Source of the DNA: a virus | IMG/VR virus record: IMGVR_UViG_3300048672_001051 | Location: 1 to 64,000 of that record | Length of the DNA stretch: 64,000 nucleotides | Strand: one strand, 5' to 3' | Part shown: piece by piece, positions 1-64,000 of the stretch | Layout: every line of letters starts with the position of its first letter | Numbering within the stretch: the first letter of the stretch is position 1 | Notes under the pieces: generated by a model | The model's database searches: none | Told to the model about the DNA's origin: nothing | What the model saw: the letters and a program-made list of their open reading frames with translations, nothing else | Translations under genes and position numbers: made by a program

Positions 1-2
1 CT

Positions 3-198
3 GCAATTGCATATGTTGCCACTGCGAGTTTGCCGCTGACTGTTATTGCCCCTGCCGGTGCTAATTTCGTTGCGTTTAATTTGGCAACAGATACAGCAAC
101 AAGTTGGTCAAATATCCAGTTTGAGTTAGGCGCGGTTGCCACGGCATATGTGCCGTTTGGTGCAAGCTACAAAATCGACGGCGGCGCGATACAAGATC
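3..198 (+). repeat. Fibre module repeat, copy 1 (partial)
   Basis: Direct repeat of copy 2 at an offset of 498 bases. The best-kept part, about 18-170, encodes the GANFVAFNL segment and keeps long stretches of DNA identity, with mostly third-base changes elsewhere. This points to duplication of a protein module followed by divergence. Confidence 0.75.
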
Positions 199-2141
199 TG
201 CCGCCGGAAACGATTGGCACAGTCGTAGGCTTGCAATCTGCGTTAGATGCAAAGCTAAACGCCGCCGATGTTTTAACAGCAAGTGCAAAGCCATATGACA
301 GGCTGACAGCATCTAAAAATATGTTTGCCGACTCAAATGTCGTGATGGGTAGCTATCTAAATAACGTCGGCGCTATCCGGTTACTAACAGGTTGGACGCG
401 GTCGGGGATCATCCCCGTTGTGGCAGGCCAAACTTACACTCTGTCGGGGAGCAGAAACCGTATAGGTCTGGCGTGGTTTGCCGCATCAACCGATCTGACA
501 GCAATCTCTTATGTCGCCACTGCGGGCTTACCACTCACTGTCACAGCACCGGCGGGGGCTAATTTTGTTGCGTTTAATTTGGCAACAGATACAGCAACGG
601 CGTGGTCAAATGTCCAGCTTGAGCTTGGGGCGGTTGCAACGGCGTATACGCCCTACGTTGCGCCAACATACCGCATTGACGGCAGCTACGTTGACAACAT
701 CCCATCGCCAACAGTATCGGCGTTGGGCACATTTACTGGCGGCGCAACTACTCAAACTATCAAAGGCGTGCAGGGTGCGGACACTATTGTGCATACAGTC
801 GTCATCAACAAAGCGCCTACACATGATGTGTCACGGGTTTTTAACTGGCTATCGACTGCATTAAATGGCCTGACACTACATTCGATGGGTGATGATGCTG
901 CGGCGTATCGTCTTAATGAGACGACCATTGGGGCAAATCACGGTTACAACCGCAGTTGCTTGACCGCAGCGGCACACGGTAAAACCTTTATTGATGTGGG
1001 CAGTGTGTGGGTCGATGGCGCAAGTAAGCAGTGGGTACTGGCAGTTATTGATAGCACCGGAGCACTGAGCTTTACCGCTCGCACCGACAACACTGGCATC
1101 GTTGCAACGTCGGGCACTTTGACGCATGTCAGCGGCGCGACAAATACGGCATCTGTGAGTTGGACGGCAGTGAGTCAGGAGCAGTGGTACCCAATGCTCA
1201 AAAACCATGTTGTCAACGTCACTGCTGATAGTCGTCCGATTGATCCAGCAAGTACAACACCGGTGCAATTTGAGCGCCTAACGATTGCGCAGTCATACGA
1301 GTTGATGACCAAAACATCTATCGTCGAGTGGCTAATCGCACGCACAAAAACCAATGTTGATTTGACTGAGTATGCGGCCGCACCAAACGTCAGTGTCAGT
1401 ATGACTCATGTGTTTGATAAATATGGCAACTGCACGATTGCAACTGACATTTTAGCACTTGATACCGTCCCATTAAGCGCATCCGCTGCCGCCATTTTAT
1501 TTAGCATGACGGCGCGGCTGACTCCAAACTTGGATGGCAATGTGTACTACTACATGCCAAATGCGCTATCACTAACTCACGAGTCTGTCGTGTACGACTT
1601 TGCAAACAAGGCTGATGTCAGCACGTTTGCGCCGTCAACTAGACTTGATATGACACCGGATCGGGTTGCATCGGGCAAAACCATCAATCGTGTTGTGCAA
1701 CTAACAAACAACTGGGGCTACGCATCTGGGTTTTTGCCGATCCTGTCCGCCAGTCCCGCGAATCGACCAACGCTTGCAGCGCGTAAGTCGCTACAGCTCA
1801 ACAACAGCGGGGCAAAGATTTATTTTAGTGCTGTTGATAGTGCGTCGATCACAACGATGGCAGCGGGTGACTACTACAGCGCCGTCTGCTACCGCAACTA
1901 CTTCCGGCGGCCAGCCGCTCGCACTGACAGTTACGCTGTTTGCAGTCGCCAAGGTGATTTCCACTTTATGGATTGGCACATCGCAACAACTGACCGTGTA
2001 CCGCTGCCGCCGGAGCTACAGGGACGGGCTTTTACAGTGTTTGACAAGTCGGACTCTGTGACTGTGTTGAGTCAGATTGCTACATCTTCGGTTGCATGCA
2101 AGATAGCCGACGCAGTTTATACAATTCTAAAATTTATATAA
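3..2141 (+). CDS. Tail fibre / receptor-binding protein, 5' truncated
   Basis: The reading frame is open to the window edge, so the true start lies upstream; the first internal TTG at 30 is not taken as the start because residues before it (AIAYVATA) match the second copy of an internal repeat (ISYVATA). Two copies of a ~166-codon module occur, each ending in GANFVAFNLATDTAT, a jelly-roll/carbohydrate-binding-like pattern as found in some phage fibres. The C-terminal ~450 residues are not recognised. G+C is visibly higher (about half by eye) than in the rest of the window (about a third), and the change falls at the end of this gene, suggesting acquisition as a unit. It is followed by a second fibre-like gene and the lysis genes, a usual place for adhesins. 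Product class is inferred from repeats and context. Confidence 0.6.
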   Translation, partial: AIAYVATASLPLTVIAPAGANFVAFNLATDTATSWSNIQFELGAVATAYVPFGASYKIDGGAIQDLPPETIGTVVGLQSALDAKLNAADVLTASAKPYDRLTASKNMFADSNVVMGSYLNNVGAIRLLTGWTRSGIIPVVAGQTYTLSGSRNRIGLAWFAASTDLTAISYVATAGLPLTVTAPAGANFVAFNLATDTATAWSNVQLELGAVATAYTPYVAPTYRIDGSYVDNIPSPTVSALGTFTGGATTQTIKGVQGADTIVHTVVINKAPTHDVSRVFNWLSTALNGLTLHSMGDDAAAYRLNETTIGANHGYNRSCLTAAAHGKTFIDVGSVWVDGASKQWVLAVIDSTGALSFTARTDNTGIVATSGTLTHVSGATNTASVSWTAVSQEQWYPMLKNHVVNVTADSRPIDPASTTPVQFERLTIAQSYELMTKTSIVEWLIARTKTNVDLTEYAAAPNVSVSMTHVFDKYGNCTIATDILALDTVPLSASAAAILFSMTARLTPNLDGNVYYYMPNALSLTHESVVYDFANKADVSTFAPSTRLDMTPDRVASGKTINRVVQLTNNWGYASGFLPILSASPANRPTLAARKSLQLNNSGAKIYFSAVDSASITTMAAGDYYSAVCYRNYFRRPAARTDSYAVCSRQGDFHFMDWHIATTDRVPLPPELQGRAFTVFDKSDSVTVLSQIATSSVACKIADAVYTILKFI
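501..696 (+). repeat. Fibre module repeat, copy 2
   Basis: Second copy of the module seen at the window start, in the same reading frame 166 codons downstream. It is preceded by a fuller version of the unit beginning near SKNMFADSNVV, so the complete unit is about 166 residues and copy 1 is cut by the window edge. Confidence 0.75.
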
Positions 2142-2158
2142 TATGTTATGGACTTACT

Positions 2159-4000
2159 ATGCAAATAACAATGACAGCGGCTGATGATAAATTTATATTC
2201 TTATCAAATGATATAAAATTAGCGCCAGCCGATATATTAACAATAGATGCTGATGAGATATCATTAGGCGTCTTAGCAACAATAAGAGACAACTACTTAC
2301 TAAAAAATCTAACTTTAAGTTTGGACGACTACAGTATAGTGTTGACAAGAATCATAGAAGAATCTTCAGGTGTTAATGGGTACTTCGATAAACCTAATGG
2401 AGTTCCGCAACTAGATAACACTAAACTTATAAGATCACAATACCTACCTAGCTATATTGACGATATTATCGAATTTGACAGTATTCTAGATTTTCCGATC
2501 AGTGGTGACTTAGATAAAATATATGTTGATTCTAACAGCCAATTAGCTTATAGGTATCAAGGTACTACATATTATCCGCTAGGGAAAGGTGGAAGTAGTG
2601 ATGATCTAGTAGAAGGTGCAACCAATTTATTCTACACTCAAGCCAGAAAAAATGACTTAGTACACAGTGTTAATGGCTCAAAAGGCAATGTTAATACTGC
2701 AACAGTCGCACAAGGTGCTAAAGCAGACACCGCAGTTCAACCAAATCAGCTAGCTACAATTGCAACAACAGGGAGTTACAGTAATCTTAATAATGTACCT
2801 GGCTATGTAAATCAACTAGGCCTACTTAGTATGGCGCCTAATAAGGTTCTAGAGACTAATAGTAGTAATAATTTAGTACTTACAGATAAGATTGCGCATT
2901 ATGTAACACAAAGTTATACTACTGCTAGTCCTTATACAAACGGACTTGTAGCTATCTCTCCCGATAATACAACACTTGCAAACAGTAGCTTGTTATTCAC
3001 ACTGAATGGCACTGGAGGTTTTGGAATAGCTTTAAACAGCCTTGTAGGCAACCAGAGAGGCTATAATGCTATAGATCTTCAACTCGGGAGGCTTGACGCC
3101 ACTCAAGTTGCTTCTGGCTCGTACAGCATAGCTATAGGCGCTACCAATAAAGCTTCTGCTGGGTATGCAACAGCAATAGGTTACGGCAACACTGTTACTG
3201 TTACTGAAGGTTACGCATTCGGCTATCAGAATATTGTTAGTGGAACCCAAGCTATTGCTGTTGGACGCTCTTCAACAGCATCCGGCTCCGGTAGCGCAGC
3301 ATTTGGCAACGGCGCTAGAGCAACAGGCGTAAATTCAGTAGCAGTAGGTGGCTCCACATCTTCGGGCACAAGTAGTGTAAGCCTCGGGGGCGGGACAGCT
3401 TCTGGCCAAGGGGCGCTAGTTTGCGGTAATGTTTCAACAACTGCCAGCGGAATCTATGCTATAGGCCTCGGATTTCAAGCTATTGCTAGCGGCAAATATA
3501 GCTTTGCAGTAGGCTACAATTGTAGGGCTACTGGCGACTATTCAGTAGCCTTAGGCTACGCAGCAGACGCAAGAAATATTCGCAATTATGTAGTATTTGG
3601 AAGCGGAACAAGTTGGAACCAACGGGGCAACGTAAGTTTGTCTGTATTTATACCTGCAGGCACAGCCGGAAGATCCATCACAATGTTGACAACTGGCGTA
3701 AATAACGGCTCAGCTGGTGATGAATTAACTGTCTCCAGTGTACTGGCAGCTACAGGTACAGCAATTATGACTGACGATGTAGATGTAAAATGGTGGACAT
3801 TCAAATTTTGTGCTAAGCCTAGTTCATTTATAACAACACCGAGCATAATTGCCGAAGGTTCAACAAACAACACAAACACTTCGAGCTGGGGTTTAGACAT
3901 CTCAATTGCAGGATCAACTTTGAGATTTAGCGCAATAACTGGAACAACCCAGGCGCGAATTACAGCAAATTTAAACATAACAGACATGATAGCACTTTAA
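2159..4000 (+). CDS. Tail fibre protein with YadA-like head repeats
   Basis: 613 codons from ATG 2159 (start MQITMTAADDKF). An in-frame upstream codon at 2096 would overlap the previous gene and encode an unrelated-looking leader, so it was not chosen. The N-terminal third contains SVNGSKGNV, resembling the SVNGxxG motif common in phage fibres. From about residue 315 to 485 runs a series of ~14-residue repeats (AIAIG, TAIGYG, AIAVGRSS, SAAFGNGA, SVAVGG, YSVALGYA), the left-handed beta-roll signature of YadA-type trimeric adhesin heads. The C-terminal ~130 residues are beta-rich and may be a tip or trimerisation domain. A trimeric host-recognition fibre is the likely role. A+T content matches the rest of the phage, unlike the preceding fibre gene. 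Confidence 0.7.
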   Translation: MQITMTAADDKFIFLSNDIKLAPADILTIDADEISLGVLATIRDNYLLKNLTLSLDDYSIVLTRIIEESSGVNGYFDKPNGVPQLDNTKLIRSQYLPSYIDDIIEFDSILDFPISGDLDKIYVDSNSQLAYRYQGTTYYPLGKGGSSDDLVEGATNLFYTQARKNDLVHSVNGSKGNVNTATVAQGAKADTAVQPNQLATIATTGSYSNLNNVPGYVNQLGLLSMAPNKVLETNSSNNLVLTDKIAHYVTQSYTTASPYTNGLVAISPDNTTLANSSLLFTLNGTGGFGIALNSLVGNQRGYNAIDLQLGRLDATQVASGSYSIAIGATNKASAGYATAIGYGNTVTVTEGYAFGYQNIVSGTQAIAVGRSSTASGSGSAAFGNGARATGVNSVAVGGSTSSGTSSVSLGGGTASGQGALVCGNVSTTASGIYAIGLGFQAIASGKYSFAVGYNCRATGDYSVALGYAADARNIRNYVVFGSGTSWNQRGNVSLSVFIPAGTAGRSITMLTTGVNNGSAGDELTVSSVLAATGTAIMTDDVDVKWWTFKFCAKPSSFITTPSIIAEGSTNNTNTSSWGLDISIAGSTLRFSAITGTTQARITANLNITDMIAL

Positions 4001-4002
4001 AA

Positions 4003-4479
4003 ATGAGTAAATACAATCTAGGTAACACTTCAAAATCAAGACTAACTGGCGTTCATCCCGACATTGCAAAAGTCGTTAACCGCGCTATACAGATAACAAC
4101 ACAAGACTTTATGGTTCTAGAAGGAGTCCGTAGTAAAGAGCAGTGCTACATTAATTGGGGCAAAGGACGTTCAGCTGCAACTTTAATCGAAGCTGGAGTG
4201 CCACATAAATATGCACAACCAAATATGTCTAAAGTGACTTGGTTGAGAAATCCGCTAAGCTCTAAGCATTGTCTACAGAAAGATGGCTACGGTCATGCTG
4301 TGGACTTAGTACCATATCCAGTAGACTGGAATACTCTTTCAAAGTTTGACGCGATAGGTAAAGCTATGATGACTGCAGCGAAAGAATTAAATGTCAGCAT
4401 TCGTTGGGGTGCTGATTGGGATAGAGACGGTAAATTAAGAGAACGTGGTGAGTCAGACAGCCCACACTTCGAAATATAA
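4003..4479 (+). CDS. Endolysin, M15 family peptidase
   Basis: 158 residues, usual for a single-domain phage M15 (VanY/DacY-like) peptidase that cuts the peptide stem of peptidoglycan at lysis. Candidate zinc and catalytic residues are visible in order: H89 in SSKH, G-H-A-V-D with D101, W-G-A-D138-W, and H155 in SPHFEI at the extreme C-terminus. The PVDWN and IRWGADW segments are typical of phage M15 endolysins. There is no signal peptide, so release would need a holin, not identified here. The ATG follows the previous stop by two bases. A second muralytic gene comes directly after, so the two probably act together on the wall. Confidence 0.82.
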   Translation: MSKYNLGNTSKSRLTGVHPDIAKVVNRAIQITTQDFMVLEGVRSKEQCYINWGKGRSAATLIEAGVPHKYAQPNMSKVTWLRNPLSSKHCLQKDGYGHAVDLVPYPVDWNTLSKFDAIGKAMMTAAKELNVSIRWGADWDRDGKLRERGESDSPHFEI

Positions 4480-4492
4480 GCATATCACTGAT

Positions 4493-4966
4493 ATGGTTTC
4501 TAGTTATATACTAGAAACCTATCCGTTTCATAAAGAACCGCATACATACTCTAATGGCTTGATTGTCTTAGGGTATGGCCACAGAATGTCCAAAGAAGAG
4601 CCTTATAAGCGTTTAACTAAAAATAAAGCTAAGGAGTTGTTTTATAAAGATAAAATTAAAATCGAGACTTATTTAAATAAGCGAAAACTATATACCTTAA
4701 CCCAAGAAGAATTTGACGTATTGTTCCATTTTATATATGATCACGGTGTGAACGTTACAAACTCATCTCGATTTGCACACTTCCTTTTAACTAAAAACAC
4801 GGAAGAGGCTTGTAAAGAAATTTTACGGTGGAAATCATATAGAGGCTTATATGATAAAAATCTAGCAGATAGAAGAGATTATGATTACAATATATTAAAA
4901 TTTAAACAATACGAAATAGGTATAACAAATGAATCCAAAAGTAGAAGAATTACTTTTAATGGCTAA
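4493..4966 (+). CDS. GH24-like lysozyme (second endolysin), degenerate active site
   Basis: 157 codons from ATG 4493; a GTG at 4445 would add 16 residues and overlap the M15 gene, and either start is possible. GH24/T4-lysozyme features: LIVLGYGH after the catalytic region, LTQEEFDVLFHFIYDHG (the usual Q..fDALvsf.fN.G), SSRFAHFLL, a Trp in ILRWKSY, and GLYDKNLADRRDYD near the end (usually GL..RR..E). A Glu (residue 8 from ATG 4493) could be the acid, but the Asp and Thr of the E-x8-D-x5-T triad are not evident: the positions before GYGH are Tyr/Ser and Val. Activity is therefore uncertain. A 10-bp stem begins at the last base of the proposed start codon. The 3' end overlaps the next gene by 38 bases. 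Confidence 0.65.
   Translation: MVSSYILETYPFHKEPHTYSNGLIVLGYGHRMSKEEPYKRLTKNKAKELFYKDKIKIETYLNKRKLYTLTQEEFDVLFHFIYDHGVNVTNSSRFAHFLLTKNTEEACKEILRWKSYRGLYDKNLADRRDYDYNILKFKQYEIGITNESKSRRITFNG
4495..4519 (+). repeat. Perfect inverted repeat at lysozyme start codon
   Basis: Ten-base arms GGTTTCTAGT / ACTAGAAACC around the loop TATAT. The 5' arm begins at the G of the ATG at 4493. As RNA it would hide the first codons and could lower initiation there, or it may indicate that the upstream GTG at 4445 is used. Confidence 0.7.
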
Positions 4967-7052
4967 AAATCTTGGCCTTCAAAAAACAACAGAAGATGAG
5001 TCTAAAACTATCGCTGTAGTTACCGAACAACTTCCATCTGTCTACGAGACACCCACTTTAGGTTTAAACCTAAACACAACTTTCACTACAGATCATATAT
5101 TAACTTCTGTGAAAGTCCCCGCATATAAAAATTTAAATCTTACGGCCGATCAAACAGCCACTACACGAGCTCGTGTAGGTAGACTGACCACAGGTGCCAG
5201 CGCTGCAGTTCCGCTGGCTTGTAGGGGCAGTACATGCCCATTTAAAGCTACTTGCCTAGATGGTGACACTCTAGTTATGACTCCAGGCAAAAATGAATTT
5301 GTAAAAATAAAAAATCTAAAGAAAAACTCTCAAGTGTATTCATACAACGCTGAGACAGGTACGCTAGAGAAAGATAGGGTAGTTGCTATTTTAAGCCAAG
5401 GCATTAAAGAAGTATTTAAAATAACAACAGAGACAGGTAAAATATTAATTTGTACTGAAGACCATCCAATCTTGACAACAAATATAAATAATCAACCAAT
5501 TTTTCTTAAGTTGTGTACAGGCCTAACTGTAGGCTCAGCTATTTACGTCACAGACTATGATACAGATTTAATTGAGTTGAACGACTTTGGAGATCTTTTT
5601 GAAGATAAAATTAAAAGCATTTCATATGAAGGTTTAAAAGATGTTTATGATATTAGTGTTAATATAAATAATACATTTATTGCCAACGGCATAGCCGTCC
5701 ATAATTGCCAACCGACAGATGAGCAAGTACTTGTTGCAGATAAAGGTTATAAGAATATCCAAGACTTAGATCCTACAACAGATAAAGTTGTGACGATGAC
5801 TGAAAAGACTGGTGTTATAAATTATACAGGTAAGGAATTCACACTTCACCAGAGAAGTTACTCAGACACAATTTACACAATTAGTAATGGTATTAATTCT
5901 TACAAGTGTACTAAAGATCATATCTGCTATGCGACATTTAACAAAACTTCTATTAAAAAGCACTTAGTATATTTAATGAGAGTTGGCGACAAGTTTAGAG
6001 TTGGTGTCACAACATTAATGCAAGAGATGCCTAAGAATGGGCGTAGAGTAGGCCCTAGATACGCATTCGGATTGAGAGTTCGTGTAAACATGGAGAAAGC
6101 TGATTGTGCATGGATACTAGGTATTTATGACACAAGAGTTGAAGCTTTGTTAGACGAGGAATACTATTCAATTAAACTTAAAGCACCTAAGTCTTTATTT
6201 ATTGCTGATGATGCTGCGAGACATACCTCGTGGAACGGTAAAAGTAAGCGGGTAACTCAACAACAACTTGACGCCCAATTTAATAAGCTGAACGGTTCAG
6301 TTGAATTTTATGCTAACTTTTTAAAATCTAAAAACTTAGACATAGACTACCCATTCGTAACTCGAAATGGTGGTGCAGTAATACAGATAGGCCTGCCTAT
6401 GCACGTCCGCGCATGCAATTTGATTGACGGCTACATGGACATTGTTAGCGTAGATAGTGGTGTGCAAAGTACACAAAAATTACCATTAAAAGTAACTAGC
6501 AAAGATTTTTATCACGGTTCTGTATACTCTCTAGACGTAGCTGAAGACCATAATTATTTCACTACTGGCGGAATCTTAACTAAGAATTGCCCTTACTATG
6601 AAATTAATGCGCATCAAATAGGCGAAGACTGTTTAGTTGAAGCACAATTAATAGAATTTTATACTGCTAAATTTATAGAAGAATTTGCCATAGATCCAAA
6701 CTCAATAACTGAAGTACATCTAATATCTAGATTAGTAGAAATAACTATATACGAAATTAGAATGACTCAGTACTTAAAACTTAACGACCAAGATTTGATG
6801 GCTGATTTTGTCACAGGTACAGACCTTAACGGTGGCGCTATAACAAACAAAGGGGCGTCCATCGCGTTAGATGTCCAGGAAAAACTTTCTCGTCAGAAAA
6901 TGAAAATACTAGAGTCTTTGAATGGTACTAGAGAACGCAAGACTAAAATATTACTAGAAACTAAATCAACAGAGCGTGATAGTAGCTTGTCAGACTTAAG
7001 AAATAAACTAGACAGATTAGCGCAAGAAATTAATGCAAAGGTAGTTAACTAA
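4929..7052 (+). CDS. Cys-motif packaging-region protein interrupted by two adjoining inteins
   Basis: 707 codons; removing two inteins (residues 109-259 and 260-553) leaves a 262-residue host protein. The inteins sit at one junction in a four-Cys motif: C98-x4-C103-x5-(intein site) Cys-x13-Cys, seen as CRGSTCPFKAT then CPYYE..GEDC after splicing, a likely zinc or Fe-S site. The rest of the host protein is largely helical and charged, with LEKLSRQ-type helices and a coiled-coil-prone C-terminus. I do not recognise the family firmly. Its place before a head-completion nuclease and the terminase large subunit makes a small-terminase or DNA-packaging role plausible, but that is inference. It overlaps the lysozyme gene by 38 bases. 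Two perfect palindromes lie in its first 250 bases. Confidence 0.7.
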   Translation: MNPKVEELLLMAKNLGLQKTTEDESKTIAVVTEQLPSVYETPTLGLNLNTTFTTDHILTSVKVPAYKNLNLTADQTATTRARVGRLTTGASAAVPLACRGSTCPFKATCLDGDTLVMTPGKNEFVKIKNLKKNSQVYSYNAETGTLEKDRVVAILSQGIKEVFKITTETGKILICTEDHPILTTNINNQPIFLKLCTGLTVGSAIYVTDYDTDLIELNDFGDLFEDKIKSISYEGLKDVYDISVNINNTFIANGIAVHNCQPTDEQVLVADKGYKNIQDLDPTTDKVVTMTEKTGVINYTGKEFTLHQRSYSDTIYTISNGINSYKCTKDHICYATFNKTSIKKHLVYLMRVGDKFRVGVTTLMQEMPKNGRRVGPRYAFGLRVRVNMEKADCAWILGIYDTRVEALLDEEYYSIKLKAPKSLFIADDAARHTSWNGKSKRVTQQQLDAQFNKLNGSVEFYANFLKSKNLDIDYPFVTRNGGAVIQIGLPMHVRACNLIDGYMDIVSVDSGVQSTQKLPLKVTSKDFYHGSVYSLDVAEDHNYFTTGGILTKNCPYYEINAHQIGEDCLVEAQLIEFYTAKFIEEFAIDPNSITEVHLISRLVEITIYEIRMTQYLKLNDQDLMADFVTGTDLNGGAITNKGASIALDVQEKLSRQKMKILESLNGTRERKTKILLETKSTERDSSLSDLRNKLDRLAQEINAKVVN
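5057..5074 (+). repeat. 18-bp perfect palindrome
   Basis: TTTAGGTTT / AAACCTAAA with no spacer, 128 bases into the intein-bearing gene. One of a family of intragenic inverted repeats in this window. Confidence 0.7.
5161..5178 (+). repeat. 18-bp perfect palindrome
   Basis: CTACACGAG / CTCGTGTAG with no spacer, about 90 bases upstream of the first intein insertion point. It overlaps codons for the TRARVGRL segment of the host protein. Confidence 0.7.
5253..5705 (+). other. Intein 1 (mini-intein, 151 aa)
   Basis: Protein-splicing element without an endonuclease. Block A begins C1-LDGDTLVMTPGK; block B has T-E-D-H in ICTEDHPIL; block F is VYDISVNINNTFIANG; block G ends in His-Asn (AVHN) followed by Cys. 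All core splicing residues are present: Cys1, the TxxH motif, and the C-terminal HN with Cys+1. That Cys+1 codon (5706) is also Cys1 of the next intein, so the two share a junction with no extein residue between them. The upstream extein residues are PFKAT. Confidence 0.9.
5706..6587 (+). other. Intein 2 (294 aa) with GIY-YIG-like insert
   Basis: Begins C1-QPTDEQVLVADKGYKNIQDL (block A), has T-K-D-H in YKCTKDHICY (block B), VYSLDVAEDHNYFTTGG (block F), and ends GILTKN before Cys (6588). The penultimate residue is Lys rather than the usual His, a substitution that may slow Asn cyclisation. Between blocks B and F is a ~200-residue insert with VYLMRVGDKFRVGVT (residues 347-361 of the full protein), then R-rich and WILGIYDTRVEALLDEE segments. 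This resembles the small GIY-YIG-type nucleases of the T5orf172/MUG113 kind more than a LAGLIDADG enzyme; the assignment is inference. Confidence 0.85.
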
Positions 7053-7054
7053 TT

Positions 7055-7609
7055 ATGTTTATGAACCCAGTTGTGAGCCAAGAAGACCGCAAACTAATAG
7101 GGCACTTAGTTAAGAAGAAAAAACAGAGTGGTAAATACACACACGTTTACTACAATAAAAAAGATTCTAATAACAACTTAAAATATGTAACTGGTGAATT
7201 CTACTCTGCTAAGAATAAAGCACATATGACATATAGGTCATCTTACGAACTGAAGTTCTTACAAACATTAGAAAGTAATGATGACGTTGAAAGATATGCG
7301 TCTGAGTGCTTTACACTACCATATATAAATATTAGTGGTGTAAGAAAAACATATATACCAGACCTGTTAGTTGTATATAAGTCGGGTAAAATTGATATTT
7401 GTGAAATTAAGCCTAAGGCTATGCTAGTTAACGGTGACGTTCAAAGAAAAGCTGCAGCCTGTAGGCAGTTTATAATCTCTAATTTTAAAGGTATTGACTG
7501 CCAGTATAAATTTGTCACAGAAGATGACTTATTTATAAACAGTACGGATTATTCAAAGTTTTTAAAAAGTATAAAAGTAGGTAAAGAATACCATGGCAAC
7601 CAATCGTGA
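7055..7609 (+). CDS. Head-completion nuclease, TnsA/T4 gp4-like
   Basis: 184 residues with a PD-(D/E)XK nuclease core: TYRSSYELKFLQTL (E65), a stretch VERYASECFTLPYI, then YIPDLLVV (D103) and ICEIKPK (E117, K119), followed by a helix KAAACRQFI. This order, and the YRSS-ELKF plus PDLL and EIKPK strings, match TnsA-type endonucleases and the T4 gp4 (gp50/65) head-completion family. In T4 this protein finishes filled heads before tail joining; the same role is inferred. It sits between the intein-bearing protein and a second nuclease, just upstream of the terminase, and overlaps the next gene by 17 bases. A second in-frame ATG at 7061 could also serve as start. Confidence 0.7.
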   Translation: MFMNPVVSQEDRKLIGHLVKKKKQSGKYTHVYYNKKDSNNNLKYVTGEFYSAKNKAHMTYRSSYELKFLQTLESNDDVERYASECFTLPYINISGVRKTYIPDLLVVYKSGKIDICEIKPKAMLVNGDVQRKAAACRQFIISNFKGIDCQYKFVTEDDLFINSTDYSKFLKSIKVGKEYHGNQS

Positions 7610-8984
7610 TCGAATAATATCTTTAGATATCGAGACGACTGGACTACAACCAACAGACCATATATGGTCTGTTGGTATTGCTACTCAAGCGACTCGTAAG
7701 AAAGATAGAGAGATATTTTTAAGTGGTATAACACAATCTAAGAGTAAATCAAAAGCTATAGATGACCTGTTTAACTTACACTCAAACTCTTTTGGACTAT
7801 CTCAACTTGAAAGCGGAGCTTTTGAAGCTTTTGGTAAAGCTGCTGAATCATCAAAGACAGCTAGTTTTAACAGTGCTATTAAAGACTTAAGCGACATGGC
7901 TGCACAAGCAGATGTAATGCTAATCCAAAACGTTAATTTTGAAGATAGGTTTTTAAGTAGCCAAATAACTCCAAAAGCTAAACAAATGCTTACAGATAAA
8001 CTTTATTTTGATACACCAAGTAGCCGTCGGAGATTATTCCAAGAGAGTGCTAGTGTTGAAAATGCTAGAGCTTTGACTATGGCTTCAGGGGAGACTCTTC
8101 GTCAAAGTTTAAAAGATGGCTCCGATGTAGACTCTTACATAGTTAAGCATTCACAGGCTAGCCAAGAACTAATGAGCACTATTAGCCAAACAATTACTGA
8201 CGCTAAGTCCGCTGGAAAAATTGCGGTAGTAGATTTGCTAGATATTACTAGAAGTACTTACGCCGTAGCTGCAGAGAAGGGTTTGGTAAATCCTCAGCAT
8301 ATTGGCATGCTTTCCAATATGGATTTTATAACTAGAGGTTTATTAGGCAGGCCTGAGACGCACAGAGCACTAATGGATGGTCAAGATCAGATACATGCTT
8401 ATAACATATTTAAGGATGGCTATGACGAGCTACTTAAAACTGGTAAATTTACACCAGAACTTCAAAAATTAGCTGATAGTGTAGACTCCGGTTTTCATGA
8501 AATAAACTATAACTTTTTAAAGAGTGTTCGAAGCCACATTGAAGATATTGGCGCTAAGGATAAGCCGACAAATGTTAAAGACGCTGTAACTAAAGTGCTT
8601 GGGCGTACAGATCAAATAGACGAAGGCCTAAATGGTTTTGGTCGTGAATCATACGCTACTAGTCTGTTTGGCAAAGATAAGCCCGAGGCTTTAGCACAAG
8701 TTAACGCTGATTTAAAGTTAATCCAAAATGGCGAACATCAAGCTGTAATTGACCAGCACGCTTATGCTGCAGCGGCGGCTAAAAAAGAAAGTAAACTTAC
8801 AACAAAAGGTAAGATAGGCTTAGGAGTAGCCGCTGTTGTTGGGTTAGGAATTGTTTCCACGCTAGGCGATACGAGTAGAAGAGAGCAAAAACATAATACT
8901 TATAATGAGTTATATGATGAACAATATGTCGGTACAGCTTTAGCAGACTGGCAGGATAGAAATAAAAGTCACAGGATGTCTTAA
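7593..8984 (+). CDS. DnaQ-like (DEDDh) exonuclease with C-terminal membrane segment
   Basis: 463 residues. Exonuclease motifs appear in order: SLDIETTGL (D12, E14), LIQNVNFEDRFL (motif II), and THRALMDG (H257, D262; motif III HxAxxD). This is the set of a 3'-5' DEDDh nuclease. The C-terminal third has a hydrophobic Gly/Ala/Val stretch (GKIGLGVAAVVGLGIVS, near residues 408-424) that could cross a membrane, then a Tyr-rich tail (YNELYDEQYVG). A replicative proofreading enzyme would not be expected here or with such an end, so it may be a virion or DNA-entry protein acting at the membrane; that is inference. It overlaps the preceding nuclease gene by 17 bases and abuts the next gene. Confidence 0.68.
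   Translation: MATNRDRIISLDIETTGLQPTDHIWSVGIATQATRKKDREIFLSGITQSKSKSKAIDDLFNLHSNSFGLSQLESGAFEAFGKAAESSKTASFNSAIKDLSDMAAQADVMLIQNVNFEDRFLSSQITPKAKQMLTDKLYFDTPSSRRRLFQESASVENARALTMASGETLRQSLKDGSDVDSYIVKHSQASQELMSTISQTITDAKSAGKIAVVDLLDITRSTYAVAAEKGLVNPQHIGMLSNMDFITRGLLGRPETHRALMDGQDQIHAYNIFKDGYDELLKTGKFTPELQKLADSVDSGFHEINYNFLKSVRSHIEDIGAKDKPTNVKDAVTKVLGRTDQIDEGLNGFGRESYATSLFGKDKPEALAQVNADLKLIQNGEHQAVIDQHAYAAAAAKKESKLTTKGKIGLGVAAVVGLGIVSTLGDTSRREQKHNTYNELYDEQYVGTALADWQDRNKSHRMS
7649..7676 (+). repeat. 28-bp perfect palindrome
   Basis: ACCAACAGACCATA followed directly by its reverse complement, 56 bases into the exonuclease gene. Fourteen paired bases without a spacer are far beyond chance in 64 kb. 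Confidence 0.85.
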
Positions 8985-9746
8985 ATGAGTAACAGAGCTA
9001 AATTAGACGAATTACTTACGCTTAACCCAGATCTTAAATTTGACTCTAAACGTTTTGATACTTTAAAAGATAAAGATCAGAAAAAATTATTAAAAATGTT
9101 ATCCAGCGATGCCTCTAAAGGTAATGGTACTTATAAATTTACCGCAGGTGTTAATACAAACTTTGATTCAAAAGGTACAGCTGGCGTTTTAAACAAAGCA
9201 AAAGCTATGGTTAACCACACTATAGGGCCAAGTGCCGTAGAGGCCTACGCAAACTCTTTTGGATTTATGACCTCAGGTCAGCGTGCAATGAGTGCAAACT
9301 CATCAATGCTTGGTAAATTGTCCTACAAAGCAATACCTGCCTTTGGTGCATTTACAGCGCTATCTGGCGCTGTAGACGGTGAAGATCCGTTCGAGTATGT
9401 GGGTGAACAGATGGCCTTTGGTGGTGCTACGCAGGGTTATAGACTCGGCAGCACACTTGGAACTAGTACGATGGGTCGATTCGGTGCAGGCTTAGTTGGA
9501 GGAGCATTTATAGGCGCTGCTGTTTACGGAGGTTTTGCTGCGGCAAAAGACTTATCAAGTAACACTTCAAGTATAGCTAAAGCTGCCAAAAAAATGTACA
9601 CAAAAGAATTAAGTGTCGCATCATTTGACAATGATAAAACCTTAACAATGAGGCAAGCCGCATTAAGTAAGTTGAGTAATAGCGCGATAAACGACAGAGG
9701 ACTACTTTTAGGTAACGAAGCAATGATACTGCGAGGTTCATTATAA
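8985..9746 (+). CDS. Gly/Ala-rich hydrophobic virion-type protein
   Basis: 253 residues, not recognised. Residues ~108-190 are rich in Gly and Ala (KAIPAFGAFTALSGAV, GRFGAGLVGGAFIGAAVYGG), a glycine-zipper-like pattern seen in membrane-active or ejected phage proteins. The C-terminus ends in MRQAALSKLSNSAINDRG followed by GNEAMIL, a compact helical tail. The start ATG directly follows the previous stop and the stop overlaps the terminase ATG by one base, so it is translated with the packaging genes. A role in capsid content or genome entry is conjecture. Confidence 0.6.
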   Translation: MSNRAKLDELLTLNPDLKFDSKRFDTLKDKDQKKLLKMLSSDASKGNGTYKFTAGVNTNFDSKGTAGVLNKAKAMVNHTIGPSAVEAYANSFGFMTSGQRAMSANSSMLGKLSYKAIPAFGAFTALSGAVDGEDPFEYVGEQMAFGGATQGYRLGSTLGTSTMGRFGAGLVGGAFIGAAVYGGFAAAKDLSSNTSSIAKAAKKMYTKELSVASFDNDKTLTMRQAALSKLSNSAINDRGLLLGNEAMILRGSL

Positions 9747-11941
9747 TGGCAGCAATTGATCTATTTGAGATGAGTTGGAAAGACTATTTAGAAATTAAAG
9801 GTTTTAATAAACAAAAAGAAGAAACGATGGCAGAGACGTGTAGGAAATGCCGAGAAGATCAACTTAAAAAACATAAAAAAATTACTATAAAATGTACTGG
9901 CGAGCGTACGATAGAGCATGAATTTACTCAGAAGTATGGTGAAAAAACAGCGAAGGCTGTATTAGCTCATTTGCAAGACGACCCGACAGAGATGCTGCAA
10001 GCGTCGTCTGCATACAATCCTTACGATTTTATGCGCGCAAATATTACAGACCCTAAATTGTTTAACCCACGCTGGTACCAAGAGAAAGCTGTACTTTGCT
10101 CTGCGACTAAAAAAGTTTTACGGATGGGTCGTCGCTGTATAGCAAAAGATGAACTTGTACTGATGGCCGATTACAGTTATAAAAAAATTCAAGATATAGA
10201 GCCTGGCGATTATGTAATAAGTAATAAGTATGACAAAGCTACTACACAAATAGTTACACATAAATACAATAACGGTGTTCAGCCGGTGTATGAAGTGCTC
10301 ACAGAGAAAAATCATAAAGTAAGATTAACCGAAGACCATGAAATTTTAACTAAACGAGGCTGGGTGACAATAGCTCAAGGCTTATCTAATGTTGACTATA
10401 TAAGTACTCTAGCCTCAAAAGAGTCTACAGATTATGAGTATTTACGAGTAAAGAGTATAACTCCGATAGGTCTTCAAGAAGTCTACGATATTACAGTTCC
10501 AGGTACTAATAACTTCACTGTAGAAGGACTGACGGTACACAATTGCGGTAAGACATACTCTATGGTTGTTGGTATGTTGCACAACTTACTAACAAAGCCT
10601 GGGTACACAGTACTAATAGCTGCACCGCAAATAACTATGATTGACGAGATAGTTAGCGCTTGCGAAGAAATCTGTAGGCAGCTTAAGACAGAGTATCCTA
10701 TAGTTAGAAATTCTTCTAGCCCTATTATAGAAATTGAGTTTAATAATGGCTCTATAATAAAAGGTGTTACAACAGCCAACGACGCAAAATCTGCTCGTGG
10801 TAAAAGCGCCGATTTGATTTGGCTAGAAGAAGCTGACTTTATTGAAAAGAAGGCCTTAAACTCTATTCTAGGGGTTTTGGCAGATAGGTCAGACATCGAA
10901 CTTTGGGTCTCTTCAACACCAATTGGTGAAAGAAATCTTTACAGTCTAGCTCAAAGACCAGATATAAGAGAATTTCACTATCCAACTTTTGTTGTTCCCC
11001 ACTACGAGTCTGAAAACTTAGACGAGTTTTTCCGTGGAGCAATGACACAGTCTGGTTATGTACAAGAAGTGATGGCTGAGTATGGTGTAGACGTTGATAG
11101 TGTTTTCCAGATCATGTTTATTGAGGAGAGTACTGAACTAGAGCGAGATCCTTACTATTCAGTAGAGAGTGTGTTAGCTAACAGACAGGATTTTATAGTC
11201 TTTATAGGTGTAGATTGGAACCATGATAAAGTTGGTACAAGAATTGTTGTAACAGCTTACTCACGTTCAAGAAATATTTTATTTATTGTTAAGAAAGAGA
11301 AAGTGTCATCAGTTGGTTGGACACAAGCATTAGCTGTGGAGTCTATAGTTAATTTAAACAGATTGTTTGCAGCTGATCATATATATGTAGATGAAGGTTT
11401 TGGTATAGGCCAAGTTACAGAGCTTAGAAAAAAAGGTGTAGAAGCCTATGGTAAAGTTGCAAACGATCATCCAGATTTAAAATTAGAGCAGACTGTATCA
11501 GTGCAATTTGGATCTAGTATAAAAATACATGATCCTATAACTGGTGAAGTTTACAGCAAGCGTGTTAAACAATACATGGTTGAGAATTTATCAAACACGC
11601 TAGAGAAGAAATCTTTATACTTCTCAAGTGTTGAAGATAATGATATAATCATGCAAATGAAGAACTATCTTATAAAAAATGTTTCTGTTAACGGAGCCAA
11701 GTCTTATAGTTTTAGAGATAAGCAAATAGCTGATCACGACTTAGATGCATTTATGTTGACTATCTACGCGTTTAATGTAGAATACGGGGATTATATAAGA
11801 CCACAAAGTCTAGAGTATGCGGCAGGATTTGGCAAAGAATTGCTAGAGCCTGCGCTGAAAATGGATAGTCTTTACGACGCAATTGGTGTATATGTCTCCC
11901 GTACATCAAAATCAAAATTTAAACCAAAACGTAAATGGTAG
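9746..11941 (+). CDS. Terminase large subunit (TerL) with intein
   Basis: 731 codons, 595 after removing intein residues 131-266. The ATPase of the packaging motor: the P-loop MGRR-CGKT is split by the intein at its Cys; Walker B is DLIWLEEAD (D356, E361/E362); a WVSSTP motif-III follows. The C-terminal nuclease has FIGVDWNHD (D490), IYVDEGFG (D549) and IADHDLDAF (D663, D665, D667), the usual Asp cluster that cuts concatemers. The N-terminus carries TCRKC and a second Cys/His-containing stretch (IKCTGERTIEH), a possible metal site not typical of TerL. ATG overlaps the previous stop by one base. The identity is firm; which small subunit it partners is not. Confidence 0.92.
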   Translation: MAAIDLFEMSWKDYLEIKGFNKQKEETMAETCRKCREDQLKKHKKITIKCTGERTIEHEFTQKYGEKTAKAVLAHLQDDPTEMLQASSAYNPYDFMRANITDPKLFNPRWYQEKAVLCSATKKVLRMGRRCIAKDELVLMADYSYKKIQDIEPGDYVISNKYDKATTQIVTHKYNNGVQPVYEVLTEKNHKVRLTEDHEILTKRGWVTIAQGLSNVDYISTLASKESTDYEYLRVKSITPIGLQEVYDITVPGTNNFTVEGLTVHNCGKTYSMVVGMLHNLLTKPGYTVLIAAPQITMIDEIVSACEEICRQLKTEYPIVRNSSSPIIEIEFNNGSIIKGVTTANDAKSARGKSADLIWLEEADFIEKKALNSILGVLADRSDIELWVSSTPIGERNLYSLAQRPDIREFHYPTFVVPHYESENLDEFFRGAMTQSGYVQEVMAEYGVDVDSVFQIMFIEESTELERDPYYSVESVLANRQDFIVFIGVDWNHDKVGTRIVVTAYSRSRNILFIVKKEKVSSVGWTQALAVESIVNLNRLFAADHIYVDEGFGIGQVTELRKKGVEAYGKVANDHPDLKLEQTVSVQFGSSIKIHDPITGEVYSKRVKQYMVENLSNTLEKKSLYFSSVEDNDIIMQMKNYLIKNVSVNGAKSYSFRDKQIADHDLDAFMLTIYAFNVEYGDYIRPQSLEYAAGFGKELLEPALKMDSLYDAIGVYVSRTSKSKFKPKRKW
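10136..10543 (+). other. TerL mini-intein (136 aa)
   Basis: Starts C1-IAKDELVLMADYSYKKIQDI (block A), has T-E-D-H in RLTEDHEIL (block B), VYDITVPGTNNFTVEG (block F) and ends LTVHN before Cys+1 of the P-loop CGKT. No endonuclease domain is present, so homing would need help in trans. The insertion is in the ATP-binding loop, a typical intein site because clean removal is under strong selection. It differs at most positions from the other two inteins, so separate acquisition is likely. Confidence 0.92.
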
Positions 11942-11948
11942 CATTAAA

Positions 11949-12383
11949 ATGCCTATAAATGTAATTGATAACATAGATGCAACACATAAAACGTACACAA
12001 ATAATGGTGTTGGTTTATGTTACTTTGATCCACACTCTGAGTCACTACGAGAGTTGTCAGACAATAGCTTAAATATAGCACCTTTTGAAGAGAATGTTAG
12101 ACGTTATTATCTAACAGTAGATACTGATGGCGCTATACCAAGCACTGCAACCCTACACTTCTCTAGTGATGTATACTCACTGGTTGTTAAACACAAAGTG
12201 AAAACATTGAGCGATAGTTTGAGCACAACTTCCGAGTTTACCTCAATACTAGATTCTAACTACACCACAGTATTCTTTGGACAGCACACTACTGACATAA
12301 TTCCAATAGATGTCTATATACAGTCAACTGTGAATGTTAAGTACGGTGGTTCACTATATATTAATATTGATGTGGAGTTTTAA
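11949..12383 (+). CDS. Small virion-type protein, unknown
   Basis: 144 codons from ATG 11949 (MPINVIDNIDATHK), seven bases after the terminase stop; an earlier in-frame codon inside the terminase gene was rejected. The sequence is rich in beta-forming stretches (YYLTVDTDGAIPS, SVVKHKV-like strands, LYINIDVEF) and looks like a single beta-sandwich. No enzyme motif is seen. Being between terminase and portal, it may be a head or head-tail component. Confidence 0.6.
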   Translation: MPINVIDNIDATHKTYTNNGVGLCYFDPHSESLRELSDNSLNIAPFEENVRRYYLTVDTDGAIPSTATLHFSSDVYSLVVKHKVKTLSDSLSTTSEFTSILDSNYTTVFFGQHTTDIIPIDVYIQSTVNVKYGGSLYINIDVEF

Positions 12384-12385
12384 TA

Positions 12386-12652
12386 TTGACAAACACTATT
12401 ACAGATGAGTCTTTACAGTTATTGTTAATAGACTCTAAGAATGCATCAGAAGCTCTCAAAGCTAAGTTAGCTACTGTTGTAGTGCCTGTTAGTTCAAAGA
12501 CTTTGCCAGACGTTATAAAAGCCATCTCCGAACTCTTCGGAGATGGCTTTATTGACAACCAAGGAAATTCTCAAATTTCCTATGATATGTATTTAGCCTG
12601 CGTAAAATATTTAAGAACAATAGGCGCCCTAAAAGGTGAGGAGTATGTATGA
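12386..12652 (+). CDS. Small protein, unknown (TTG start)
   Basis: 88 codons starting with TTG two bases after the previous stop and overlapping the next ATG by four bases. Predicted to be mostly helical (LQLLLIDSKNASEALKAKLA; ISELFGDGF). No family recognised. The middle of the gene is a perfect 15-bp-stem hairpin, so part of the coding sequence is constrained by a DNA/RNA structure. Confidence 0.6.
   Translation: MTNTITDESLQLLLIDSKNASEALKAKLATVVVPVSSKTLPDVIKAISELFGDGFIDNQGNSQISYDMYLACVKYLRTIGALKGEEYV
12518..12550 (+). repeat. 15-bp perfect stem, 3-base loop, inside a gene
   Basis: AAAGCCATCTCCGAA / TTCGGAGATGGCTTT around CTC. The form resembles an intrinsic terminator but the 3' side (ATTGACAACC) is not a U-tract and the hairpin is wholly inside the coding frame. 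A second small stem (GGAAATT/AATTTCC) follows at 12563-12580. Confidence 0.85.
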
Positions 12653-13209
12653 CTAACACATCAGCAGCGATGTTTACAGATCAAGCTGAAGTTATAAGAA
12701 TGCAAAAACAACGTGCAGAGCTGTACACTAGAATATACCAGTATGCTGCTGAGGATTTTACAAGTATAGCTGATTTTCAACAATTTTATAGTTTATCGGC
12801 TGTGTGGATGCAATCTCTTGAAACTCAATTGCAAACACTTATGCAAATAATCTCTGTACACGTTCACGATGTCCCGCCGCACTCACACCCGATTGAACCA
12901 CATACACATATTAGCTCAGCGCCAGGTTCGCCCACTAGTCCAAATATTGGTGGTGTAATCACGATGCCTACTGGTTTAGTTACTAACTTAAGTACAAACA
13001 CGTCTCAGATAGTCTGGCGGCCATTAGCTAAACCTACATTTATTAATACAACTTTAGCTATACCAAATATCGAAGGTAATAAGATAGTAGTAGGTGTTGG
13101 TGCTGAGGGTGATGTATTTCCAGAGCAGCGTAGGCTACGTGTAGCTCCAATATTACTTAAACCTACATTGCCGCCAATAATTAGCAGCGCTTTAAAAGGA
13201 TCTTTATGA
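12649..13209 (+). CDS. His-motif virion-type protein, unknown
   Basis: 186 residues. The N-terminal half is helical; a central stretch near residues 74-92 holds HVHDVPPHSHPIEPHTH, a run of HxH pairs likely to bind a metal ion, followed by an SAPGSP linker and a beta-rich C-terminal half. Such HxH clusters occur in phage spike and fibre proteins, but this gene lies among head genes. The last bases overlap the next start as ATGA. The function is not recognised. Confidence 0.6.
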   Translation: MTNTSAAMFTDQAEVIRMQKQRAELYTRIYQYAAEDFTSIADFQQFYSLSAVWMQSLETQLQTLMQIISVHVHDVPPHSHPIEPHTHISSAPGSPTSPNIGGVITMPTGLVTNLSTNTSQIVWRPLAKPTFINTTLAIPNIEGNKIVVGVGAEGDVFPEQRRLRVAPILLKPTLPPIISSALKGSL

Positions 13210-15080
13210 TTATAATCGAACCAATTGTAGAAAATACGTCGTCTGGTGAGGCGTTGCAACAACTACAACTTATAGTTAATACATTTACTGACGCCATAGA
13301 AAAAAATAATTGCAACTTAAAATTAGTTATAGGTTTTCACCAACAACTAGATGATGCCATACGAGATGTTGAAGATTTAAATGTAGCTTTGCAACCTGAT
13401 ATTAAAGGTACACTAAAAGCTACGCCGACCTACACTTACTACACGGTAGACCCTAGCAGGTTTATTGATGATGTCATAACAATAAACGACTCTTCTAAGT
13501 ATTTAAAGCAAAAGTGCATTGATTGTAAATTAAGGTTCCCTACTGTGAAATTTGACAACAGACTTAAATTTTCATTTGATAAACTTTTTGAAATAAACAT
13601 AGCCTACTCTAAAATTTTTACAGATTTCCAAAAGCCTAATATCTGTCACTTAGCTTATGCTATGGAGTCTAGTTGCATACCAGATTTAATAAAATTAATA
13701 GCACTACTTTTAAATGCATATATAGCAATACTAGCTTTTAAAAAGCTATCAGGTTTTACTTTAACTGCTTTCATAAAAGGACTTATACTTAGCCTTCTAG
13801 GTAAAATAATTGGAAGCATATCTGTCTCAGTAAACTTTTCAAATACAGGCTTACCTTGCGTGCTTGCTGCTATTGAGAATATTGCGTCAGCTATTCCAAG
13901 CCCTGATAATTTAAGATCACAGATTAGTGCAAACATAAGAGATGAAACTGGATTTTATGCAGACAAGCAAATTGGCAATAATACAGAACTTTTAAGACAA
14001 CTAAATAGTGGTGAAATAGCTCAAGAAGAGTATGATAAAATTATAACTGACTACCAACAGTCGGAAGTTATTGAGAAAAATTACTACAGTAATTTGCAAG
14101 AGTCTGTAGGCACTGGATTAAATAAATCTACTAGTTTTTTAAAAAGCATTGAAGGTAGCGTAAGTGATGTTGAAAATGGTATCTCAGATATATTTAAGTT
14201 TGCAAACGATGTTGTTACAGAAGCTCAAGCAGAATTAAATTCTTTTATTGAATCTATATTTGGAATAATAACTTATTTTGAATGTGAAATCAGCCGAACT
14301 ACTGCAGACTTTACAGTTATTTTAGAACTTGCAACAAAAATAACTAATTTAATAAATGCAATAAGTGCAATAGTTGTTGTTCTAGCTAAAAAACAACTAG
14401 GTGGTAAGCTGTGTAAAGAGACTAGCCTAAATTCTAAATATTCAAATGACACAACAGTTAATTTTACAGCAGAAGATATTAAAGATATTGTACAAGAGTA
14501 TACAGGTGTTATAAGTAAGTTAGAAGATGCAGACGGTATTAGTGTACTAATATACGAGCAGCCAATTAGGCAAATTCTTCCAAAGTTAGATTTATTTAGT
14601 TGTAATTTAGAGGAGTTTACTAAAGGCCATGAGTTAGATAATATTGTAGATGCAGTTGTTAAAGATCTAATTGAATCTGGAGGTAACTCTTCACTTAATC
14701 TTGATAATAATGTTGACGGAGACACCTACACACAGCCAGATAAGCAGTACATACGTAAATTCGACATACCAGGATATACTCCAAGTACTACAGACAGTGA
14801 AGAAGATTATGCAGATGCTGTTAAACAGCAAGCAGAAGAAACCTACTCAAATTATATAACAGAGGTTCGCGAGCTACTTGACTTTATTTACAATAACCCA
14901 TTAAACTCTGTCCAAGACGACTACACAGATAAAGAAGAAGTTACGGCCGAGTCTGATGACATAGTTAATATGTTTAATAACTTGAAAAGTAATAAAGTGA
15001 CTGAGAACTTATCTAATCAACAAAAAGAGTGCCGGGACATTGATGATGTTCTAGCCATGCTTAAAAATTTTACATTCTAA
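13206..15080 (+). CDS. Large virion-type protein with hydrophobic helices, unknown
   Basis: 624 residues. Residues ~155-215 contain hydrophobic helices (LIKLIALLLNAYIAILAF, FIKGLILSLLGKIIGSI) that could be membrane-seeking; the remainder is charged and helical, with an acidic C-terminus (DYTDKEEVTAESDD). Six or more cysteines are spread through the protein (e.g. LKQKCIDCKL, CxxC). No enzyme motif recognised. It sits directly upstream of the portal gene, so a head, portal-associated or ejected role is possible. Confidence 0.6.
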   Translation: MIIIEPIVENTSSGEALQQLQLIVNTFTDAIEKNNCNLKLVIGFHQQLDDAIRDVEDLNVALQPDIKGTLKATPTYTYYTVDPSRFIDDVITINDSSKYLKQKCIDCKLRFPTVKFDNRLKFSFDKLFEINIAYSKIFTDFQKPNICHLAYAMESSCIPDLIKLIALLLNAYIAILAFKKLSGFTLTAFIKGLILSLLGKIIGSISVSVNFSNTGLPCVLAAIENIASAIPSPDNLRSQISANIRDETGFYADKQIGNNTELLRQLNSGEIAQEEYDKIITDYQQSEVIEKNYYSNLQESVGTGLNKSTSFLKSIEGSVSDVENGISDIFKFANDVVTEAQAELNSFIESIFGIITYFECEISRTTADFTVILELATKITNLINAISAIVVVLAKKQLGGKLCKETSLNSKYSNDTTVNFTAEDIKDIVQEYTGVISKLEDADGISVLIYEQPIRQILPKLDLFSCNLEEFTKGHELDNIVDAVVKDLIESGGNSSLNLDNNVDGDTYTQPDKQYIRKFDIPGYTPSTTDSEEDYADAVKQQAEETYSNYITEVRELLDFIYNNPLNSVQDDYTDKEEVTAESDDIVNMFNNLKSNKVTENLSNQQKECRDIDDVLAMLKNFTF

Positions 15081-15093
15081 GGTCTGCTCTTTA

Positions 15094-16713
15094 ATGATTT
15101 TAACAACGAACATAAATAAAACTAATAAAATACAGGATGCCGAAGGTCGGCTATTTAAACTCAAGAGTGGTGAAACACCGATACTGAGTAAACAAGCAAG
15201 AGCAGCCTACAATCAAGAACTATATGGCTACCAACGCTATTTCGAATACGACTTAGCGGAATCCTATAAAATAATGGACACTGAGTCTTTAGTGGCATCC
15301 GCTTTTAAGAAAAAAATAACCCTCATATTAAAAGAGGGTTTTACTTTTAAAAGTAAGATACCTGCAAATGTTACCTATATTAATAAGCGATTATCAGAGA
15401 TTGAATATGTTACCGGTAAAAAGTTTTCAGATATACTATATGATATTGTGCAAGATATGGTTGTTAATCATAATTGTTTTCTACTACAACACCGTTCAAT
15501 AAATTCTTCTACCGGATTGACTAGAGACGCTAGGCAACCACTGGCAGCATTGTATAGACTGATACTTACACAGGTAAGCCCTGTTCGTAACAAGTATAAA
15601 GAAACAATTGCATATAAATACAACATAAGTGATGTCGACTACTACGACGTAGCAGCTAAAGATATGTACCATATTCACTTGTGTAAAAAACCTGGGCTGA
15701 GTATCGGAACGCCGCCACTTGAAGCTGTTCGTGATGATATCTTATCTTTGCGCCAAATTGAAGAGTCGTTAGAGCGTCTCATATATAAGATGGCATCCCC
15801 AATAATACATTGTAAAGTTGGTAGTGACACCAAGCCTGCTGGTAGAATGGCAGACAACACTCCAGAGATAGATTATTATAATCGCCTATTATCTAATATG
15901 GATGAGAACGGTGGTATAACTACTTCCAACCGTGTAGAACTTAAGCTGATAGGTGCTGAGTCACAAGCTCTTAGAATGAGCGAGTATTTAACACACTATA
16001 AAAACAGAGTTTTAAGTGGCCTAAATATATCAGAAGTAGACTTAGGTGTTGGCAGCTCTACTACCGGAGGCGCTGCAGATTTAATCTCTCAAGCTTTAAA
16101 AGAAGATGTAGAGATGTATCAGAAAACTATTGCCAACTTTTTTACAGAGAAATTCTTTAACGATCTTTTATTGGAGTCAAGACGTTATTCTGGACAGACA
16201 ATAATACCTGACGATGAATATGTTAATTTCATGTTCAACACACCAAGTACTGATGTTCGCATCCGAGAAGAATCTCATCTGGCAAATATGGTTAGAAATA
16301 ACTTATTAACTGTAGAGAAGTTTGAGGAGGTTACTGGATATGACGCGCCAGACTATGCGCAAGAGCTATTGAAATTGCCACTACTTAAACTAAGTGAACC
16401 ATCGACTACAAATCAGTCTTTATCAAATACAGCGGAGCCTCAGAATCAGCATACTGCGCCTGAGACAAAAACTATTAAAGATAGTATTAACACATTATTA
16501 GACTCACCTAAAAATTCTGTGACCTTAAGTGATTTTTATTATCTAATTCAAGACGAGTTGACAGGTGTATTAGAAAAAGATACTATACATGAAATTGTAA
16601 CTGAAGCTTACGCTTATTTTAATAAATTTTCGACAAGTGATATTTCAAAAAACACTTTAGCTGAGAATATTACAAAACATATACTAGACCTAGTATTTAA
16701 CAGTATAAAATAG
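15094..16713 (+). CDS. Portal protein
   Basis: 539 residues, usual size for a portal, the dodecameric ring at the DNA entry vertex. Typical features are the N-terminal AYNQELYGYQRYFEYDLAE, a helical wing with DMYHIHLCKKPGLSIGTPPLEAV, the stem-like RQIEESLERLIYKMASP, and the crown/clip region ending in GLNISEVDLGVG and GGAADLISQALKEDV as in SPP1/HK97-type portals. A C-terminal 100-residue extension (Gln/Pro-rich then helical) is longer than in many relatives. It is followed by the protease/scaffold gene, decoration and capsid genes, the classic order. A small terminator-like hairpin (15318-15340) lies 224 bases into the gene. Confidence 0.85.
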   Translation: MILTTNINKTNKIQDAEGRLFKLKSGETPILSKQARAAYNQELYGYQRYFEYDLAESYKIMDTESLVASAFKKKITLILKEGFTFKSKIPANVTYINKRLSEIEYVTGKKFSDILYDIVQDMVVNHNCFLLQHRSINSSTGLTRDARQPLAALYRLILTQVSPVRNKYKETIAYKYNISDVDYYDVAAKDMYHIHLCKKPGLSIGTPPLEAVRDDILSLRQIEESLERLIYKMASPIIHCKVGSDTKPAGRMADNTPEIDYYNRLLSNMDENGGITTSNRVELKLIGAESQALRMSEYLTHYKNRVLSGLNISEVDLGVGSSTTGGAADLISQALKEDVEMYQKTIANFFTEKFFNDLLLESRRYSGQTIIPDDEYVNFMFNTPSTDVRIREESHLANMVRNNLLTVEKFEEVTGYDAPDYAQELLKLPLLKLSEPSTTNQSLSNTAEPQNQHTAPETKTIKDSINTLLDSPKNSVTLSDFYYLIQDELTGVLEKDTIHEIVTEAYAYFNKFSTSDISKNTLAENITKHILDLVFNSIK

Positions 16714-16722
16714 GACTTATAA

Positions 16723-18501
16723 ATGTATATTAATTCTAGAATTCAACTTAACGCTAGAATTCGAACCGACCCCTCCGTTACCTATGTCCCAATAGAAGAT
16801 TCTTCTCAGATTAGTGCAGTGCGCTTAGAAATAAAAGCGACACATGCTGGAAAAGTTAACGGTAATTATATTTTTTACACACCACGATCTATGCAGGTCG
16901 GTGTAAAAACTCTTGTCAACCCTTTTAGAAAACATTTGCAAAAGCTTCACAACGGTGAAGCTATAGGTGTCGTTACTGGCGCAAATTATGAAGAGTACAA
17001 AGATTTACCAGACGATTTTAAATTAATTGTCAATAAACTTAATCAAGCTTCTACTAAAGAAGAACTGTTAACGTCTGTTAAGGAGTTAACAAAGCATCCA
17101 ACTTTTAAATCGAAAGATTATAAAGGTGTAGGCTATCTTAAAGTAGAAGCGGAATTGTACGACAGTAAGACTATAAGTAATCTTAGAAAAGGTGATAAAG
17201 GTACTGTATCTATTGGCGGTAAGTCTAGCAGTGCATACTGTTCGGTTTGCGGAACAAGTGAGCGGCCTTGTGATTCACACACACCAGGTGAGACTTACAG
17301 AGACGAATTATGTTTTCACATATATGACAATATGTTGTTAGACCATATAGGGTTTGTTCCGAATCCTGCTGACAATGACACATACAGCGCTATCATTGAA
17401 GATAGTTTTAACGATAATGATATTCTGATAAAAGAATATATAATAAAAGATTCACAAGGTATACCTATGAATAAACTAACACTAGATATGTTAAAAGAAA
17501 AAGCTGCGGATATTCCAAGTTTAATTTCAACGTATTTTACAGATCCAGCGCAGCAAGAGATTGCTCAGCAAATTTACGACAGTTCTCTTAAAAATTCTCG
17601 AGCTTCGTCTTACGTCTTTGGCGCTGAAAAAATTCTAAATACTAAAAGTATTGTAGGCGCTTATTTAGCAAGTAAACTTGCAGAAGAATTGGAAGATGAC
17701 ACTGACAAACAAGTTATTGCAAGTCAAGTTAAAACTACACTAGACAAACTGTTAACAGAGGGTGAAACTTTAGATGATTGCCTAACTAGATTGCTAGTAC
17801 TACCTACCGAAGAACCAGCTGTAGTTGAGCCTGAAACGATTGATGCACCTATCGAGCCAGAAGTTGTGGTAGCCCCTGAAGTTGTAGCAACAGTCGAACA
17901 AGAAGCTGCGCCAATTCAAGATGATTCTAGTAAGATAACAATTGATGCTTGGGAGTTGATTAGTGCTAAAATTACTGATACTATAGTCTCACGTATTGAA
18001 GACTTGCTTAATGTTAAAAATGAAGTTAAGATAGAAGACCAAAAAGGTTTACTATTCCAACAACTTGATAACTTACGTAGTGAAGTTCAAAGTTCTGACG
18101 AACTAGTTCGTCAGTTGACAAGTGATTATGCTTCATCTATAATCCAGCAAATTCTTATTTTAAAGAATAAGCTAAATGACACTGAGTACAAAAACCGCTT
18201 ATCAAAAAGAGCTATAGATGTGCTTAAAGCAAATTTAGAAGACGCTTTAGAAGAAACTAATATTGAACCAAGTCAGTCTACGACTGGACAACAAACATTA
18301 ATAACAGCTACAATTGAAGATTCTTTAAACAATCAAGCATCTCCTCAAACTGTAGAACCTCCGGCTTCAATTACAAATACTTTTGATATTAAAGACGAAT
18401 TGCAAGTACGTGACTGGTTTACTGCCAAGACCAAAGAAAAAGGTTTAAGCGCTGCAGTGGCTGAATTCAACAAATTAAAAAACACTAAAACTAAAGGATA
18501 A
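16723..18501 (+). CDS. Prohead protease fused to scaffold
   Basis: 592 residues. The N-terminal ~240 residues resemble phage head-maturation proteases with a Zn-ribbon: GVGYLKVEAELYD, a GTVSIGGKSS segment holding the candidate nucleophile Ser, then YCSVCGTSERPCDSH, PGETYRDELCFHI and LDHIGFVPNPADND. The C-terminal ~330 residues are acidic and helical with Pro/Glu/Val-rich linkers (EPAVVEPETIDAPIEPE) and coiled-coil-prone stretches, as in capsid scaffolds. Fusions of protease and scaffold are known in other phages. The position between portal and capsid supports the role. The catalytic His/Asp could not be assigned with certainty. Confidence 0.65.
   Translation: MYINSRIQLNARIRTDPSVTYVPIEDSSQISAVRLEIKATHAGKVNGNYIFYTPRSMQVGVKTLVNPFRKHLQKLHNGEAIGVVTGANYEEYKDLPDDFKLIVNKLNQASTKEELLTSVKELTKHPTFKSKDYKGVGYLKVEAELYDSKTISNLRKGDKGTVSIGGKSSSAYCSVCGTSERPCDSHTPGETYRDELCFHIYDNMLLDHIGFVPNPADNDTYSAIIEDSFNDNDILIKEYIIKDSQGIPMNKLTLDMLKEKAADIPSLISTYFTDPAQQEIAQQIYDSSLKNSRASSYVFGAEKILNTKSIVGAYLASKLAEELEDDTDKQVIASQVKTTLDKLLTEGETLDDCLTRLLVLPTEEPAVVEPETIDAPIEPEVVVAPEVVATVEQEAAPIQDDSSKITIDAWELISAKITDTIVSRIEDLLNVKNEVKIEDQKGLLFQQLDNLRSEVQSSDELVRQLTSDYASSIIQQILILKNKLNDTEYKNRLSKRAIDVLKANLEDALEETNIEPSQSTTGQQTLITATIEDSLNNQASPQTVEPPASITNTFDIKDELQVRDWFTAKTKEKGLSAAVAEFNKLKNTKTKG
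18095..18114 (+). repeat. 20-bp perfect palindrome
   Basis: CTGACGAACT / AGTTCGTCAG without spacer, late in the scaffold half of the protease/scaffold gene. One of the few members of the palindrome set far from a gene start. Confidence 0.7.
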
Positions 18502-18506
18502 TATAT

Positions 18507-19433
18507 ATGATACCATATAACCTAGCTCATAACCCAGGTATGCGCGAGAACTTTTACATCACCCCTGACAATAAGCTTGGAAAAGGTGATGACAGCCTAG
18601 GCCGGTTTCTAGTAGCATCATACTTGCCACTACAACGTTTCGATGATACTAAATCAGAATATGTTGTTATTTCATCTAACAAACCTGTAGCTTTTGCTAA
18701 CGGAGTTCTTGTACCAGCTGGTTACCGTCTAGAAGCTGCTGCTTATGCAAACGCCCTAGTAACTTCAGTTGCTGCTGCTGATGCTCAAGCAACTATCCGT
18801 TACACCGCTCTTGATGTTCAAGCCGGTATTCTAAACGCTAAAGGTGTTGCTGTTACTGCAAATGAACCAGTTGTTAAATCATTCTTCACTGGCACAACCC
18901 AAGATATTTTTGTATCGTACTTTGTCGGTATCATCAACTATAACGGCTTCCGTCGTGCTGGTGGTGATGGCACTAACCCTGCTCACTACCGCCAATATAA
19001 CTTCAGCGCCCAAGGCAGTGTCTCTTACAGTATGGACTATCACTACGAGTTCCCGTTGGTAAAAGATGATGCTACTCATGCAACTGCACCGTTAGTTGGC
19101 GTAGCTGCATTTATTGGTACTAACGTTAAAGCAGGTATGTTTGTAACTTATGACAAGCACTCAAACTTTATTGTTACCGATGTTGACTATAGTTATGGCA
19201 CTGTTGCTAAAGAGGCTGTTGTTGGCCAAATTAGTAAAGTATTTGTAGTTAAAGATATTAATACTGGTTCTGTAACTGCACCAATCAACCAACTTGACCG
19301 TGTAATAACTCCTGCTAACTTGTCTGGTAAAGTTCTTGACGAACTGCCTGGCGCTGGCAATGACGGCATCACACAAAAAGTTAGCTATGCAAACGCGTAC
19401 GGCTTGGTTCAGTTCGGAAACCAGACTCGCTAA
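18507..19433 (+). CDS. Probable head decoration / capsid-associated protein
   Basis: 308 residues, beta-rich and Ala/Val/Gly-rich, without enzyme motifs. It starts after a strong ribosome site (AAAGGA, 18496-18501) and uses the same codon set (GCT, GTT, CGT, AAC) as the capsid gene, which differs from most neighbours and suggests high expression. Sitting between protease/scaffold and capsid is the usual place for a decoration or minor capsid protein. A second capsid-shell protein is also possible. The family is not recognised. Confidence 0.5.
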   Translation: MIPYNLAHNPGMRENFYITPDNKLGKGDDSLGRFLVASYLPLQRFDDTKSEYVVISSNKPVAFANGVLVPAGYRLEAAAYANALVTSVAAADAQATIRYTALDVQAGILNAKGVAVTANEPVVKSFFTGTTQDIFVSYFVGIINYNGFRRAGGDGTNPAHYRQYNFSAQGSVSYSMDYHYEFPLVKDDATHATAPLVGVAAFIGTNVKAGMFVTYDKHSNFIVTDVDYSYGTVAKEAVVGQISKVFVVKDINTGSVTAPINQLDRVITPANLSGKVLDELPGAGNDGITQKVSYANAYGLVQFGNQTR

Positions 19434-19444
19434 TTTACAGAGAG

Positions 19445-19468
19445 AGTCTATTTAAACAATAGACTTTC
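19445..19468 (+). terminator. Weak terminator-like hairpin before capsid gene
   Basis: AGTCTATT / AATAGACT around TAAAC, then TTT. The 61-base gap between the decoration-like gene and the capsid gene is the longest in the head block up to here, and a strong ribosome site (AAGGA, 19480-19484) follows. May act as a partial terminator or processing site that sets capsid mRNA levels. Confidence 0.4.
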
Positions 19469-19494
19469 TACTATACTCTAAGGACTATTTAAAT

Positions 19495-20727
19495 ATGTTT
19501 AAACACAAAAATCTTACCGAAACAGAAAAAGAACTGTTGCCGCAAATTAAAAATATTACGCATGCTATGCGAAACGCTGGATATGACTCAGAAGGTAATT
19601 ATATTACCATTTCTGACGCTTTGAACGTACCTAATGCTGGTACTATTTTTAAGCGTGCTGTAACTGAAGTTATTCAAACAAGCATTCAGCCTAAACTAAT
19701 TGGGACTTCATTGCTGCGAGTTATCCGTAACTACACTAATGACAGCCAAATTATCATCCGTACTCTTGGTTCTATCGGTTCGATGGATTTTGAGATTCCA
19801 GAGGAAGGTGAATACCCAGAAGTTACTGCTGGCCGTGGACAACACTCAACAATTCGTTCTGACTTCCGTAAATACGGTGTCAAAATTAAAGTTAGTGAAG
19901 AAAGCATTAAGCAGTCTCAGTGGGACATCGTACAGATGTATATCATGGAAGCAATGAATGCGCTAGCACGTCATAAAGATAAGTTGATCTTCAACTTGAT
20001 CGAAGCTCAAGGTAAAGTTATTTTTGATAACTTGAATCCTGCTAGTGCTGAAATTGGCCGTACAGGCGGTCGCAACATCACTGGTGCTGGCAACGGCTCT
20101 ATGACTTTTGAAGATTTGATCGACATGTATTCATACATGGTTCTTCGCGGTTACCGTCCAAATGTGCTTTTAGTACACCCAATGCATTGGGCAATGTTTG
20201 CTAAAGATCCAATCATACGTGAATCTGGTGTAATGCAAGCTGATGTAAGTCAGTGGTTGAATAGCCAAGTTAACCCGTACAATGCATATGATCGTATCTC
20301 TGCTTGGAATGATGTGCAAACAGCGGCTGACGGCTCTCGTCGTGAACTAACCGCTGAAGAGCAGAATCTGTTGACTACTAGTCGAGGACCTGATCTATCT
20401 GGCGCTCGTGGTACACCTCTAGCTGGCTTGACTATCATGACCAGTGAAAACGTACCTTACGACTCAGTTACCAAAACTGCATCTGTATTGATGTTGGACA
20501 CTGAAAATACTGGCGTACTTGCTGTAGCTGAAGACCTAATGATTGACGAGTGGGATGAAAAAACCAACGATATCAAAGTTATCAAACTACGTGAAAAATA
20601 CGCACTTGCAACACTAGCTGGTGGTGAAGCCATCGCTATCGCTCGTAACGTATCTCTGGAACCTAACGAAATGTTCGTTAACCCACAAGTACATGTTGAC
20701 AACGTTCAACCTATTGTTCGTAAGTAA
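19495..20727 (+). CDS. Major capsid protein
   Basis: 410 residues with the pattern of HK97-fold capsid proteins of myoviruses. After an N-terminal arm come IFKRAVTEVIQTSIQPKLIG, IEGDFEIPEEGEYP-type E-loop sequence (MDFEIPEEGEYPEV), RKYGVKIKVSEESIKQSQWD (spine helix), and MYSYMVLRGYRPNVLLVHPMHW in the A-domain. Codon use is of the highly expressed type. It follows protease and decoration genes and is closed by the best intrinsic terminator in the window. Unlike many neighbours, no long inverted repeat was seen inside it. Confidence 0.87.
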   Translation: MFKHKNLTETEKELLPQIKNITHAMRNAGYDSEGNYITISDALNVPNAGTIFKRAVTEVIQTSIQPKLIGTSLLRVIRNYTNDSQIIIRTLGSIGSMDFEIPEEGEYPEVTAGRGQHSTIRSDFRKYGVKIKVSEESIKQSQWDIVQMYIMEAMNALARHKDKLIFNLIEAQGKVIFDNLNPASAEIGRTGGRNITGAGNGSMTFEDLIDMYSYMVLRGYRPNVLLVHPMHWAMFAKDPIIRESGVMQADVSQWLNSQVNPYNAYDRISAWNDVQTAADGSRRELTAEEQNLLTTSRGPDLSGARGTPLAGLTIMTSENVPYDSVTKTASVLMLDTENTGVLAVAEDLMIDEWDEKTNDIKVIKLREKYALATLAGGEAIAIARNVSLEPNEMFVNPQVHVDNVQPIVRK

Positions 20728-20734
20728 CAGCTTT

Positions 20735-20766
20735 GGAGGGTAGCGGAAGCTACCCTCCTTTTTTAT
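20735..20766 (+). terminator. Intrinsic terminator after capsid gene
   Basis: GGAGGGTAGC / GCTACCCTCC around GGAA, followed by a run of T (TTTTTTATTTA). A classic rho-independent terminator eight bases after the capsid stop codon. Confidence 0.9.
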
Positions 20767-20788
20767 TTATAAAAAGGAAATATAATAT

Positions 20789-21157
20789 ATGAAAACTACA
20801 CTAACATTACAATCAGGCTCATTCTATTTCACAGGTTACGTATCATTGGTACGTGGTCGTGCAGTAACTGTAGACCTAGGTGATTTACCTATCGCAGAGT
20901 TGCAAGCCCTTAAGCGTAGTATTAAGTCTGGAGTTATAAAGAGTTCAGAAGATATTGGTGACTACTCTAAAGTAGAAGCCACAGTAGCTGAAGAAACTTT
21001 AGAAGTTTCAGAACCAGAACCAGTTATTGCTGTAGAGCCTGTAGTAGTTGAAGCAACTACTCCAGAGCCAGTAGATGACACTCCAAAGCGTAAAACAACT
21101 CGCAAACCAATAGCCAGCAAGTCTGACTCCGCCGATCCAGAAACTTCTGACGAATAA
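20789..21157 (+). CDS. Small protein with acidic then basic tail, unknown
   Basis: 122 residues after a strong ribosome site (AAAAAGGA). The first ~60 residues form a compact Arg/Lys-containing beta/alpha domain (FYFTGYVSLVRGRAVTVDLG); the rest is a disordered tail of Glu, Val, Pro and then KRKTTRKPIASKS. It is isolated between two intrinsic terminators, so it may be transcribed separately or at a reduced level from the capsid unit. A capsid-associated role is plausible from place alone. Confidence 0.6.
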   Translation: MKTTLTLQSGSFYFTGYVSLVRGRAVTVDLGDLPIAELQALKRSIKSGVIKSSEDIGDYSKVEATVAEETLEVSEPEPVIAVEPVVVEATTPEPVDDTPKRKTTRKPIASKSDSADPETSDE

Positions 21158-21161
21158 CGCT

Positions 21162-21195
21162 AAAGGCAGAGAATAATTCTCTGCCTTTTATTTTT
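21162..21195 (+). terminator. Intrinsic terminator
   Basis: AAAGGCAGAGAA / TTCTCTGCCTTT around TAA, followed by TATTTTT. It starts four bases after the preceding stop codon. With the terminator at 20735 it brackets a one-gene segment. Confidence 0.88.
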
Positions 21196-21205
21196 GGAGT
21201 AACAG

Positions 21206-21370
21206 ATGCAACCTAAATTAATAACTGACATACCGTTAACAGAAGAAGACTTACTAGTAAACGCAGCAGTAAATATGTGTATTAATGTCGGAGGTATGCT
21301 ACTGCAGGTATACACAGCAACCGACAGGCCAATAGTCGATGAGTTAATACCTATAAACTTACCAGAATAA
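21206..21370 (+). CDS. Small 54-residue protein, unknown
   Basis: Short frame MQPKLITDIPLTEEDL ending in PINLPE, between the terminator and the next gene. GGAG at 21196-21199 is well spaced (six bases) from the ATG. The sequence is acidic at the start with a hydrophobic middle (AAVNMCINVGGMLLQVY). It fills a gap that would otherwise be the longest non-coding stretch of the window. No relative recognised. Confidence 0.6.
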   Translation: MQPKLITDIPLTEEDLLVNAAVNMCINVGGMLLQVYTATDRPIVDELIPINLPE

Positions 21371-21385
21371 AAAGAGATTAAAAAT

Positions 21386-22405
21386 ATGATTTTAAATATT
21401 GTAAACACGCAAGCCGAATTAGACGCTTTTCCTGTAACACAAGAGTTAGTGTTGAAGTCTGATCTTAAACCAGAAGATGCATTTTTAAAAAAATGTATTG
21501 TGCTGTATAGAGATAATAAAGAATTTGGATTATTCAATTTAGGTACAAAATATAATAATTCAATTGGGTACATTAAAGAAAATTTCTCGACAGTAGATTT
21601 AAATTTCAACTTAACGCAAGAGCTAGATGGCTCTTGGACTATCCATTGTAAACCAAGCGAGCCGCTACATCCGTCAAGTTATTATACACTATATATTTCA
21701 AAAAATTTATCTACAGAATTTATTGTTTTAGAAAAGACAGTTAGTAAAGGTCCGTCTAAACTTGATTTAACTTTAAATAAATACTCAAATACTTACGACA
21801 CTACTTATACTGTAAAAGTATTAACAACTCCGTTAATAAAAGATGGTAAAGCTATTGTAAAATTTGGACTTTATGACGTTGATTTAAATCTAATTAAAAC
21901 ATTTATTATAGACACAAAAAGTTCTATAAATACGTTTGAGTATGACGGACTTACATTTGAGACTTCAGAAATACCTTACGCGAAAGATGAGGAATTTACT
22001 CTGGTAACAGAGACTCAGAATAGATTAGCTGATAATTTAAAAGTGTCTATAAGAACTAATTTATATGATACAATCACAACTACTGAAAGCTCTAACCCAT
22101 CAACTAAAATAACCAATCAAGATATACTAGACTATTACAGTAGTGTACAAAATGTACCTAACACTGTTAGTAGCGTAGAACCTTTTTCCTACACATTACA
22201 ATATGTAGATTTTGATAAATTTGTAGTAACTTTTAATAATTTAGATGTCAGCACATTAGACTTATCCGACATAACATTCACTGTAGGTCCAGCGTTTAAT
22301 AATTATTTGTTAAAAACATACGACCTGTATGACGATACGCTAAATTATAACATAATTGCTGAAGTTGTTGATGACGATAAACTATTGATTACGGTGACAT
22401 TATGA
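21386..22405 (+). CDS. Beta-rich virion protein, unknown
   Basis: 339 residues, nearly all short beta strands with Thr/Tyr/Asn/Asp, no enzyme motif, no membrane segment. First of a run of six uncharacterised proteins between the capsid and neck genes; such proteins usually belong to the virion surface, collar or appendages. A 7-bp hairpin (CAAGAGC / GCTCTTG, 21624-21643) lies in the 5' part. ATGA overlap with the next gene implies coupled translation. Confidence 0.6.
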   Translation: MILNIVNTQAELDAFPVTQELVLKSDLKPEDAFLKKCIVLYRDNKEFGLFNLGTKYNNSIGYIKENFSTVDLNFNLTQELDGSWTIHCKPSEPLHPSSYYTLYISKNLSTEFIVLEKTVSKGPSKLDLTLNKYSNTYDTTYTVKVLTTPLIKDGKAIVKFGLYDVDLNLIKTFIIDTKSSINTFEYDGLTFETSEIPYAKDEEFTLVTETQNRLADNLKVSIRTNLYDTITTTESSNPSTKITNQDILDYYSSVQNVPNTVSSVEPFSYTLQYVDFDKFVVTFNNLDVSTLDLSDITFTVGPAFNNYLLKTYDLYDDTLNYNIIAEVVDDDKLLITVTL

Positions 22406-23505
22406 GTTTAAATTATGCAGGCTACTGGACAATTAATAATACTTCAACAGTAAAATCTGTAGATTATCTAACGTATGGTTATACAGACATAAGGTTTGGT
22501 AACGGCACTTTTTATATAGATAACTTAGAAATAACTGATAATATTGCCTACGTAACAAAACCATACGTCGACCCCACTCACAACTATGAGTCATTTGTAA
22601 ATATCTACTACGGATTAGACTTTGCGTTAGTATCCGCGGCAGATCTTGGCGCAGGGCCTGCGCCAATTCCAGGTGGAGACATACCACCACCAATTCCGGG
22701 AGAACCTACTAACTATTCGACATTGACTGAATACGCTGTTTTTGCAAACTCTACATATTTCGACTACTTTGGAACTGGTTATCCATTAACCACGCCAGAC
22801 CCTATAAATTTTATTGACAAATATATAGGCATAATGCATTACAATAGAGTTTCAAAGTATGTTAACACCGACTTGACAGCAAATGTTCTAGTATCTAGAG
22901 AACTTCCAGATTTGCCTGAAGACTGTTTTGAATGGCATCAACTTCAATCAAATTATACTGTACCGTTTAGTTTAAACTCTAAAGGCCCTTATGTTATCGC
23001 ATACAAATACGTAATAAACTACGCGCTATTGGTCGCTTGGTTTCAATCGAATGTAGTACCTGTAGCTGGGCTATTTGAAGACCTGTCTACAGCACCAGAT
23101 ACTTTGAGGGTAATCTATCACCTTCCATATATCTATAAGTTAAACACCAGAAAACAATTAACTATATTATATCCTAGCACCACAACAAACTTAAAAGTAT
23201 TGGATAAAGTAATATTTGATACTGGAATTAACTTTACAAAAACAATAAAAAAATATACCATAGAGTTTATTGAACTTCAGACTGACAACTTGTTATTAAC
23301 ATATAATACAATAGATGATTATAAGTTATTCGGACTGCCTTATTTACCTGAAGTTGAATATCTGACTGAACAATACAGCGGCCAATATGATAGTCTGAGC
23401 AGTAAAAAACTTATACGACTAGATATACCGCCCGCTGACCAAGGAGTCCTATTTAACAATAGGAACTACTACATATTAATAAAAGCTACAGATCTAATAG
23501 GCTAA
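22402..23505 (+). CDS. Beta-rich virion protein with Pro/Gly linker, unknown
   Basis: 367 residues. An N-terminal ~75-residue domain is joined by a Pro/Gly linker (LGAGPAPIPGGDIPPPIPGE, residues ~81-100) to a beta-rich C-terminal domain with several Tyr and aromatic residues. The linker is encoded in part by a palindrome nearly identical to one at 53828-53848. No family recognised. Collar or appendage protein is possible from context. Confidence 0.58.
   Translation: MSLNYAGYWTINNTSTVKSVDYLTYGYTDIRFGNGTFYIDNLEITDNIAYVTKPYVDPTHNYESFVNIYYGLDFALVSAADLGAGPAPIPGGDIPPPIPGEPTNYSTLTEYAVFANSTYFDYFGTGYPLTTPDPINFIDKYIGIMHYNRVSKYVNTDLTANVLVSRELPDLPEDCFEWHQLQSNYTVPFSLNSKGPYVIAYKYVINYALLVAWFQSNVVPVAGLFEDLSTAPDTLRVIYHLPYIYKLNTRKQLTILYPSTTTNLKVLDKVIFDTGINFTKTIKKYTIEFIELQTDNLLLTYNTIDDYKLFGLPYLPEVEYLTEQYSGQYDSLSSKKLIRLDIPPADQGVLFNNRNYYILIKATDLIG
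22646..22666 (+). repeat. GC-rich palindrome, 10-bp arms, copy A
   Basis: TTGGCGCAGG-G-CCTGCGCCAA in the linker codons of the gene starting at 22402. Its twin at 53828 differs only by a swapped base pair, and both are read in the same frame relative to the palindrome. Confidence 0.8.
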
Positions 23506-23508
23506 AAA

Positions 23509-24012
23509 ATGATAAACTTACGGCTATCCAGCAACACTGTCAACGATGTTAAATACATCGGAGGACCTTTTATAACAACAGCCTCTGGCATTCTAGACCA
23601 AACTCAAGTTACAACTAATTACGTATTCGATCAGATTTTAAAATCTGAAAATCTAGCAGAGGCTGTAGATTACCGGTGCGTATATCTGGTTAACGACTAC
23701 GTAGCAAACAAGACAATATATAATCCTAAGATAAAAATAATTTCACAAGCTGCTGTGGCAGACTTCAGTATCGGCGTACTTACAAAAAATACGACTGCAG
23801 AAGCACTTACGGATGAAAATACCTTGCCAGCCTCAGTAACCTTTTACACTAAGGCTCAGATTGACAACGACTTTGAAGGTTATTTACCACTAGCAGATAC
23901 GCTGCTAGCTACTGAATATGTTGGTATATGGTTCCAACGGGCTGCAGTTAATGTTGGCGGGTCTGGTACAGTTATAGGTGATATTGTTTTTGAAATTAGC
24001 TACGACGCTTAA
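23509..24012 (+). CDS. Small beta-sandwich virion protein, unknown
   Basis: 167 residues. The pattern YRCVYLVNDYVANKTIYNP then ADFSIGVLTKN, then LPASVTFYT and EYVGIWFQRAAVN resembles the beta-sandwich domains of some phage minor structural proteins, where the IWxxR strand is conserved. No exact family named. An 18-bp palindrome and a small hairpin (CGATGT/ACATCG) lie in its first 140 bases. Confidence 0.58.
   Translation: MINLRLSSNTVNDVKYIGGPFITTASGILDQTQVTTNYVFDQILKSENLAEAVDYRCVYLVNDYVANKTIYNPKIKIISQAAVADFSIGVLTKNTTAEALTDENTLPASVTFYTKAQIDNDFEGYLPLADTLLATEYVGIWFQRAAVNVGGSGTVIGDIVFEISYDA
23631..23648 (+). repeat. 18-bp perfect palindrome
   Basis: TCAGATTTT / AAAATCTGA without spacer, 122 bases into the gene beginning at 23509. 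Confidence 0.65.
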
Positions 24013-24026
24013 ACGGAGCATGTTAT

Positions 24027-25214
24027 ATGGCTTTAGAATTTTATGTACCGTATGGATATGAATCTGAAATTGAAACTTTTAAAGCCAATGCTCAAAATTA
24101 CAGCATCGACTTTAAAATAAAAACTGCGCCAACTACAGCTGTCCTAGCACAAAATAGTTCTTACATTTTGTGGGACGTCCCGTTAGCTGCACTAGAATCA
24201 TCAGATAACTCAAGTATTGTAGTTGGCGGTCAATCTGTCTTTAGAAAACAGATACCGTTTATCAATAGCACAACACCCGCTACGCATGTCGGAAGAAACT
24301 CCAGTTATTATCAAAGACTATTTTCCGACTTAGTTTTGAGGACTACTACAGCTTCGACTTATCAAATTGCATGGAGATCTGGAATATACTTTAACGTATC
24401 ATTCGAGTCCTGTAATGTTGACAGTGGTGGTATTGCGACAATAACGTTTACTATAAACAGTTATTCCGATTTACTTAAAGCTCAAGTTAGTCAGTGGATA
24501 TCTGATAACACTACTACACCAACCTTAGATGACTTTTATAATTCACCTTGCTTATTTCTCTTCCCTGAGACAGTGAGCAGCAGCGCTACTAACGGTCTGT
24601 TAAATAATGGAAGCGCGACTTTAAATAAAACAAGGCCATATAATAATAGCTACACTACAACTTATGTTAAATTTGACGGTGCATACATACCAGTTACAGC
24701 GGTTGGTTATACTTCAACAGAGTTAACATTTATATTTGATACAGGCAATCCAAGTTTGAGTGGTAACCAGGATATTAAACTAGACGAGGCTATAAGGACT
24801 ATTACAGCGCTGACTCCAAAACCAACTGCGAGTGGACTTATAGGTTATGATTTAAATATGCTAACCTACTACGGTAAAGGTGCGATAGACATACAAAACA
24901 ATATTATACAAACTCTGTATAATATTCCTAAGTTAGTAAAGAAATCAGATACAACTTTTAATCCTTATACAACAAATATAAAGAATCTTGATAACTATAC
25001 GAATACAACAGCTTACGCGTTAACAGATTGCACTATGTACAATTACATAGAAGCTACTTTGGCAGTTGATGATTTCATGATATTTAATATAAGTATCGGC
25101 CGGCCGAAAACATTTTCAGGCAGCTCACAAGTTTTTTATAGTACACAACTATTATCTAACCCTGGCGCTGTTATCCAAGAGTCGGGCGTAGAACTTCGAT
25201 GGGCGGAGATTTAA
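24027..25214 (+). CDS. Virion protein, unknown
   Basis: 395 residues, mixed beta-rich sequence with many Asn/Thr/Tyr, preceded by a good ribosome site (GGAG at 24016). No enzyme or fibre repeat is apparent. It belongs to the block of uncharacterised genes between the capsid and tail genes and is probably a structural component. No closer call is possible. Confidence 0.55.
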   Translation: MALEFYVPYGYESEIETFKANAQNYSIDFKIKTAPTTAVLAQNSSYILWDVPLAALESSDNSSIVVGGQSVFRKQIPFINSTTPATHVGRNSSYYQRLFSDLVLRTTTASTYQIAWRSGIYFNVSFESCNVDSGGIATITFTINSYSDLLKAQVSQWISDNTTTPTLDDFYNSPCLFLFPETVSSSATNGLLNNGSATLNKTRPYNNSYTTTYVKFDGAYIPVTAVGYTSTELTFIFDTGNPSLSGNQDIKLDEAIRTITALTPKPTASGLIGYDLNMLTYYGKGAIDIQNNIIQTLYNIPKLVKKSDTTFNPYTTNIKNLDNYTNTTAYALTDCTMYNYIEATLAVDDFMIFNISIGRPKTFSGSSQVFYSTQLLSNPGAVIQESGVELRWAEI

Positions 25215-25217
25215 TAG

Positions 25218-26213
25218 ATGACAGTAACTACAATTGTAGCAGCACAAAACAACTGGCTGACAGCCTATCCTAACGCTATAATTAGCGTAGGTGTGGGGAA
25301 AGAATCTTACCTTAGTAGTACAGTCCGCTATAGCTACAAATATGATAGCTATGAAACTGGTACTAATAAATTAAAGTATAAATTTAAGTATAATTCGCAG
25401 TACAGTCCAAACACTATTGTCTACAAATACAGATACTTAGCAAACATAGTCCCTGTTAATACAAAGCTAACTTACAGGTTTAACTATCGTAGTGATAGAT
25501 TAGTACCAGTTAAGTCTGAATACTTATTAACTTATGATGTAAATTTACCAGAAGAGTCAACTCATAAATTATTTTATAAGTGCAATTTTAAGACAGAAGG
25601 TACTAGTAAATTTAAAGTATCTACTAAATTTAAATATTTAGTAGAACCTGTATCGAAGAATACTCTAAGTTATAAATTTGCCTATAGTACTAATAAACCG
25701 TTTAATGCTAGGATTCTTCCATTTATAACAACTGACGATAACGGCCTTACTTATAATCTTAATTTAGAGATATATTCTACGAATAGTGTAGATTGGCGTC
25801 TGTATGTAACAAATCCTACGCGCTACACGCTTGTCGACACAGACTCAGATAACATACCTAACTATGTAGGAACTATTAACAGAGAAGTTGAGCAAATGTA
25901 TAATACTTATAGTGTACCTGAAGGTCTTAACTATCAAGCAACTAGAGAACTTTCAAATATAGCGTTAGACCAACCTATAGGTATTACTTTGATAGTTGAC
26001 GGTGACATAGCTCAGTACATGACATTTAATGTTGGAAGTATTAGTCATTTAAGTGGAGATGTTGTTGTGAACGATGGCGTAGTAATTTACTCATTGCAGG
26101 CGTTAGAGCGGACCGTTTATGAGAGTATTACAAGGCTAGATCTGCAATTTATTAATGACAATCAATGTTGCTTCAGCACAAAATATATAGGAGTGGTGTG
26201 TTCACCTTACTAA
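25218..26213 (+). CDS. Virion protein with Tyr/Lys beta-strand repeats
   Basis: 331 residues. Residues ~30-165 hold about eight imperfect units of 15-18 residues with the core xLxYKFxYxS (VRYSYKYDS, LKYKFKYNS, VYKYRYLAN, LTYRFNYRS, LSYKFAYST and others), alternating aromatic and basic residues as expected for stacked beta hairpins or a beta solenoid. The C-terminal half is a different mixed domain. The family is unknown; a fibrous collar or whisker-like element is one guess. Confidence 0.58.
   Translation: MTVTTIVAAQNNWLTAYPNAIISVGVGKESYLSSTVRYSYKYDSYETGTNKLKYKFKYNSQYSPNTIVYKYRYLANIVPVNTKLTYRFNYRSDRLVPVKSEYLLTYDVNLPEESTHKLFYKCNFKTEGTSKFKVSTKFKYLVEPVSKNTLSYKFAYSTNKPFNARILPFITTDDNGLTYNLNLEIYSTNSVDWRLYVTNPTRYTLVDTDSDNIPNYVGTINREVEQMYNTYSVPEGLNYQATRELSNIALDQPIGITLIVDGDIAQYMTFNVGSISHLSGDVVVNDGVVIYSLQALERTVYESITRLDLQFINDNQCCFSTKYIGVVCSPY
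25620..25645 (+). repeat. 10-bp perfect stem, 6-base loop
   Basis: TCTACTAAAT / ATTTAGTAGA around TTAAAT, within the repeat region of the gene beginning at 25218. Part of the similarity could come from the A+T-rich repeats themselves. Confidence 0.6.
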
Positions 26214-26864
26214 ATGAACAATAAATTAACAATAACGCTTAAAAGCTTGAGCAATTCTGAAACATATAAAATTGTGGCTAACACCATGTTGTCACCATAT
26301 TACATAACAGAGTACGACATATTACCAATCTTTTTAGAGGAAGACTCTTATAATAAATATTTAGAAGTTTTAAGAGATTTTATATTTAAAGCCTCAATAA
26401 AAACTGATGAAATTTTCTATAATAAATTAACGTATATTGATCCTAAAGAGTTGCTTTACTTAAAAAAACATTATACAGAATGTTTAGTTATAAACTCTTT
26501 TGCTAAGAAATTCGCAAAAGATGTTACGGCTGCAAGTAGTCGTAGTAAATCTTTCGGAGACTTTATGGTGTCTACTAGTGTTAAGAGCGATCCAACATTC
26601 TTAACAAGTTTGATAACAGATAGCCAATCGTGCATAGATGATGCTAAAAATATTATAAGTGCGACAGACGAGATGAGTTTAAATTCTGGATTAAGCCATG
26701 TTAAAGCTTCTGCAAGTCCTTTCAGAACAGATGCTTCAAGATTATGGGCACATAATGAATTACCATTTACGTCTAGACTAAACTACGCAAACGGGAAAGT
26801 TGTTTTTAATAACAAAATATATAAAGCAGGTTTAGAGGGTAGATTCTATGTACCAAACACCTGA
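26214..26864 (+). CDS. Neck / head-tail connector candidate
   Basis: 216 residues, mainly helical in the first half (YLEVLRDFIFKASIKTDEIFY), then a Ser-rich segment and a short beta-rich end. The ATG directly follows the previous stop and the 3' end overlaps the next gene by 17 bases. Its place just before the Zn-type neck protein and tail-terminator candidate suggests a connector role, but no family was recognised. Confidence 0.5.
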   Translation: MNNKLTITLKSLSNSETYKIVANTMLSPYYITEYDILPIFLEEDSYNKYLEVLRDFIFKASIKTDEIFYNKLTYIDPKELLYLKKHYTECLVINSFAKKFAKDVTAASSRSKSFGDFMVSTSVKSDPTFLTSLITDSQSCIDDAKNIISATDEMSLNSGLSHVKASASPFRTDASRLWAHNELPFTSRLNYANGKVVFNNKIYKAGLEGRFYVPNT

Positions 26865-27357
26865 GTTAATTATTGCAGATGAGATCTACGACTTAATATT
26901 CACAGATAAAGACTGTACACCACTCTTCATCCCATTTATTCACAGAAAAATGCGCAGGAACTACGATGGTGAGAAGGTGCTGTGTAAGTCTTGTAATACG
27001 TCTGTTAGTGGTGTAAAAGAAGGTAAGCTAGATTGTCCTTATTGTTTGGGCGTAGGGTACTTGTGGGACGAATCAATTCAGAAAGGATTTTTCTATAACC
27101 AAACTTTCTTGAAAGGTAAAAGAAACACTGGATCCCCATCACCTGTCGGTAAATCAGAGGTTTCTCTAGGCGCACTAGTTACAAGTAGAGATTTATTCGT
27201 AGACATCGAGGACTCTGTATACAGTTTACTGCTTGACAGGAATAAATATATAAAAGTACCATTACGCCGATTATATAAGTATAACGTATACTTTTCTAAT
27301 AGGTTAGCTAGTAATCAAACAGACTCAGAATTTAACGTAGCAGGGCTATCACAATAA
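26848..27357 (+). CDS. Neck-region protein with zinc-binding Cys motif
   Basis: 169 residues. A four-Cys cluster VLCKSCNTS...LDCPYCLGVGYLW (two CxxC pairs with the GxG turn of a DnaJ-type zinc knuckle) marks a structural zinc site. Comparable small Cys-knuckle proteins occur near the neck in other myoviruses. The gene overlaps its upstream neighbour by 17 bases and its stop overlaps the next ATG. Head-tail joining is inferred from position. Confidence 0.55.
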   Translation: MYQTPELIIADEIYDLIFTDKDCTPLFIPFIHRKMRRNYDGEKVLCKSCNTSVSGVKEGKLDCPYCLGVGYLWDESIQKGFFYNQTFLKGKRNTGSPSPVGKSEVSLGALVTSRDLFVDIEDSVYSLLLDRNKYIKVPLRRLYKYNVYFSNRLASNQTDSEFNVAGLSQ

Positions 27358-27971
27358 TGCGAAGCGTATTTGCACCAAAAGAACAAGAAACTCAGGTATA
27401 CTCAAAATATGTTGACATTTACAAGTTTTTTGATATATTATACGAGCTACTTTCTAACATGGGAATATTAAAGACTAGTGTAGATCAAGACGGTACTCAC
27501 ATAACATTTATTAATGCATACCCTGACGATACGTATGAAAATCAGGACTACATTATTTACGAGATAGCTAACAGAAAAAAATTTGTACACAACACATCTA
27601 TGAACAATGGTAGTGTTACTCAGGTTAGGCCTGTTAAACTGGAAGAGCGTTATGATATAGAATCAGGTCAAGTCTTAACTGACTACGCGTACTGGTTTGA
27701 CAACATTATAAAGATTAGTGTTTGGTCAACTTCGTCGACAAAAACTCACAATTTAATTCAACTGTTAGAAGCAATTATTCTAAAGAGTACAGCACATCTA
27801 CGACAATATGTTGTAAGTATTGTTTATCAAGAACAAACCCCAACTGTTTTCATTGAAAACTATTTTAAGAAACGACTTTTTACAAAGAGTATACTTTTAA
27901 ATGTTTCTACAAAAGAGGTATTTACAATGACATCAGAAGAACTTCAGGCAATAACTCCTGAAAAATATTAA
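27357..27971 (+). CDS. Tail terminator / tail completion candidate
   Basis: 204 residues. The segment YWFDNIIKISVWSTSSTKTHNLIQLLE, followed by a helical stretch and a strand, resembles tail-terminator proteins where a strand with the (D/E)N.I.I.VW pattern leads into an amphipathic helix. It lies directly before the sheath gene, the expected place. It would cap the tube and sheath at the neck end. The match is by pattern only. Confidence 0.5.
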   Translation: MRSVFAPKEQETQVYSKYVDIYKFFDILYELLSNMGILKTSVDQDGTHITFINAYPDDTYENQDYIIYEIANRKKFVHNTSMNNGSVTQVRPVKLEERYDIESGQVLTDYAYWFDNIIKISVWSTSSTKTHNLIQLLEAIILKSTAHLRQYVVSIVYQEQTPTVFIENYFKKRLFTKSILLNVSTKEVFTMTSEELQAITPEKY

Positions 27972-27991
27972 ATAAAGGAATAAAAATTTAT

Positions 27992-30010
27992 ATGGCAACT
28001 TATCCAGGTAATAAGATTGAAATCCTAGACGGGCAACTTCAACCAATCGCTACAATTCCTGAGGACACTGTACTAGTCATTGATCGAGCACTGTCAGGAC
28101 CAACTAACATTGTCTACTATGTAAGTGACTTAAAACAAGCCTCAATCATGTACGGTGCAGAATCACCTTTAATTCGTAAAGCTTCTCAAGCTTTTAATGC
28201 TGGTGCACGGAACGTGGCACTGTATCGCTATGGCGGTCAAGCTGCGCAAATTCTAAATCTGTTCGGTCAAGATACTAGCATCGAGACTACTGCGCAATCA
28301 GTTGTAGCTTCAGATAATCTTTATGTGTATATTGGCCCTGAGCCTAATAGCCCATCTGTAGATTGTATATTAGTTACTCGTGGTTCGAAACTGATCTACT
28401 CTGATACAGTATCAACACCCCTAACTTCTTCAGTTGTGACAGTGCAAGGTTTCTCTAAAACTGATAATAGCGTATATGTAGGTAGCTACTACACGCCAGT
28501 ACCTTTTAGTGAAGTTGCTGCAGAGGCTGGAACACTAACCAGTTTCACTGGAGTTATCGCCAGTAATACAGTAGCTCTTGGTGTCGGCTACGATGACACT
28601 AAAGTTTCTAGTTACAGTAAATTAGTTAAACTTAATGATGTACGTTTAGAGCCTACTGAGTACAGTATCGCTGGAACTACACTAACAGTGCCTAACGCAG
28701 TAGATGGTGATACTATAACATATAGCTATGTTACAAAGTACACATTTGCCGAAATTCTAGCTAAAGGTATCGAATACAGCGCCGGAACAGACTCGCTAGA
28801 TGCAGGATATCGTGAACAATACGAATTGCTAGATACCGCATTGCGTGACCTAGACTTAGTTTCTGCTAAAGCAATACTTGTAGGTGATCTTCATGGTGTT
28901 GCCAACGTCTTCACTGGGTTTGTAGTGCCACAAGTTGGCGGTGTCTACGCCGACCCAGACACTTATAACGCTTTGACATATTTGTCAATTTTAGAAGATG
29001 ACGACGGCGAGCTAGTCTATAAGTGGTCACCTGTTAAAAAAATCTATCGCGATGCTGTAGATCCTCAAGCAACCACTACTAACAGTAATGCCGCCGCTAT
29101 AAATGCTAATGGTGAGCCTATCGTTGTAGAGTCATATTCAGCTGTGGATTTCGTTCACCGCTTAGGCATGTGGGCTTACGAGCGAGCTGTAGACGGGTTG
29201 TTTCCAAATGTTATTGTAGGTGCTAAGGGTCCTGCTAACTTAAGTAAAGCTGCACTAAATACTTGGGTTGGTAAAGCGCCAGTTAAAGATCTTCAAGGTA
29301 ACATTATTGAGAATGGTACTGGTCTACTTGGCCACACCTTGGCAGTTGGTACTACACTATATGCTGGCGGTTATTACGCCACAGCTAATGGTTTTGTAGA
29401 TGGTGATGTCTTAGTAGACAGCGGCCAGTTCCCCGTAGACCTTGGTAAATACTTAAGTGTAGTACCATCACAAGTTACTTTGCTAACTACAGGTGTTCCA
29501 GTAATATCTGGTGCTGCGGCGTATGCTGGCTTGGTATCTACAGTAGCCCCAGGCGACTCTACAACTAACAAAGTACTGTCTAGTATTTACCTAGCTACAC
29601 CACTACGTAAGTCACAGCTAATGGCATTGCAAGATGCAGGTTATGTAGTATTTGAAGATAAACCTTTTAAAGGCGTTACAGTTGTTTCTGGCGAGTTAAT
29701 GACTCGTGAAAATTCTGACTACGACTATATCAGTACTTCAATAGCTATCGCTGAGACTGTTCGTGAATTGACAATTGTCACAGACCCGTTCATTGGCCGA
29801 GGTATTGACGATGTCTCTATGAGCGCGCTACATACAGCAGTGACATCAAAAATGTTGTTCTTGCAAAAACTTGGATATTTCCAAAGCTCGCAGATTCGTC
29901 TAGTGCAAACTGGACCGAACAATGTGACATTGTATTTCAAAATACGTGCTAAAGACGAGCTACGTGAAGTTCTATCACAGATTAAACTTACCCGCGATAA
30001 CTTAGCGTAA
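27992..30010 (+). CDS. Tail sheath protein
   Basis: 672 residues, typical of contractile sheaths. N-terminal SPLIRKASQAFNAGARNVALYR matches the sheath pattern with LyGxxSPL..A..AF.aGA..V...R (preceded by SIMYGAE). The C-terminal fold has IAIAETVRELTIVTDPFIGRG and TLYFKIRAKDELREV, corresponding to the conserved C-terminal domain that joins neighbouring subunits. A good ribosome site (AAAGGA) and capsid-like codon use indicate high expression. The tube gene follows, after a hairpin. Confidence 0.83.
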   Translation: MATYPGNKIEILDGQLQPIATIPEDTVLVIDRALSGPTNIVYYVSDLKQASIMYGAESPLIRKASQAFNAGARNVALYRYGGQAAQILNLFGQDTSIETTAQSVVASDNLYVYIGPEPNSPSVDCILVTRGSKLIYSDTVSTPLTSSVVTVQGFSKTDNSVYVGSYYTPVPFSEVAAEAGTLTSFTGVIASNTVALGVGYDDTKVSSYSKLVKLNDVRLEPTEYSIAGTTLTVPNAVDGDTITYSYVTKYTFAEILAKGIEYSAGTDSLDAGYREQYELLDTALRDLDLVSAKAILVGDLHGVANVFTGFVVPQVGGVYADPDTYNALTYLSILEDDDGELVYKWSPVKKIYRDAVDPQATTTNSNAAAINANGEPIVVESYSAVDFVHRLGMWAYERAVDGLFPNVIVGAKGPANLSKAALNTWVGKAPVKDLQGNIIENGTGLLGHTLAVGTTLYAGGYYATANGFVDGDVLVDSGQFPVDLGKYLSVVPSQVTLLTTGVPVISGAAAYAGLVSTVAPGDSTTNKVLSSIYLATPLRKSQLMALQDAGYVVFEDKPFKGVTVVSGELMTRENSDYDYISTSIAIAETVRELTIVTDPFIGRGIDDVSMSALHTAVTSKMLFLQKLGYFQSSQIRLVQTGPNNVTLYFKIRAKDELREVLSQIKLTRDNLA

Positions 30011-30020
30011 GTTTAGACAC

Positions 30021-30046
30021 TGTCGGTGCCTACACAGGCACCGACA
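30021..30046 (+). terminator. Hairpin between sheath and tube genes
   Basis: TGTCGGTGCCT / AGGCACCGACA around ACAC, 11 perfect pairs. The following bases (ATAATATTT) are A+T-rich but lack a strict T run, so it may be a leaky terminator or a transcript-processing/stability structure that sets the sheath-to-tube ratio. Confidence 0.6.
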
Positions 30047-30070
30047 ATAATATTTAAAAAGGAAAATAAC

Positions 30071-30754
30071 ATGGCTTTACAACAATTCTCATCACTAGCT
30101 GGTGCTGATATCAAAGCTGTCTTTGGTAACTATGAGTTTGCAAACCTGCACATGATTAAGTACGGCATTAGCCGTGAAAAAGCTAAAATCTACACACTAG
30201 GTTCACCATCACCGCGCGCTACTGCTCGTGGCAAGCGAACTGTTGGTGGTGCGTTAGTATTCTCGCATTTGGACACTGACGGTCTAGTACGGTCTATGAC
30301 TAAACAAGGTTCTGACGCTAACTCAAATGTGTTTTTATCGAATAGTGAGCTAATTAATTCTGGCTACGGCACTGTTGACGGCAAGAGCAAAACGACCGAC
30401 GAAGCTCGCTCTAAAGCTTTACGCCAAGGTGGTACAATCGTGAGTAATGGACTTCTTGGTACTGCGACTGCTTTTGATCCATTTGCTGCAGACACAAAAA
30501 GTGTATTTAACGCAAATAACTTTGGACAGACTATTGCACCATACCTGGCTGACCAGTTACTACCATTTGACATAACCATTGTCGGTACGTCTGAATACAG
30601 CTCAGATTTATCACAGCGTTTAATTATTAAGAACGTTGAGATCACTAGTGAAGCTTCTGGCACATCAATTGACGACTTGGCGATTGAAAAACAAATGGCA
30701 TTTATAGCAGACACTGTTATAGATTGGAAACGTCTGTCAGAACTTCAAGCTTAA
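30071..30754 (+). CDS. Tail tube protein
   Basis: 227 residues from ATG 30071 (MALQQFSSLAG), preceded by AAGGA; an upstream in-frame codon lies in the hairpin region and was rejected. Tube-type features: MIKYGISREKAKIYTLGSPSPRATARGKRTVGGALVF near the N-terminus and LPFDITIVGTSEY in the C-terminal half, as in gp19-like tubes. Codon use is of the highly expressed kind. Directly downstream of the sheath, as in most myoviruses. Confidence 0.75.
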   Translation: MALQQFSSLAGADIKAVFGNYEFANLHMIKYGISREKAKIYTLGSPSPRATARGKRTVGGALVFSHLDTDGLVRSMTKQGSDANSNVFLSNSELINSGYGTVDGKSKTTDEARSKALRQGGTIVSNGLLGTATAFDPFAADTKSVFNANNFGQTIAPYLADQLLPFDITIVGTSEYSSDLSQRLIIKNVEITSEASGTSIDDLAIEKQMAFIADTVIDWKRLSELQA

Positions 30755-30775
30755 ATAGTGAGTTAGGAGTTTACT

Positions 30776-31426
30776 GTGAGTAATACAAACACAACTCCGT
30801 CAATTTTTAAGAGCTTCTCTGGTACAGAAACTCGAGTAGTATTCGAGTTTCCTGCCAACTCTACTTCACAGAGTGTGTATATTGACATGCAAAGCATGAT
30901 AACAATTACACACTCTGTTAATAGAGCTAAAATTCCAGTGATACCTTTAGGTGAAACCACAATAACAGGTTTTGCATTAGGTACTAAAACTGTTGCAGGC
31001 ACTGGAGTTAGAGTAGTCTTAACTGACGACGAGCTATACAGGCATATGAATGTTTTTATAGCAGAAAAAGCAACAGCGGTAGAAAATGCTGTCAAAAATT
31101 TTGATCTTGGTCTCCGAGGAGTCCAGTCAATACCTTATAAAAATTATAATGATTTCATGCAAGACGACTTGTCTGAATTCAACATCCACCTAATAACCCT
31201 CCCCGAGCACGACGTAGCTCAAATCAGAATTCAGTCGATCCTCGGCGCAACTATAATAAATACTGGTAAGATTTTTTCAATTGACAATCTCATAACGGAA
31301 GAGACATTTTCGTATATGGCTAGAACTGTTAAAACTGAAGGAAATTTAGACGTACCTTCAAGAACAATAATAAGTTCAAATACAAACCTAACTGGTACTA
31401 ACTTACTAAACAAGTATAAAAGGTAA
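30776..31426 (+). CDS. Tail-tube-like paralogue 1
   Basis: 216 residues from GTG 30776 with AGGAG six bases upstream. The strand pattern MITITHSVNRAKIPVIPLG followed by GFALGTKTVAGTGVRVVL parallels the tube protein's MIKYGISREK..TLGS and RGKRTVGGALVF. It probably adopts the tube fold and could be a tube-initiator or baseplate-tube junction protein. Codon use is of the ordinary type, so fewer copies than the tube are likely. Two inverted repeats lie in its first 150 bases. Confidence 0.58.
   Translation: MSNTNTTPSIFKSFSGTETRVVFEFPANSTSQSVYIDMQSMITITHSVNRAKIPVIPLGETTITGFALGTKTVAGTGVRVVLTDDELYRHMNVFIAEKATAVENAVKNFDLGLRGVQSIPYKNYNDFMQDDLSEFNIHLITLPEHDVAQIRIQSILGATIINTGKIFSIDNLITEETFSYMARTVKTEGNLDVPSRTIISSNTNLTGTNLLNKYKR
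30868..30918 (+). repeat. 12-bp stem with nested small stem
   Basis: ACAGAGTGTGTA (30868-30879) pairs with TACACACTCTGT (30907-30918). The 27-base loop contains a second stem ATGC-AAA-GCAT. A shorter 8-bp repeat (AAACTCGA/TCGAGTTT, 30828-30850) lies just before it, giving a compact structured 5' region of this gene. Confidence 0.7.
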
Positions 31427-31433
31427 ATATTAA

Positions 31434-32027
31434 ATGTATGAATACTACTACTCTTCATCGGATGTACAGGTTTACTTTTTTAGTAAAGACGGTACGCGAT
31501 TTATAAAGTATGATAAAGCTATAAGTATTGGTTATAACATAATGCAAACCTCTACACCTATATATGGACTACAGTCTAGTAAGGCGGCATACTTTAGTCG
31601 TGGCAACACGATATGCCAAGGTATGTTACTTAGCTCATTTGTAGACGAAGAATATCTAAAGATAATACTTAAATATATATTTAAAGAAGAGGCCGATCTT
31701 GCACCTAAGAAAGATGCTGTAAAAGAACAATTAACAGCTAATTTAAAAAAACTAGATAACAACACTTTTACATTGTTAGCAGAAGAATCTAAAACATGGA
31801 CTAATGAGGAAGACGGTGATAGAATTATCTCAATTGGGAATATATACGAAGAATTCGATATTAAATTATTCCTTAACAATGAGTCTGTCTACCGAACTTC
31901 AAGTACTAAAATAATAACTTTAGATAGTGTTAAAATAGTTTCAGATAGTTTAGATATAAGTTCTGGGTCAGACTCCCACCTTGCTCAAGGGCATAAATTT
32001 ATTTTTAAAGATGTAAAAAGAGGTTAA
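31434..32027 (+). CDS. Tail-tube-like paralogue 2
   Basis: 197 residues. KAISIGYNIMQTSTPIYGLQ followed by YFSRGNTICQGMLLSSF has the same strand-loop-strand layout as the tube-like proteins (position for R..lG..., then xGxxxxxGxl). The rest is helical and acidic in the middle. A third protein of this kind in a row suggests tube-end or hub-adaptor proteins. An alternative ATG at 31438 is out of frame; 31434 was kept. Confidence 0.5.
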   Translation: MYEYYYSSSDVQVYFFSKDGTRFIKYDKAISIGYNIMQTSTPIYGLQSSKAAYFSRGNTICQGMLLSSFVDEEYLKIILKYIFKEEADLAPKKDAVKEQLTANLKKLDNNTFTLLAEESKTWTNEEDGDRIISIGNIYEEFDIKLFLNNESVYRTSSTKIITLDSVKIVSDSLDISSGSDSHLAQGHKFIFKDVKRG

Positions 32028-32029
32028 TT

Positions 32030-32518
32030 TTGACTGAACAAATTAGACGCAAACAGCCACCAGCTGCAGCAAAACCTGTACAAGAGCCTGAAGCACTTCC
32101 AGAACATATTCAACAACTGTTAGATGAAGAAAATTCTAAAGACGCTGAACTCCAAGATCTTGTAGACAAATTAAAAAGTTTTGATAAAGAGTCTCCTGAC
32201 CTTACTACACTCAAACACTGGGAGAGTAAATATGGTAAAGTGTATTTATCAAAAATACATGAAGATGAGCCTAAATTCTTCCTCTGGCGCTGCCTATTAA
32301 GACTTGAGTGGAAAGAACTTTTAGGTTTAAATGTTAATGATGATTACTTACGCCAAGAGTCTATTATTAAAAAATGCTTACTATATCCAAATCCATCGCA
32401 CGACTTTATTTACACAACAGGCGCAGGTACACTACCAACTCTTGAAAAACAGATCATGTATAAATCTGGATTTGTAAGTACTGATGAAGCTTTATCTCGT
32501 ATAAGTGTGATTGTCTAG
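32030..32518 (+). CDS. Tail assembly chaperone, first
   Basis: 162 residues from a TTG two bases after the previous stop. After a Pro/Ala/Glu-rich start it has LKHWESKYGKVYLSKIHEDE, FLWRCLLRLEWKELLG, and KKCLLYPNPSHDF then GTLPTLEKQIMYKSGF, the pattern of gpG/gp24-type chaperones that hold the tape measure during tail assembly. It lies immediately before its partner and the tape-measure candidate. Confidence 0.65.
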   Translation: MTEQIRRKQPPAAAKPVQEPEALPEHIQQLLDEENSKDAELQDLVDKLKSFDKESPDLTTLKHWESKYGKVYLSKIHEDEPKFFLWRCLLRLEWKELLGLNVNDDYLRQESIIKKCLLYPNPSHDFIYTTGAGTLPTLEKQIMYKSGFVSTDEALSRISVIV

Positions 32519-32519
32519 T

Positions 32520-33041
32520 ATGTTTAATAAATCCGAAAGTGTATTATTTGGTATCAACAGAGCAGTAATAGACTTAAATGGATTTTATGTAGTCTCAACT
32601 AATTGTGAAATATTTGAAAATCCTCGGTTAGTTGTAGACCTTTTAAGCCCACAAGAACTTAAACGCTACGTAAATCTATCTGAGTATTCTGTCACGGCGG
32701 AGTATGAGACTCAACAGACAATTGTGCAGGATAAACTTGTAAAAATATTCGAACACGATGGTAGTAAGTTAGACTTAAACTTAACTCCAGCCGGTGTTGT
32801 CGAATTAATAGCTGAAAGTATTGCAAATAAGTCTTGCGACTATTTAAGGCATGCCCAACGAAACTACGATTTAATTGCAGAAGAAACTTTCTTTGTAGAC
32901 CAAATGTGTGCCATAGTTTCGTACTACATGAATACAAGTTACGACATTGTAAAAACGTTACCTATTAATGAGATATTTACACGCTACGCTGTCTGCCAGA
33001 AAGCATTTCCTAACCAAGTACAACCTATAACAGAAGATTAA
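32520..33041 (+). CDS. Tail assembly chaperone, second (candidate)
   Basis: 173 residues from ATG 32520, one base after the preceding stop; a TTG at 32511 in the same frame is an alternative. Many phages make the second chaperone part by ribosomal frameshifting from the first; here it has its own start and no slippery heptamer was found near the junction. Sequence is helical at the centre with LTPAGVVELIAESIANKS. The role is inferred from the place between chaperone 1 and the tape-measure candidate. Confidence 0.5.
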   Translation: MFNKSESVLFGINRAVIDLNGFYVVSTNCEIFENPRLVVDLLSPQELKRYVNLSEYSVTAEYETQQTIVQDKLVKIFEHDGSKLDLNLTPAGVVELIAESIANKSCDYLRHAQRNYDLIAEETFFVDQMCAIVSYYMNTSYDIVKTLPINEIFTRYAVCQKAFPNQVQPITED

Positions 33042-33043
33042 TA

Positions 33044-36000
33044 ATGGTTAATAAATACGATGGTAGTCAAATTGACTACGAAGCCTATATGGATTACAAA
33101 GGGCGTCAAAAAGACCCTGATCCATATTCAGTAACTTCTAGCGATATTTATCTTAAAAAGAAAAATGAACAAGAATCAGAGATAATGTCATCTCTGATTA
33201 TGGGTGCAGGTTATGCAGCCTCTGCGGCTGCAGCAGCCCACTATGTTAATAATAATCAAACAGCTCTGGAGTTACTAAATAAACTCCCAGGCAATGATAA
33301 CTTGGACAAAAGACTAAGGTTTAACAGAGCTGCTAATAACACTTTTGAAGGCATCGAACCAAATTTTAATGGTTCACTACGCCCTGTATCTAATATACTA
33401 CAGTCAACTCTTCTTAATCTAGAAGAGTTATCCCCCCTCCATATTTTAAAAACACTCCAACTCTCAAGCGCTGCAAGCTTATTTACAGCTAATGTTAATT
33501 TAGCCGAAGACGTACATATCAGTGGTGATGTAGTAAATAACTACAACGACTACGTACAAAAATTGCTAAAAGCACAAGGTAACCGTGAGCTGACCAGTAA
33601 TGACGCTAGGAATGGTTTTATTTTAAGAGACGGTAAGTTGTATGGAGTTACATCTAATGGTTTAATAGACTTGAACGATATTGCTTTAAATAAAGCTAGA
33701 ATAGTTCATACAACATTAGATATAGGTGGCAACAGATCTCCAAACAGGATATTTGAGAAGTACTCAAATATTTACGGAGCAGCGTTCGATAGAGAAGCTG
33801 CAGACAAAGCTAACCTAATGTTTGTTGGCGCTAGAGACACTGCAAGTTTACTTACAGATTGGACTAGAGCTTACGGTAGGTATGCTATGGAGATTGGCTA
33901 TAAAACTTTAGATAACCCTGTAGCCGGATTTGAAGAAATATTAAATATGACAGGCTTGGGTGATAGTAAATTTGTTAATAATAAATACTACCAAGCAATT
34001 AAGAATAAATTAAATATTAGTTTAGGTACTGGCGGCGCTTACGATTTAAGTACAAGAGAGTCTCTTAAAATAACTGCTAAGAACATAGCAGTAAAATCTG
34101 CAGCTTTGTATGTTGGTTATAATATTTTGAATAGCGGTCTGAGTGCCATTACTGGCGAGGAGAATCCATATCATCAAGGATTAATTTCTGGTCTTGCGGC
34201 ATCTTACGCTAATATGAGTGTTGGTTTTGCTAAGCTATGGTCCGACAACTTTCAAGATTATAAAAATTCTCAAGAAGCTGCGGCAGAAGGTTCTACTTCG
34301 CTACTAGCACTTGCAGGACTGCCACTTGCTGGCGCTATGCTAGGTGCTAACACGGCGTTTGCTCAACGTATGTACCATACTAAGAAACATGGCATGCTGA
34401 GCGCTGCGACGCATTTTGGAACTGAGCGTACATTTAAAAGTGATAAAATTTTTAGCATGCTAGGGCTAGCTAAAGAAGAAAAGATCCTTAATAGGTATGC
34501 TAAGATAGGCGCACTAGCTGGCGGGCTGTTAGCCTTACCATTCTTACCTGGAGCTTTGGTTGGTAAGTCATCAGATGAGCTTAAAGCTGAGTACAGTGGT
34601 GAGAAAGAAGTAGCTGTAAAAGCTAATAGATATTGGCTAGCTGGCGGTACTGCGTATGAAGGTGAGAATGTTAAATACTTTAAAAAACATATTATCGCTG
34701 AAACTATAGCTAATGCTAGAAATAAAACATATTACGAGTCAATGTCTCAGAAAAGAGCTATGGACCCAATTTTTAGTCCACTAGCTTATTTAAAAAATCC
34801 TTATGCGCGTGAAGAGGCTACAAAAGAATCTATGCCGTATCCTGTATGGGGTATGAACGTTACTTATGGGTCTTTCTTTGGCGAAGCTTTTCAAGGGACT
34901 TTAGGTCAAATAATAAAGCCAACTGTAATTAATCCAGAATTTTTAAAAAATTATGTGATTAGTAAAAAAGATATATTTAGCCTTGAAAATAGTTTAATTA
35001 AAAAAACTTTAAGTACTTCAGAGTCTGATAATGATAACCAAGTTTCCGATGGGTCGATAGCTAATGCGGCAGCTGAACAAGATAAGTTGAAACGAGGCGC
35101 TCGTAGCATATTTTCAAAGTTAGATGAAGATTATGTAACACAAACCTCCGAAAAATCTCCGGATAAGTCTATGATAAAGACTGGTGATATGCTGCGAAAA
35201 GAATCTGCAGAGATAGACCAAACTAAAATAGCTTCATCTGCTGCTTATGTAGCCGCAGCTGACTTTACAGGTCTCAAAGGTTTTACAAGCTCTATGATTC
35301 TTGGAAGTGCGGGTATAGATCCAACTGACTATAAAAAACAATTAGCAATGTCCGGCGATGCTAATAGCGCACAAAGCCAAATACAAGATTTAAATCTTGG
35401 AGATATGGCAGGGCTTGGTGAATTCCAAAGACGTATCGTTCCAACTTCTGCGGCATCGAAGAAAGAATATATCAACCCAATGAAAAATAATATGCCGTCT
35501 TGGCTGCCAAGCGATGAGTCTAAGTACTATTTAGACTTTAGTATAGGTAACCCTTACGACAAAATAGAAAATGGCGCAGTAAGGCTGCCTGGGCGTGGGT
35601 TTGCAGCCCTAAACCCTACTGTTAAAAACTTAGATCCTGAAAAATATCCACTAGTTTATCAATATAAAATACTAGCAGATGTCGCAGCAGGCAGTCCAGA
35701 ACAGATTGCAATGCGGAATTACTTATTATCTAATAAAGACCAACTATCTGAAACAGAGCAAAAGATATTTTTTACAAGTCTTGAGCAAACTGAAGCTCGT
35801 AAAGAGAAACGTAAATTTCATGAATATACTTCAAAATTTGAAAGAGCAAATTTTAGCGCTTTTCAAGATGTTCAGAGTAGTCTTTGGAATACTATTACGC
35901 ATAATTCTGAAAGTGTATTAGAGCCTTTAACACCTTTTAGACCAGCCGCTAAGTTCCTACATAAAAGAACGGCTATTGAGGACTATGTAAAGACTCAATT

Positions 36001-36979
36001 GCAAGGATCAGACGTGGGTATATGGACCAACCCGTATAGCCACTTTATAGAGCCTGCTATAAACAGGACTTATGGGTTATTACCTGGAGTACAAAAGCCG
36101 GCAGAAGCTTCTGAAAAAGAAGCTGTAGACGAATATTTTGATAAATTATCTTTACTTAGAGCTATAAAAATAGGTAACATTAATAGTGCTAAAAAAACTG
36201 TAATAGCATCTAACTACGCAGGTATTAGAGATAAAGAGTCTATGGATAAGCTGAGAGCAGCTTTACCAGAAAATCAAAGACTTTACTTAGAATCTTTTGC
36301 TAAAGAAAAAGATGTAGATAAAAGAAAACAAATAATAGCTATGCTGCCAACAGATATACGGCAGGCTTATGCGTCTATTTGGGCCAATATAGATATTGCA
36401 GACGCAGCTAAAGCAGCTGGCAGAGATCCTTTAAAAGCTATAGAAGATAACTATTATAAAGATACAGAAACTCTTAAAAAAACTCTAGGCATAACTTTAG
36501 ACAAAAACACTAAAGATAGAATTAAAAAATCTACCGAAACAATTACCGACCGTGGTGAAAAAGCGTCAGCTGTTAAGGAAAAAGAAGCTGAGGCAATACG
36601 TCTAGAGGCAGCGAGGCGTGAAGCACAGGCTTATGTAGACAAACAGACAGGCACTCCAAGTCAAAATTGGAAGGGCTGGGATCCACGCTTAACAACAGCC
36701 GATATAAAATTAAGAACACTAAGTATTGGCCGAGAAGACATTCACAAGTACGGTTACTGGAAATCTGATCTAGAGCGTAATGAGCGGTTAGTAGGTTTAG
36801 ACTCAGAGAGAGAAGTTATTAGAGACTTTGATAGAATAAAACAAGAGTTAAAATCGCAACAACAGCGTAAAGCTAGAATAACAACCGAATTGAATAAAAA
36901 CGGCTTCAATACATCTAAAATAGATATAGTGCCAGCGGCACAAAATACAGTCAGAATACAGGACAGAAGAACTAACTAA
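33044..36979 (+). CDS. Tape-measure protein candidate
   Basis: 1311 residues, following the chaperone pair as a tape measure should. It has hydrophobic/Ala-rich segments (MGAGYAASAAAAAHYV near residue 53; LLALAGLPLAGAMLGAN; LAGGLLALPFLPGALVG) and a long charged helical C-terminus (EKEAEAIRLEAARREAQAY). A Trp/Tyr-rich middle (RYWLAGGTAYEGENVKYF, residues ~528-545) is unlike a simple coiled-coil tape, so it may also act as an ejected protein. No peptidase or lysozyme domain was seen. Which of this and the next gene is the true tape measure is not settled. Confidence 0.5.
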   Translation: MVNKYDGSQIDYEAYMDYKGRQKDPDPYSVTSSDIYLKKKNEQESEIMSSLIMGAGYAASAAAAAHYVNNNQTALELLNKLPGNDNLDKRLRFNRAANNTFEGIEPNFNGSLRPVSNILQSTLLNLEELSPLHILKTLQLSSAASLFTANVNLAEDVHISGDVVNNYNDYVQKLLKAQGNRELTSNDARNGFILRDGKLYGVTSNGLIDLNDIALNKARIVHTTLDIGGNRSPNRIFEKYSNIYGAAFDREAADKANLMFVGARDTASLLTDWTRAYGRYAMEIGYKTLDNPVAGFEEILNMTGLGDSKFVNNKYYQAIKNKLNISLGTGGAYDLSTRESLKITAKNIAVKSAALYVGYNILNSGLSAITGEENPYHQGLISGLAASYANMSVGFAKLWSDNFQDYKNSQEAAAEGSTSLLALAGLPLAGAMLGANTAFAQRMYHTKKHGMLSAATHFGTERTFKSDKIFSMLGLAKEEKILNRYAKIGALAGGLLALPFLPGALVGKSSDELKAEYSGEKEVAVKANRYWLAGGTAYEGENVKYFKKHIIAETIANARNKTYYESMSQKRAMDPIFSPLAYLKNPYAREEATKESMPYPVWGMNVTYGSFFGEAFQGTLGQIIKPTVINPEFLKNYVISKKDIFSLENSLIKKTLSTSESDNDNQVSDGSIANAAAEQDKLKRGARSIFSKLDEDYVTQTSEKSPDKSMIKTGDMLRKESAEIDQTKIASSAAYVAAADFTGLKGFTSSMILGSAGIDPTDYKKQLAMSGDANSAQSQIQDLNLGDMAGLGEFQRRIVPTSAASKKEYINPMKNNMPSWLPSDESKYYLDFSIGNPYDKIENGAVRLPGRGFAALNPTVKNLDPEKYPLVYQYKILADVAAGSPEQIAMRNYLLSNKDQLSETEQKIFFTSLEQTEARKEKRKFHEYTSKFERANFSAFQDVQSSLWNTITHNSESVLEPLTPFRPAAKFLHKRTAIEDYVKTQLQGSDVGIWTNPYSHFIEPAINRTYGLLPGVQKPAEASEKEAVDEYFDKLSLLRAIKIGNINSAKKTVIASNYAGIRDKESMDKLRAALPENQRLYLESFAKEKDVDKRKQIIAMLPTDIRQAYASIWANIDIADAAKAAGRDPLKAIEDNYYKDTETLKKTLGITLDKNTKDRIKKSTETITDRGEKASAVKEKEAEAIRLEAARREAQAYVDKQTGTPSQNWKGWDPRLTTADIKLRTLSIGREDIHKYGYWKSDLERNERLVGLDSEREVIRDFDRIKQELKSQQQRKARITTELNKNGFNTSKIDIVPAAQNTVRIQDRRTN
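33174..33199 (+). repeat. 10-bp perfect stem, 6-base loop
   Basis: AATCAGAGAT / ATCTCTGATT around AATGTC, 130 bases into the tape-measure candidate. A further 9-bp stem (AACTCTTCT/AGAAGAGTT) is at 33406-33429. Confidence 0.7.
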
Positions 36980-36981
36980 AT

Positions 36982-39900
36982 ATGAAACTAGACAGAGAAT
37001 TATTACTTACAGCTATTGGTGGCTTAACAGGCGCAGCAGCTGTAGACAGCGAAGGTGACTTCTTTGCAGCCCCTGTAGGGGCTGCAATAGGAGCTACAGC
37101 TGCAAATTATCTTGACATCAAGACGATTGACCCTGGTCGCTTAATACAAAATAATCGCACATTGCAGTTAAGCCAAGATAAGCGACTAACCAGAGCTGAG
37201 CAGTTAAGAGAGTCTTTGACTGAATTGTATGGTGCTGGCGGAAATACTCCAGTGCATCAGTATGCTAGTCAAGTTTTAAGTAATTCTTCTGCAACTGAGT
37301 ATGACTTATCAGTAGCACTGACTCAGTTAAAGTCTACAGGCGAGTTAAGCATGCTAACAAATCCGCAAGTTAAAAGTGAGCGCCTAAGTGTTACAAAAGT
37401 TGCGCCAAATGCTAGTGATTCTGTTAAATTAGCCGCATTTGAAAACAAACTGAAAAGCCTTGGGTACACTGGAAAAAATTTAACAGATAAGCTTGCTTTA
37501 TTTGAACCGTTAATTTCAAATTCTAAAGGTTTAATTATAAACGGAGACTCTATAACTCTAGGCGAGCAAGGCACTATACGACTTACTGACAGTTTAGGCG
37601 GGAATATAACCAACGGTTCTTATTACGCCACACAAAGACTTAATCCTTTTGCTAAAGCTGCCGCAGACGGAATGAATGTTAAAAGTATGGCGGAAGCTGT
37701 AGGTATAAATTTAATTGATGCTGCTAATTCTGATGTTTTAAGAGAGACGCTTGAGAGAGGTTTTAAACAAGGTTTAAGGCCGGATGACATGCAAGCTATG
37801 CTAGCACAGAGTGACTTAGGCTTAAGTTCTAAAGTACAAAACTTTGCAGAAACTGCTTACCAATATAGTGAAGATGGTACTAGCGCCCTAGTTAAAAATA
37901 GTGCTACAGCAAGATCAGAATTGTCTGAAATAGGTATAAATAAAAGAATTTTAAACGAGAGTGATTATGGCGTAGCTTTAAACATAGATACACGTACCAA
38001 TGGCCTAAACACTAAAAATCCTTTTAAGAGACTAAACACTAACTCTCCAGATGGTGTTAGGATATCTGACTACCTGAAGACAAGAAACTATTTAACTGCG
38101 CAGAATGGTGGCTTTATACAAGAGGGTGTTAAGACTGATAAGTACACTGTAATGTCAACAGCAAAGCCTAAGCCTCTGGCTAACGCTATGGGTATGATTG
38201 AGCGTAATGCGTACACCACGGGGACTAGAGGCGATCTGCCGGGTATAAATAAAGCAAGCTTGCCTGCCGGTGTTAATGCAACAGCTGACAGTGAAGTTTT
38301 GACTGCTATGTCAAAACTTGGACTGATGCCTGAGGAGTTTAGAGGTTCAGTCCCACTTAAACGTATTACCGTCGATGCTGAGCAATTTAATGCAGTAGCA
38401 GACCGTTTAGGACTACCTGCAGATGTTAGGCTAGGAGATGGCTCTGCATTGGGCAGTAGAACGCTATTAAATCAGTTTGAACATAAAGAAACTCAGCGTT
38501 TTATCATACCTAAAAATTCAAAAGGTGAGTACGCAGTAAGCTCTGCTGTTCAGACGTTCATTGACAGCAAACTGTCAGAGGGTGTAGGTTTTACAGGTTT
38601 AATGACCATACCTAACTTAGATGAAAGATCTAAAGATTTAGAAAGAATTAAGAAACTGGAGGTTGGTTATACTCCAGAAGATATTGCTGTCTTAAAAACA
38701 AATGTTGAGAATTCTCAACAAGCTCGTAAAAAAGTTAAAGATTTATTTGTAAACGGCTTACCAAAAACAATTAGCGCAGAAGAATCTGAGTTTATAAAAA
38801 ATGCGCCAATAGCTATAGCTTTTGACCAAGAAAAATTTAACGCTACAGTTAGAAGCAGATTTAGTGGCCAAGGGACGATCACTCCAGATATACTGGACAC
38901 CTTAGAGCAACACTTACGAAAAGGTGTTGCTCTGCCAGACTTAGGACTGCAAGGAAAGGGTGCTAGAAAATTAAGACAAGCTATTGCAGAATATAAACAA
39001 GACTCCGATTTAACAAATTTAAAAAATTATCATAAATCGAAGATAATGTCTAATGTGGATTATAATGATGCTTCTGCAGTTTTAAAAGGAGCTGAGAATG
39101 GAACTCTGCCGCAAGTTACAACTGAACAGTTAGCGAAAGCTAAGCAGCAGGTGCAAAACTATTATGCTAGAATGCTTCAACTTACATCGCGTAAATCTGA
39201 TGTGCAGCATAAAGAATATTCAACTGGCATGTATAACAAACTCACAGCTATTATGGGTGAAGATGTTGTCGACACATCTAAGGTTATGGAATTATTCCAA
39301 GAGCATAACAGAGTTGCTGCGGTTCAGCCACTAGCTAATCACGAGGTTTTAGGTTTAGACGCTAAAGGCTCGCCTATAAAAGTATCGACTGAGTTTAATA
39401 AATGGAGATTCACTGGAGCTAGAGAAGTAACTGACGACTTCGGAGTTACAAGCCTAGAACTTAACTTAGAAGGCTATAGCCGAGTAGGGTCCCAAGCTAG
39501 GGTAAAATCTTTTGGGGTTAGTTCTAAACAAGCCGTAGGCATGCTCAACCAAGATATGTTTGACGTAGCTTATGCAGTGGCTGATCAATTAGAGCGTGGT
39601 CTAATTCCAGCAGAGGGCACGCTAGTTGATCCGCAAGCTTTGACTACTGATGAGAAATTAATACGTCTACTTAGCGGATTCCCCGTACCTCCTGACAAGA
39701 CAGATGGAGAGTTGTTAGGCGAGTCAATTTTAGACAGGACAACAAAGTACAATCTGATGGTCGGTAAAAATACAAGTATTATTGTAGATGCTAGTGATAC
39801 TCAAGCTTCACTTGTTAAGACACTACAAAATGATTTGAAAGCTGGTACCCTGACAACTGGCATAAACAAAGGTTTAAATGAAGCTGCTATTAGTAGTGTT

Positions 39901-42474
39901 GCTAGCCAGACATTTGATAGTAGTTCAGCTGCCAGATTAGTCTCAGCACTATCTCAAAATAAAGATGGGGCTGGCGTACTGCACTCTGCCTATTACGATG
40001 CAGCAAGAGTCGCTTATAATAGTGGTAAGTACAATACAACTGCCGGAGCTTCTTCAAGAATGTTAGACTTTTATACAAACATTGGATTTAGTCCGGTTGG
40101 TCATGCGAACGGTGAAGCTAGCTTAGCAGCATTTGGTCAAGCATATCATGAACATGTGGGTAAATATTTTAACGGGTCTGCTGGATTTAACTCAGTTGAT
40201 ATGTTTAATAACCCTGCGATACAGTCTTTTTTTAATGCAACTAATGAAACTTACCATTGGAGTAGTCTTGACAGTCGAGCTACCTACACATACGGTGCAA
40301 GATCAGGCGATAGAGGTATGTCTTGGAATGCTCAGAAAAATTTAATAAACTCTGGCTATGCACCAGAGGTGTTAGACTTATTTGGCACGCATGACGCAAA
40401 TGCTGTCTACGATTTAAAAGCTTTTAGCAACACTATGAAAAAATCTGACTCAACTATAAATAGTTTTATTGCAGATTTACCTCAAGGTAAATTTACAGAG
40501 CTAATGCAAGACTTACGCGCAGCTAAACATGAAGACTATGCAGATATTTTTACTAAACATGGCGCAAACCGCGAGCTTGTGCAAGGAGACTTTATAAGTT
40601 ACGCGCTACCCGCAAACGAGTTTGGAATTGAAACTTTACCACTTTATAAGCAGTCTACTTATCGAGTTGGAACGTATGTAACTCCAGAAGGTCAAGAGAT
40701 GCGTAAAAACTTATCTACGTTACCTTTACAAATAATTCGCGCTAGTGAAGCAGCAGCTAGAGACCCTAGCGAGCTTATGCGTGAGAGACATCTTAAAGTT
40801 TATCAAGACTTGCTGACAGAGTATACTTCGGAAATATCGAACACTATTCAAAATTCTAGCGGCAATATTCTTAAAGAGTCTACTAAACGTTATGTTGAAA
40901 ATTCTTCATACTCTATTGTTGCGCCAGCAGAAGGTCATATAAAAGACCTTGCAATTGAATATAACTTAACTGGCAAAGGTCTGCCAACAGTAGGTGTAAG
41001 TGAGGAAGGTGCTGTAGAGCGTTTAAGACTTTTTGGAGTAGACACTGAGCACAAAGATTTTAACCTTGAAAATCATATGGACGCAGATGGCAGATTGTTG
41101 GACGCAGATGGTAACAAAGTGTTTTCGATACAATCTAGAGAACCAGCTTTCTCGACAAACTCTACAAGACTAGTAAATTACACTGTCATACCAGATGCAG
41201 AAACTGCAACTAAAAATACTGTATTCCACAGTGCAGCTGACACTCATTATTCTAAATTAATGTTTGGAGACTTTGACTTTGACCACGTATTTGAATATTT
41301 TCCAAAAAGAAACTTAAGTGCAGAAGAGTACGCTAACATATTAGCTATAGGTGAGAATCAAGCTAAACTTAGTAGAAGTTCAATCGAGTTGGCTCAACAC
41401 TTAGGTGTTAAAGGGTCAGCAAAAGATATGAAAAGCTTATCAGACTTTTTAGACGAAGCGTCTAAGTCAGGGGCCACTGGTACAGAACTAAATACTGTTG
41501 CAGCAGAATTGTATGCTCAGCACTTAGAGGGTTCTGCTGTGAAAGCTGGTCAACGTAAATCGTTGACACCAACTATAACAAATTTTGCAAACTCTATATT
41601 TAAGTCTGTTGAAAAAGCATCAAGTCCTGGCACTCAATTGTTTAACGACCAAGCCACTTTAATGCACTATTTAGTCGAAAATATGATTAAGTCGCAGCAC
41701 ACTAAAACTGGTGCCCAAAATAACTCTGTAAGTGAAGTGGAGAAATTAGTAAGTGCTCGTGAGAAGTTTTTAAAAAATCCTTCTGCGTATGGTGCGCAAT
41801 ATACAGATGCATTAGATCAGCTTTTACATTCTTTCAGTGGTGATATGAATGACAGTTTAAAAGCACGGGTGACTTCAGCAGTAGATGGCATTAAGCAAGC
41901 GGAGATGATACATGCACCGAGTTTAGCTGGCAGTGTGCAACTACCAACAGATTTTGGTAGAGCAGTTGCAGCAACTGCTGGAGAGTTTAGCGACATAGTT
42001 GAAAAACTAGATGATTTTGTACATCACGCTAAAATTTTACCAGTAGACGAAGGCGCTGTAAATATTGCTAGAACTGCCAGTTTCGGGTATGATGAGATCA
42101 TGTCGAACATTAAAACAAATGTTGCTAATAATAAAGTAGTCTTGGCGTTAGCTGCCGCTGGTCTTGTAGGTACAAGTATAATTACTCAAAAGTCACCAGA
42201 CTTTAAGACTAACACTAAAGCAACAGCTAACCCGTCTTCAATGATGATGGCACCTTCTAAACAAACATATAAAGATAGGAAGGAGCAAGACACATTAAAC
42301 GGTTTCAACTACCAAACACAATCTAACTACTTAACTAATAAAGACTTTGTAAAACAAGCTGTTTCTGTTCAAGGGCAGTACACTAAAGCAAAATCTGAAT
42401 TAGATAATTCAATTAAGAGAAGTGTATTTGGTAATAATATATCTAACGTAAGAATAGAAAGTTACTATGAGTGA
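36982..42474 (+). CDS. Candidate single-chain double-psi beta-barrel RNA polymerase (virion cargo)
   Basis: 1830 residues. Motifs matching the beta'-type catalytic barrel occur in order and with near-bacterial spacing: KRYVENSSYSIVAP (R1303; compare KRVDYSGRSVI), GLPTVG, SREPA (R1386; compare NRAPT), and FGDFDFDHV (D1430, D1432, D1434; compare NADFDGDQM). R1303-R1386 is 83 residues and R1386-D1430 is 44. An earlier segment, GSQARVKSFGVSSK (K842, K849), could be the lysine pair of the beta-type barrel. This beta-then-beta' order on one chain is known for YonO and crAss-like virion polymerases. Hydrophobic Gly/Ala stretches at the N-terminus and near residues 1710-1730 suit packaging and ejection. 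Placed between tape-measure candidate and hub; overlaps the hub by 8 bases. Assignment is by motif reading only. Confidence 0.6.
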   Translation: MKLDRELLLTAIGGLTGAAAVDSEGDFFAAPVGAAIGATAANYLDIKTIDPGRLIQNNRTLQLSQDKRLTRAEQLRESLTELYGAGGNTPVHQYASQVLSNSSATEYDLSVALTQLKSTGELSMLTNPQVKSERLSVTKVAPNASDSVKLAAFENKLKSLGYTGKNLTDKLALFEPLISNSKGLIINGDSITLGEQGTIRLTDSLGGNITNGSYYATQRLNPFAKAAADGMNVKSMAEAVGINLIDAANSDVLRETLERGFKQGLRPDDMQAMLAQSDLGLSSKVQNFAETAYQYSEDGTSALVKNSATARSELSEIGINKRILNESDYGVALNIDTRTNGLNTKNPFKRLNTNSPDGVRISDYLKTRNYLTAQNGGFIQEGVKTDKYTVMSTAKPKPLANAMGMIERNAYTTGTRGDLPGINKASLPAGVNATADSEVLTAMSKLGLMPEEFRGSVPLKRITVDAEQFNAVADRLGLPADVRLGDGSALGSRTLLNQFEHKETQRFIIPKNSKGEYAVSSAVQTFIDSKLSEGVGFTGLMTIPNLDERSKDLERIKKLEVGYTPEDIAVLKTNVENSQQARKKVKDLFVNGLPKTISAEESEFIKNAPIAIAFDQEKFNATVRSRFSGQGTITPDILDTLEQHLRKGVALPDLGLQGKGARKLRQAIAEYKQDSDLTNLKNYHKSKIMSNVDYNDASAVLKGAENGTLPQVTTEQLAKAKQQVQNYYARMLQLTSRKSDVQHKEYSTGMYNKLTAIMGEDVVDTSKVMELFQEHNRVAAVQPLANHEVLGLDAKGSPIKVSTEFNKWRFTGAREVTDDFGVTSLELNLEGYSRVGSQARVKSFGVSSKQAVGMLNQDMFDVAYAVADQLERGLIPAEGTLVDPQALTTDEKLIRLLSGFPVPPDKTDGELLGESILDRTTKYNLMVGKNTSIIVDASDTQASLVKTLQNDLKAGTLTTGINKGLNEAAISSVASQTFDSSSAARLVSALSQNKDGAGVLHSAYYDAARVAYNSGKYNTTAGASSRMLDFYTNIGFSPVGHANGEASLAAFGQAYHEHVGKYFNGSAGFNSVDMFNNPAIQSFFNATNETYHWSSLDSRATYTYGARSGDRGMSWNAQKNLINSGYAPEVLDLFGTHDANAVYDLKAFSNTMKKSDSTINSFIADLPQGKFTELMQDLRAAKHEDYADIFTKHGANRELVQGDFISYALPANEFGIETLPLYKQSTYRVGTYVTPEGQEMRKNLSTLPLQIIRASEAAARDPSELMRERHLKVYQDLLTEYTSEISNTIQNSSGNILKESTKRYVENSSYSIVAPAEGHIKDLAIEYNLTGKGLPTVGVSEEGAVERLRLFGVDTEHKDFNLENHMDADGRLLDADGNKVFSIQSREPAFSTNSTRLVNYTVIPDAETATKNTVFHSAADTHYSKLMFGDFDFDHVFEYFPKRNLSAEEYANILAIGENQAKLSRSSIELAQHLGVKGSAKDMKSLSDFLDEASKSGATGTELNTVAAELYAQHLEGSAVKAGQRKSLTPTITNFANSIFKSVEKASSPGTQLFNDQATLMHYLVENMIKSQHTKTGAQNNSVSEVEKLVSAREKFLKNPSAYGAQYTDALDQLLHSFSGDMNDSLKARVTSAVDGIKQAEMIHAPSLAGSVQLPTDFGRAVAATAGEFSDIVEKLDDFVHHAKILPVDEGAVNIARTASFGYDEIMSNIKTNVANNKVVLALAAAGLVGTSIITQKSPDFKTNTKATANPSSMMMAPSKQTYKDRKEQDTLNGFNYQTQSNYLTNKDFVKQAVSVQGQYTKAKSELDNSIKRSVFGNNISNVRIESYYE
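37064..37087 (+). repeat. 11-bp perfect stem, 2-base centre
   Basis: TTGCAGCCCCT / AGGGGCTGCAA around GT, 82 bases into the polymerase-like gene, in codons for a Gly/Ala-rich segment. G+C-rich and tight, it should form a stable RNA hairpin. Confidence 0.8.
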
Positions 42475-45400
42475 TACAATAAATACATCATATAGCCAAG
42501 AACCTGGTGAAATTTTAGAAATAAATGATATAAATTTGGAGGTTCTTCCGAGTGATATCGCTATGTATGCTGATAACGCAATATATGAAGACGTATTTAT
42601 TCGTTCAAATGGTGCGTTTGCATTTAGGTCAAAACATTCACACTCTAAAATAATTTTAACTCTCCCGATCCCGCTTATTGCGGGTTCGGGCAAGTACAGT
42701 GCACTAGAAAAAAGTGCGCACGATAATGGCATCCGTTTAATAAATGAATTAAATAGCTACCCTTTTTGTTTTGTTAAATCATCACGTATTAGCTCGTACA
42801 TCGGTACATCAATTGCCAGCGAATATTTAGTATTTGGTGTGGATGAACTTCGATTAGTTATGGACTTAAATGTGCCTAATATCTTGTTTGCTGAAATAAC
42901 ATTACTCTATCATGATCATACAAATTATACTTCAAGTTTTTTATTCAGAGAAGATTTTGACACAGAGTCTGAGAGTGGCGCTGCAGTGTCTAGACCTGCA
43001 GATTCGAAACTATTTGTGCAGTACATGGACGCGCTACAAAACTCTAATAAAGCGTTTAATTACAATCAATTTATATCTGAAGTTAAAACAACTGTAAAAA
43101 ATTACGGTGAAGAGTCGACTTTAGGTCTTGTTAACCTGCTGACACCGTACTTTTTCGATAAAGACGATCCAAGTCTTAAACTAGGCGATGGTGAAGTTTA
43201 TGAAGAATTTAGCCTGTCTTCTGCAAACCTTGCAGAGCATGTCTTATCTACATCAATACTGCAAACTGCCAACGGAGATGATGAGTCGGCTACAATACGG
43301 CCATCGACTAAAAAAGAAAATGGTTCAAAAATAGTTGCTGCATATCGTGGCGACGTGCAGTTATTTAGTAATATTAACGTAGTAAATGCAGTAATATGTT
43401 CTCGTAAAAATTCATTTGCAAAGCAGTTTATTGGCAGTCACCAACACCCATGCTTACAGTATATCGGGAGATATCCTGCAAGAGTTGAGATTAAAACAAT
43501 GTTTAACTCTATGAACTCTTATAAGATGAATGTTGAGTCTGTTACGGCAATGTTTAAAACACTGTTAAACAAGATTGACAGTAATAACATGACGTTCCCA
43601 GAAGCTAACGCATACAATCACATGAAAGTACGATCGCTGCCTACAAGTTTGCTGCTAATTGAAAATATCATGCCAGATCAATGCACCATAAGCGCATCAT
43701 CAGATAACAAAGATATAGATGTTATAGATTGTACTTTTATAGAAAGTTCTTTAAAAGAATTTATAGATCCAAAAGAAGTTAGTGTAAAAGACTTAATAAA
43801 AGTTGCATCCGGTGCAGATACTTATAAAATAATTGCTGAGTACATAAAAGTCCTAGCTAACGCTAAAGATTTTAATACTGCAACCCACTCGACTTTGGTA
43901 AGATCTTTGTATGTAATTTACGACTACTTGCGAGAAGAAAACTCTGCATCACAATATAAAGTTCAGTATAGTAAAGATTTGGATAGCACTGCACTAAATA
44001 ACTATAAAATGAAGTCGGACAAAGAGGCTCGAGCGATAGCGACGGGTAGAGCCCAATTAAGTTTAGTTGCAGATATAAAAGATCCTATAGCATCAGCTAA
44101 TAATATTAAAAATAGTTTACAATCTTTAAGTATTTATCTGATTCCGAAGCTAAACAACCGCAAAGTTTTAGCGACTAATGAGGCAACAAACCTTATGAAA
44201 GTCTCTGACGATTTCATTGTCACTGACAAATCTGGAGCAAAAGTCGACGCATCTCTTCGTGATATATATAGCTTTAATGGAACTGCTGAATCAGCTTTAG
44301 ATAGTTTTGCTCTAGACCTAGGTGCATTATATAATGTTGGTGATAGTGTAGCTAAACAAATGACTACGCTAGGAACATCAGATACAGTAGCTAAAAATTT
44401 GAATGCACAGTTTATATCGTCATTCACAGGTGAAAACTACAAAGATTTGTCTTTAGATTTATTGTATAGCGATGTAGAGAACCGCCGTAAATTAACACCG
44501 TTTTTCTTCTTAGTGTGCAGACCACATTTTAGTAGAGAAGAGATGTATACAGCATTTAAACTTTTAGACAATGAAACTATAAATCAAATACAAGATAAGA
44601 TAAATTTACAAGTAACTCGAGAGTATGGATTAAGTGCCGCAACAGATTTAGGTACTAAATTTCTAAAAATGGGTGAGTATAGTTATAAGCCAGGGTCTGA
44701 GACTCAGTTGAACGGCTCTGGAACTACTAAGTATTTTGCTAGCGCAGAAACTAATGATAAGTACGATGCTTTAATTACAAAGTATGCAGACATGTATGGC
44801 TTAGAACCATCTCTTGTGAAAGCGGTAATTGAAACAGAGTCTCATTTTAATCCAAACATAGTTTCACCATCTAATGCAAAAGGCTTGATGCAACTTATTG
44901 ACACAACTTTTGCAGCTCAAAAAGTTGGTAGTAATCCTTTTGACCCTGAGCAGAACATTAATGCTGGCTGCAAGTATTTAAGTGAAGTAATTAAGAAAGC
45001 TAATGGCAATGTTAAAAATGGTTTAAGTTTTTATCACAGCGGACCTGCGGCGGATTTAAATAACTTAGGCCCTGCTGGAAGAGCTTACGCGCCAACTGTG
45101 TTTGAAAATCAAAAGAAATATTCAAAGTCACTGACAAATTCGACAACACCTAATAGACTTAAGCCGGATCAAAATGTAGCTAATCCGTTCCTAGGTACAT
45201 CTAATGGATTTACAAGCAATACGCAACCAATTATCAACGCGTCGGCATACAGAGATGCGTCAGAATTTAAAGTTGATAGTGTAGTTGACGGAGATACATT
45301 TGATGCTACAAGGCAACTTGACGGTAAAAGTCTAAGAGTTAGAATAAAACTTTTAGATACGCCTGAATCTGTAGGTATCTTTAACGGCACTTCTTTGCAA

Positions 45401-48400
45401 GCTCAGTGGTATGGCGCAGAAGCTAAACAAAAGCTCCGCAGTTTATTACCAGTTGGAAGTATAGTTAAGATAACTGGACTTGAAACAGACACAACATATA
45501 GCGAGAGAACTCTCGGCGTAGTAATTCGTGCTGATAAGTTAGATGTAGCTTTAGAGATGATTAAGACTGGTCATGGCTTAACTACGTCTGGTGTAAACAC
45601 AGCTTATACTCAAGCGCAAGCTAAGGCTAAAGCAGACCAAGTTGGGATGTGGGCAGAGCCTGCTAGAGTAATGCCTCCAGCTCAATTTAGAGCAGCACGT
45701 AAAAAAGCCGCAGAAGAGAGTGGCAAGAAGGAACCAGAACCGATTGTGCGCGGCTCAGAAGAAACTAAAAAAGATAACTCCAACTTAAAGAATACTTATG
45801 CACCTTTGAAAAAATCTTCACCTGTCACAAGTCCATATGGTTGGAGAACTATATTTGGAAAACAGCAATTCCATTACGGAGTAGACTTTGGCGTACCTAT
45901 AGGTACTCAAGTAGTTTCTGCTGCTTCTGGTACCGTGTCTAGAGTTTTTTCACAAGCTAGTGGTGGAGGTCTAATTGTAGAAGTTGCGCACGATGCTAGA
46001 GGATTTGTTACGCAGTATATGCATCTGAGCAAGGCTCTTGTATCAGCAGGCCAACGAGTAAAAGCTGATGAAGTAATTGCATTGTCTGGCAATAGTGGTG
46101 GACGAAGCACTGGGGCTCATTTACACTATGGTGTATCTTATAATAAAACGCGCATAAACCCATTTATGACCGTAACACTTTCAACGATACCTACAGACAC
46201 TCCACTAATAGCGGGAGATTACATCCACCCTGACGCCACTAAGAGTGCTGGACAGCGTGGCGGTGAGACTGATGGTGGTGCTGGCTTGAACTTGTACTTA
46301 GCAGGTGGCTCGAAAGAAGCTGATGTTAACGTGTTTTATGAGTTGCAAAAAAGTGAGTTTGGAGAATTGTACTCTGTATACAATGAAAAACTAATGCTTG
46401 AGAAACATTTAGAGCAGTTATTGTATAATTATAACTACACAATGGACACAGCATTTCCAGTAATAAAAGCTTATATAACTGTTGGTAATGAAAATGATGA
46501 GCTTATAGAAGGATCCACAATCCCAACTAGTCAGTATTTTGAAGTGAACGGACTTCAAAATTTTAAGATGCAATGTAACGACGATAACAACCCTGTTGAC
46601 GTTGCTATGTTTACATTAGCTAACCCATCTTTTTTACAAACAACAGGTGCAGTCGGTTTAACAAAGCAGTACGAAATTGACACAAGCCAACCGGGAACTG
46701 AGTATAATTTAAGCTTTATTGAAAATAAAATTAGATTACGGCCAGGCATGAAGTTTCACATAAGAGCTGGCTATGGTAATAACCCTAACAACTTAAAACC
46801 AATATTCAATGGAATGATTACAGATATTTCATCACCTATGAGTATGACTTTAAATATTGTCGCTGAAAGTTTTTCAAGAGAGTTGTTGTATACTGAAATG
46901 TCTTCTGATCAACCTAGAGACTTAACTGGAAACGATAACGGCTCAACCGGATATCTTTTAGGGCAGTCTATGTTGCAAGAAAGCATAACCCACTTTGGGA
47001 AGTCTTTTAGTGCACTTCGACGTATAACAAAAGTGTTAAACCCATTTAATGGAACGTCCACATATGACGGCGAAGTTCGAGATCCTGAAGCTAAAGCTAT
47101 GTTGGCGCCACTTAGCCCTACATCGTATATACCGCCAATGCTTACCATATTTAGTGGTTCTGGTTTTAGACAACGACGATTTACAAACTTGTACTCAGCT
47201 GACATAGAGAAAGTTCACGACGAGTTTGAAACTGGTATTATTAACAGCATCTCAAGGTCAATTGATTGGACTAGAAAAAGTAGTTATGGGTATTTTGTAT
47301 ATGGAACAACTCCGTGGCAAATTGTTAAGGAGATGGAACATAGACATCCAGGCACATTAGCCAAACCTCTATTGTATGAAGACCGGATGACAATGTTTTA
47401 CGGTACAAAAGAGCAATTATACGTGGCTAGAGATTTGAATCCTGCATATATGGCTCAGATTTCTTTAAAAACAACTTTACAAAAATTATCAGCATTAGCT
47501 CCAGAGGCGTCCGACGCTTTAGCGAAGAACATTGATTATGCGGAAGAACGTCCTAAGCGCTTAGAGCCAGCTACAGGCTTCCATATGCTCAGCACAAAGA
47601 CAAATATAATATCTAACGGTCTGGGTATATCTAATAAGTATAAAACGAGGATTAACAGTATATATAGCAAATCTGTCTCGGACTTTAAGAAAATTGATGG
47701 CGAGAATCCTGCAGAGGTAGTTCAAATAGATGACAACTTAAATCCTTGGGAAGTTCGTGATAAAACTATCGCTATGGGTGGTTGTAATAGCAGGTATATG
47801 GCTTGGCTGTATGGCACTCAAGAGTTAAAATCTGAGTGTGAAACAATGTATGGCGGTAAGATAGTACTAGTTGGCGACCCGACTATAAAAGCTGGCGACT
47901 ATGCTTTTATATACGATAACGACCGTAACATGGCAGGTATTATAAAAGTACGTGAATGCCAACACAATTTCAATATGGAGTCTGGGTTTACAACTGAGAT
48001 AGTTCCAGGACAGTATGTCGAGTGTGCAAATTTTGTTTGGTCTTTATTTTTCTTAAAGCTAGGCTTTATGTGTAAAATGACTTCAATTAAATTAGAGTTA
48101 TCTCAAGTAGATACTTTAACAACCGCGTCTATTGCACAAGAACTTGATTACTACTATAATTATATATACGAGAAAAATACGAGCATGTCTGATGCAGCTA
48201 TAGCTGCAATACCAGTAGCTGCCTACACAACATTAGGCACATTCTTAGCTTACTCCGCTATTTATACAAATGGTAAGAGCAACTTTGTAAAAGCTATGCT
48301 GATAAATGGTGCAGATTTAGCAACTAGCGTGGCTAAGAAAGGCTATGCAAAACTAGCCACTGTTCAGTTTAAAAACGGATTTTCACTTGGAAAATATTTA

Positions 48401-48931
48401 GCAGGTGGTTCTAGTACAGCTGTAAAGCAAACAAAGATACTTGCCCGCATGTACCAGCAAGTTAATGGTGTTGGTAAGATAACAAAAACAGCAATTAAAA
48501 TAGCTGGTTATAAGTTATATGTGCCATTTAAGATACTTACTAATCCAGCACTACTAAGAGTTAGCACACGGCTACTAGGCTTAGCTGCCACCGGCTTGCG
48601 TGGCTTATTAGTAGTTGCAGCGTCTAACCCGATAGGCGCACTGATAACAATTATAGGTGAATTCTTATTACAAATTGTAACATCAACGATAGAGAAAAAT
48701 ATGCTGACACGGCAACCACTAATCTTCTTCCCAATAAGTTGTATGGGTAAACCATACGTGGGCGGTATGACTGGCGTTGTAGACAATACATATTTTGAAG
48801 GCTTAATGCTCAATATCAAGAGAAACTTAGTGCCTATTGAGAAGATGTTACAAGATACTCAAATACGGACACAGGGTACGCTGGAAAGTGATATTGCTGG
48901 ATATTTTAGGGATTTTTTAAAAAGTGATTAA
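42467..48931 (+). CDS. Tail hub with transglycosylase, SNase and M23 domains
   Basis: 2154 residues. Residues ~765-886 are an SLT-type transglycosylase: VIETESHFNP (catalytic E791), SPSNAKGLMQLI, ISFYHSGPA-like FYHSGP. Residues ~935-1065 are a staphylococcal nuclease: VVDGDTF (D941, D943), RVRIKLLDTPE and YSERTLGV give the D19/D21/R35/D40/E43/R87 equivalents, so it should be active. Residues ~1115-1245 are an M23 peptidase: HYGVD (H1136, D1140) and GAHLHYG (H1218, H1220). Residues ~1360-1560 look like a gpD/gp27-type hub (FEVNGLQNFKMQC; IFNGMITDIS). The C-terminus has hydrophobic helices (LAATGLRGLLVVAAS). The hub would pierce and digest the wall during entry; the nuclease's target is unknown. 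Fusion of all three enzymes is unusual. Confidence 0.82.
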   Translation: MSDTINTSYSQEPGEILEINDINLEVLPSDIAMYADNAIYEDVFIRSNGAFAFRSKHSHSKIILTLPIPLIAGSGKYSALEKSAHDNGIRLINELNSYPFCFVKSSRISSYIGTSIASEYLVFGVDELRLVMDLNVPNILFAEITLLYHDHTNYTSSFLFREDFDTESESGAAVSRPADSKLFVQYMDALQNSNKAFNYNQFISEVKTTVKNYGEESTLGLVNLLTPYFFDKDDPSLKLGDGEVYEEFSLSSANLAEHVLSTSILQTANGDDESATIRPSTKKENGSKIVAAYRGDVQLFSNINVVNAVICSRKNSFAKQFIGSHQHPCLQYIGRYPARVEIKTMFNSMNSYKMNVESVTAMFKTLLNKIDSNNMTFPEANAYNHMKVRSLPTSLLLIENIMPDQCTISASSDNKDIDVIDCTFIESSLKEFIDPKEVSVKDLIKVASGADTYKIIAEYIKVLANAKDFNTATHSTLVRSLYVIYDYLREENSASQYKVQYSKDLDSTALNNYKMKSDKEARAIATGRAQLSLVADIKDPIASANNIKNSLQSLSIYLIPKLNNRKVLATNEATNLMKVSDDFIVTDKSGAKVDASLRDIYSFNGTAESALDSFALDLGALYNVGDSVAKQMTTLGTSDTVAKNLNAQFISSFTGENYKDLSLDLLYSDVENRRKLTPFFFLVCRPHFSREEMYTAFKLLDNETINQIQDKINLQVTREYGLSAATDLGTKFLKMGEYSYKPGSETQLNGSGTTKYFASAETNDKYDALITKYADMYGLEPSLVKAVIETESHFNPNIVSPSNAKGLMQLIDTTFAAQKVGSNPFDPEQNINAGCKYLSEVIKKANGNVKNGLSFYHSGPAADLNNLGPAGRAYAPTVFENQKKYSKSLTNSTTPNRLKPDQNVANPFLGTSNGFTSNTQPIINASAYRDASEFKVDSVVDGDTFDATRQLDGKSLRVRIKLLDTPESVGIFNGTSLQAQWYGAEAKQKLRSLLPVGSIVKITGLETDTTYSERTLGVVIRADKLDVALEMIKTGHGLTTSGVNTAYTQAQAKAKADQVGMWAEPARVMPPAQFRAARKKAAEESGKKEPEPIVRGSEETKKDNSNLKNTYAPLKKSSPVTSPYGWRTIFGKQQFHYGVDFGVPIGTQVVSAASGTVSRVFSQASGGGLIVEVAHDARGFVTQYMHLSKALVSAGQRVKADEVIALSGNSGGRSTGAHLHYGVSYNKTRINPFMTVTLSTIPTDTPLIAGDYIHPDATKSAGQRGGETDGGAGLNLYLAGGSKEADVNVFYELQKSEFGELYSVYNEKLMLEKHLEQLLYNYNYTMDTAFPVIKAYITVGNENDELIEGSTIPTSQYFEVNGLQNFKMQCNDDNNPVDVAMFTLANPSFLQTTGAVGLTKQYEIDTSQPGTEYNLSFIENKIRLRPGMKFHIRAGYGNNPNNLKPIFNGMITDISSPMSMTLNIVAESFSRELLYTEMSSDQPRDLTGNDNGSTGYLLGQSMLQESITHFGKSFSALRRITKVLNPFNGTSTYDGEVRDPEAKAMLAPLSPTSYIPPMLTIFSGSGFRQRRFTNLYSADIEKVHDEFETGIINSISRSIDWTRKSSYGYFVYGTTPWQIVKEMEHRHPGTLAKPLLYEDRMTMFYGTKEQLYVARDLNPAYMAQISLKTTLQKLSALAPEASDALAKNIDYAEERPKRLEPATGFHMLSTKTNIISNGLGISNKYKTRINSIYSKSVSDFKKIDGENPAEVVQIDDNLNPWEVRDKTIAMGGCNSRYMAWLYGTQELKSECETMYGGKIVLVGDPTIKAGDYAFIYDNDRNMAGIIKVRECQHNFNMESGFTTEIVPGQYVECANFVWSLFFLKLGFMCKMTSIKLELSQVDTLTTASIAQELDYYYNYIYEKNTSMSDAAIAAIPVAAYTTLGTFLAYSAIYTNGKSNFVKAMLINGADLATSVAKKGYAKLATVQFKNGFSLGKYLAGGSSTAVKQTKILARMYQQVNGVGKITKTAIKIAGYKLYVPFKILTNPALLRVSTRLLGLAATGLRGLLVVAASNPIGALITIIGEFLLQIVTSTIEKNMLTRQPLIFFPISCMGKPYVGGMTGVVDNTYFEGLMLNIKRNLVPIEKMLQDTQIRTQGTLESDIAGYFRDFLKSD
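42664..42690 (+). repeat. GC-rich inverted repeat, 11-bp arms, one mismatch
   Basis: CCCGATCCCGC / GCGGGTTCGGG around TTATT, 197 bases into the hub gene. Ten of eleven positions pair. Distinctly G+C-rich against its surroundings. Confidence 0.7.
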
Positions 48932-49625
48932 GACATATAATACGTATATTCCAAAAAATAATACACCGTTAGATATACTGGCAAGAGACTTGCGTCGACA
49001 GCAGTTGTACAAAAGCATAGGTATTATTGAAACAGTAGCACCTATGGGTAACGTCGTATACGCCGTTATAAGGCGCGAATCTTTTAACTCAGAGCGAGGC
49101 GATGACGACTTGTCGCCGCCTCTGTACAATAACCCTATGAATCGTCCAGAAAATACGCTAAGCTTATTAGAGTTGCTACTACCAATTAAAAATATTGATT
49201 TGAGCATTTCTCAAATTAATCCAGATAATTTAATAGGTTATAAAGTTGAAGTAGTTGAAAATGAGTCAACTATTATTGAAGTTAACCTTATCCCTGTAAG
49301 TGTTAATTCTCCCGTTAAACTTGAGCTTACAATTCAAGATAGAATCAAAGCGTCTAACCTATATAAAGAAGACCCGTTGCGTCAATATTTTGGCAGGTTA
49401 GGTATGCAAGACTCTGAGATTGATGAGTATTTAAAAATTCCTTATAATGAGACAGCAGGTAAAGTTGTATTATTTGAAGGGGAGTCTTACTGGCATAAAG
49501 ATACTAGTAAGCTTAGAGACAGCGAAAAACAATATACGTTAGCTAGTATTTTAACAAACCTTAAAGGCCTTCCAATGAAGTCGAAAGATTGTCACAGGCC
49601 CGTAAGACTTTTTGGAGCATTATAA
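48924..49625 (+). CDS. Baseplate-region protein, unknown
   Basis: 233 residues from GTG 48924, overlapping the hub by 8 bases. Mixed alpha/beta with no enzyme motif. Its place between hub and gp25-like genes suggests a baseplate hub or wedge component. A segment EVNLIPVSVNSPVKLELTI resembles a linking beta domain. No family recognised. Confidence 0.58.
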   Translation: MIKTYNTYIPKNNTPLDILARDLRRQQLYKSIGIIETVAPMGNVVYAVIRRESFNSERGDDDLSPPLYNNPMNRPENTLSLLELLLPIKNIDLSISQINPDNLIGYKVEVVENESTIIEVNLIPVSVNSPVKLELTIQDRIKASNLYKEDPLRQYFGRLGMQDSEIDEYLKIPYNETAGKVVLFEGESYWHKDTSKLRDSEKQYTLASILTNLKGLPMKSKDCHRPVRLFGAL

Positions 49626-49628
49626 CAA

Positions 49629-49940
49629 ATGAAAGTAATAAAAGAATCTGCGGATTCCTCAGCATTTTTAATGCTAGACGGTCCAGATGTAATAATGGCA
49701 TCTGGACCAAATTCAATCAGTGTGACTAGGGACGCTGGCAACTTTATAAACGGTCCATTGTCGATAGGTTCTGGGCTAGACTCAATTAAAATTGGAGGTA
49801 TATTTAGGCTAAATCCTCTTATGGCTACAGGCTTACCTTCAACAATGATAACACCAATACCAACATTAATAATTGATATACCATTAAAAGGCTTAGCATC
49901 GTTTAGCGCTGTAGCAGGCCTAGTGAGCAGCTTAATATGA
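49629..49940 (+). CDS. Small baseplate-region protein, unknown
   Basis: 103 residues, Gly/Ser/Pro-rich and short-stranded (GPLSIGSGLDSIKIGGIF, NPLMATGLPSTMITPIP). The size and Gly/Pro pattern would suit a spike-tip or central baseplate protein but the PAAR repeat is not present. ATGA overlap with the gp25-like gene shows coupling. The gene's first 80 bases contain a 10-bp stem plus two smaller ones. Confidence 0.55.
   Translation: MKVIKESADSSAFLMLDGPDVIMASGPNSISVTRDAGNFINGPLSIGSGLDSIKIGGIFRLNPLMATGLPSTMITPIPTLIIDIPLKGLASFSAVAGLVSSLI
49680..49708 (+). repeat. 10-bp perfect stem, 9-base loop
   Basis: GGTCCAGATG / CATCTGGACC around TAATAATGG, 51 bases after the start of the small baseplate-region gene. 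Preceded by weaker stems GAATC/GATTC and AGCATT/AATGCT at about 49644-49675. Confidence 0.75.
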
Positions 49941-50329
49941 ACTTATCTGAAATAGTTACAACTAGTATAAGCTTTGATTTAGACTGGACTTTTGATAACC
50001 AAGATATTCTGATCTTGACCGATCAGTCTGAAATTATAATTCAAGGTATAAAAGATAGGCTAAGTACTGACTATGGTGATTATGAATTAAATAGAAAGTA
50101 CGGGTTTAACAGTCAAGCTTATATTGGGAGACCGGTAGATGAACGCACTGCTGAAGATTTAGCTGCTGCTATGTCAAATGTACTGACATTTGACAAATTT
50201 TTATCAAAAACATCTTTTAGAATTTTATGGATTCTAGACAAACATTTAATAGTTTTTAGACTGATACTAACTGACGAATCAGCTATAACATTTACATATA
50301 ATTCCACCGAAGGTTTAACTTTTGAGTAA
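49937..50329 (+). CDS. Baseplate wedge, gp25-like
   Basis: 130 residues with the GPW/gp25 pattern: ILILTDQSEIIIQGIKDRLST, then YELNRKYGFNSQAYIGRPVD and a final FRLIL strand pair. In T4, gp25 joins wedge and sheath baseplate ends. It is directly followed by a baseplate-J-like gene, the usual pairing in contractile tails. Overlaps both neighbours by a few bases. Confidence 0.72.
   Translation: MNLSEIVTTSISFDLDWTFDNQDILILTDQSEIIIQGIKDRLSTDYGDYELNRKYGFNSQAYIGRPVDERTAEDLAAAMSNVLTFDKFLSKTSFRILWILDKHLIVFRLILTDESAITFTYNSTEGLTFE
50172..50195 (+). repeat. 10-bp perfect stem, 4-base loop
   Basis: TGTCAAATGT / ACATTTGACA around ACTG, 235 bases into the gp25-like gene. Confidence 0.7.
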
Positions 50330-51521
50330 TTTAACATTTCAAATATCAAAAAGTGAAATTCTTAGAAAAATTTCTAATAATTTAGGCGTAACTGATATAA
50401 CTAAATCGTCACAATTGTCTAACTTAGCCGATGGGTTATTAGATATAACACAAACAGCATTTGATCAGATTTCAGAAACGTTTCAAAATAATTTTATTGA
50501 AACTTGTGATGAACAAACACTGGACAAAATAGGATTAGAGGCAGGCCTTCCACGCTACATAAAGTCTAGACTACGCATATCACAATCTGACAGTGCTATA
50601 GAGCTGACTATAGACCCTGAAGATGTTCTCATAGAAGATAGCTTCACACTATTAAAGACAGGTGAATTGTTGACAGTTAATTCTAATGTAGTTATACGAA
50701 TAACATCTGACATAATAGTCACAACAGATAAGGTTGAAAAAACTAGAGTAATAATCGGTGGAATTATAAGTTCATATAATGAGTTGTCGCCAATTAGTTT
50801 GACTGCCGGTACTTCATTAAGCTTTACTCCAAATGTAACTATAAGACCTAACCTTGTAAAATATAATATAAATTTTTTAAAAAGTATTACAAGTACAGTT
50901 ATAGAAGAGTCCTACGAGGACTATAGAGCTAGGCTATTAGCATACTCGGCATCTCCAAAGTATGGTACAGAACTTGCAATAGATACATTAGTGGCTAATT
51001 ACCCATATGTTGATAGATATTACATAGACACATCTACATATCCAGTGAATATATATCTATTAAATCAGCAAATGTATTACACATCTAATAGCGATTACTT
51101 AATAAATAACTACGCAATAGCTGCGTTGTCTGACGAATTGAATATGATTGCAGCTCACAACAGTGTTTATAAAGTTTTAAAAGCTAAAAAAGTAAATCTT
51201 AAAATTATGATAGAGACGGAAGATATTAATCTTCAAGCTAAATTTATAGGCACGTCTTTTATAGACTTTTTATATCAATATAGAACTTTAGGGGAGACGT
51301 TATACATTGATGAGTTTTTAATAGAAGAGTATTTATCAAAGTACTACGATAGTAAACCGACATATAGTTTTCAAGTTTTTTACAGCTTTTCAGGCTTTTT
51401 AGTGACCACTGACGTAGCGGAAATTAGCCCAGAGTCTTACCCTTATATAGAAGAAGTCTATCATAGCAGTAACGAGATAGCTGGAATTATAGGCGATATA
51501 ACTACAAATGGAATTAACTAA
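50322..51521 (+). CDS. Baseplate J-like wedge protein
   Basis: 399 residues from TTG 50322. ADGLLDITQTAFDQISETFQ and IETCDEQTLDKIGLEAGLPR at the N-terminus, then ESYEDYRARLLAYSASPKYGTELAI and YPYVDRYYIDTSTYPVNIYLL, follow the gpJ/gp6 baseplate family (the E.Y..R......p...gT...i.......v). It builds the baseplate wedge with the gp25-like protein upstream. The final stop overlaps the next ATG by one base. Confidence 0.75.
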   Translation: MSNLTFQISKSEILRKISNNLGVTDITKSSQLSNLADGLLDITQTAFDQISETFQNNFIETCDEQTLDKIGLEAGLPRYIKSRLRISQSDSAIELTIDPEDVLIEDSFTLLKTGELLTVNSNVVIRITSDIIVTTDKVEKTRVIIGGIISSYNELSPISLTAGTSLSFTPNVTIRPNLVKYNINFLKSITSTVIEESYEDYRARLLAYSASPKYGTELAIDTLVANYPYVDRYYIDTSTYPVNIYLLNQQMYYTSNSDYLINNYAIAALSDELNMIAAHNSVYKVLKAKKVNLKIMIETEDINLQAKFIGTSFIDFLYQYRTLGETLYIDEFLIEEYLSKYYDSKPTYSFQVFYSFSGFLVTTDVAEISPESYPYIEEVYHSSNEIAGIIGDITTNGIN

Positions 51522-53251
51522 TGACATTATTTAAAATTGATTATAATGAAACATTATCACAGTATTGGCTTTACTCAATCGTAGGCGGGTTTGAATCCGC
51601 CGTATTTAACTTCGGATCTTTCGATATCTCCCACGCAATTTTATATACAAGTTTGGGTGACAATACTGTTAATCTTCGATTTAATTCACTAAGTGATTTG
51701 ACATTAGCTATAAATAACATACCAGAAGCTTATAAGTTAGTTTTATTTTTTTATGGTGATGGGGAATCGACTGATGTAGACTTTAATATTAAGTCTACAA
51801 ATACGCTGACACAAACTGTTAGAAAATGGAGCATAGCTTACAATACAGAGTTAGCTGGACACTCGGAAGAGAATTTTGACATCAGCTATGCTAATTATTT
51901 TATGTCAAAGAAATCTGTAGCGTATAGGGAGTATTATTCAAATCATAATAAAATATTTGAACCTATTTTTAACTTACTTAAAGATAAGACTTCATTAGCT
52001 GACGATTTTCAAAAAGCTGCAACTATAGGTTTATACTACAGGCCAGACAACTTATTAGTAAATAATTTAACAAAGCAGCTACCAGTAAATTTTGAAGGGT
52101 TAACGTACACTGGGAATGTATCGTTTACAGAAGCTTCAATAGATTTAGACGACATAGACACAGATCCGTTGCTATACTATTCAAAATTAAAACTCTTGTA
52201 CATTATGCCAGAGTATAGTGGTGTAGACTATGTTTTAAGATTTAGTGTGGTCTACAAAAATAAGCCGAGTCAAATTGATGTGAAAGTTACTGATAGAAGC
52301 TTACTTAAATTGCCACATTTTATTGACAAACTTGTGCGTGTAGACTTATTATATGATCCTTTGAATACAATGCAAACTACCCCACAACTTCGAGTTGGGA
52401 ACCATGTATTCACAAGCTCTTTTTTAACAAACCCTCACCACGATAAATCTAAAAAAAATCTCTACACAATCTCTTACGAAAGCCCGTTTTTAAAAATACT
52501 GGATTACAATTATAGTCCGGTGAGTACATTTGAAGTTACTGGGTTGCCTACTACAAGTCTTGGACCAATACTTGGTGGTGGACTCGATGGCGAGGGCGCT
52601 ATAGTGCCAGGTCTTGGAGGTGCTAGTAATCAAATTATATTTTTTGTAGACGACAACTCAAATATATACGCTAGTGTAGCTAAGACATTGTATGCTACAA
52701 AACTGAATAAGCCTTTGTGTGACTATAAAAATACTTACACAACTGTGTCTGACGACATAATAGATATTGTCAACACAGAAGGAGCTGAGTATTTAGTTAG
52801 CATAGACTTACAGAAATACTCTTCAAACTATTCTGAGTCAGAATATATACTAAAGATTGGGTCCAACTACTACAACAGCGTAACCGATGAATTTCAAGAA
52901 ACTGTCGTTACAAATAAACTAGAGCCCTCTAGCCTTAGCAGGCTTGAGTTTGAAATAACAAGTACAAAAAATCCTACACAAATTATTTTAACAAATTCAG
53001 ACAAATCTGTAGTTAAAGAAGCTTATGTAGAGACTCCTGAGCTTGCATTCAGAGCTGTTGGCACGCTAAATAGGTACTATGGCTATGCTGAAGATAAATT
53101 TATATTCTCCGATAGTGATGGTGTAGCGCACACGTTAGGTGATCAGTCATATGGCACTAACAATATACTAATAAATAATGAACCTCGTAGTGTCGGTAAA
53201 TATAGCAATTTTGGCGGACCACAATACCTTACAAATCCAGGAAACTTTTAA
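51521..53251 (+). CDS. Baseplate/appendage protein, unknown
   Basis: 576 residues, largely beta-rich. A Gly-rich loop occurs near residues 345-370 (LGPILGGGLDGEGAIVPGL), between two domains. The C-terminal part has LNRYYGYAEDKFIFSDSDG, resembling a lectin-like beta sheet. No firm family. It follows the baseplate-J gene, a place often used by tail-fibre-attachment or tail-protein-I type proteins. Confidence 0.55.
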   Translation: MTLFKIDYNETLSQYWLYSIVGGFESAVFNFGSFDISHAILYTSLGDNTVNLRFNSLSDLTLAINNIPEAYKLVLFFYGDGESTDVDFNIKSTNTLTQTVRKWSIAYNTELAGHSEENFDISYANYFMSKKSVAYREYYSNHNKIFEPIFNLLKDKTSLADDFQKAATIGLYYRPDNLLVNNLTKQLPVNFEGLTYTGNVSFTEASIDLDDIDTDPLLYYSKLKLLYIMPEYSGVDYVLRFSVVYKNKPSQIDVKVTDRSLLKLPHFIDKLVRVDLLYDPLNTMQTTPQLRVGNHVFTSSFLTNPHHDKSKKNLYTISYESPFLKILDYNYSPVSTFEVTGLPTTSLGPILGGGLDGEGAIVPGLGGASNQIIFFVDDNSNIYASVAKTLYATKLNKPLCDYKNTYTTVSDDIIDIVNTEGAEYLVSIDLQKYSSNYSESEYILKIGSNYYNSVTDEFQETVVTNKLEPSSLSRLEFEITSTKNPTQIILTNSDKSVVKEAYVETPELAFRAVGTLNRYYGYAEDKFIFSDSDGVAHTLGDQSYGTNNILINNEPRSVGKYSNFGGPQYLTNPGNF

Positions 53252-53859
53252 TGCACTTAACTAATGTAAAATTAAAAGAGAAAATTTTTAATAAACAAAA
53301 TTATATAACATACATAGGCGTGCCAATATTCAATGTGAATGACCCTGAAGTGTACCTTTCAAAAACAGATAATATCTTAATGATTGGTGAGGAGTCTATA
53401 GACATAGACTCCAAAAGTGTTTTAGACGTTATAAATATTTTAAGCGATACGTTTGATATACAACTACAAGATACTTCGGACAGCATAGAATATTACTACC
53501 AAAATGTACCTGCACGTTGTATGTGCGATTTCCAAAGTAAATTAACTATAAAATATAAGCCTACAGAATCTGTATTACGGTATAACACTATTGAGGAGTA
53601 TACAACCGATTATGGCAGTCAATATAGCCTCACAGAGTTAGTGCATGTTGTTAATGGGTTGCCTATGAATATAGAAATAACTCCAAATATGTATTTAGAG
53701 AACTTGACAACATCTTCAAATGTGTTTGCAGTATATACTGCAAACACATTAAGTATAGGTTTAGTTGCCGACTATATTGCAAACACACCGAACCAATTAT
53801 TTTTACCATTCTACAATTTAAGTAGGTTTGGCCCAGGGCCTGGGCCAATATTCGAGTGA
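53251..53859 (+). CDS. Small baseplate/appendage protein, unknown
   Basis: 202 residues, beta-rich, two Cys close together (RCMCDF). It ends in a Gly/Pro tail (GPGPGPIFE) encoded by a GC-rich palindrome. TAATG overlap with the preceding gene. A 32-bp perfect palindrome also lies in this gene. Function not recognised. Confidence 0.55.
   Translation: MHLTNVKLKEKIFNKQNYITYIGVPIFNVNDPEVYLSKTDNILMIGEESIDIDSKSVLDVINILSDTFDIQLQDTSDSIEYYYQNVPARCMCDFQSKLTIKYKPTESVLRYNTIEEYTTDYGSQYSLTELVHVVNGLPMNIEITPNMYLENLTTSSNVFAVYTANTLSIGLVADYIANTPNQLFLPFYNLSRFGPGPGPIFE
53719..53750 (+). repeat. 32-bp perfect palindrome
   Basis: AATGTGTTTGCAGTAT followed at once by its exact reverse complement; the longest perfect palindrome found here. 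The right arm's CAAACACA recurs at 53780-53787 just downstream. Confidence 0.9.
53828..53848 (+). repeat. GC-rich palindrome, 10-bp arms, copy B
   Basis: TTGGCCCAGG-G-CCTGGGCCAA in the last codons of the gene beginning at 53251. It differs from copy A at 22646 by exchange of one paired C/G position on both arms, so pairing is kept. Confidence 0.8.
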
Positions 53860-53868
53860 TTATATAAT

Positions 53869-54903
53869 ATGCATTTAACTTACAAATTAAGCGTAACCGC
53901 TAACGTAAACATGGACTATGATTTAGACATACCCTACACAGACACTAACGATTTAAATGTCTTGAAAACTCCGCAAGGATTCTATATAACAACTGGCAAC
54001 AAGTTAAACTATAATATAGCTGATGAGGTTAATATTGTAGAGAGGCCTAATAGTGTACTAGTAGAGCGTGAAGGTTCTTACACAACATCAAAAGCTAATC
54101 TAGTGCCGAGTATAGCAACAGTCTCTGAGAATATTTTAGGATATTCTCAGAGTTTAATAAAGTTACCAAAATTGCAAGAAAATATTTTTCAGAATATTTA
54201 CCCAAATCGTAAGTTTATACTATATGACAGCTCTTTAAACGAAATTACTGGAAATCTAGATACTAACTATAGTACAATATCTGCTAATGTTCAAAATGTG
54301 TACGCATACTACGAGACACTAACAGGCACTATAGTGCCAGCAAATAACTATAAGTCTATTTCAGCGGACGATATAAAAGCTGCTGTTAATGGGTTTAATA
54401 ACATATCTGTTGTCAGCCCATCGAGATCTTTGAGAAAACTTAACGATTACTCTGTACGTATTATCAACTCTCCAAGACCTGTCAATGTACAGTCTAACTA
54501 TAATTTTATTGTAAATAATTATCTTACAAATAAATTTACAGTTACACCTAACAGAGAATTTCAATTTATGCTAACAATTGATGCTCTGTCAAATCTAAAT
54601 TCTTTTCAGCATGATGAAAATCAAGAGTATATTGTGTACTCTATCGACGATACTTCAACTCCACTATATTATGTTGTATACGACAGTAATCTAGATTTGG
54701 GTGAGTTTGATACACTTTTGAAGTCTGCGCCTGAATACAAAGAAGCTTACGCAATTCTTCCAAAATACCTAACATTAACTTTGACAAATTCTTATGGTGA
54801 GTATACAAATCTCTTGTTGCTAAACGAAGACTTTACAACTTATTTAAAAGGTGATGACACTTTTTACAACTCAATTAAAACAACCTACGAAATACCAATA
54901 TGA
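53869..54903 (+). CDS. Baseplate/appendage protein, unknown
   Basis: 344 residues, beta-rich with many Asn/Tyr/Thr. No repeats or enzyme motifs seen. It lies between unrecognised small and large appendage genes and overlaps the next start as ATGA. Structural role inferred from context only. Confidence 0.53.
   Translation: MHLTYKLSVTANVNMDYDLDIPYTDTNDLNVLKTPQGFYITTGNKLNYNIADEVNIVERPNSVLVEREGSYTTSKANLVPSIATVSENILGYSQSLIKLPKLQENIFQNIYPNRKFILYDSSLNEITGNLDTNYSTISANVQNVYAYYETLTGTIVPANNYKSISADDIKAAVNGFNNISVVSPSRSLRKLNDYSVRIINSPRPVNVQSNYNFIVNNYLTNKFTVTPNREFQFMLTIDALSNLNSFQHDENQEYIVYSIDDTSTPLYYVVYDSNLDLGEFDTLLKSAPEYKEAYAILPKYLTLTLTNSYGEYTNLLLLNEDFTTYLKGDDTFYNSIKTTYEIPI
54123..54152 (+). repeat. 12-bp perfect stem, 6-base loop
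   Basis: CTCTGAGAATAT / ATATTCTCAGAG around TTTAGG, 254 bases into the gene beginning at 53869. Confidence 0.75.
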
Positions 54904-57900
54904 GTAATATTTTTAACCACACAGCGCAACCAATAAATTCTACAACGTCGCCAACAGAGGCGTTGGCGTTAGAGGTGTCAGAAGCTTTTGATAGTGTATC
55001 AACTATAATTAGTAAAGAAGGTTCAGTAATTACAGATTATAAAGATATTATTGGCAATATCTTTTTAGACCAACTACAAAAACATGGCGCTTATAGCACA
55101 ACAACTCAAAATTTTCCAGTAATTGCTAACTCTAAAGACTTTGAACTGAACGCTGTACCGGATGGTGTTGTGCTTACAGTAACATATACAGAGTCTGGTA
55201 ATGATACTGTCTTGACAAGGATTAATGCTAGCGCAGACTTTAGTGATACAATGCAGTATAAACTGTACGGTAAAGTGATAAGCACAAATCTATCTGAGCA
55301 GACAGGTGTAATAACCATAGACTACTCAGGGTATGCTTTCAATTTAAACGGTGTCAAAGTTTTAAGCAATTGCCTTAAAAATACCGATAACTCATTCCAC
55401 AGAAGTCCAGAAGAGACTGGGACCGGAACTTATAGAGTTATTTTTGACACAGATATTGAAAACAATTTAGGCGACCATTTAGTAAATACAAACAATCCTT
55501 TATTTTTCTTCACAACTGAAAACTATACTTACTACAACATTATACCGGTAACTAACTTTACAATTGACGGTGCAACAGTAAACTTCACAAGTGCTGATTA
55601 CAGTCCAACTATTAATTCAAAAGTTGTAGTTGTCGTAAACAATACAACTATTTTTGAATTAGTTAATCACTTGTATGCAGAGTTTGTTAATCACGATCAT
55701 AGTAATGACAAGTTAAGTAAAGGGCTTACAACAACAGACCTTTTAGATAGGCATAAAGATACCGCAGTTATTGGGTATGGTGATGGGTTAGTACCAAACT
55801 ACCAGTTCCCGCAATACCTTAACAGAGAAGGTTATAATTCTGATTTAGACAGTGTTTATGAAAATGCTTTCCTAGGCACTTTGTTTCTCGGCAGCATCAT
55901 CAGCGAGACAGACCAACTATATAAGAGCCTAGGTAAAAATTCTTATGAATTAGTATTTGGAGACCCAGACATTGGGCCTAAGATTTTTTATAATTATTTA
56001 AATAACGGTCTAACTATAGAAGCTACTGCAGGCTACAACGGTCTGACAATAGAAACTGATGAGCTAAATCCACAATTAAAATTAAACTCTAGTGAGTTCA
56101 CATCTAAGAGTGGTGAGAGTCTGAGTGTAAAACCGGCTGCGGGCTTATTTAAGATCGAAGATGTAGACGTGAGCACAAAGTCTAAACTTGCAGTATCATT
56201 GATTGACGTGTTAGAGGCTATCCAAATAAACTCTGGAGTGGTTGAAGACCGACTAGACTTTGGTAATATTCGCCTAGAAGTCTTGAACGGAAATTTAACT
56301 ATAGGTTTAATAGACAATTTAATTGATAGTGTACTTACACTTGCAAATAAAACTCACATAGTATCCGGAACTTTTGATAATCTGAAATTTACCGATAATA
56401 GTGAGTTGGGGCTAGATTCTGAAAATTATTTAGGAATTGTTGATGATAGACTTGCAATTGTAAATAATCGTGCAGTTCTATTTGTAGGAAGCTCAGGAGA
56501 TTCTGGCTATGAGTTAAGAAAAAGCTCTACAGCTATGCCTAGCTTTAAATTATACAACTCATCAAAAGTCAAAGAGGCGTCGACACTTGCAGATGAAAAT
56601 ACGTATATTGAAATACCTAAAGACCAGAAATTATATCTAATAGCTAATACAACAGAATCTCATACTGTTGGTGGGGTAACTTACGAGTTTAATAATGATG
56701 CTGCTAGCAACAATGTAAATGATTTGCAAGACTGGTTTAAAGCTTCTGTAGTTTTAGGTGATTTAGAACTAGACGCTAGCACTGAAGATTCTAAGAAAGG
56801 TTTAAAGATTGGCTCTACAACTATTAGCGTTATAGGTGATAATTTAGATTGCCCTGCAGGTTTAACATTAATAGAGTCTGATTCTGCTGTTAATATTGTC
56901 CAACCTATGTCTGGACCATCTTGTACTAATTTAAAGTACCAAGACTTAGCTACAGGCTCATTAACTGTTAACGGCTTACTACTAGCGCAAGAGTCGCTGC
57001 ACGTAGCTTCTGACTTAACAGTTGGCGGCAGCGTAAGTTTAGTTGATGTTGAAGTTGCAGATACTCTAAAAACTGCTAGCCTTGTTGTTGAAGGTGGTGC
57101 AGAAATCCTTACGAGTTTAGTAGTCAACGGTACTGTAAATATTAAAAATAAAGCTTTATTTGAAAATGATTTGACAGTTAACGCTAACCTGAAAGCAAGT
57201 GCAATAGAGACAACTGGCAGTGTCAGCATAGGCGCTAAATTATTCGTAGAGGACGCTTTATACATTAGAGGTGACTCTATAATAGACGGCACTCTGCAGA
57301 TAAATGCTGGTATAACGACTGCTGGTGAGCTTCGAGGCGCTTCTATAGTTTCTGACACTTTAGATGTGCAAACCGGACGTGTTAGTCGAACACTTGAGGT
57401 TTTAGGTGGCGCGACAATTGGAGGTGCTCTTACTGCTAAGTCCAATGCAGTTGTTGGTGGTAGCTTAACCGTAGCTGGAGATATTGCAACAACAAAAGAT
57501 CTTACATGTGAAGACTTGTTTACTATCGGCTCAATAAGTGCAAGAGGCGGTTTAAGTGTTAATGGCATTGCGTCTCTGGTAGGTAACAATATAACAATAG
57601 GTACTGATACGAGCTACACCACACTTAGCGGTAAAGTTCAATTTAACACAGCAAACTTGTCGTTCAACGGCGAAACAAAATTTTTAAACACTGTTAATAT
57701 ACTTGGAGATACTAAGACTTTAGGATTGTTTGAAAACTCTGGTGGTATAGTTACGCAATCTTCGATAACAGCGACAGGTAACATATCAACAGAAGGTTCG
57801 CTATATGTCAACACTGGAGTGACAACAACTACAGCTACGATCAACGACAGCTTAGTTGTAAACGGCAACACTACTATGCAAGCTATGACATTACAAACGG

Positions 57901-58439
57901 GTACGGTTGAGACTTTAGTCGCCACTAACTTGAAAGTATTTAATAGCTTAGCTATGGATCAAGGGACGACACTAACAGCTGGAGATTTTAGATGTTTATC
58001 TGTAAACCAACAAGATCAAACTCAAGTATCTTATTTTGCTGGTAATCTCGACTTAGCTAAAAACTTAGGAGTGGCTCAAAAAGTAGTTGTAGGTGTTAGT
58101 GTAGATATAGGCGACGGTTTAAGTTTAAAAGCTGGTTCTATAACTGGCGACAGCCTGGCAATAACCGCAGAAACAATGACAGTTGACAATATAACTGGCA
58201 GTAAGAATATTAACACACCAAGCTCACTGTTTGTGTCAGGTATTAACTCAGCTATTAACTTGGGGTCTCAGATTTCAAATAAAAAGTTCACTGAATTTGA
58301 TAATACAGTTACAAACGGCGTAGCAATTTTTAACGAACCTGTTATTGTCGACGAGCTTTTGTTCTCAAAACTAACTTACATAGGCGCGTTAAGTGACGGG
58401 TCTTTAGACATCGTGGCAAAAAGAGCTAGATACGCATAA
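54900..58439 (+). CDS. Large fibre-like protein with beta-helix repeats
   Basis: 1179 residues. The N-terminal ~250 residues form an attachment-type region; a HLYAEFVNHDHSND segment (residues ~258-271) has an HxH metal-type motif common in phage fibres. Residues ~690-1110 contain many ~17-20-residue repeats with a (L/V)xVxGxxxxxxxLxV pattern (SLTVNGLLL, DLTVGGSVSL, SLVVNGTVN, SLTVAGDIAT, SLVVNGNTTM), expected of a parallel beta-helix shaft. The C-terminus is short and different, perhaps a tip. A long tail fibre or baseplate fibre is likely. TAATG coupling to the next gene. Confidence 0.65.
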   Translation: MSNIFNHTAQPINSTTSPTEALALEVSEAFDSVSTIISKEGSVITDYKDIIGNIFLDQLQKHGAYSTTTQNFPVIANSKDFELNAVPDGVVLTVTYTESGNDTVLTRINASADFSDTMQYKLYGKVISTNLSEQTGVITIDYSGYAFNLNGVKVLSNCLKNTDNSFHRSPEETGTGTYRVIFDTDIENNLGDHLVNTNNPLFFFTTENYTYYNIIPVTNFTIDGATVNFTSADYSPTINSKVVVVVNNTTIFELVNHLYAEFVNHDHSNDKLSKGLTTTDLLDRHKDTAVIGYGDGLVPNYQFPQYLNREGYNSDLDSVYENAFLGTLFLGSIISETDQLYKSLGKNSYELVFGDPDIGPKIFYNYLNNGLTIEATAGYNGLTIETDELNPQLKLNSSEFTSKSGESLSVKPAAGLFKIEDVDVSTKSKLAVSLIDVLEAIQINSGVVEDRLDFGNIRLEVLNGNLTIGLIDNLIDSVLTLANKTHIVSGTFDNLKFTDNSELGLDSENYLGIVDDRLAIVNNRAVLFVGSSGDSGYELRKSSTAMPSFKLYNSSKVKEASTLADENTYIEIPKDQKLYLIANTTESHTVGGVTYEFNNDAASNNVNDLQDWFKASVVLGDLELDASTEDSKKGLKIGSTTISVIGDNLDCPAGLTLIESDSAVNIVQPMSGPSCTNLKYQDLATGSLTVNGLLLAQESLHVASDLTVGGSVSLVDVEVADTLKTASLVVEGGAEILTSLVVNGTVNIKNKALFENDLTVNANLKASAIETTGSVSIGAKLFVEDALYIRGDSIIDGTLQINAGITTAGELRGASIVSDTLDVQTGRVSRTLEVLGGATIGGALTAKSNAVVGGSLTVAGDIATTKDLTCEDLFTIGSISARGGLSVNGIASLVGNNITIGTDTSYTTLSGKVQFNTANLSFNGETKFLNTVNILGDTKTLGLFENSGGIVTQSSITATGNISTEGSLYVNTGVTTTTATINDSLVVNGNTTMQAMTLQTGTVETLVATNLKVFNSLAMDQGTTLTAGDFRCLSVNQQDQTQVSYFAGNLDLAKNLGVAQKVVVGVSVDIGDGLSLKAGSITGDSLAITAETMTVDNITGSKNINTPSSLFVSGINSAINLGSQISNKKFTEFDNTVTNGVAIFNEPVIVDELLFSKLTYIGALSDGSLDIVAKRARYA

Positions 58440-59728
58440 TGATAATCCAATATAACCTTCCAATTAAAAATACAGTTATCACTACTAAGGTGCGGCCAGC
58501 AATGGCCCGCGCCGAAGCGGATTTTTACTTAAATAAGAATTCAGAATGGCTTCTAGCAGACTGTGAACTTGTATCAAATAACTTAAATGCAACGCCATAT
58601 ATTTTCAGTAAAAAAACTTTTAAAAATAAAACTGTTGTGCAAACAAATACAACAGCACTACTACTAAGTAACATAGTTATCGAAGGTATACCATACTACT
58701 ATAAACTAGTTGCCACTGGAAATTACGACTTAAACTTTGTAAAAAGTGCTACAAACTGCTATGATATAGTTGAATTTGAAGGACAGTTTTATAGTAATTC
58801 CAAAATATTTTATAGATTCTCAAGTGACTCAGTCGTATATACTGACTATGTAATAAATCCGCAGGAGTGTAGTATAACTTATACTGCAAAATTTATAACA
58901 ATAGAAGCCCCTTATACAAATTGTAATGTAAAATTACCTGAAACTATTTTCGAACCTTTGGTAATTAGCGAATACTGCGTATCTTTACCGAACTTCTACC
59001 TTACTGACACAACAACTAATAAATTGCTAAGATTTATAAGAGAGGAATCAATTCACGATTTTTACGAAGTAGTGGGTAACTCAGGTATGGACTATCAAGC
59101 GTGTAAAAAAATATTTCAGTCAGGCTTCTATAAATACAGTGCCTGCCTAAACAGACTTATTAACGAAGGTGGTGGTACTATATATAGCTCTGGTGTAGAC
59201 CAATATATATACTATACAGCACTAACTACAAGTCATGATTACATATTTGATGATGAACTGTTAATAAAATTTACACCAACTGGACTTGAAGTTAACCCGA
59301 ATAATTTTGATTTAAAAATACGACTAAAAGTAGATATAAATAAAGTAGACATCACAATAAACAATCACAAGCCTTTAAATAGAGTCTATAATTACAAGTC
59401 AAGTAACATAGTAAACAGATTGGTAAATACTGGTGTTGGAGTCAATACAGGCTTAAAAACAGTACGTGACTTAAATCTTGAGCGACATCCAAATAGATAT
59501 AATTATATCGACAATCTGTATATAACTACAAACGACGTAGTGTTAAATGAAAGTCTTAGATATAAGTACGCAACCTATAAACAACAAGTATCACACCACG
59601 TTATAGACGATATAGGTAAAGACTCTGCAGACGGTCCTCCAGTTTATCCGAGCAACAATGGATACACTAGAATAGCCTCAGAGCGATATAATGTATACAG
59701 AGAGATAAACTACAATGGGCAGTACTAA
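58439..59728 (+). CDS. Baseplate/appendage protein, unknown
   Basis: 429 residues, beta-rich with several Tyr, Asn and Cys. No catalytic motif. Follows the fibre-like gene and overlaps the next gene by 14 bases. Possibly a fibre-associated protein. Confidence 0.53.
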   Translation: MIIQYNLPIKNTVITTKVRPAMARAEADFYLNKNSEWLLADCELVSNNLNATPYIFSKKTFKNKTVVQTNTTALLLSNIVIEGIPYYYKLVATGNYDLNFVKSATNCYDIVEFEGQFYSNSKIFYRFSSDSVVYTDYVINPQECSITYTAKFITIEAPYTNCNVKLPETIFEPLVISEYCVSLPNFYLTDTTTNKLLRFIREESIHDFYEVVGNSGMDYQACKKIFQSGFYKYSACLNRLINEGGGTIYSSGVDQYIYYTALTTSHDYIFDDELLIKFTPTGLEVNPNNFDLKIRLKVDINKVDITINNHKPLNRVYNYKSSNIVNRLVNTGVGVNTGLKTVRDLNLERHPNRYNYIDNLYITTNDVVLNESLRYKYATYKQQVSHHVIDDIGKDSADGPPVYPSNNGYTRIASERYNVYREINYNGQY

Positions 59729-60857
59729 AATTGCAGAGTACTTAGAAAACTACAGAGACTATATAATTGCAAAGACAACTCTACTAGAGTATATAGATGA
59801 GTCTAGTTCAGCGGGCGATCTTGCCGTGATATATAAGCACGCAGATAATTTGTTAGAAGAGTTGTTGGCTAGTTCAAATTATGTTACGGAGTTTACTTAC
59901 CAATCGCTTTTAGGTCTCAAAGAGATTTATGAGAATTTGGAATCTAAGATAAGTTATATAGAAAACAGCTTAAGTAATTTCTTAAATATAAACACTAGTG
60001 AATATTCTTTAAACCGTATAAATGGATTTAAAAATTTATTAGGTAGTGGTATAAAATATTATAATAAATTATTTAAAGGTTACTCGCTACAGCAAGGTAG
60101 CTCAAACTATAAGATAAATCCAGTGACAGTTAAGAGTAGCGGAAACATACGCATAGAAACATACATACTTCCAAAATCTACAGTAGCCGTAGGCTATGAT
60201 CTAACAACAAATCACACATCAACTTCATTCCAAGAAATATCTTTTGTAAACAAACGTAATGAAGTTTTAAGTAAAAGTGAACTTATGTCAGACGTAATTC
60301 CAGCTAACACTGATAAGATAGTAGTGTTGTCAGTTGATCATAACGATTTTGTTAATTTTACAAAATTAACTATCCTCGAGAACAACTACAGTCGTGATGC
60401 AATTATTGTCCAGCCTGCTGTAACATTGCCAGTTGGTAATTTATTACGGTTACACGTCGAAGGATCGACACCAATAGGTTGCTATGCTACGGCTATACTA
60501 GATATTCAACTTGTAGGCGATGACGGCGTAGTGCTAGCTGCAGGCTCAGCAAACATAGGGTTACTTGGCGATGGGTTAACATTAATCTCAGGGCTTGAGT
60601 CTAGAGACACAAAACATGGTGTTATTAGGAATTTAAATAAAGATAGCATCACAAAATTAGACACAGCTGATAACAAGTATTGTTTGACACAAAGTTATGC
60701 TGAAGGTGCTCTAAAGTACCTTGGAAATAATTGTATAGAGCTTCCTAAAATAAAAGCAAAGTATGTTAAAGTCACTACAACATTGATACTTAATAGTTTA
60801 AGTGCAAATAAAACACCGGTAATAAAAAGTTTAATAGGTTACATAACTGATGAATAA
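59715..60857 (+). CDS. Baseplate/appendage protein, unknown
   Basis: 380 residues; the N-terminal ~110 residues are helical and acidic (IIAKTTLLEYIDESSSAGDL; LLGLKEIYENLESKISYIE), the remainder is beta-rich. The helix-then-sheet layout suits an attachment domain plus a projecting domain. Overlaps its neighbours by 14 and 8 bases. Not recognised. Confidence 0.53.
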   Translation: MGSTKIAEYLENYRDYIIAKTTLLEYIDESSSAGDLAVIYKHADNLLEELLASSNYVTEFTYQSLLGLKEIYENLESKISYIENSLSNFLNINTSEYSLNRINGFKNLLGSGIKYYNKLFKGYSLQQGSSNYKINPVTVKSSGNIRIETYILPKSTVAVGYDLTTNHTSTSFQEISFVNKRNEVLSKSELMSDVIPANTDKIVVLSVDHNDFVNFTKLTILENNYSRDAIIVQPAVTLPVGNLLRLHVEGSTPIGCYATAILDIQLVGDDGVVLAAGSANIGLLGDGLTLISGLESRDTKHGVIRNLNKDSITKLDTADNKYCLTQSYAEGALKYLGNNCIELPKIKAKYVKVTTTLILNSLSANKTPVIKSLIGYITDE

Positions 60858-62787
60858 AAAAATAACTAACGCAGCCGTTGAAAATCTGACTAAAAAAATA
60901 AATCTATCTTTGGAAGATCTGGCTAAAACTAATATTGACTTTATAAAAAGTCTACCAGTAGAACTAAATAAACTGGCTATCATAACAGATAAGCTTGCAA
61001 ATATGACTTTAATAGGTGGGCAGTGTTACTACAACTACAGCCTAGACAAGAGCTCGACAATTAGCAGCTACAACATAGACTATAGAAATAATTTAACTTT
61101 AAGCTTACAACCAACTAATGAAAAAAGGATAACACTTAAAGAAAATATTAGTAGAGTCTTGTCCACAAAAAGATATATACTAACAGACTCTGATGAAGAA
61201 TTAAGATCATTTAATGATTTAGTAGTTAGAGATATCCCAGTAATTTTTAAAACTACAGAAAATACTTATAAGTATATATTTGAACTTAAAAATGACTCGC
61301 GTAACGAGTTTAATAAAATTTCGGTAAAGCTTTCTAAAGACACAGAGTCTTATCCAACAATTTCAGAAATATACTATATAAACGAAAATAAAGATAAGAT
61401 ACAGGTGAAGATGATAAACTATGGAGCTTTTATAGTAGATTTAGACACGGTTAGGGAGAAAGACAATACCTATAATTTGGTATTAGAGGACATAACTTCA
61501 GATAATATTTATATAGTGTTAGAGGACAATAAGAAAAACTTAGGCCTGGACAGTATAAAAATATATCACACGAAGTATGATAGTGTTGGAGGTTTTGTTT
61601 GTAAATTTCCTTCGCAAACAAAACCTATATTGAAAGTTGGTTTAGATTATAGCGGAGCATTAGAGGGTGTTAAAACTTACGTATCAAATGATAACAAAAA
61701 TTGGTATCCAATACTTGTGAGTAACAGCTACTCAATTAGCACTATTCCAAAAGTTGTAAGTTTTAATACAATAGAAGTTTCAAGTATTACGACAAATACA
61801 GACGTAAAAGATTTATACTTGAAAGTGGAGTTGAGTCCAGTAGAGATTCCTAGCACAAAAGCTAAAACTTTAAATAAGGGTACTTACAATACAGGTAACT
61901 TTGCTGTGCAAGTCACAGACTACTCAAGCTACTCTGTATACAGTACAGTTGACAGTTATTATTATGGCCGATTAAGTGAAACCACAACAAATAATTTAAC
62001 ATGGTTTTTTGATGCAGGCGTTAACTACGTAAAAATAGATAATATTTATTACGTAAAAGGATTTGAAGACAGTGTTTATAGTAAAACCCTAAAATCACAA
62101 ATTGATCAGAAAAGAGTTATCAGTAGTTGCCAACCTAAAAGAGTAACATCTAAAGTAGTTGATGTTGACACTATAGACATAACTACCGCAGATTTATATG
62201 GATTCTCTATAGTATCAGTCGAAGAGACACCTATACAGCAAAATTCAAATATAGTTATACCTCTAAAGGAAGAAATTCCTAAAGGTAAGTATTACATAGT
62301 TCAGGGTACTACTAAAATAGAGTGTGACCTGAGACTCGGATATATAACTAGTGCTATAGCCGTACTATTTAAAGTATCTGATAATAAAAAAGTTTGGCTA
62401 GAAGACAGCTTAAGTAATGTAGTAAAAGTTTTGACACCAGATGAATTCGGTTTTGTTAGCCTTTTAACTGAAGATATGTTTGTATTAAGTTACGATGTAG
62501 ATAAGTACTGGCCAGCGCTAGAGCAAACTAAACCTTACACCCTGTTAGATAGTAATTTAAAAACTAACTCACAAAATAAAGTTTTGCAATATAAAGTAAT
62601 TAAAACTTCCATATACAATGAAAAACATATTAGCAACTTAAATAAAAATTATTTAAGTATTAAATATTTAAAAAATTGGAAAGAAACTTTTAAAGTTGTT
62701 GATGAAACCCTACCTGTAGGTATTAAACAATTTAAATTAAAAGATTGTGGAGTAATAAAAGGAAGTTTGGAGATAATAAATGATTGA
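60850..62787 (+). CDS. Large appendage protein, unknown
   Basis: 645 residues, N-terminal ~50 residues helical (KKINLSLEDLAKTNIDFIK), then long beta-rich part with repeated Lys/Asn/Asp/Tyr composition. It has the same helix-then-sheet plan as the two neighbours (59715 and 63355), so the three may be related adhesin-type subunits. No enzyme motif. Overlaps the next gene by 8 bases. Confidence 0.53.
   Translation: MNKKITNAAVENLTKKINLSLEDLAKTNIDFIKSLPVELNKLAIITDKLANMTLIGGQCYYNYSLDKSSTISSYNIDYRNNLTLSLQPTNEKRITLKENISRVLSTKRYILTDSDEELRSFNDLVVRDIPVIFKTTENTYKYIFELKNDSRNEFNKISVKLSKDTESYPTISEIYYINENKDKIQVKMINYGAFIVDLDTVREKDNTYNLVLEDITSDNIYIVLEDNKKNLGLDSIKIYHTKYDSVGGFVCKFPSQTKPILKVGLDYSGALEGVKTYVSNDNKNWYPILVSNSYSISTIPKVVSFNTIEVSSITTNTDVKDLYLKVELSPVEIPSTKAKTLNKGTYNTGNFAVQVTDYSSYSVYSTVDSYYYGRLSETTTNNLTWFFDAGVNYVKIDNIYYVKGFEDSVYSKTLKSQIDQKRVISSCQPKRVTSKVVDVDTIDITTADLYGFSIVSVEETPIQQNSNIVIPLKEEIPKGKYYIVQGTTKIECDLRLGYITSAIAVLFKVSDNKKVWLEDSLSNVVKVLTPDEFGFVSLLTEDMFVLSYDVDKYWPALEQTKPYTLLDSNLKTNSQNKVLQYKVIKTSIYNEKHISNLNKNYLSIKYLKNWKETFKVVDETLPVGIKQFKLKDCGVIKGSLEIIND
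61590..61626 (+). repeat. 12-bp perfect stem, 13-base loop
   Basis: AGGTTTTGTTTG / CAAACAAAACCT in the middle of the 645-residue gene; the loop is TAAATTTCCTTCG. Confidence 0.65.
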
Positions 62788-63358
62788 AGTTCAATTTGTA
62801 GATGGATTAACAGAGTTTTATAATTACGAAACTAAAACAATTCAAATAGAAATACCAGACACCTCTGAGGTTTATTTATTTGAAGTTAATTTAGATGAAT
62901 CAGAAATTGATCCAACAACATTAACATTTATAAACAACACAAACATAGATTTGAGCGAATTGACATTAAGTTTAAATAATAAAAAGTTAGTGTTACAGTC
63001 TTCGACAAGTATAGCTGGTGTTAAGTTATTGATAAGTTATACTTATCTTAATCGAACACCAGATTTTCTATACAGTGTAGACTACATAGAGGGTATTTTA
63101 TATTTTTCAAAAGAACAGACAAAAAGTATAGATATAAAATACACAACTGACCAATTATTACTTGAAGGCAAGTCTGCAGAGCAATTGAAAGAAGGTTCTG
63201 ATTACAACTTTGTTAATAACATAGTAGATATAAAAAACTATGATAATTCAAATATTAGTTTTGTATATGATAACAAACTAAATATATCTAAAAAAATTAG
63301 TCCAATTCTTTCAGATGTAAAATTAAATATAATACTAAAGGATGACTTAAGCCTATGA
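62780..63358 (+). CDS. Small beta-rich protein, unknown
   Basis: 192 residues, beta-rich throughout (TIQIEIPDTSEVYLFEVNL; YLNRTPDFLYSVDYIEG; VDIKNYDNSNISFVYDN). Overlaps both neighbours (8 and 4 bases). No family recognised; an appendage subunit from context. Confidence 0.53.
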   Translation: MIEVQFVDGLTEFYNYETKTIQIEIPDTSEVYLFEVNLDESEIDPTTLTFINNTNIDLSELTLSLNNKKLVLQSSTSIAGVKLLISYTYLNRTPDFLYSVDYIEGILYFSKEQTKSIDIKYTTDQLLLEGKSAEQLKEGSDYNFVNNIVDIKNYDNSNISFVYDNKLNISKKISPILSDVKLNIILKDDLSL

Positions 63359-64000
63359 GTAATTTACATGCCGAAACACTTTTTAAAAAAATAGTGTTAG
63401 ATGAAGATTTAAGTAGCACTGAATCGCTTTACATCAAAGCGATTCAGGCTTCACAAAATCACACAACAAGCATAACTGAACTTAAAAAATTTCTTTCACA
63501 AAAGCAGACAGATTTAAAAAATAAGATTAACAAACTTGACATAAATTTAAGAGCTAGTTTGTTAAGTAGTAAAAAATTCATTAATGAAGCATACGCATTA
63601 AATTTGCCATTAACTTCAAATTTATTTATAAATGAAGTTGTGGTTTTAAATGGAGTTCTAACTCCAAGCTTAGAGTTAAGCACTACAGAAAAAATTGATA
63701 TGGATTTTAAAAACTTCAATAGTGAATATGGTACTAAGTTTAAAATATCAAACAATAATATAGTTATTTCTAAGAATCAATCTGAACAATTTCAACAACT
63801 AAGTATTAATATCCCAAAAGATATTTATAGTGGATTTTTTTGTATCAAGTTTGAAACAGATCAATTACTAAGTATTCTTGATAAAAATAATGCTGAAATA
63901 GTTTCTAAAACATTTACGAATATTCTTAAAATACCGTTTGATAAAGATACTATTAAACTAAAATTAAGATTTTTTGATAACAATCAAAGAGTAATTAAAA
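63355..64000 (+). CDS. Appendage-type protein, 3' truncated by window
   Basis: Open from ATG 63355 (overlapping the previous stop as ATGA) to the window end, 215 codons seen with no stop. The N-terminal ~85 residues are helical with coiled-coil character (ITELKKFLSQKQTDLKNKIN), the rest beta-rich. Same general plan as the genes at 59715 and 60850. The C-terminal end is not in the window. Confidence 0.6.
   Translation, partial: MSNLHAETLFKKIVLDEDLSSTESLYIKAIQASQNHTTSITELKKFLSQKQTDLKNKINKLDINLRASLLSSKKFINEAYALNLPLTSNLFINEVVVLNGVLTPSLELSTTEKIDMDFKNFNSEYGTKFKISNNNIVISKNQSEQFQQLSINIPKDIYSGFFCIKFETDQLLSILDKNNAEIVSKTFTNILKIPFDKDTIKLKLRFFDNNQRVIK
63419..63447 (+). repeat. 12-bp perfect stem, 5-base loop
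   Basis: CTGAATCGCTTT / AAAGCGATTCAG around ACATC, 64 bases into the last gene of the window. Confidence 0.8.

Follow-up and report, generated by a model that had tools for sequence, protein, structure and literature searches.

The stretch of DNA analysed here (the window, 64,000 nucleotides) is part of a virus record of 229,656 bases and carries a block of tail genes that includes two giant genes followed by a baseplate hub (Table 1). The second giant gene encodes 1830 residues in an open frame that runs from its ATG to its stop without a break, the opposite strand being rich in stops. The gene order of the block (sheath, tube, chaperonins, giant virion protein gp035, gp036, hub) is matched in Acinetobacter phage vB_AbaM_ME3 (ME3), whose gp036, a protein of 1603 residues annotated as hypothetical, is the only close relative of the 1830-residue protein in phage, plasmid, viral and genome collections, aligning over 713 residues (Table 1). 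Viral and genome scans with the 1830-residue protein, the hub, the terminase or the upstream giant protein returned ME3 only, plus one weak partial terminase match. The large terminase (window 9746-11941) has an apparent mini-intein in its ATP-binding loop (GRRC...HNCGKT) that is common to ME3 gp013.

Table 1. Features of the tail block and of the 1830-residue protein (window positions)
Feature	Position	Strand	Basis
Candidate virion RNA polymerase of the single-chain two-barrel kind, 1830 aa, in the tape-measure slot	36982..42474	+	Open frame; relative ME3 gp036; positional orthologues with RYP[ST]...DxDGD
KRYVENSSYSIVAP, residues 1302-1315	40885..40926	+	Counterpart of beta' KRVDYSGRSVI and family K.xMxxSxxGxFKL; in register with all MAFFT options on full cores
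SREPA, residues 1385-1389	41134..41148	+	Counterpart of beta' NRAPT and family RYP[ST]; invariant in ME3; R and P invariant in 14/14 alignment rows
GDFDFD, residues 1429-1434	41266..41283	+	Candidate Mg-binding DxDxD triad; all its Asp residues unchanged in ME3 (GDHDQD) and in 14/14 alignment rows
K842...K849, previously proposed beta-type lysine pair, unconfirmed	39505..39528	+	Invariant in ME3; without profile support
Residues 1113-1825, BLAST-alignable to ME3 gp036	40318..42456	+	24% identity, E 4e-18
Residues 1239-1456, matched by profile alignment to the Bacillus family's beta'-type barrel	40696..41349	+	hhalign score 44.0, E 0.00065
Upstream giant tail protein, rival tape-measure candidate; orthologous to ME3 gp035 and to large proteins of Bacillus phages and phage-plasmids	33044..36979	+	
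Baseplate hub carrying a lytic transglycosylase domain and an M23 peptidase domain; orthologous to ME3 gp037 and to the family hubs	42467..48931	+	
Tail sheath; orthologue of ME3 gp029	27992..30010	+	
Two small genes in the tail-chaperonin position	32030..33041	+	Inferred only from place and size relative to ME3 gp033 and gp034

The first-pass annotation had read the 1830-residue protein as a candidate virion RNA polymerase on the strength of a chain of motifs in the order of the bacterial beta' core. The residue numbers that it gave are exact (KRYVENSSYSIVAP at 1302-1315, GLPTVG at 1333-1338, SREPA at 1385-1389, GDFDFD at 1429-1434, K842 and K849), as are the gaps of 83 residues between R1303 and R1386 and of 44 between R1386 and D1430. 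Of this chain, SREPA and the DxDxD are invariant in ME3; GLPTVG is not conserved there and R1303 is a Leu. In the alignment of the two proteins (25% identity overall) SREPA, the three Asp, K842 and K849 are all invariant, SREPA is among the two longest invariant runs, and residues 1301-1400 form the best conserved block. The triad segment of ME3 gp036 reads GGDHDQDQAAV (GDHDQDQ versus GDFDFDH in the window protein) and is close to the bacterial beta' counterpart NADFDGDQMAV; the Gly position of DxDGD is occupied by Phe in the window protein and by Gln in ME3 gp036.

It could be argued that this is an ordinary tape-measure or tail protein in which such motifs occur by chance, as a loose E-P-A...GDxDxD pattern matched many unrelated ORFs and the window protein has no direct sequence or structure match. 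However, none of 5000 column shuffles of the window/ME3 alignment placed an invariant DxDxD within 60 columns after an invariant RxP, and we regard a chance origin, against which the profile alignments and positional orthologues described below also speak, as rather improbable. A loose REPA...GDxDxD scan gave, among the matches listed, only ME3 and chance matches. Alone or together with ME3, the window protein yielded nothing usable in Pfam, PHROG or PDB sequence searches; two Pfam matches at E of about 0.004, to an FDF domain (residues 1429-1504) and to GMT-wHTH, were below the cut-offs, and a profile search detected no DEDD exonuclease-like domain. The ends of the protein, which had been described as hydrophobic, are locally so on both sides, with a glycine-zipper-like N terminus and VVLALAAAGLVGTSII close to the C terminus, but the feature is weak, no 19-residue window exceeding a mean Kyte-Doolittle value of 1.6.

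With the upstream neighbour as query, matches were obtained in Moorella phage MTATph1 and Bacillus phage KLEB27-3, and also in plasmids of Bacillus, Paenibacillus, Cytobacillus and Cetobacterium. Both flanking proteins are orthologous across ME3, KLEB27-3 and the Cytobacillus and Paenibacillus phage-plasmids (E ~1e-17 for the upstream protein and ~1e-24 for the hub), and the gene between them is therefore the positional orthologue of the window gene. In KLEB27-3, Cytobacillus, B. halotolerans and Paenibacillus the slot gene encodes ~2300-2430 residues and contains RYP[ST] followed by DxDGD; KLEB27-3 gp034 carries the annotation 'structural protein'. About 20 members of this family were found, with the signature RYP[ST], 38 residues, DxDGD, and 14 of the 19 matches to a fixed-spacing motif pattern in IMG/VR proved to be true members when compared by BLAST with those from plasmids and phages. 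All 19 aligned family sequences keep the three Asp and the R of RYP, and FK...G.[KR].T is conserved in every member that covers the region where the beta-type lysine pair is expected. Against the PDB, the only match of the family profile up to E 10 was the beta' chain of the PhiKZ non-virion polymerase (PHIKZ055, E 0.13), which aligned exactly at both motifs (HRNPTLQ...NADFDGDQL), and Pfam RNA_pol_Rpb1_2 was matched by one family member at E 0.00027.

The polymerase signature is not universal in the slot, as the slot proteins of MTATph1 and of the Cetobacterium plasmid lack RYP[ST]...DxDGD with its DxDxD. The MTATph1 protein (L018:18333-25689) has an exonuclease-like domain, and a transposase gene lies directly downstream of it, before the hub; its HPREPG was considered as a polymerase motif and rejected because it belongs to the exonuclease-like domain. 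In members from Gram-positive hosts (L019:20115-27419, L021:13672-20922, L022:20181-27047 and L023:20172-27095) the polymerase core is fused to an N-terminal domain resembling DEDD exonucleases, a domain assigned in several family members from PolB-exonuclease and RNase_H_2 matches. Three further giant viral ORFs of 2100-2600 residues with RYP...DxDGD (L030:2-7810, L038:3-6413 and L044:2-7363) are possibly also giant polymerases; those of L038 and L044 align to the family core at the motif in hhalign.

When the window protein and ME3 gp036 were aligned with the family core using hhalign, residues 1239-1456 fell on the beta'-type segment with a probability of 27% and the score given in Table 1, compared with a maximum of 25.9 in 60 column shuffles and 18.5 for the reversed alignment. 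Masking the DxDxD lowered the score to 29.8 and left the register unchanged, which is difficult to reconcile with motifs that arose by chance, and masking everything from SREPA onward gave 27.2, again in this register; four other window/ME3 ortholog pairs gave E of 0.19-0.75 against the family. In MAFFT alignments of the full cores, R1303, R1386 and D1430 aligned with the family motifs whichever of the four options was used, and in both MAFFT and hhalign the upstream RxP (SREPA) and the K/R...S motif (KRYVENSS) are in beta' order and in register with the family. Taken alone, this link, which rests on sequence profiles, would offer only modest support. The beta-type lysine pair that had been proposed at K842 and K849 is uncorroborated: invariance in only two sequences is weak evidence, and profile alignment to the family found no placement for the second-barrel lysines of the window protein.

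Modelled with AlphaFold from 12 sequences, the family core (1066 residues) reached a mean pLDDT of 59.5, with values of ~70-87 over much of the barrel region, and the model gave 532 PDB matches at E ≤ 0.001 in Foldseek. The best 50 of these 532 are all largest-subunit chains of RNA polymerases (of beta', Rpb1 or Rpa190 type), with AR9 and PhiKZ chains among them; their whole-chain TM-scores are low, as expected where only one domain matches. In a library of viral structures the third match of the family core model was an ME3 entry of 802 residues, A0A172Q021_2 (E 1.4e-13), which scores ahead of annotated viral polymerases. We infer that this entry is part of gp036, because 801 + 802 = 1603 and no other ME3 protein in the annotation seen splits in this way. 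Positional orthologues with the canonical motif and a predicted polymerase fold, together with this ME3 match, are a further argument against chance. Two entries matched better than ME3, namely A0A8S5SD80_1, a 'minor tail protein' of siphovirus ctnpt50 (E 6e-15), and A0A7R7G2L5_2, an unnamed giant protein (E 1.6e-18); judging from such models, tail-associated polymerase folds may be more widespread. The core model of the window protein itself has a mean pLDDT of 47.5, falling below 50 across the key segment, and shows no barrels and no structural matches. Resting for most of the chain on essentially two sequences, this model is uninformative, but neither is it support, and its failure is the weakest point of the polymerase case.

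A structural tail protein that has kept the fold of a former polymerase and lost its activity would account for the fast divergence, the replaced glycine of DxDGD and the second-barrel lysines that could not be placed, and the MTATph1 and Cetobacterium slot proteins without DxDxD indicate that such a loss is tolerated in the lineage. The three Asp and the R and P are nevertheless kept in the window protein, in ME3 and in all family rows, where the rest stands at about 16-25% identity, and active-site residues kept despite divergence elsewhere point to selection on the active site; we consider a loss of activity unlikely. A two-barrel enzyme with another job on the entering genome (DNA synthesis, priming or RNA-templated synthesis) is conceivable in a superfamily that includes PolD and RNA-dependent polymerases, and an N-terminal domain of the DEDD 3'-5' exonuclease type, as in the Gram-positive members, is unusual for a transcription enzyme. 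However, the nearest structural and sequence matches are large subunits of DNA-directed RNA polymerases and the exonuclease-like domain is undetected in the window protein, so that a role of this kind seems very improbable.

The place of the gene had been given as between a tape-measure candidate and the hub. This has to be revised, as the 1830-residue gene instead fills the slot of orf146, the tape measure of phage 0305phi8-36. It meets the tape-measure criterion of lying after the tail chaperonins and before the hub, with the second giant protein in between, after the chaperonins. One chain could be both the ruler of the tail tube and, through an active polymerase domain, an enzyme, as in gp96 of Thermus phage P23-45. 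In favour of this, the GenBank notes of ME3 set gp035 opposite YP_001429636 and gp037 opposite YP_001429638 and leave YP_001429637 for gp036. The upstream protein, however, is likewise giant at 1311 residues. Of the two it alone has a strong hydrophobic segment, its conservation is higher (40% identity to its ME3 orthologue), and it may itself be the ruler; moreover, much of the 1830-residue chain is taken up by the polymerase core. Either protein could measure the tail, and the polymerase may be all or part of the tape measure, but a fused ruler and polymerase remains a possibility that we would not bet on. The hub (window 42467-48931), which adjoins the candidate polymerase gene, has 2154 residues and contains both domains given in Table 1.

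The tape measure of P23-45 holds an active polymerase, by which the pre-early genes of this phage are transcribed during DNA entry (PMC10770324); this is the proven precedent. Like the window protein, gp96 is a tail protein in the tape-measure slot with a signature of the two-barrel type, and is invisible to sequence profiles; its RNP, 38 residues and DFDGD have the spacing of the Bacillus family, the corresponding spacing being 44 in the window protein and 43 in ME3. The P23-45 polymerase forms the N-terminal portion of a siphovirus tape measure of 5002 residues and its activity is proven (PMC10770324), whereas in the window a separate gene of 1830 residues, in a jumbo phage of myovirus type, adjoins a second giant tail protein. 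The P23-45 protein also has a peptidase domain, which in the window is found in the neighbouring hub. Comparison by hhalign gave no sequence homology to gp96, the family reaching E 0.21 and window plus ME3 E 0.72, neither at the motif; the likeness to gp96 is at most one of mode of action, and no kinship is claimed.

YonO and the crAss-like polymerases of gp66 type are likewise single chains with a beta'-type signature, but their lineages differ. Virions package the crAss-type enzyme, and YonO is no tail protein. The virion and non-virion polymerases of PhiKZ and AR9 have a similar beta'-type barrel and are split into several subunits, in contrast to the one chain of the candidate. Phage 0305phi8-36 shares the gene order and the slot, and its sheath, terminase, hub and upstream giant protein put it in one lineage with the window phage; its known polymerase, orf99, is a different gene, YonO/QDE-1-like, in the right arm. 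Its orf146 has been described as a tape measure only, within a block of virion-protein genes (PMC2147016), and a 2021 survey of jumbo phages lists, outside group 1, no such enzymes but the YonO-like ones of 0305phi8-36 and c-st, and none in this slot (PMC7824862). We found no earlier description of a polymerase in this slot in the open literature, subscription papers and preprints being outside our scope. A polymerase in a tail has a precedent in P23-45, and what is new is the separate gene in the tape-measure slot of this lineage. As far as sequence comparison can tell, recognisable homology of the slot polymerase appears to be confined to this lineage.

The 1830-residue protein belongs to a syntenic family with a predicted RNA polymerase core fold, and its catalytic triad is intact. 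Together, the syntenic RYP[ST]...DxDGD family, the predicted fold, the structural match of ME3 and the in-register profiles uphold the earlier proposal of a two-barrel RNA polymerase in the tail slot, and as this is the 'tape measure' slot of 0305phi8-36 the protein would in effect be a tape-measure-slot RNA polymerase. We put the probability that it is a single-chain two-barrel RNA polymerase in this slot, most likely virion-borne, at roughly three in four, its packaging, ejection, activity and promoters being inferred. By analogy with P23-45, the polymerase would travel in the virion, most likely within the tail tube or at the hub, and on infection would pass into the cell together with the DNA or before it. 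There it would transcribe the first phage genes independently of the host RNA polymerase, with D1430, D1432 and D1434 holding Mg2+ in an active site of its own. Presence in the virion has indirect backing only, from the place of the gene in the tail block, the 'structural protein' label of KLEB27-3 gp034 and the location of the 0305phi8-36 tape-measure gene among those for virion proteins (PMC2147016). No sigma factor and no second two-barrel polymerase was found in the phage record, an absence that is consistent with an injected enzyme.

Outside the window, at 190,265-216,209 of the record, lie ten sites of a AAAAGCAAAATGGTCTGTTATGAGG-like motif, all on the minus strand and mostly 23-106 nt upstream of small minus-strand ORFs, with scores of 33-63 against a shuffled maximum of 8.3. 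By eye the motif contains no obvious sigma-70 site, and in part of the 190-216 kb region sigma-70-like sites are no commoner than in shuffles. No repeated intergenic motif of this kind was found in ME3. The motif is a candidate for an early promoter or another regulatory repeat, and no link to the polymerase has been shown. It remains speculative, and in our estimate falls short of an even chance, that the slot holds a virion RNA polymerase throughout the 0305phi8-36/ME3 lineage, fused to an exonuclease-like domain in the Gram-positive members, and that the window enzyme reads AAAAGCAAAATGGTCTGTTATGAGG as its early promoter; this reading presumes the polymerase signature in orf146 as well.

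Cultured phages (ME3, KLEB27-3 and the inducible Bacillus phage-plasmids) allow a direct test of the polymerase prediction. If the prediction is true, it would explain how gene expression starts in a widespread and almost unannotated lineage of jumbo phages, and a protein called a tape measure since 2007 would carry a polymerase core. The arrangement of P23-45 would then become a recurring strategy and not a single case, and tail-tube polymerases that transcribe incoming DNA would be a recurrent design, present in at least two unrelated tail lineages.
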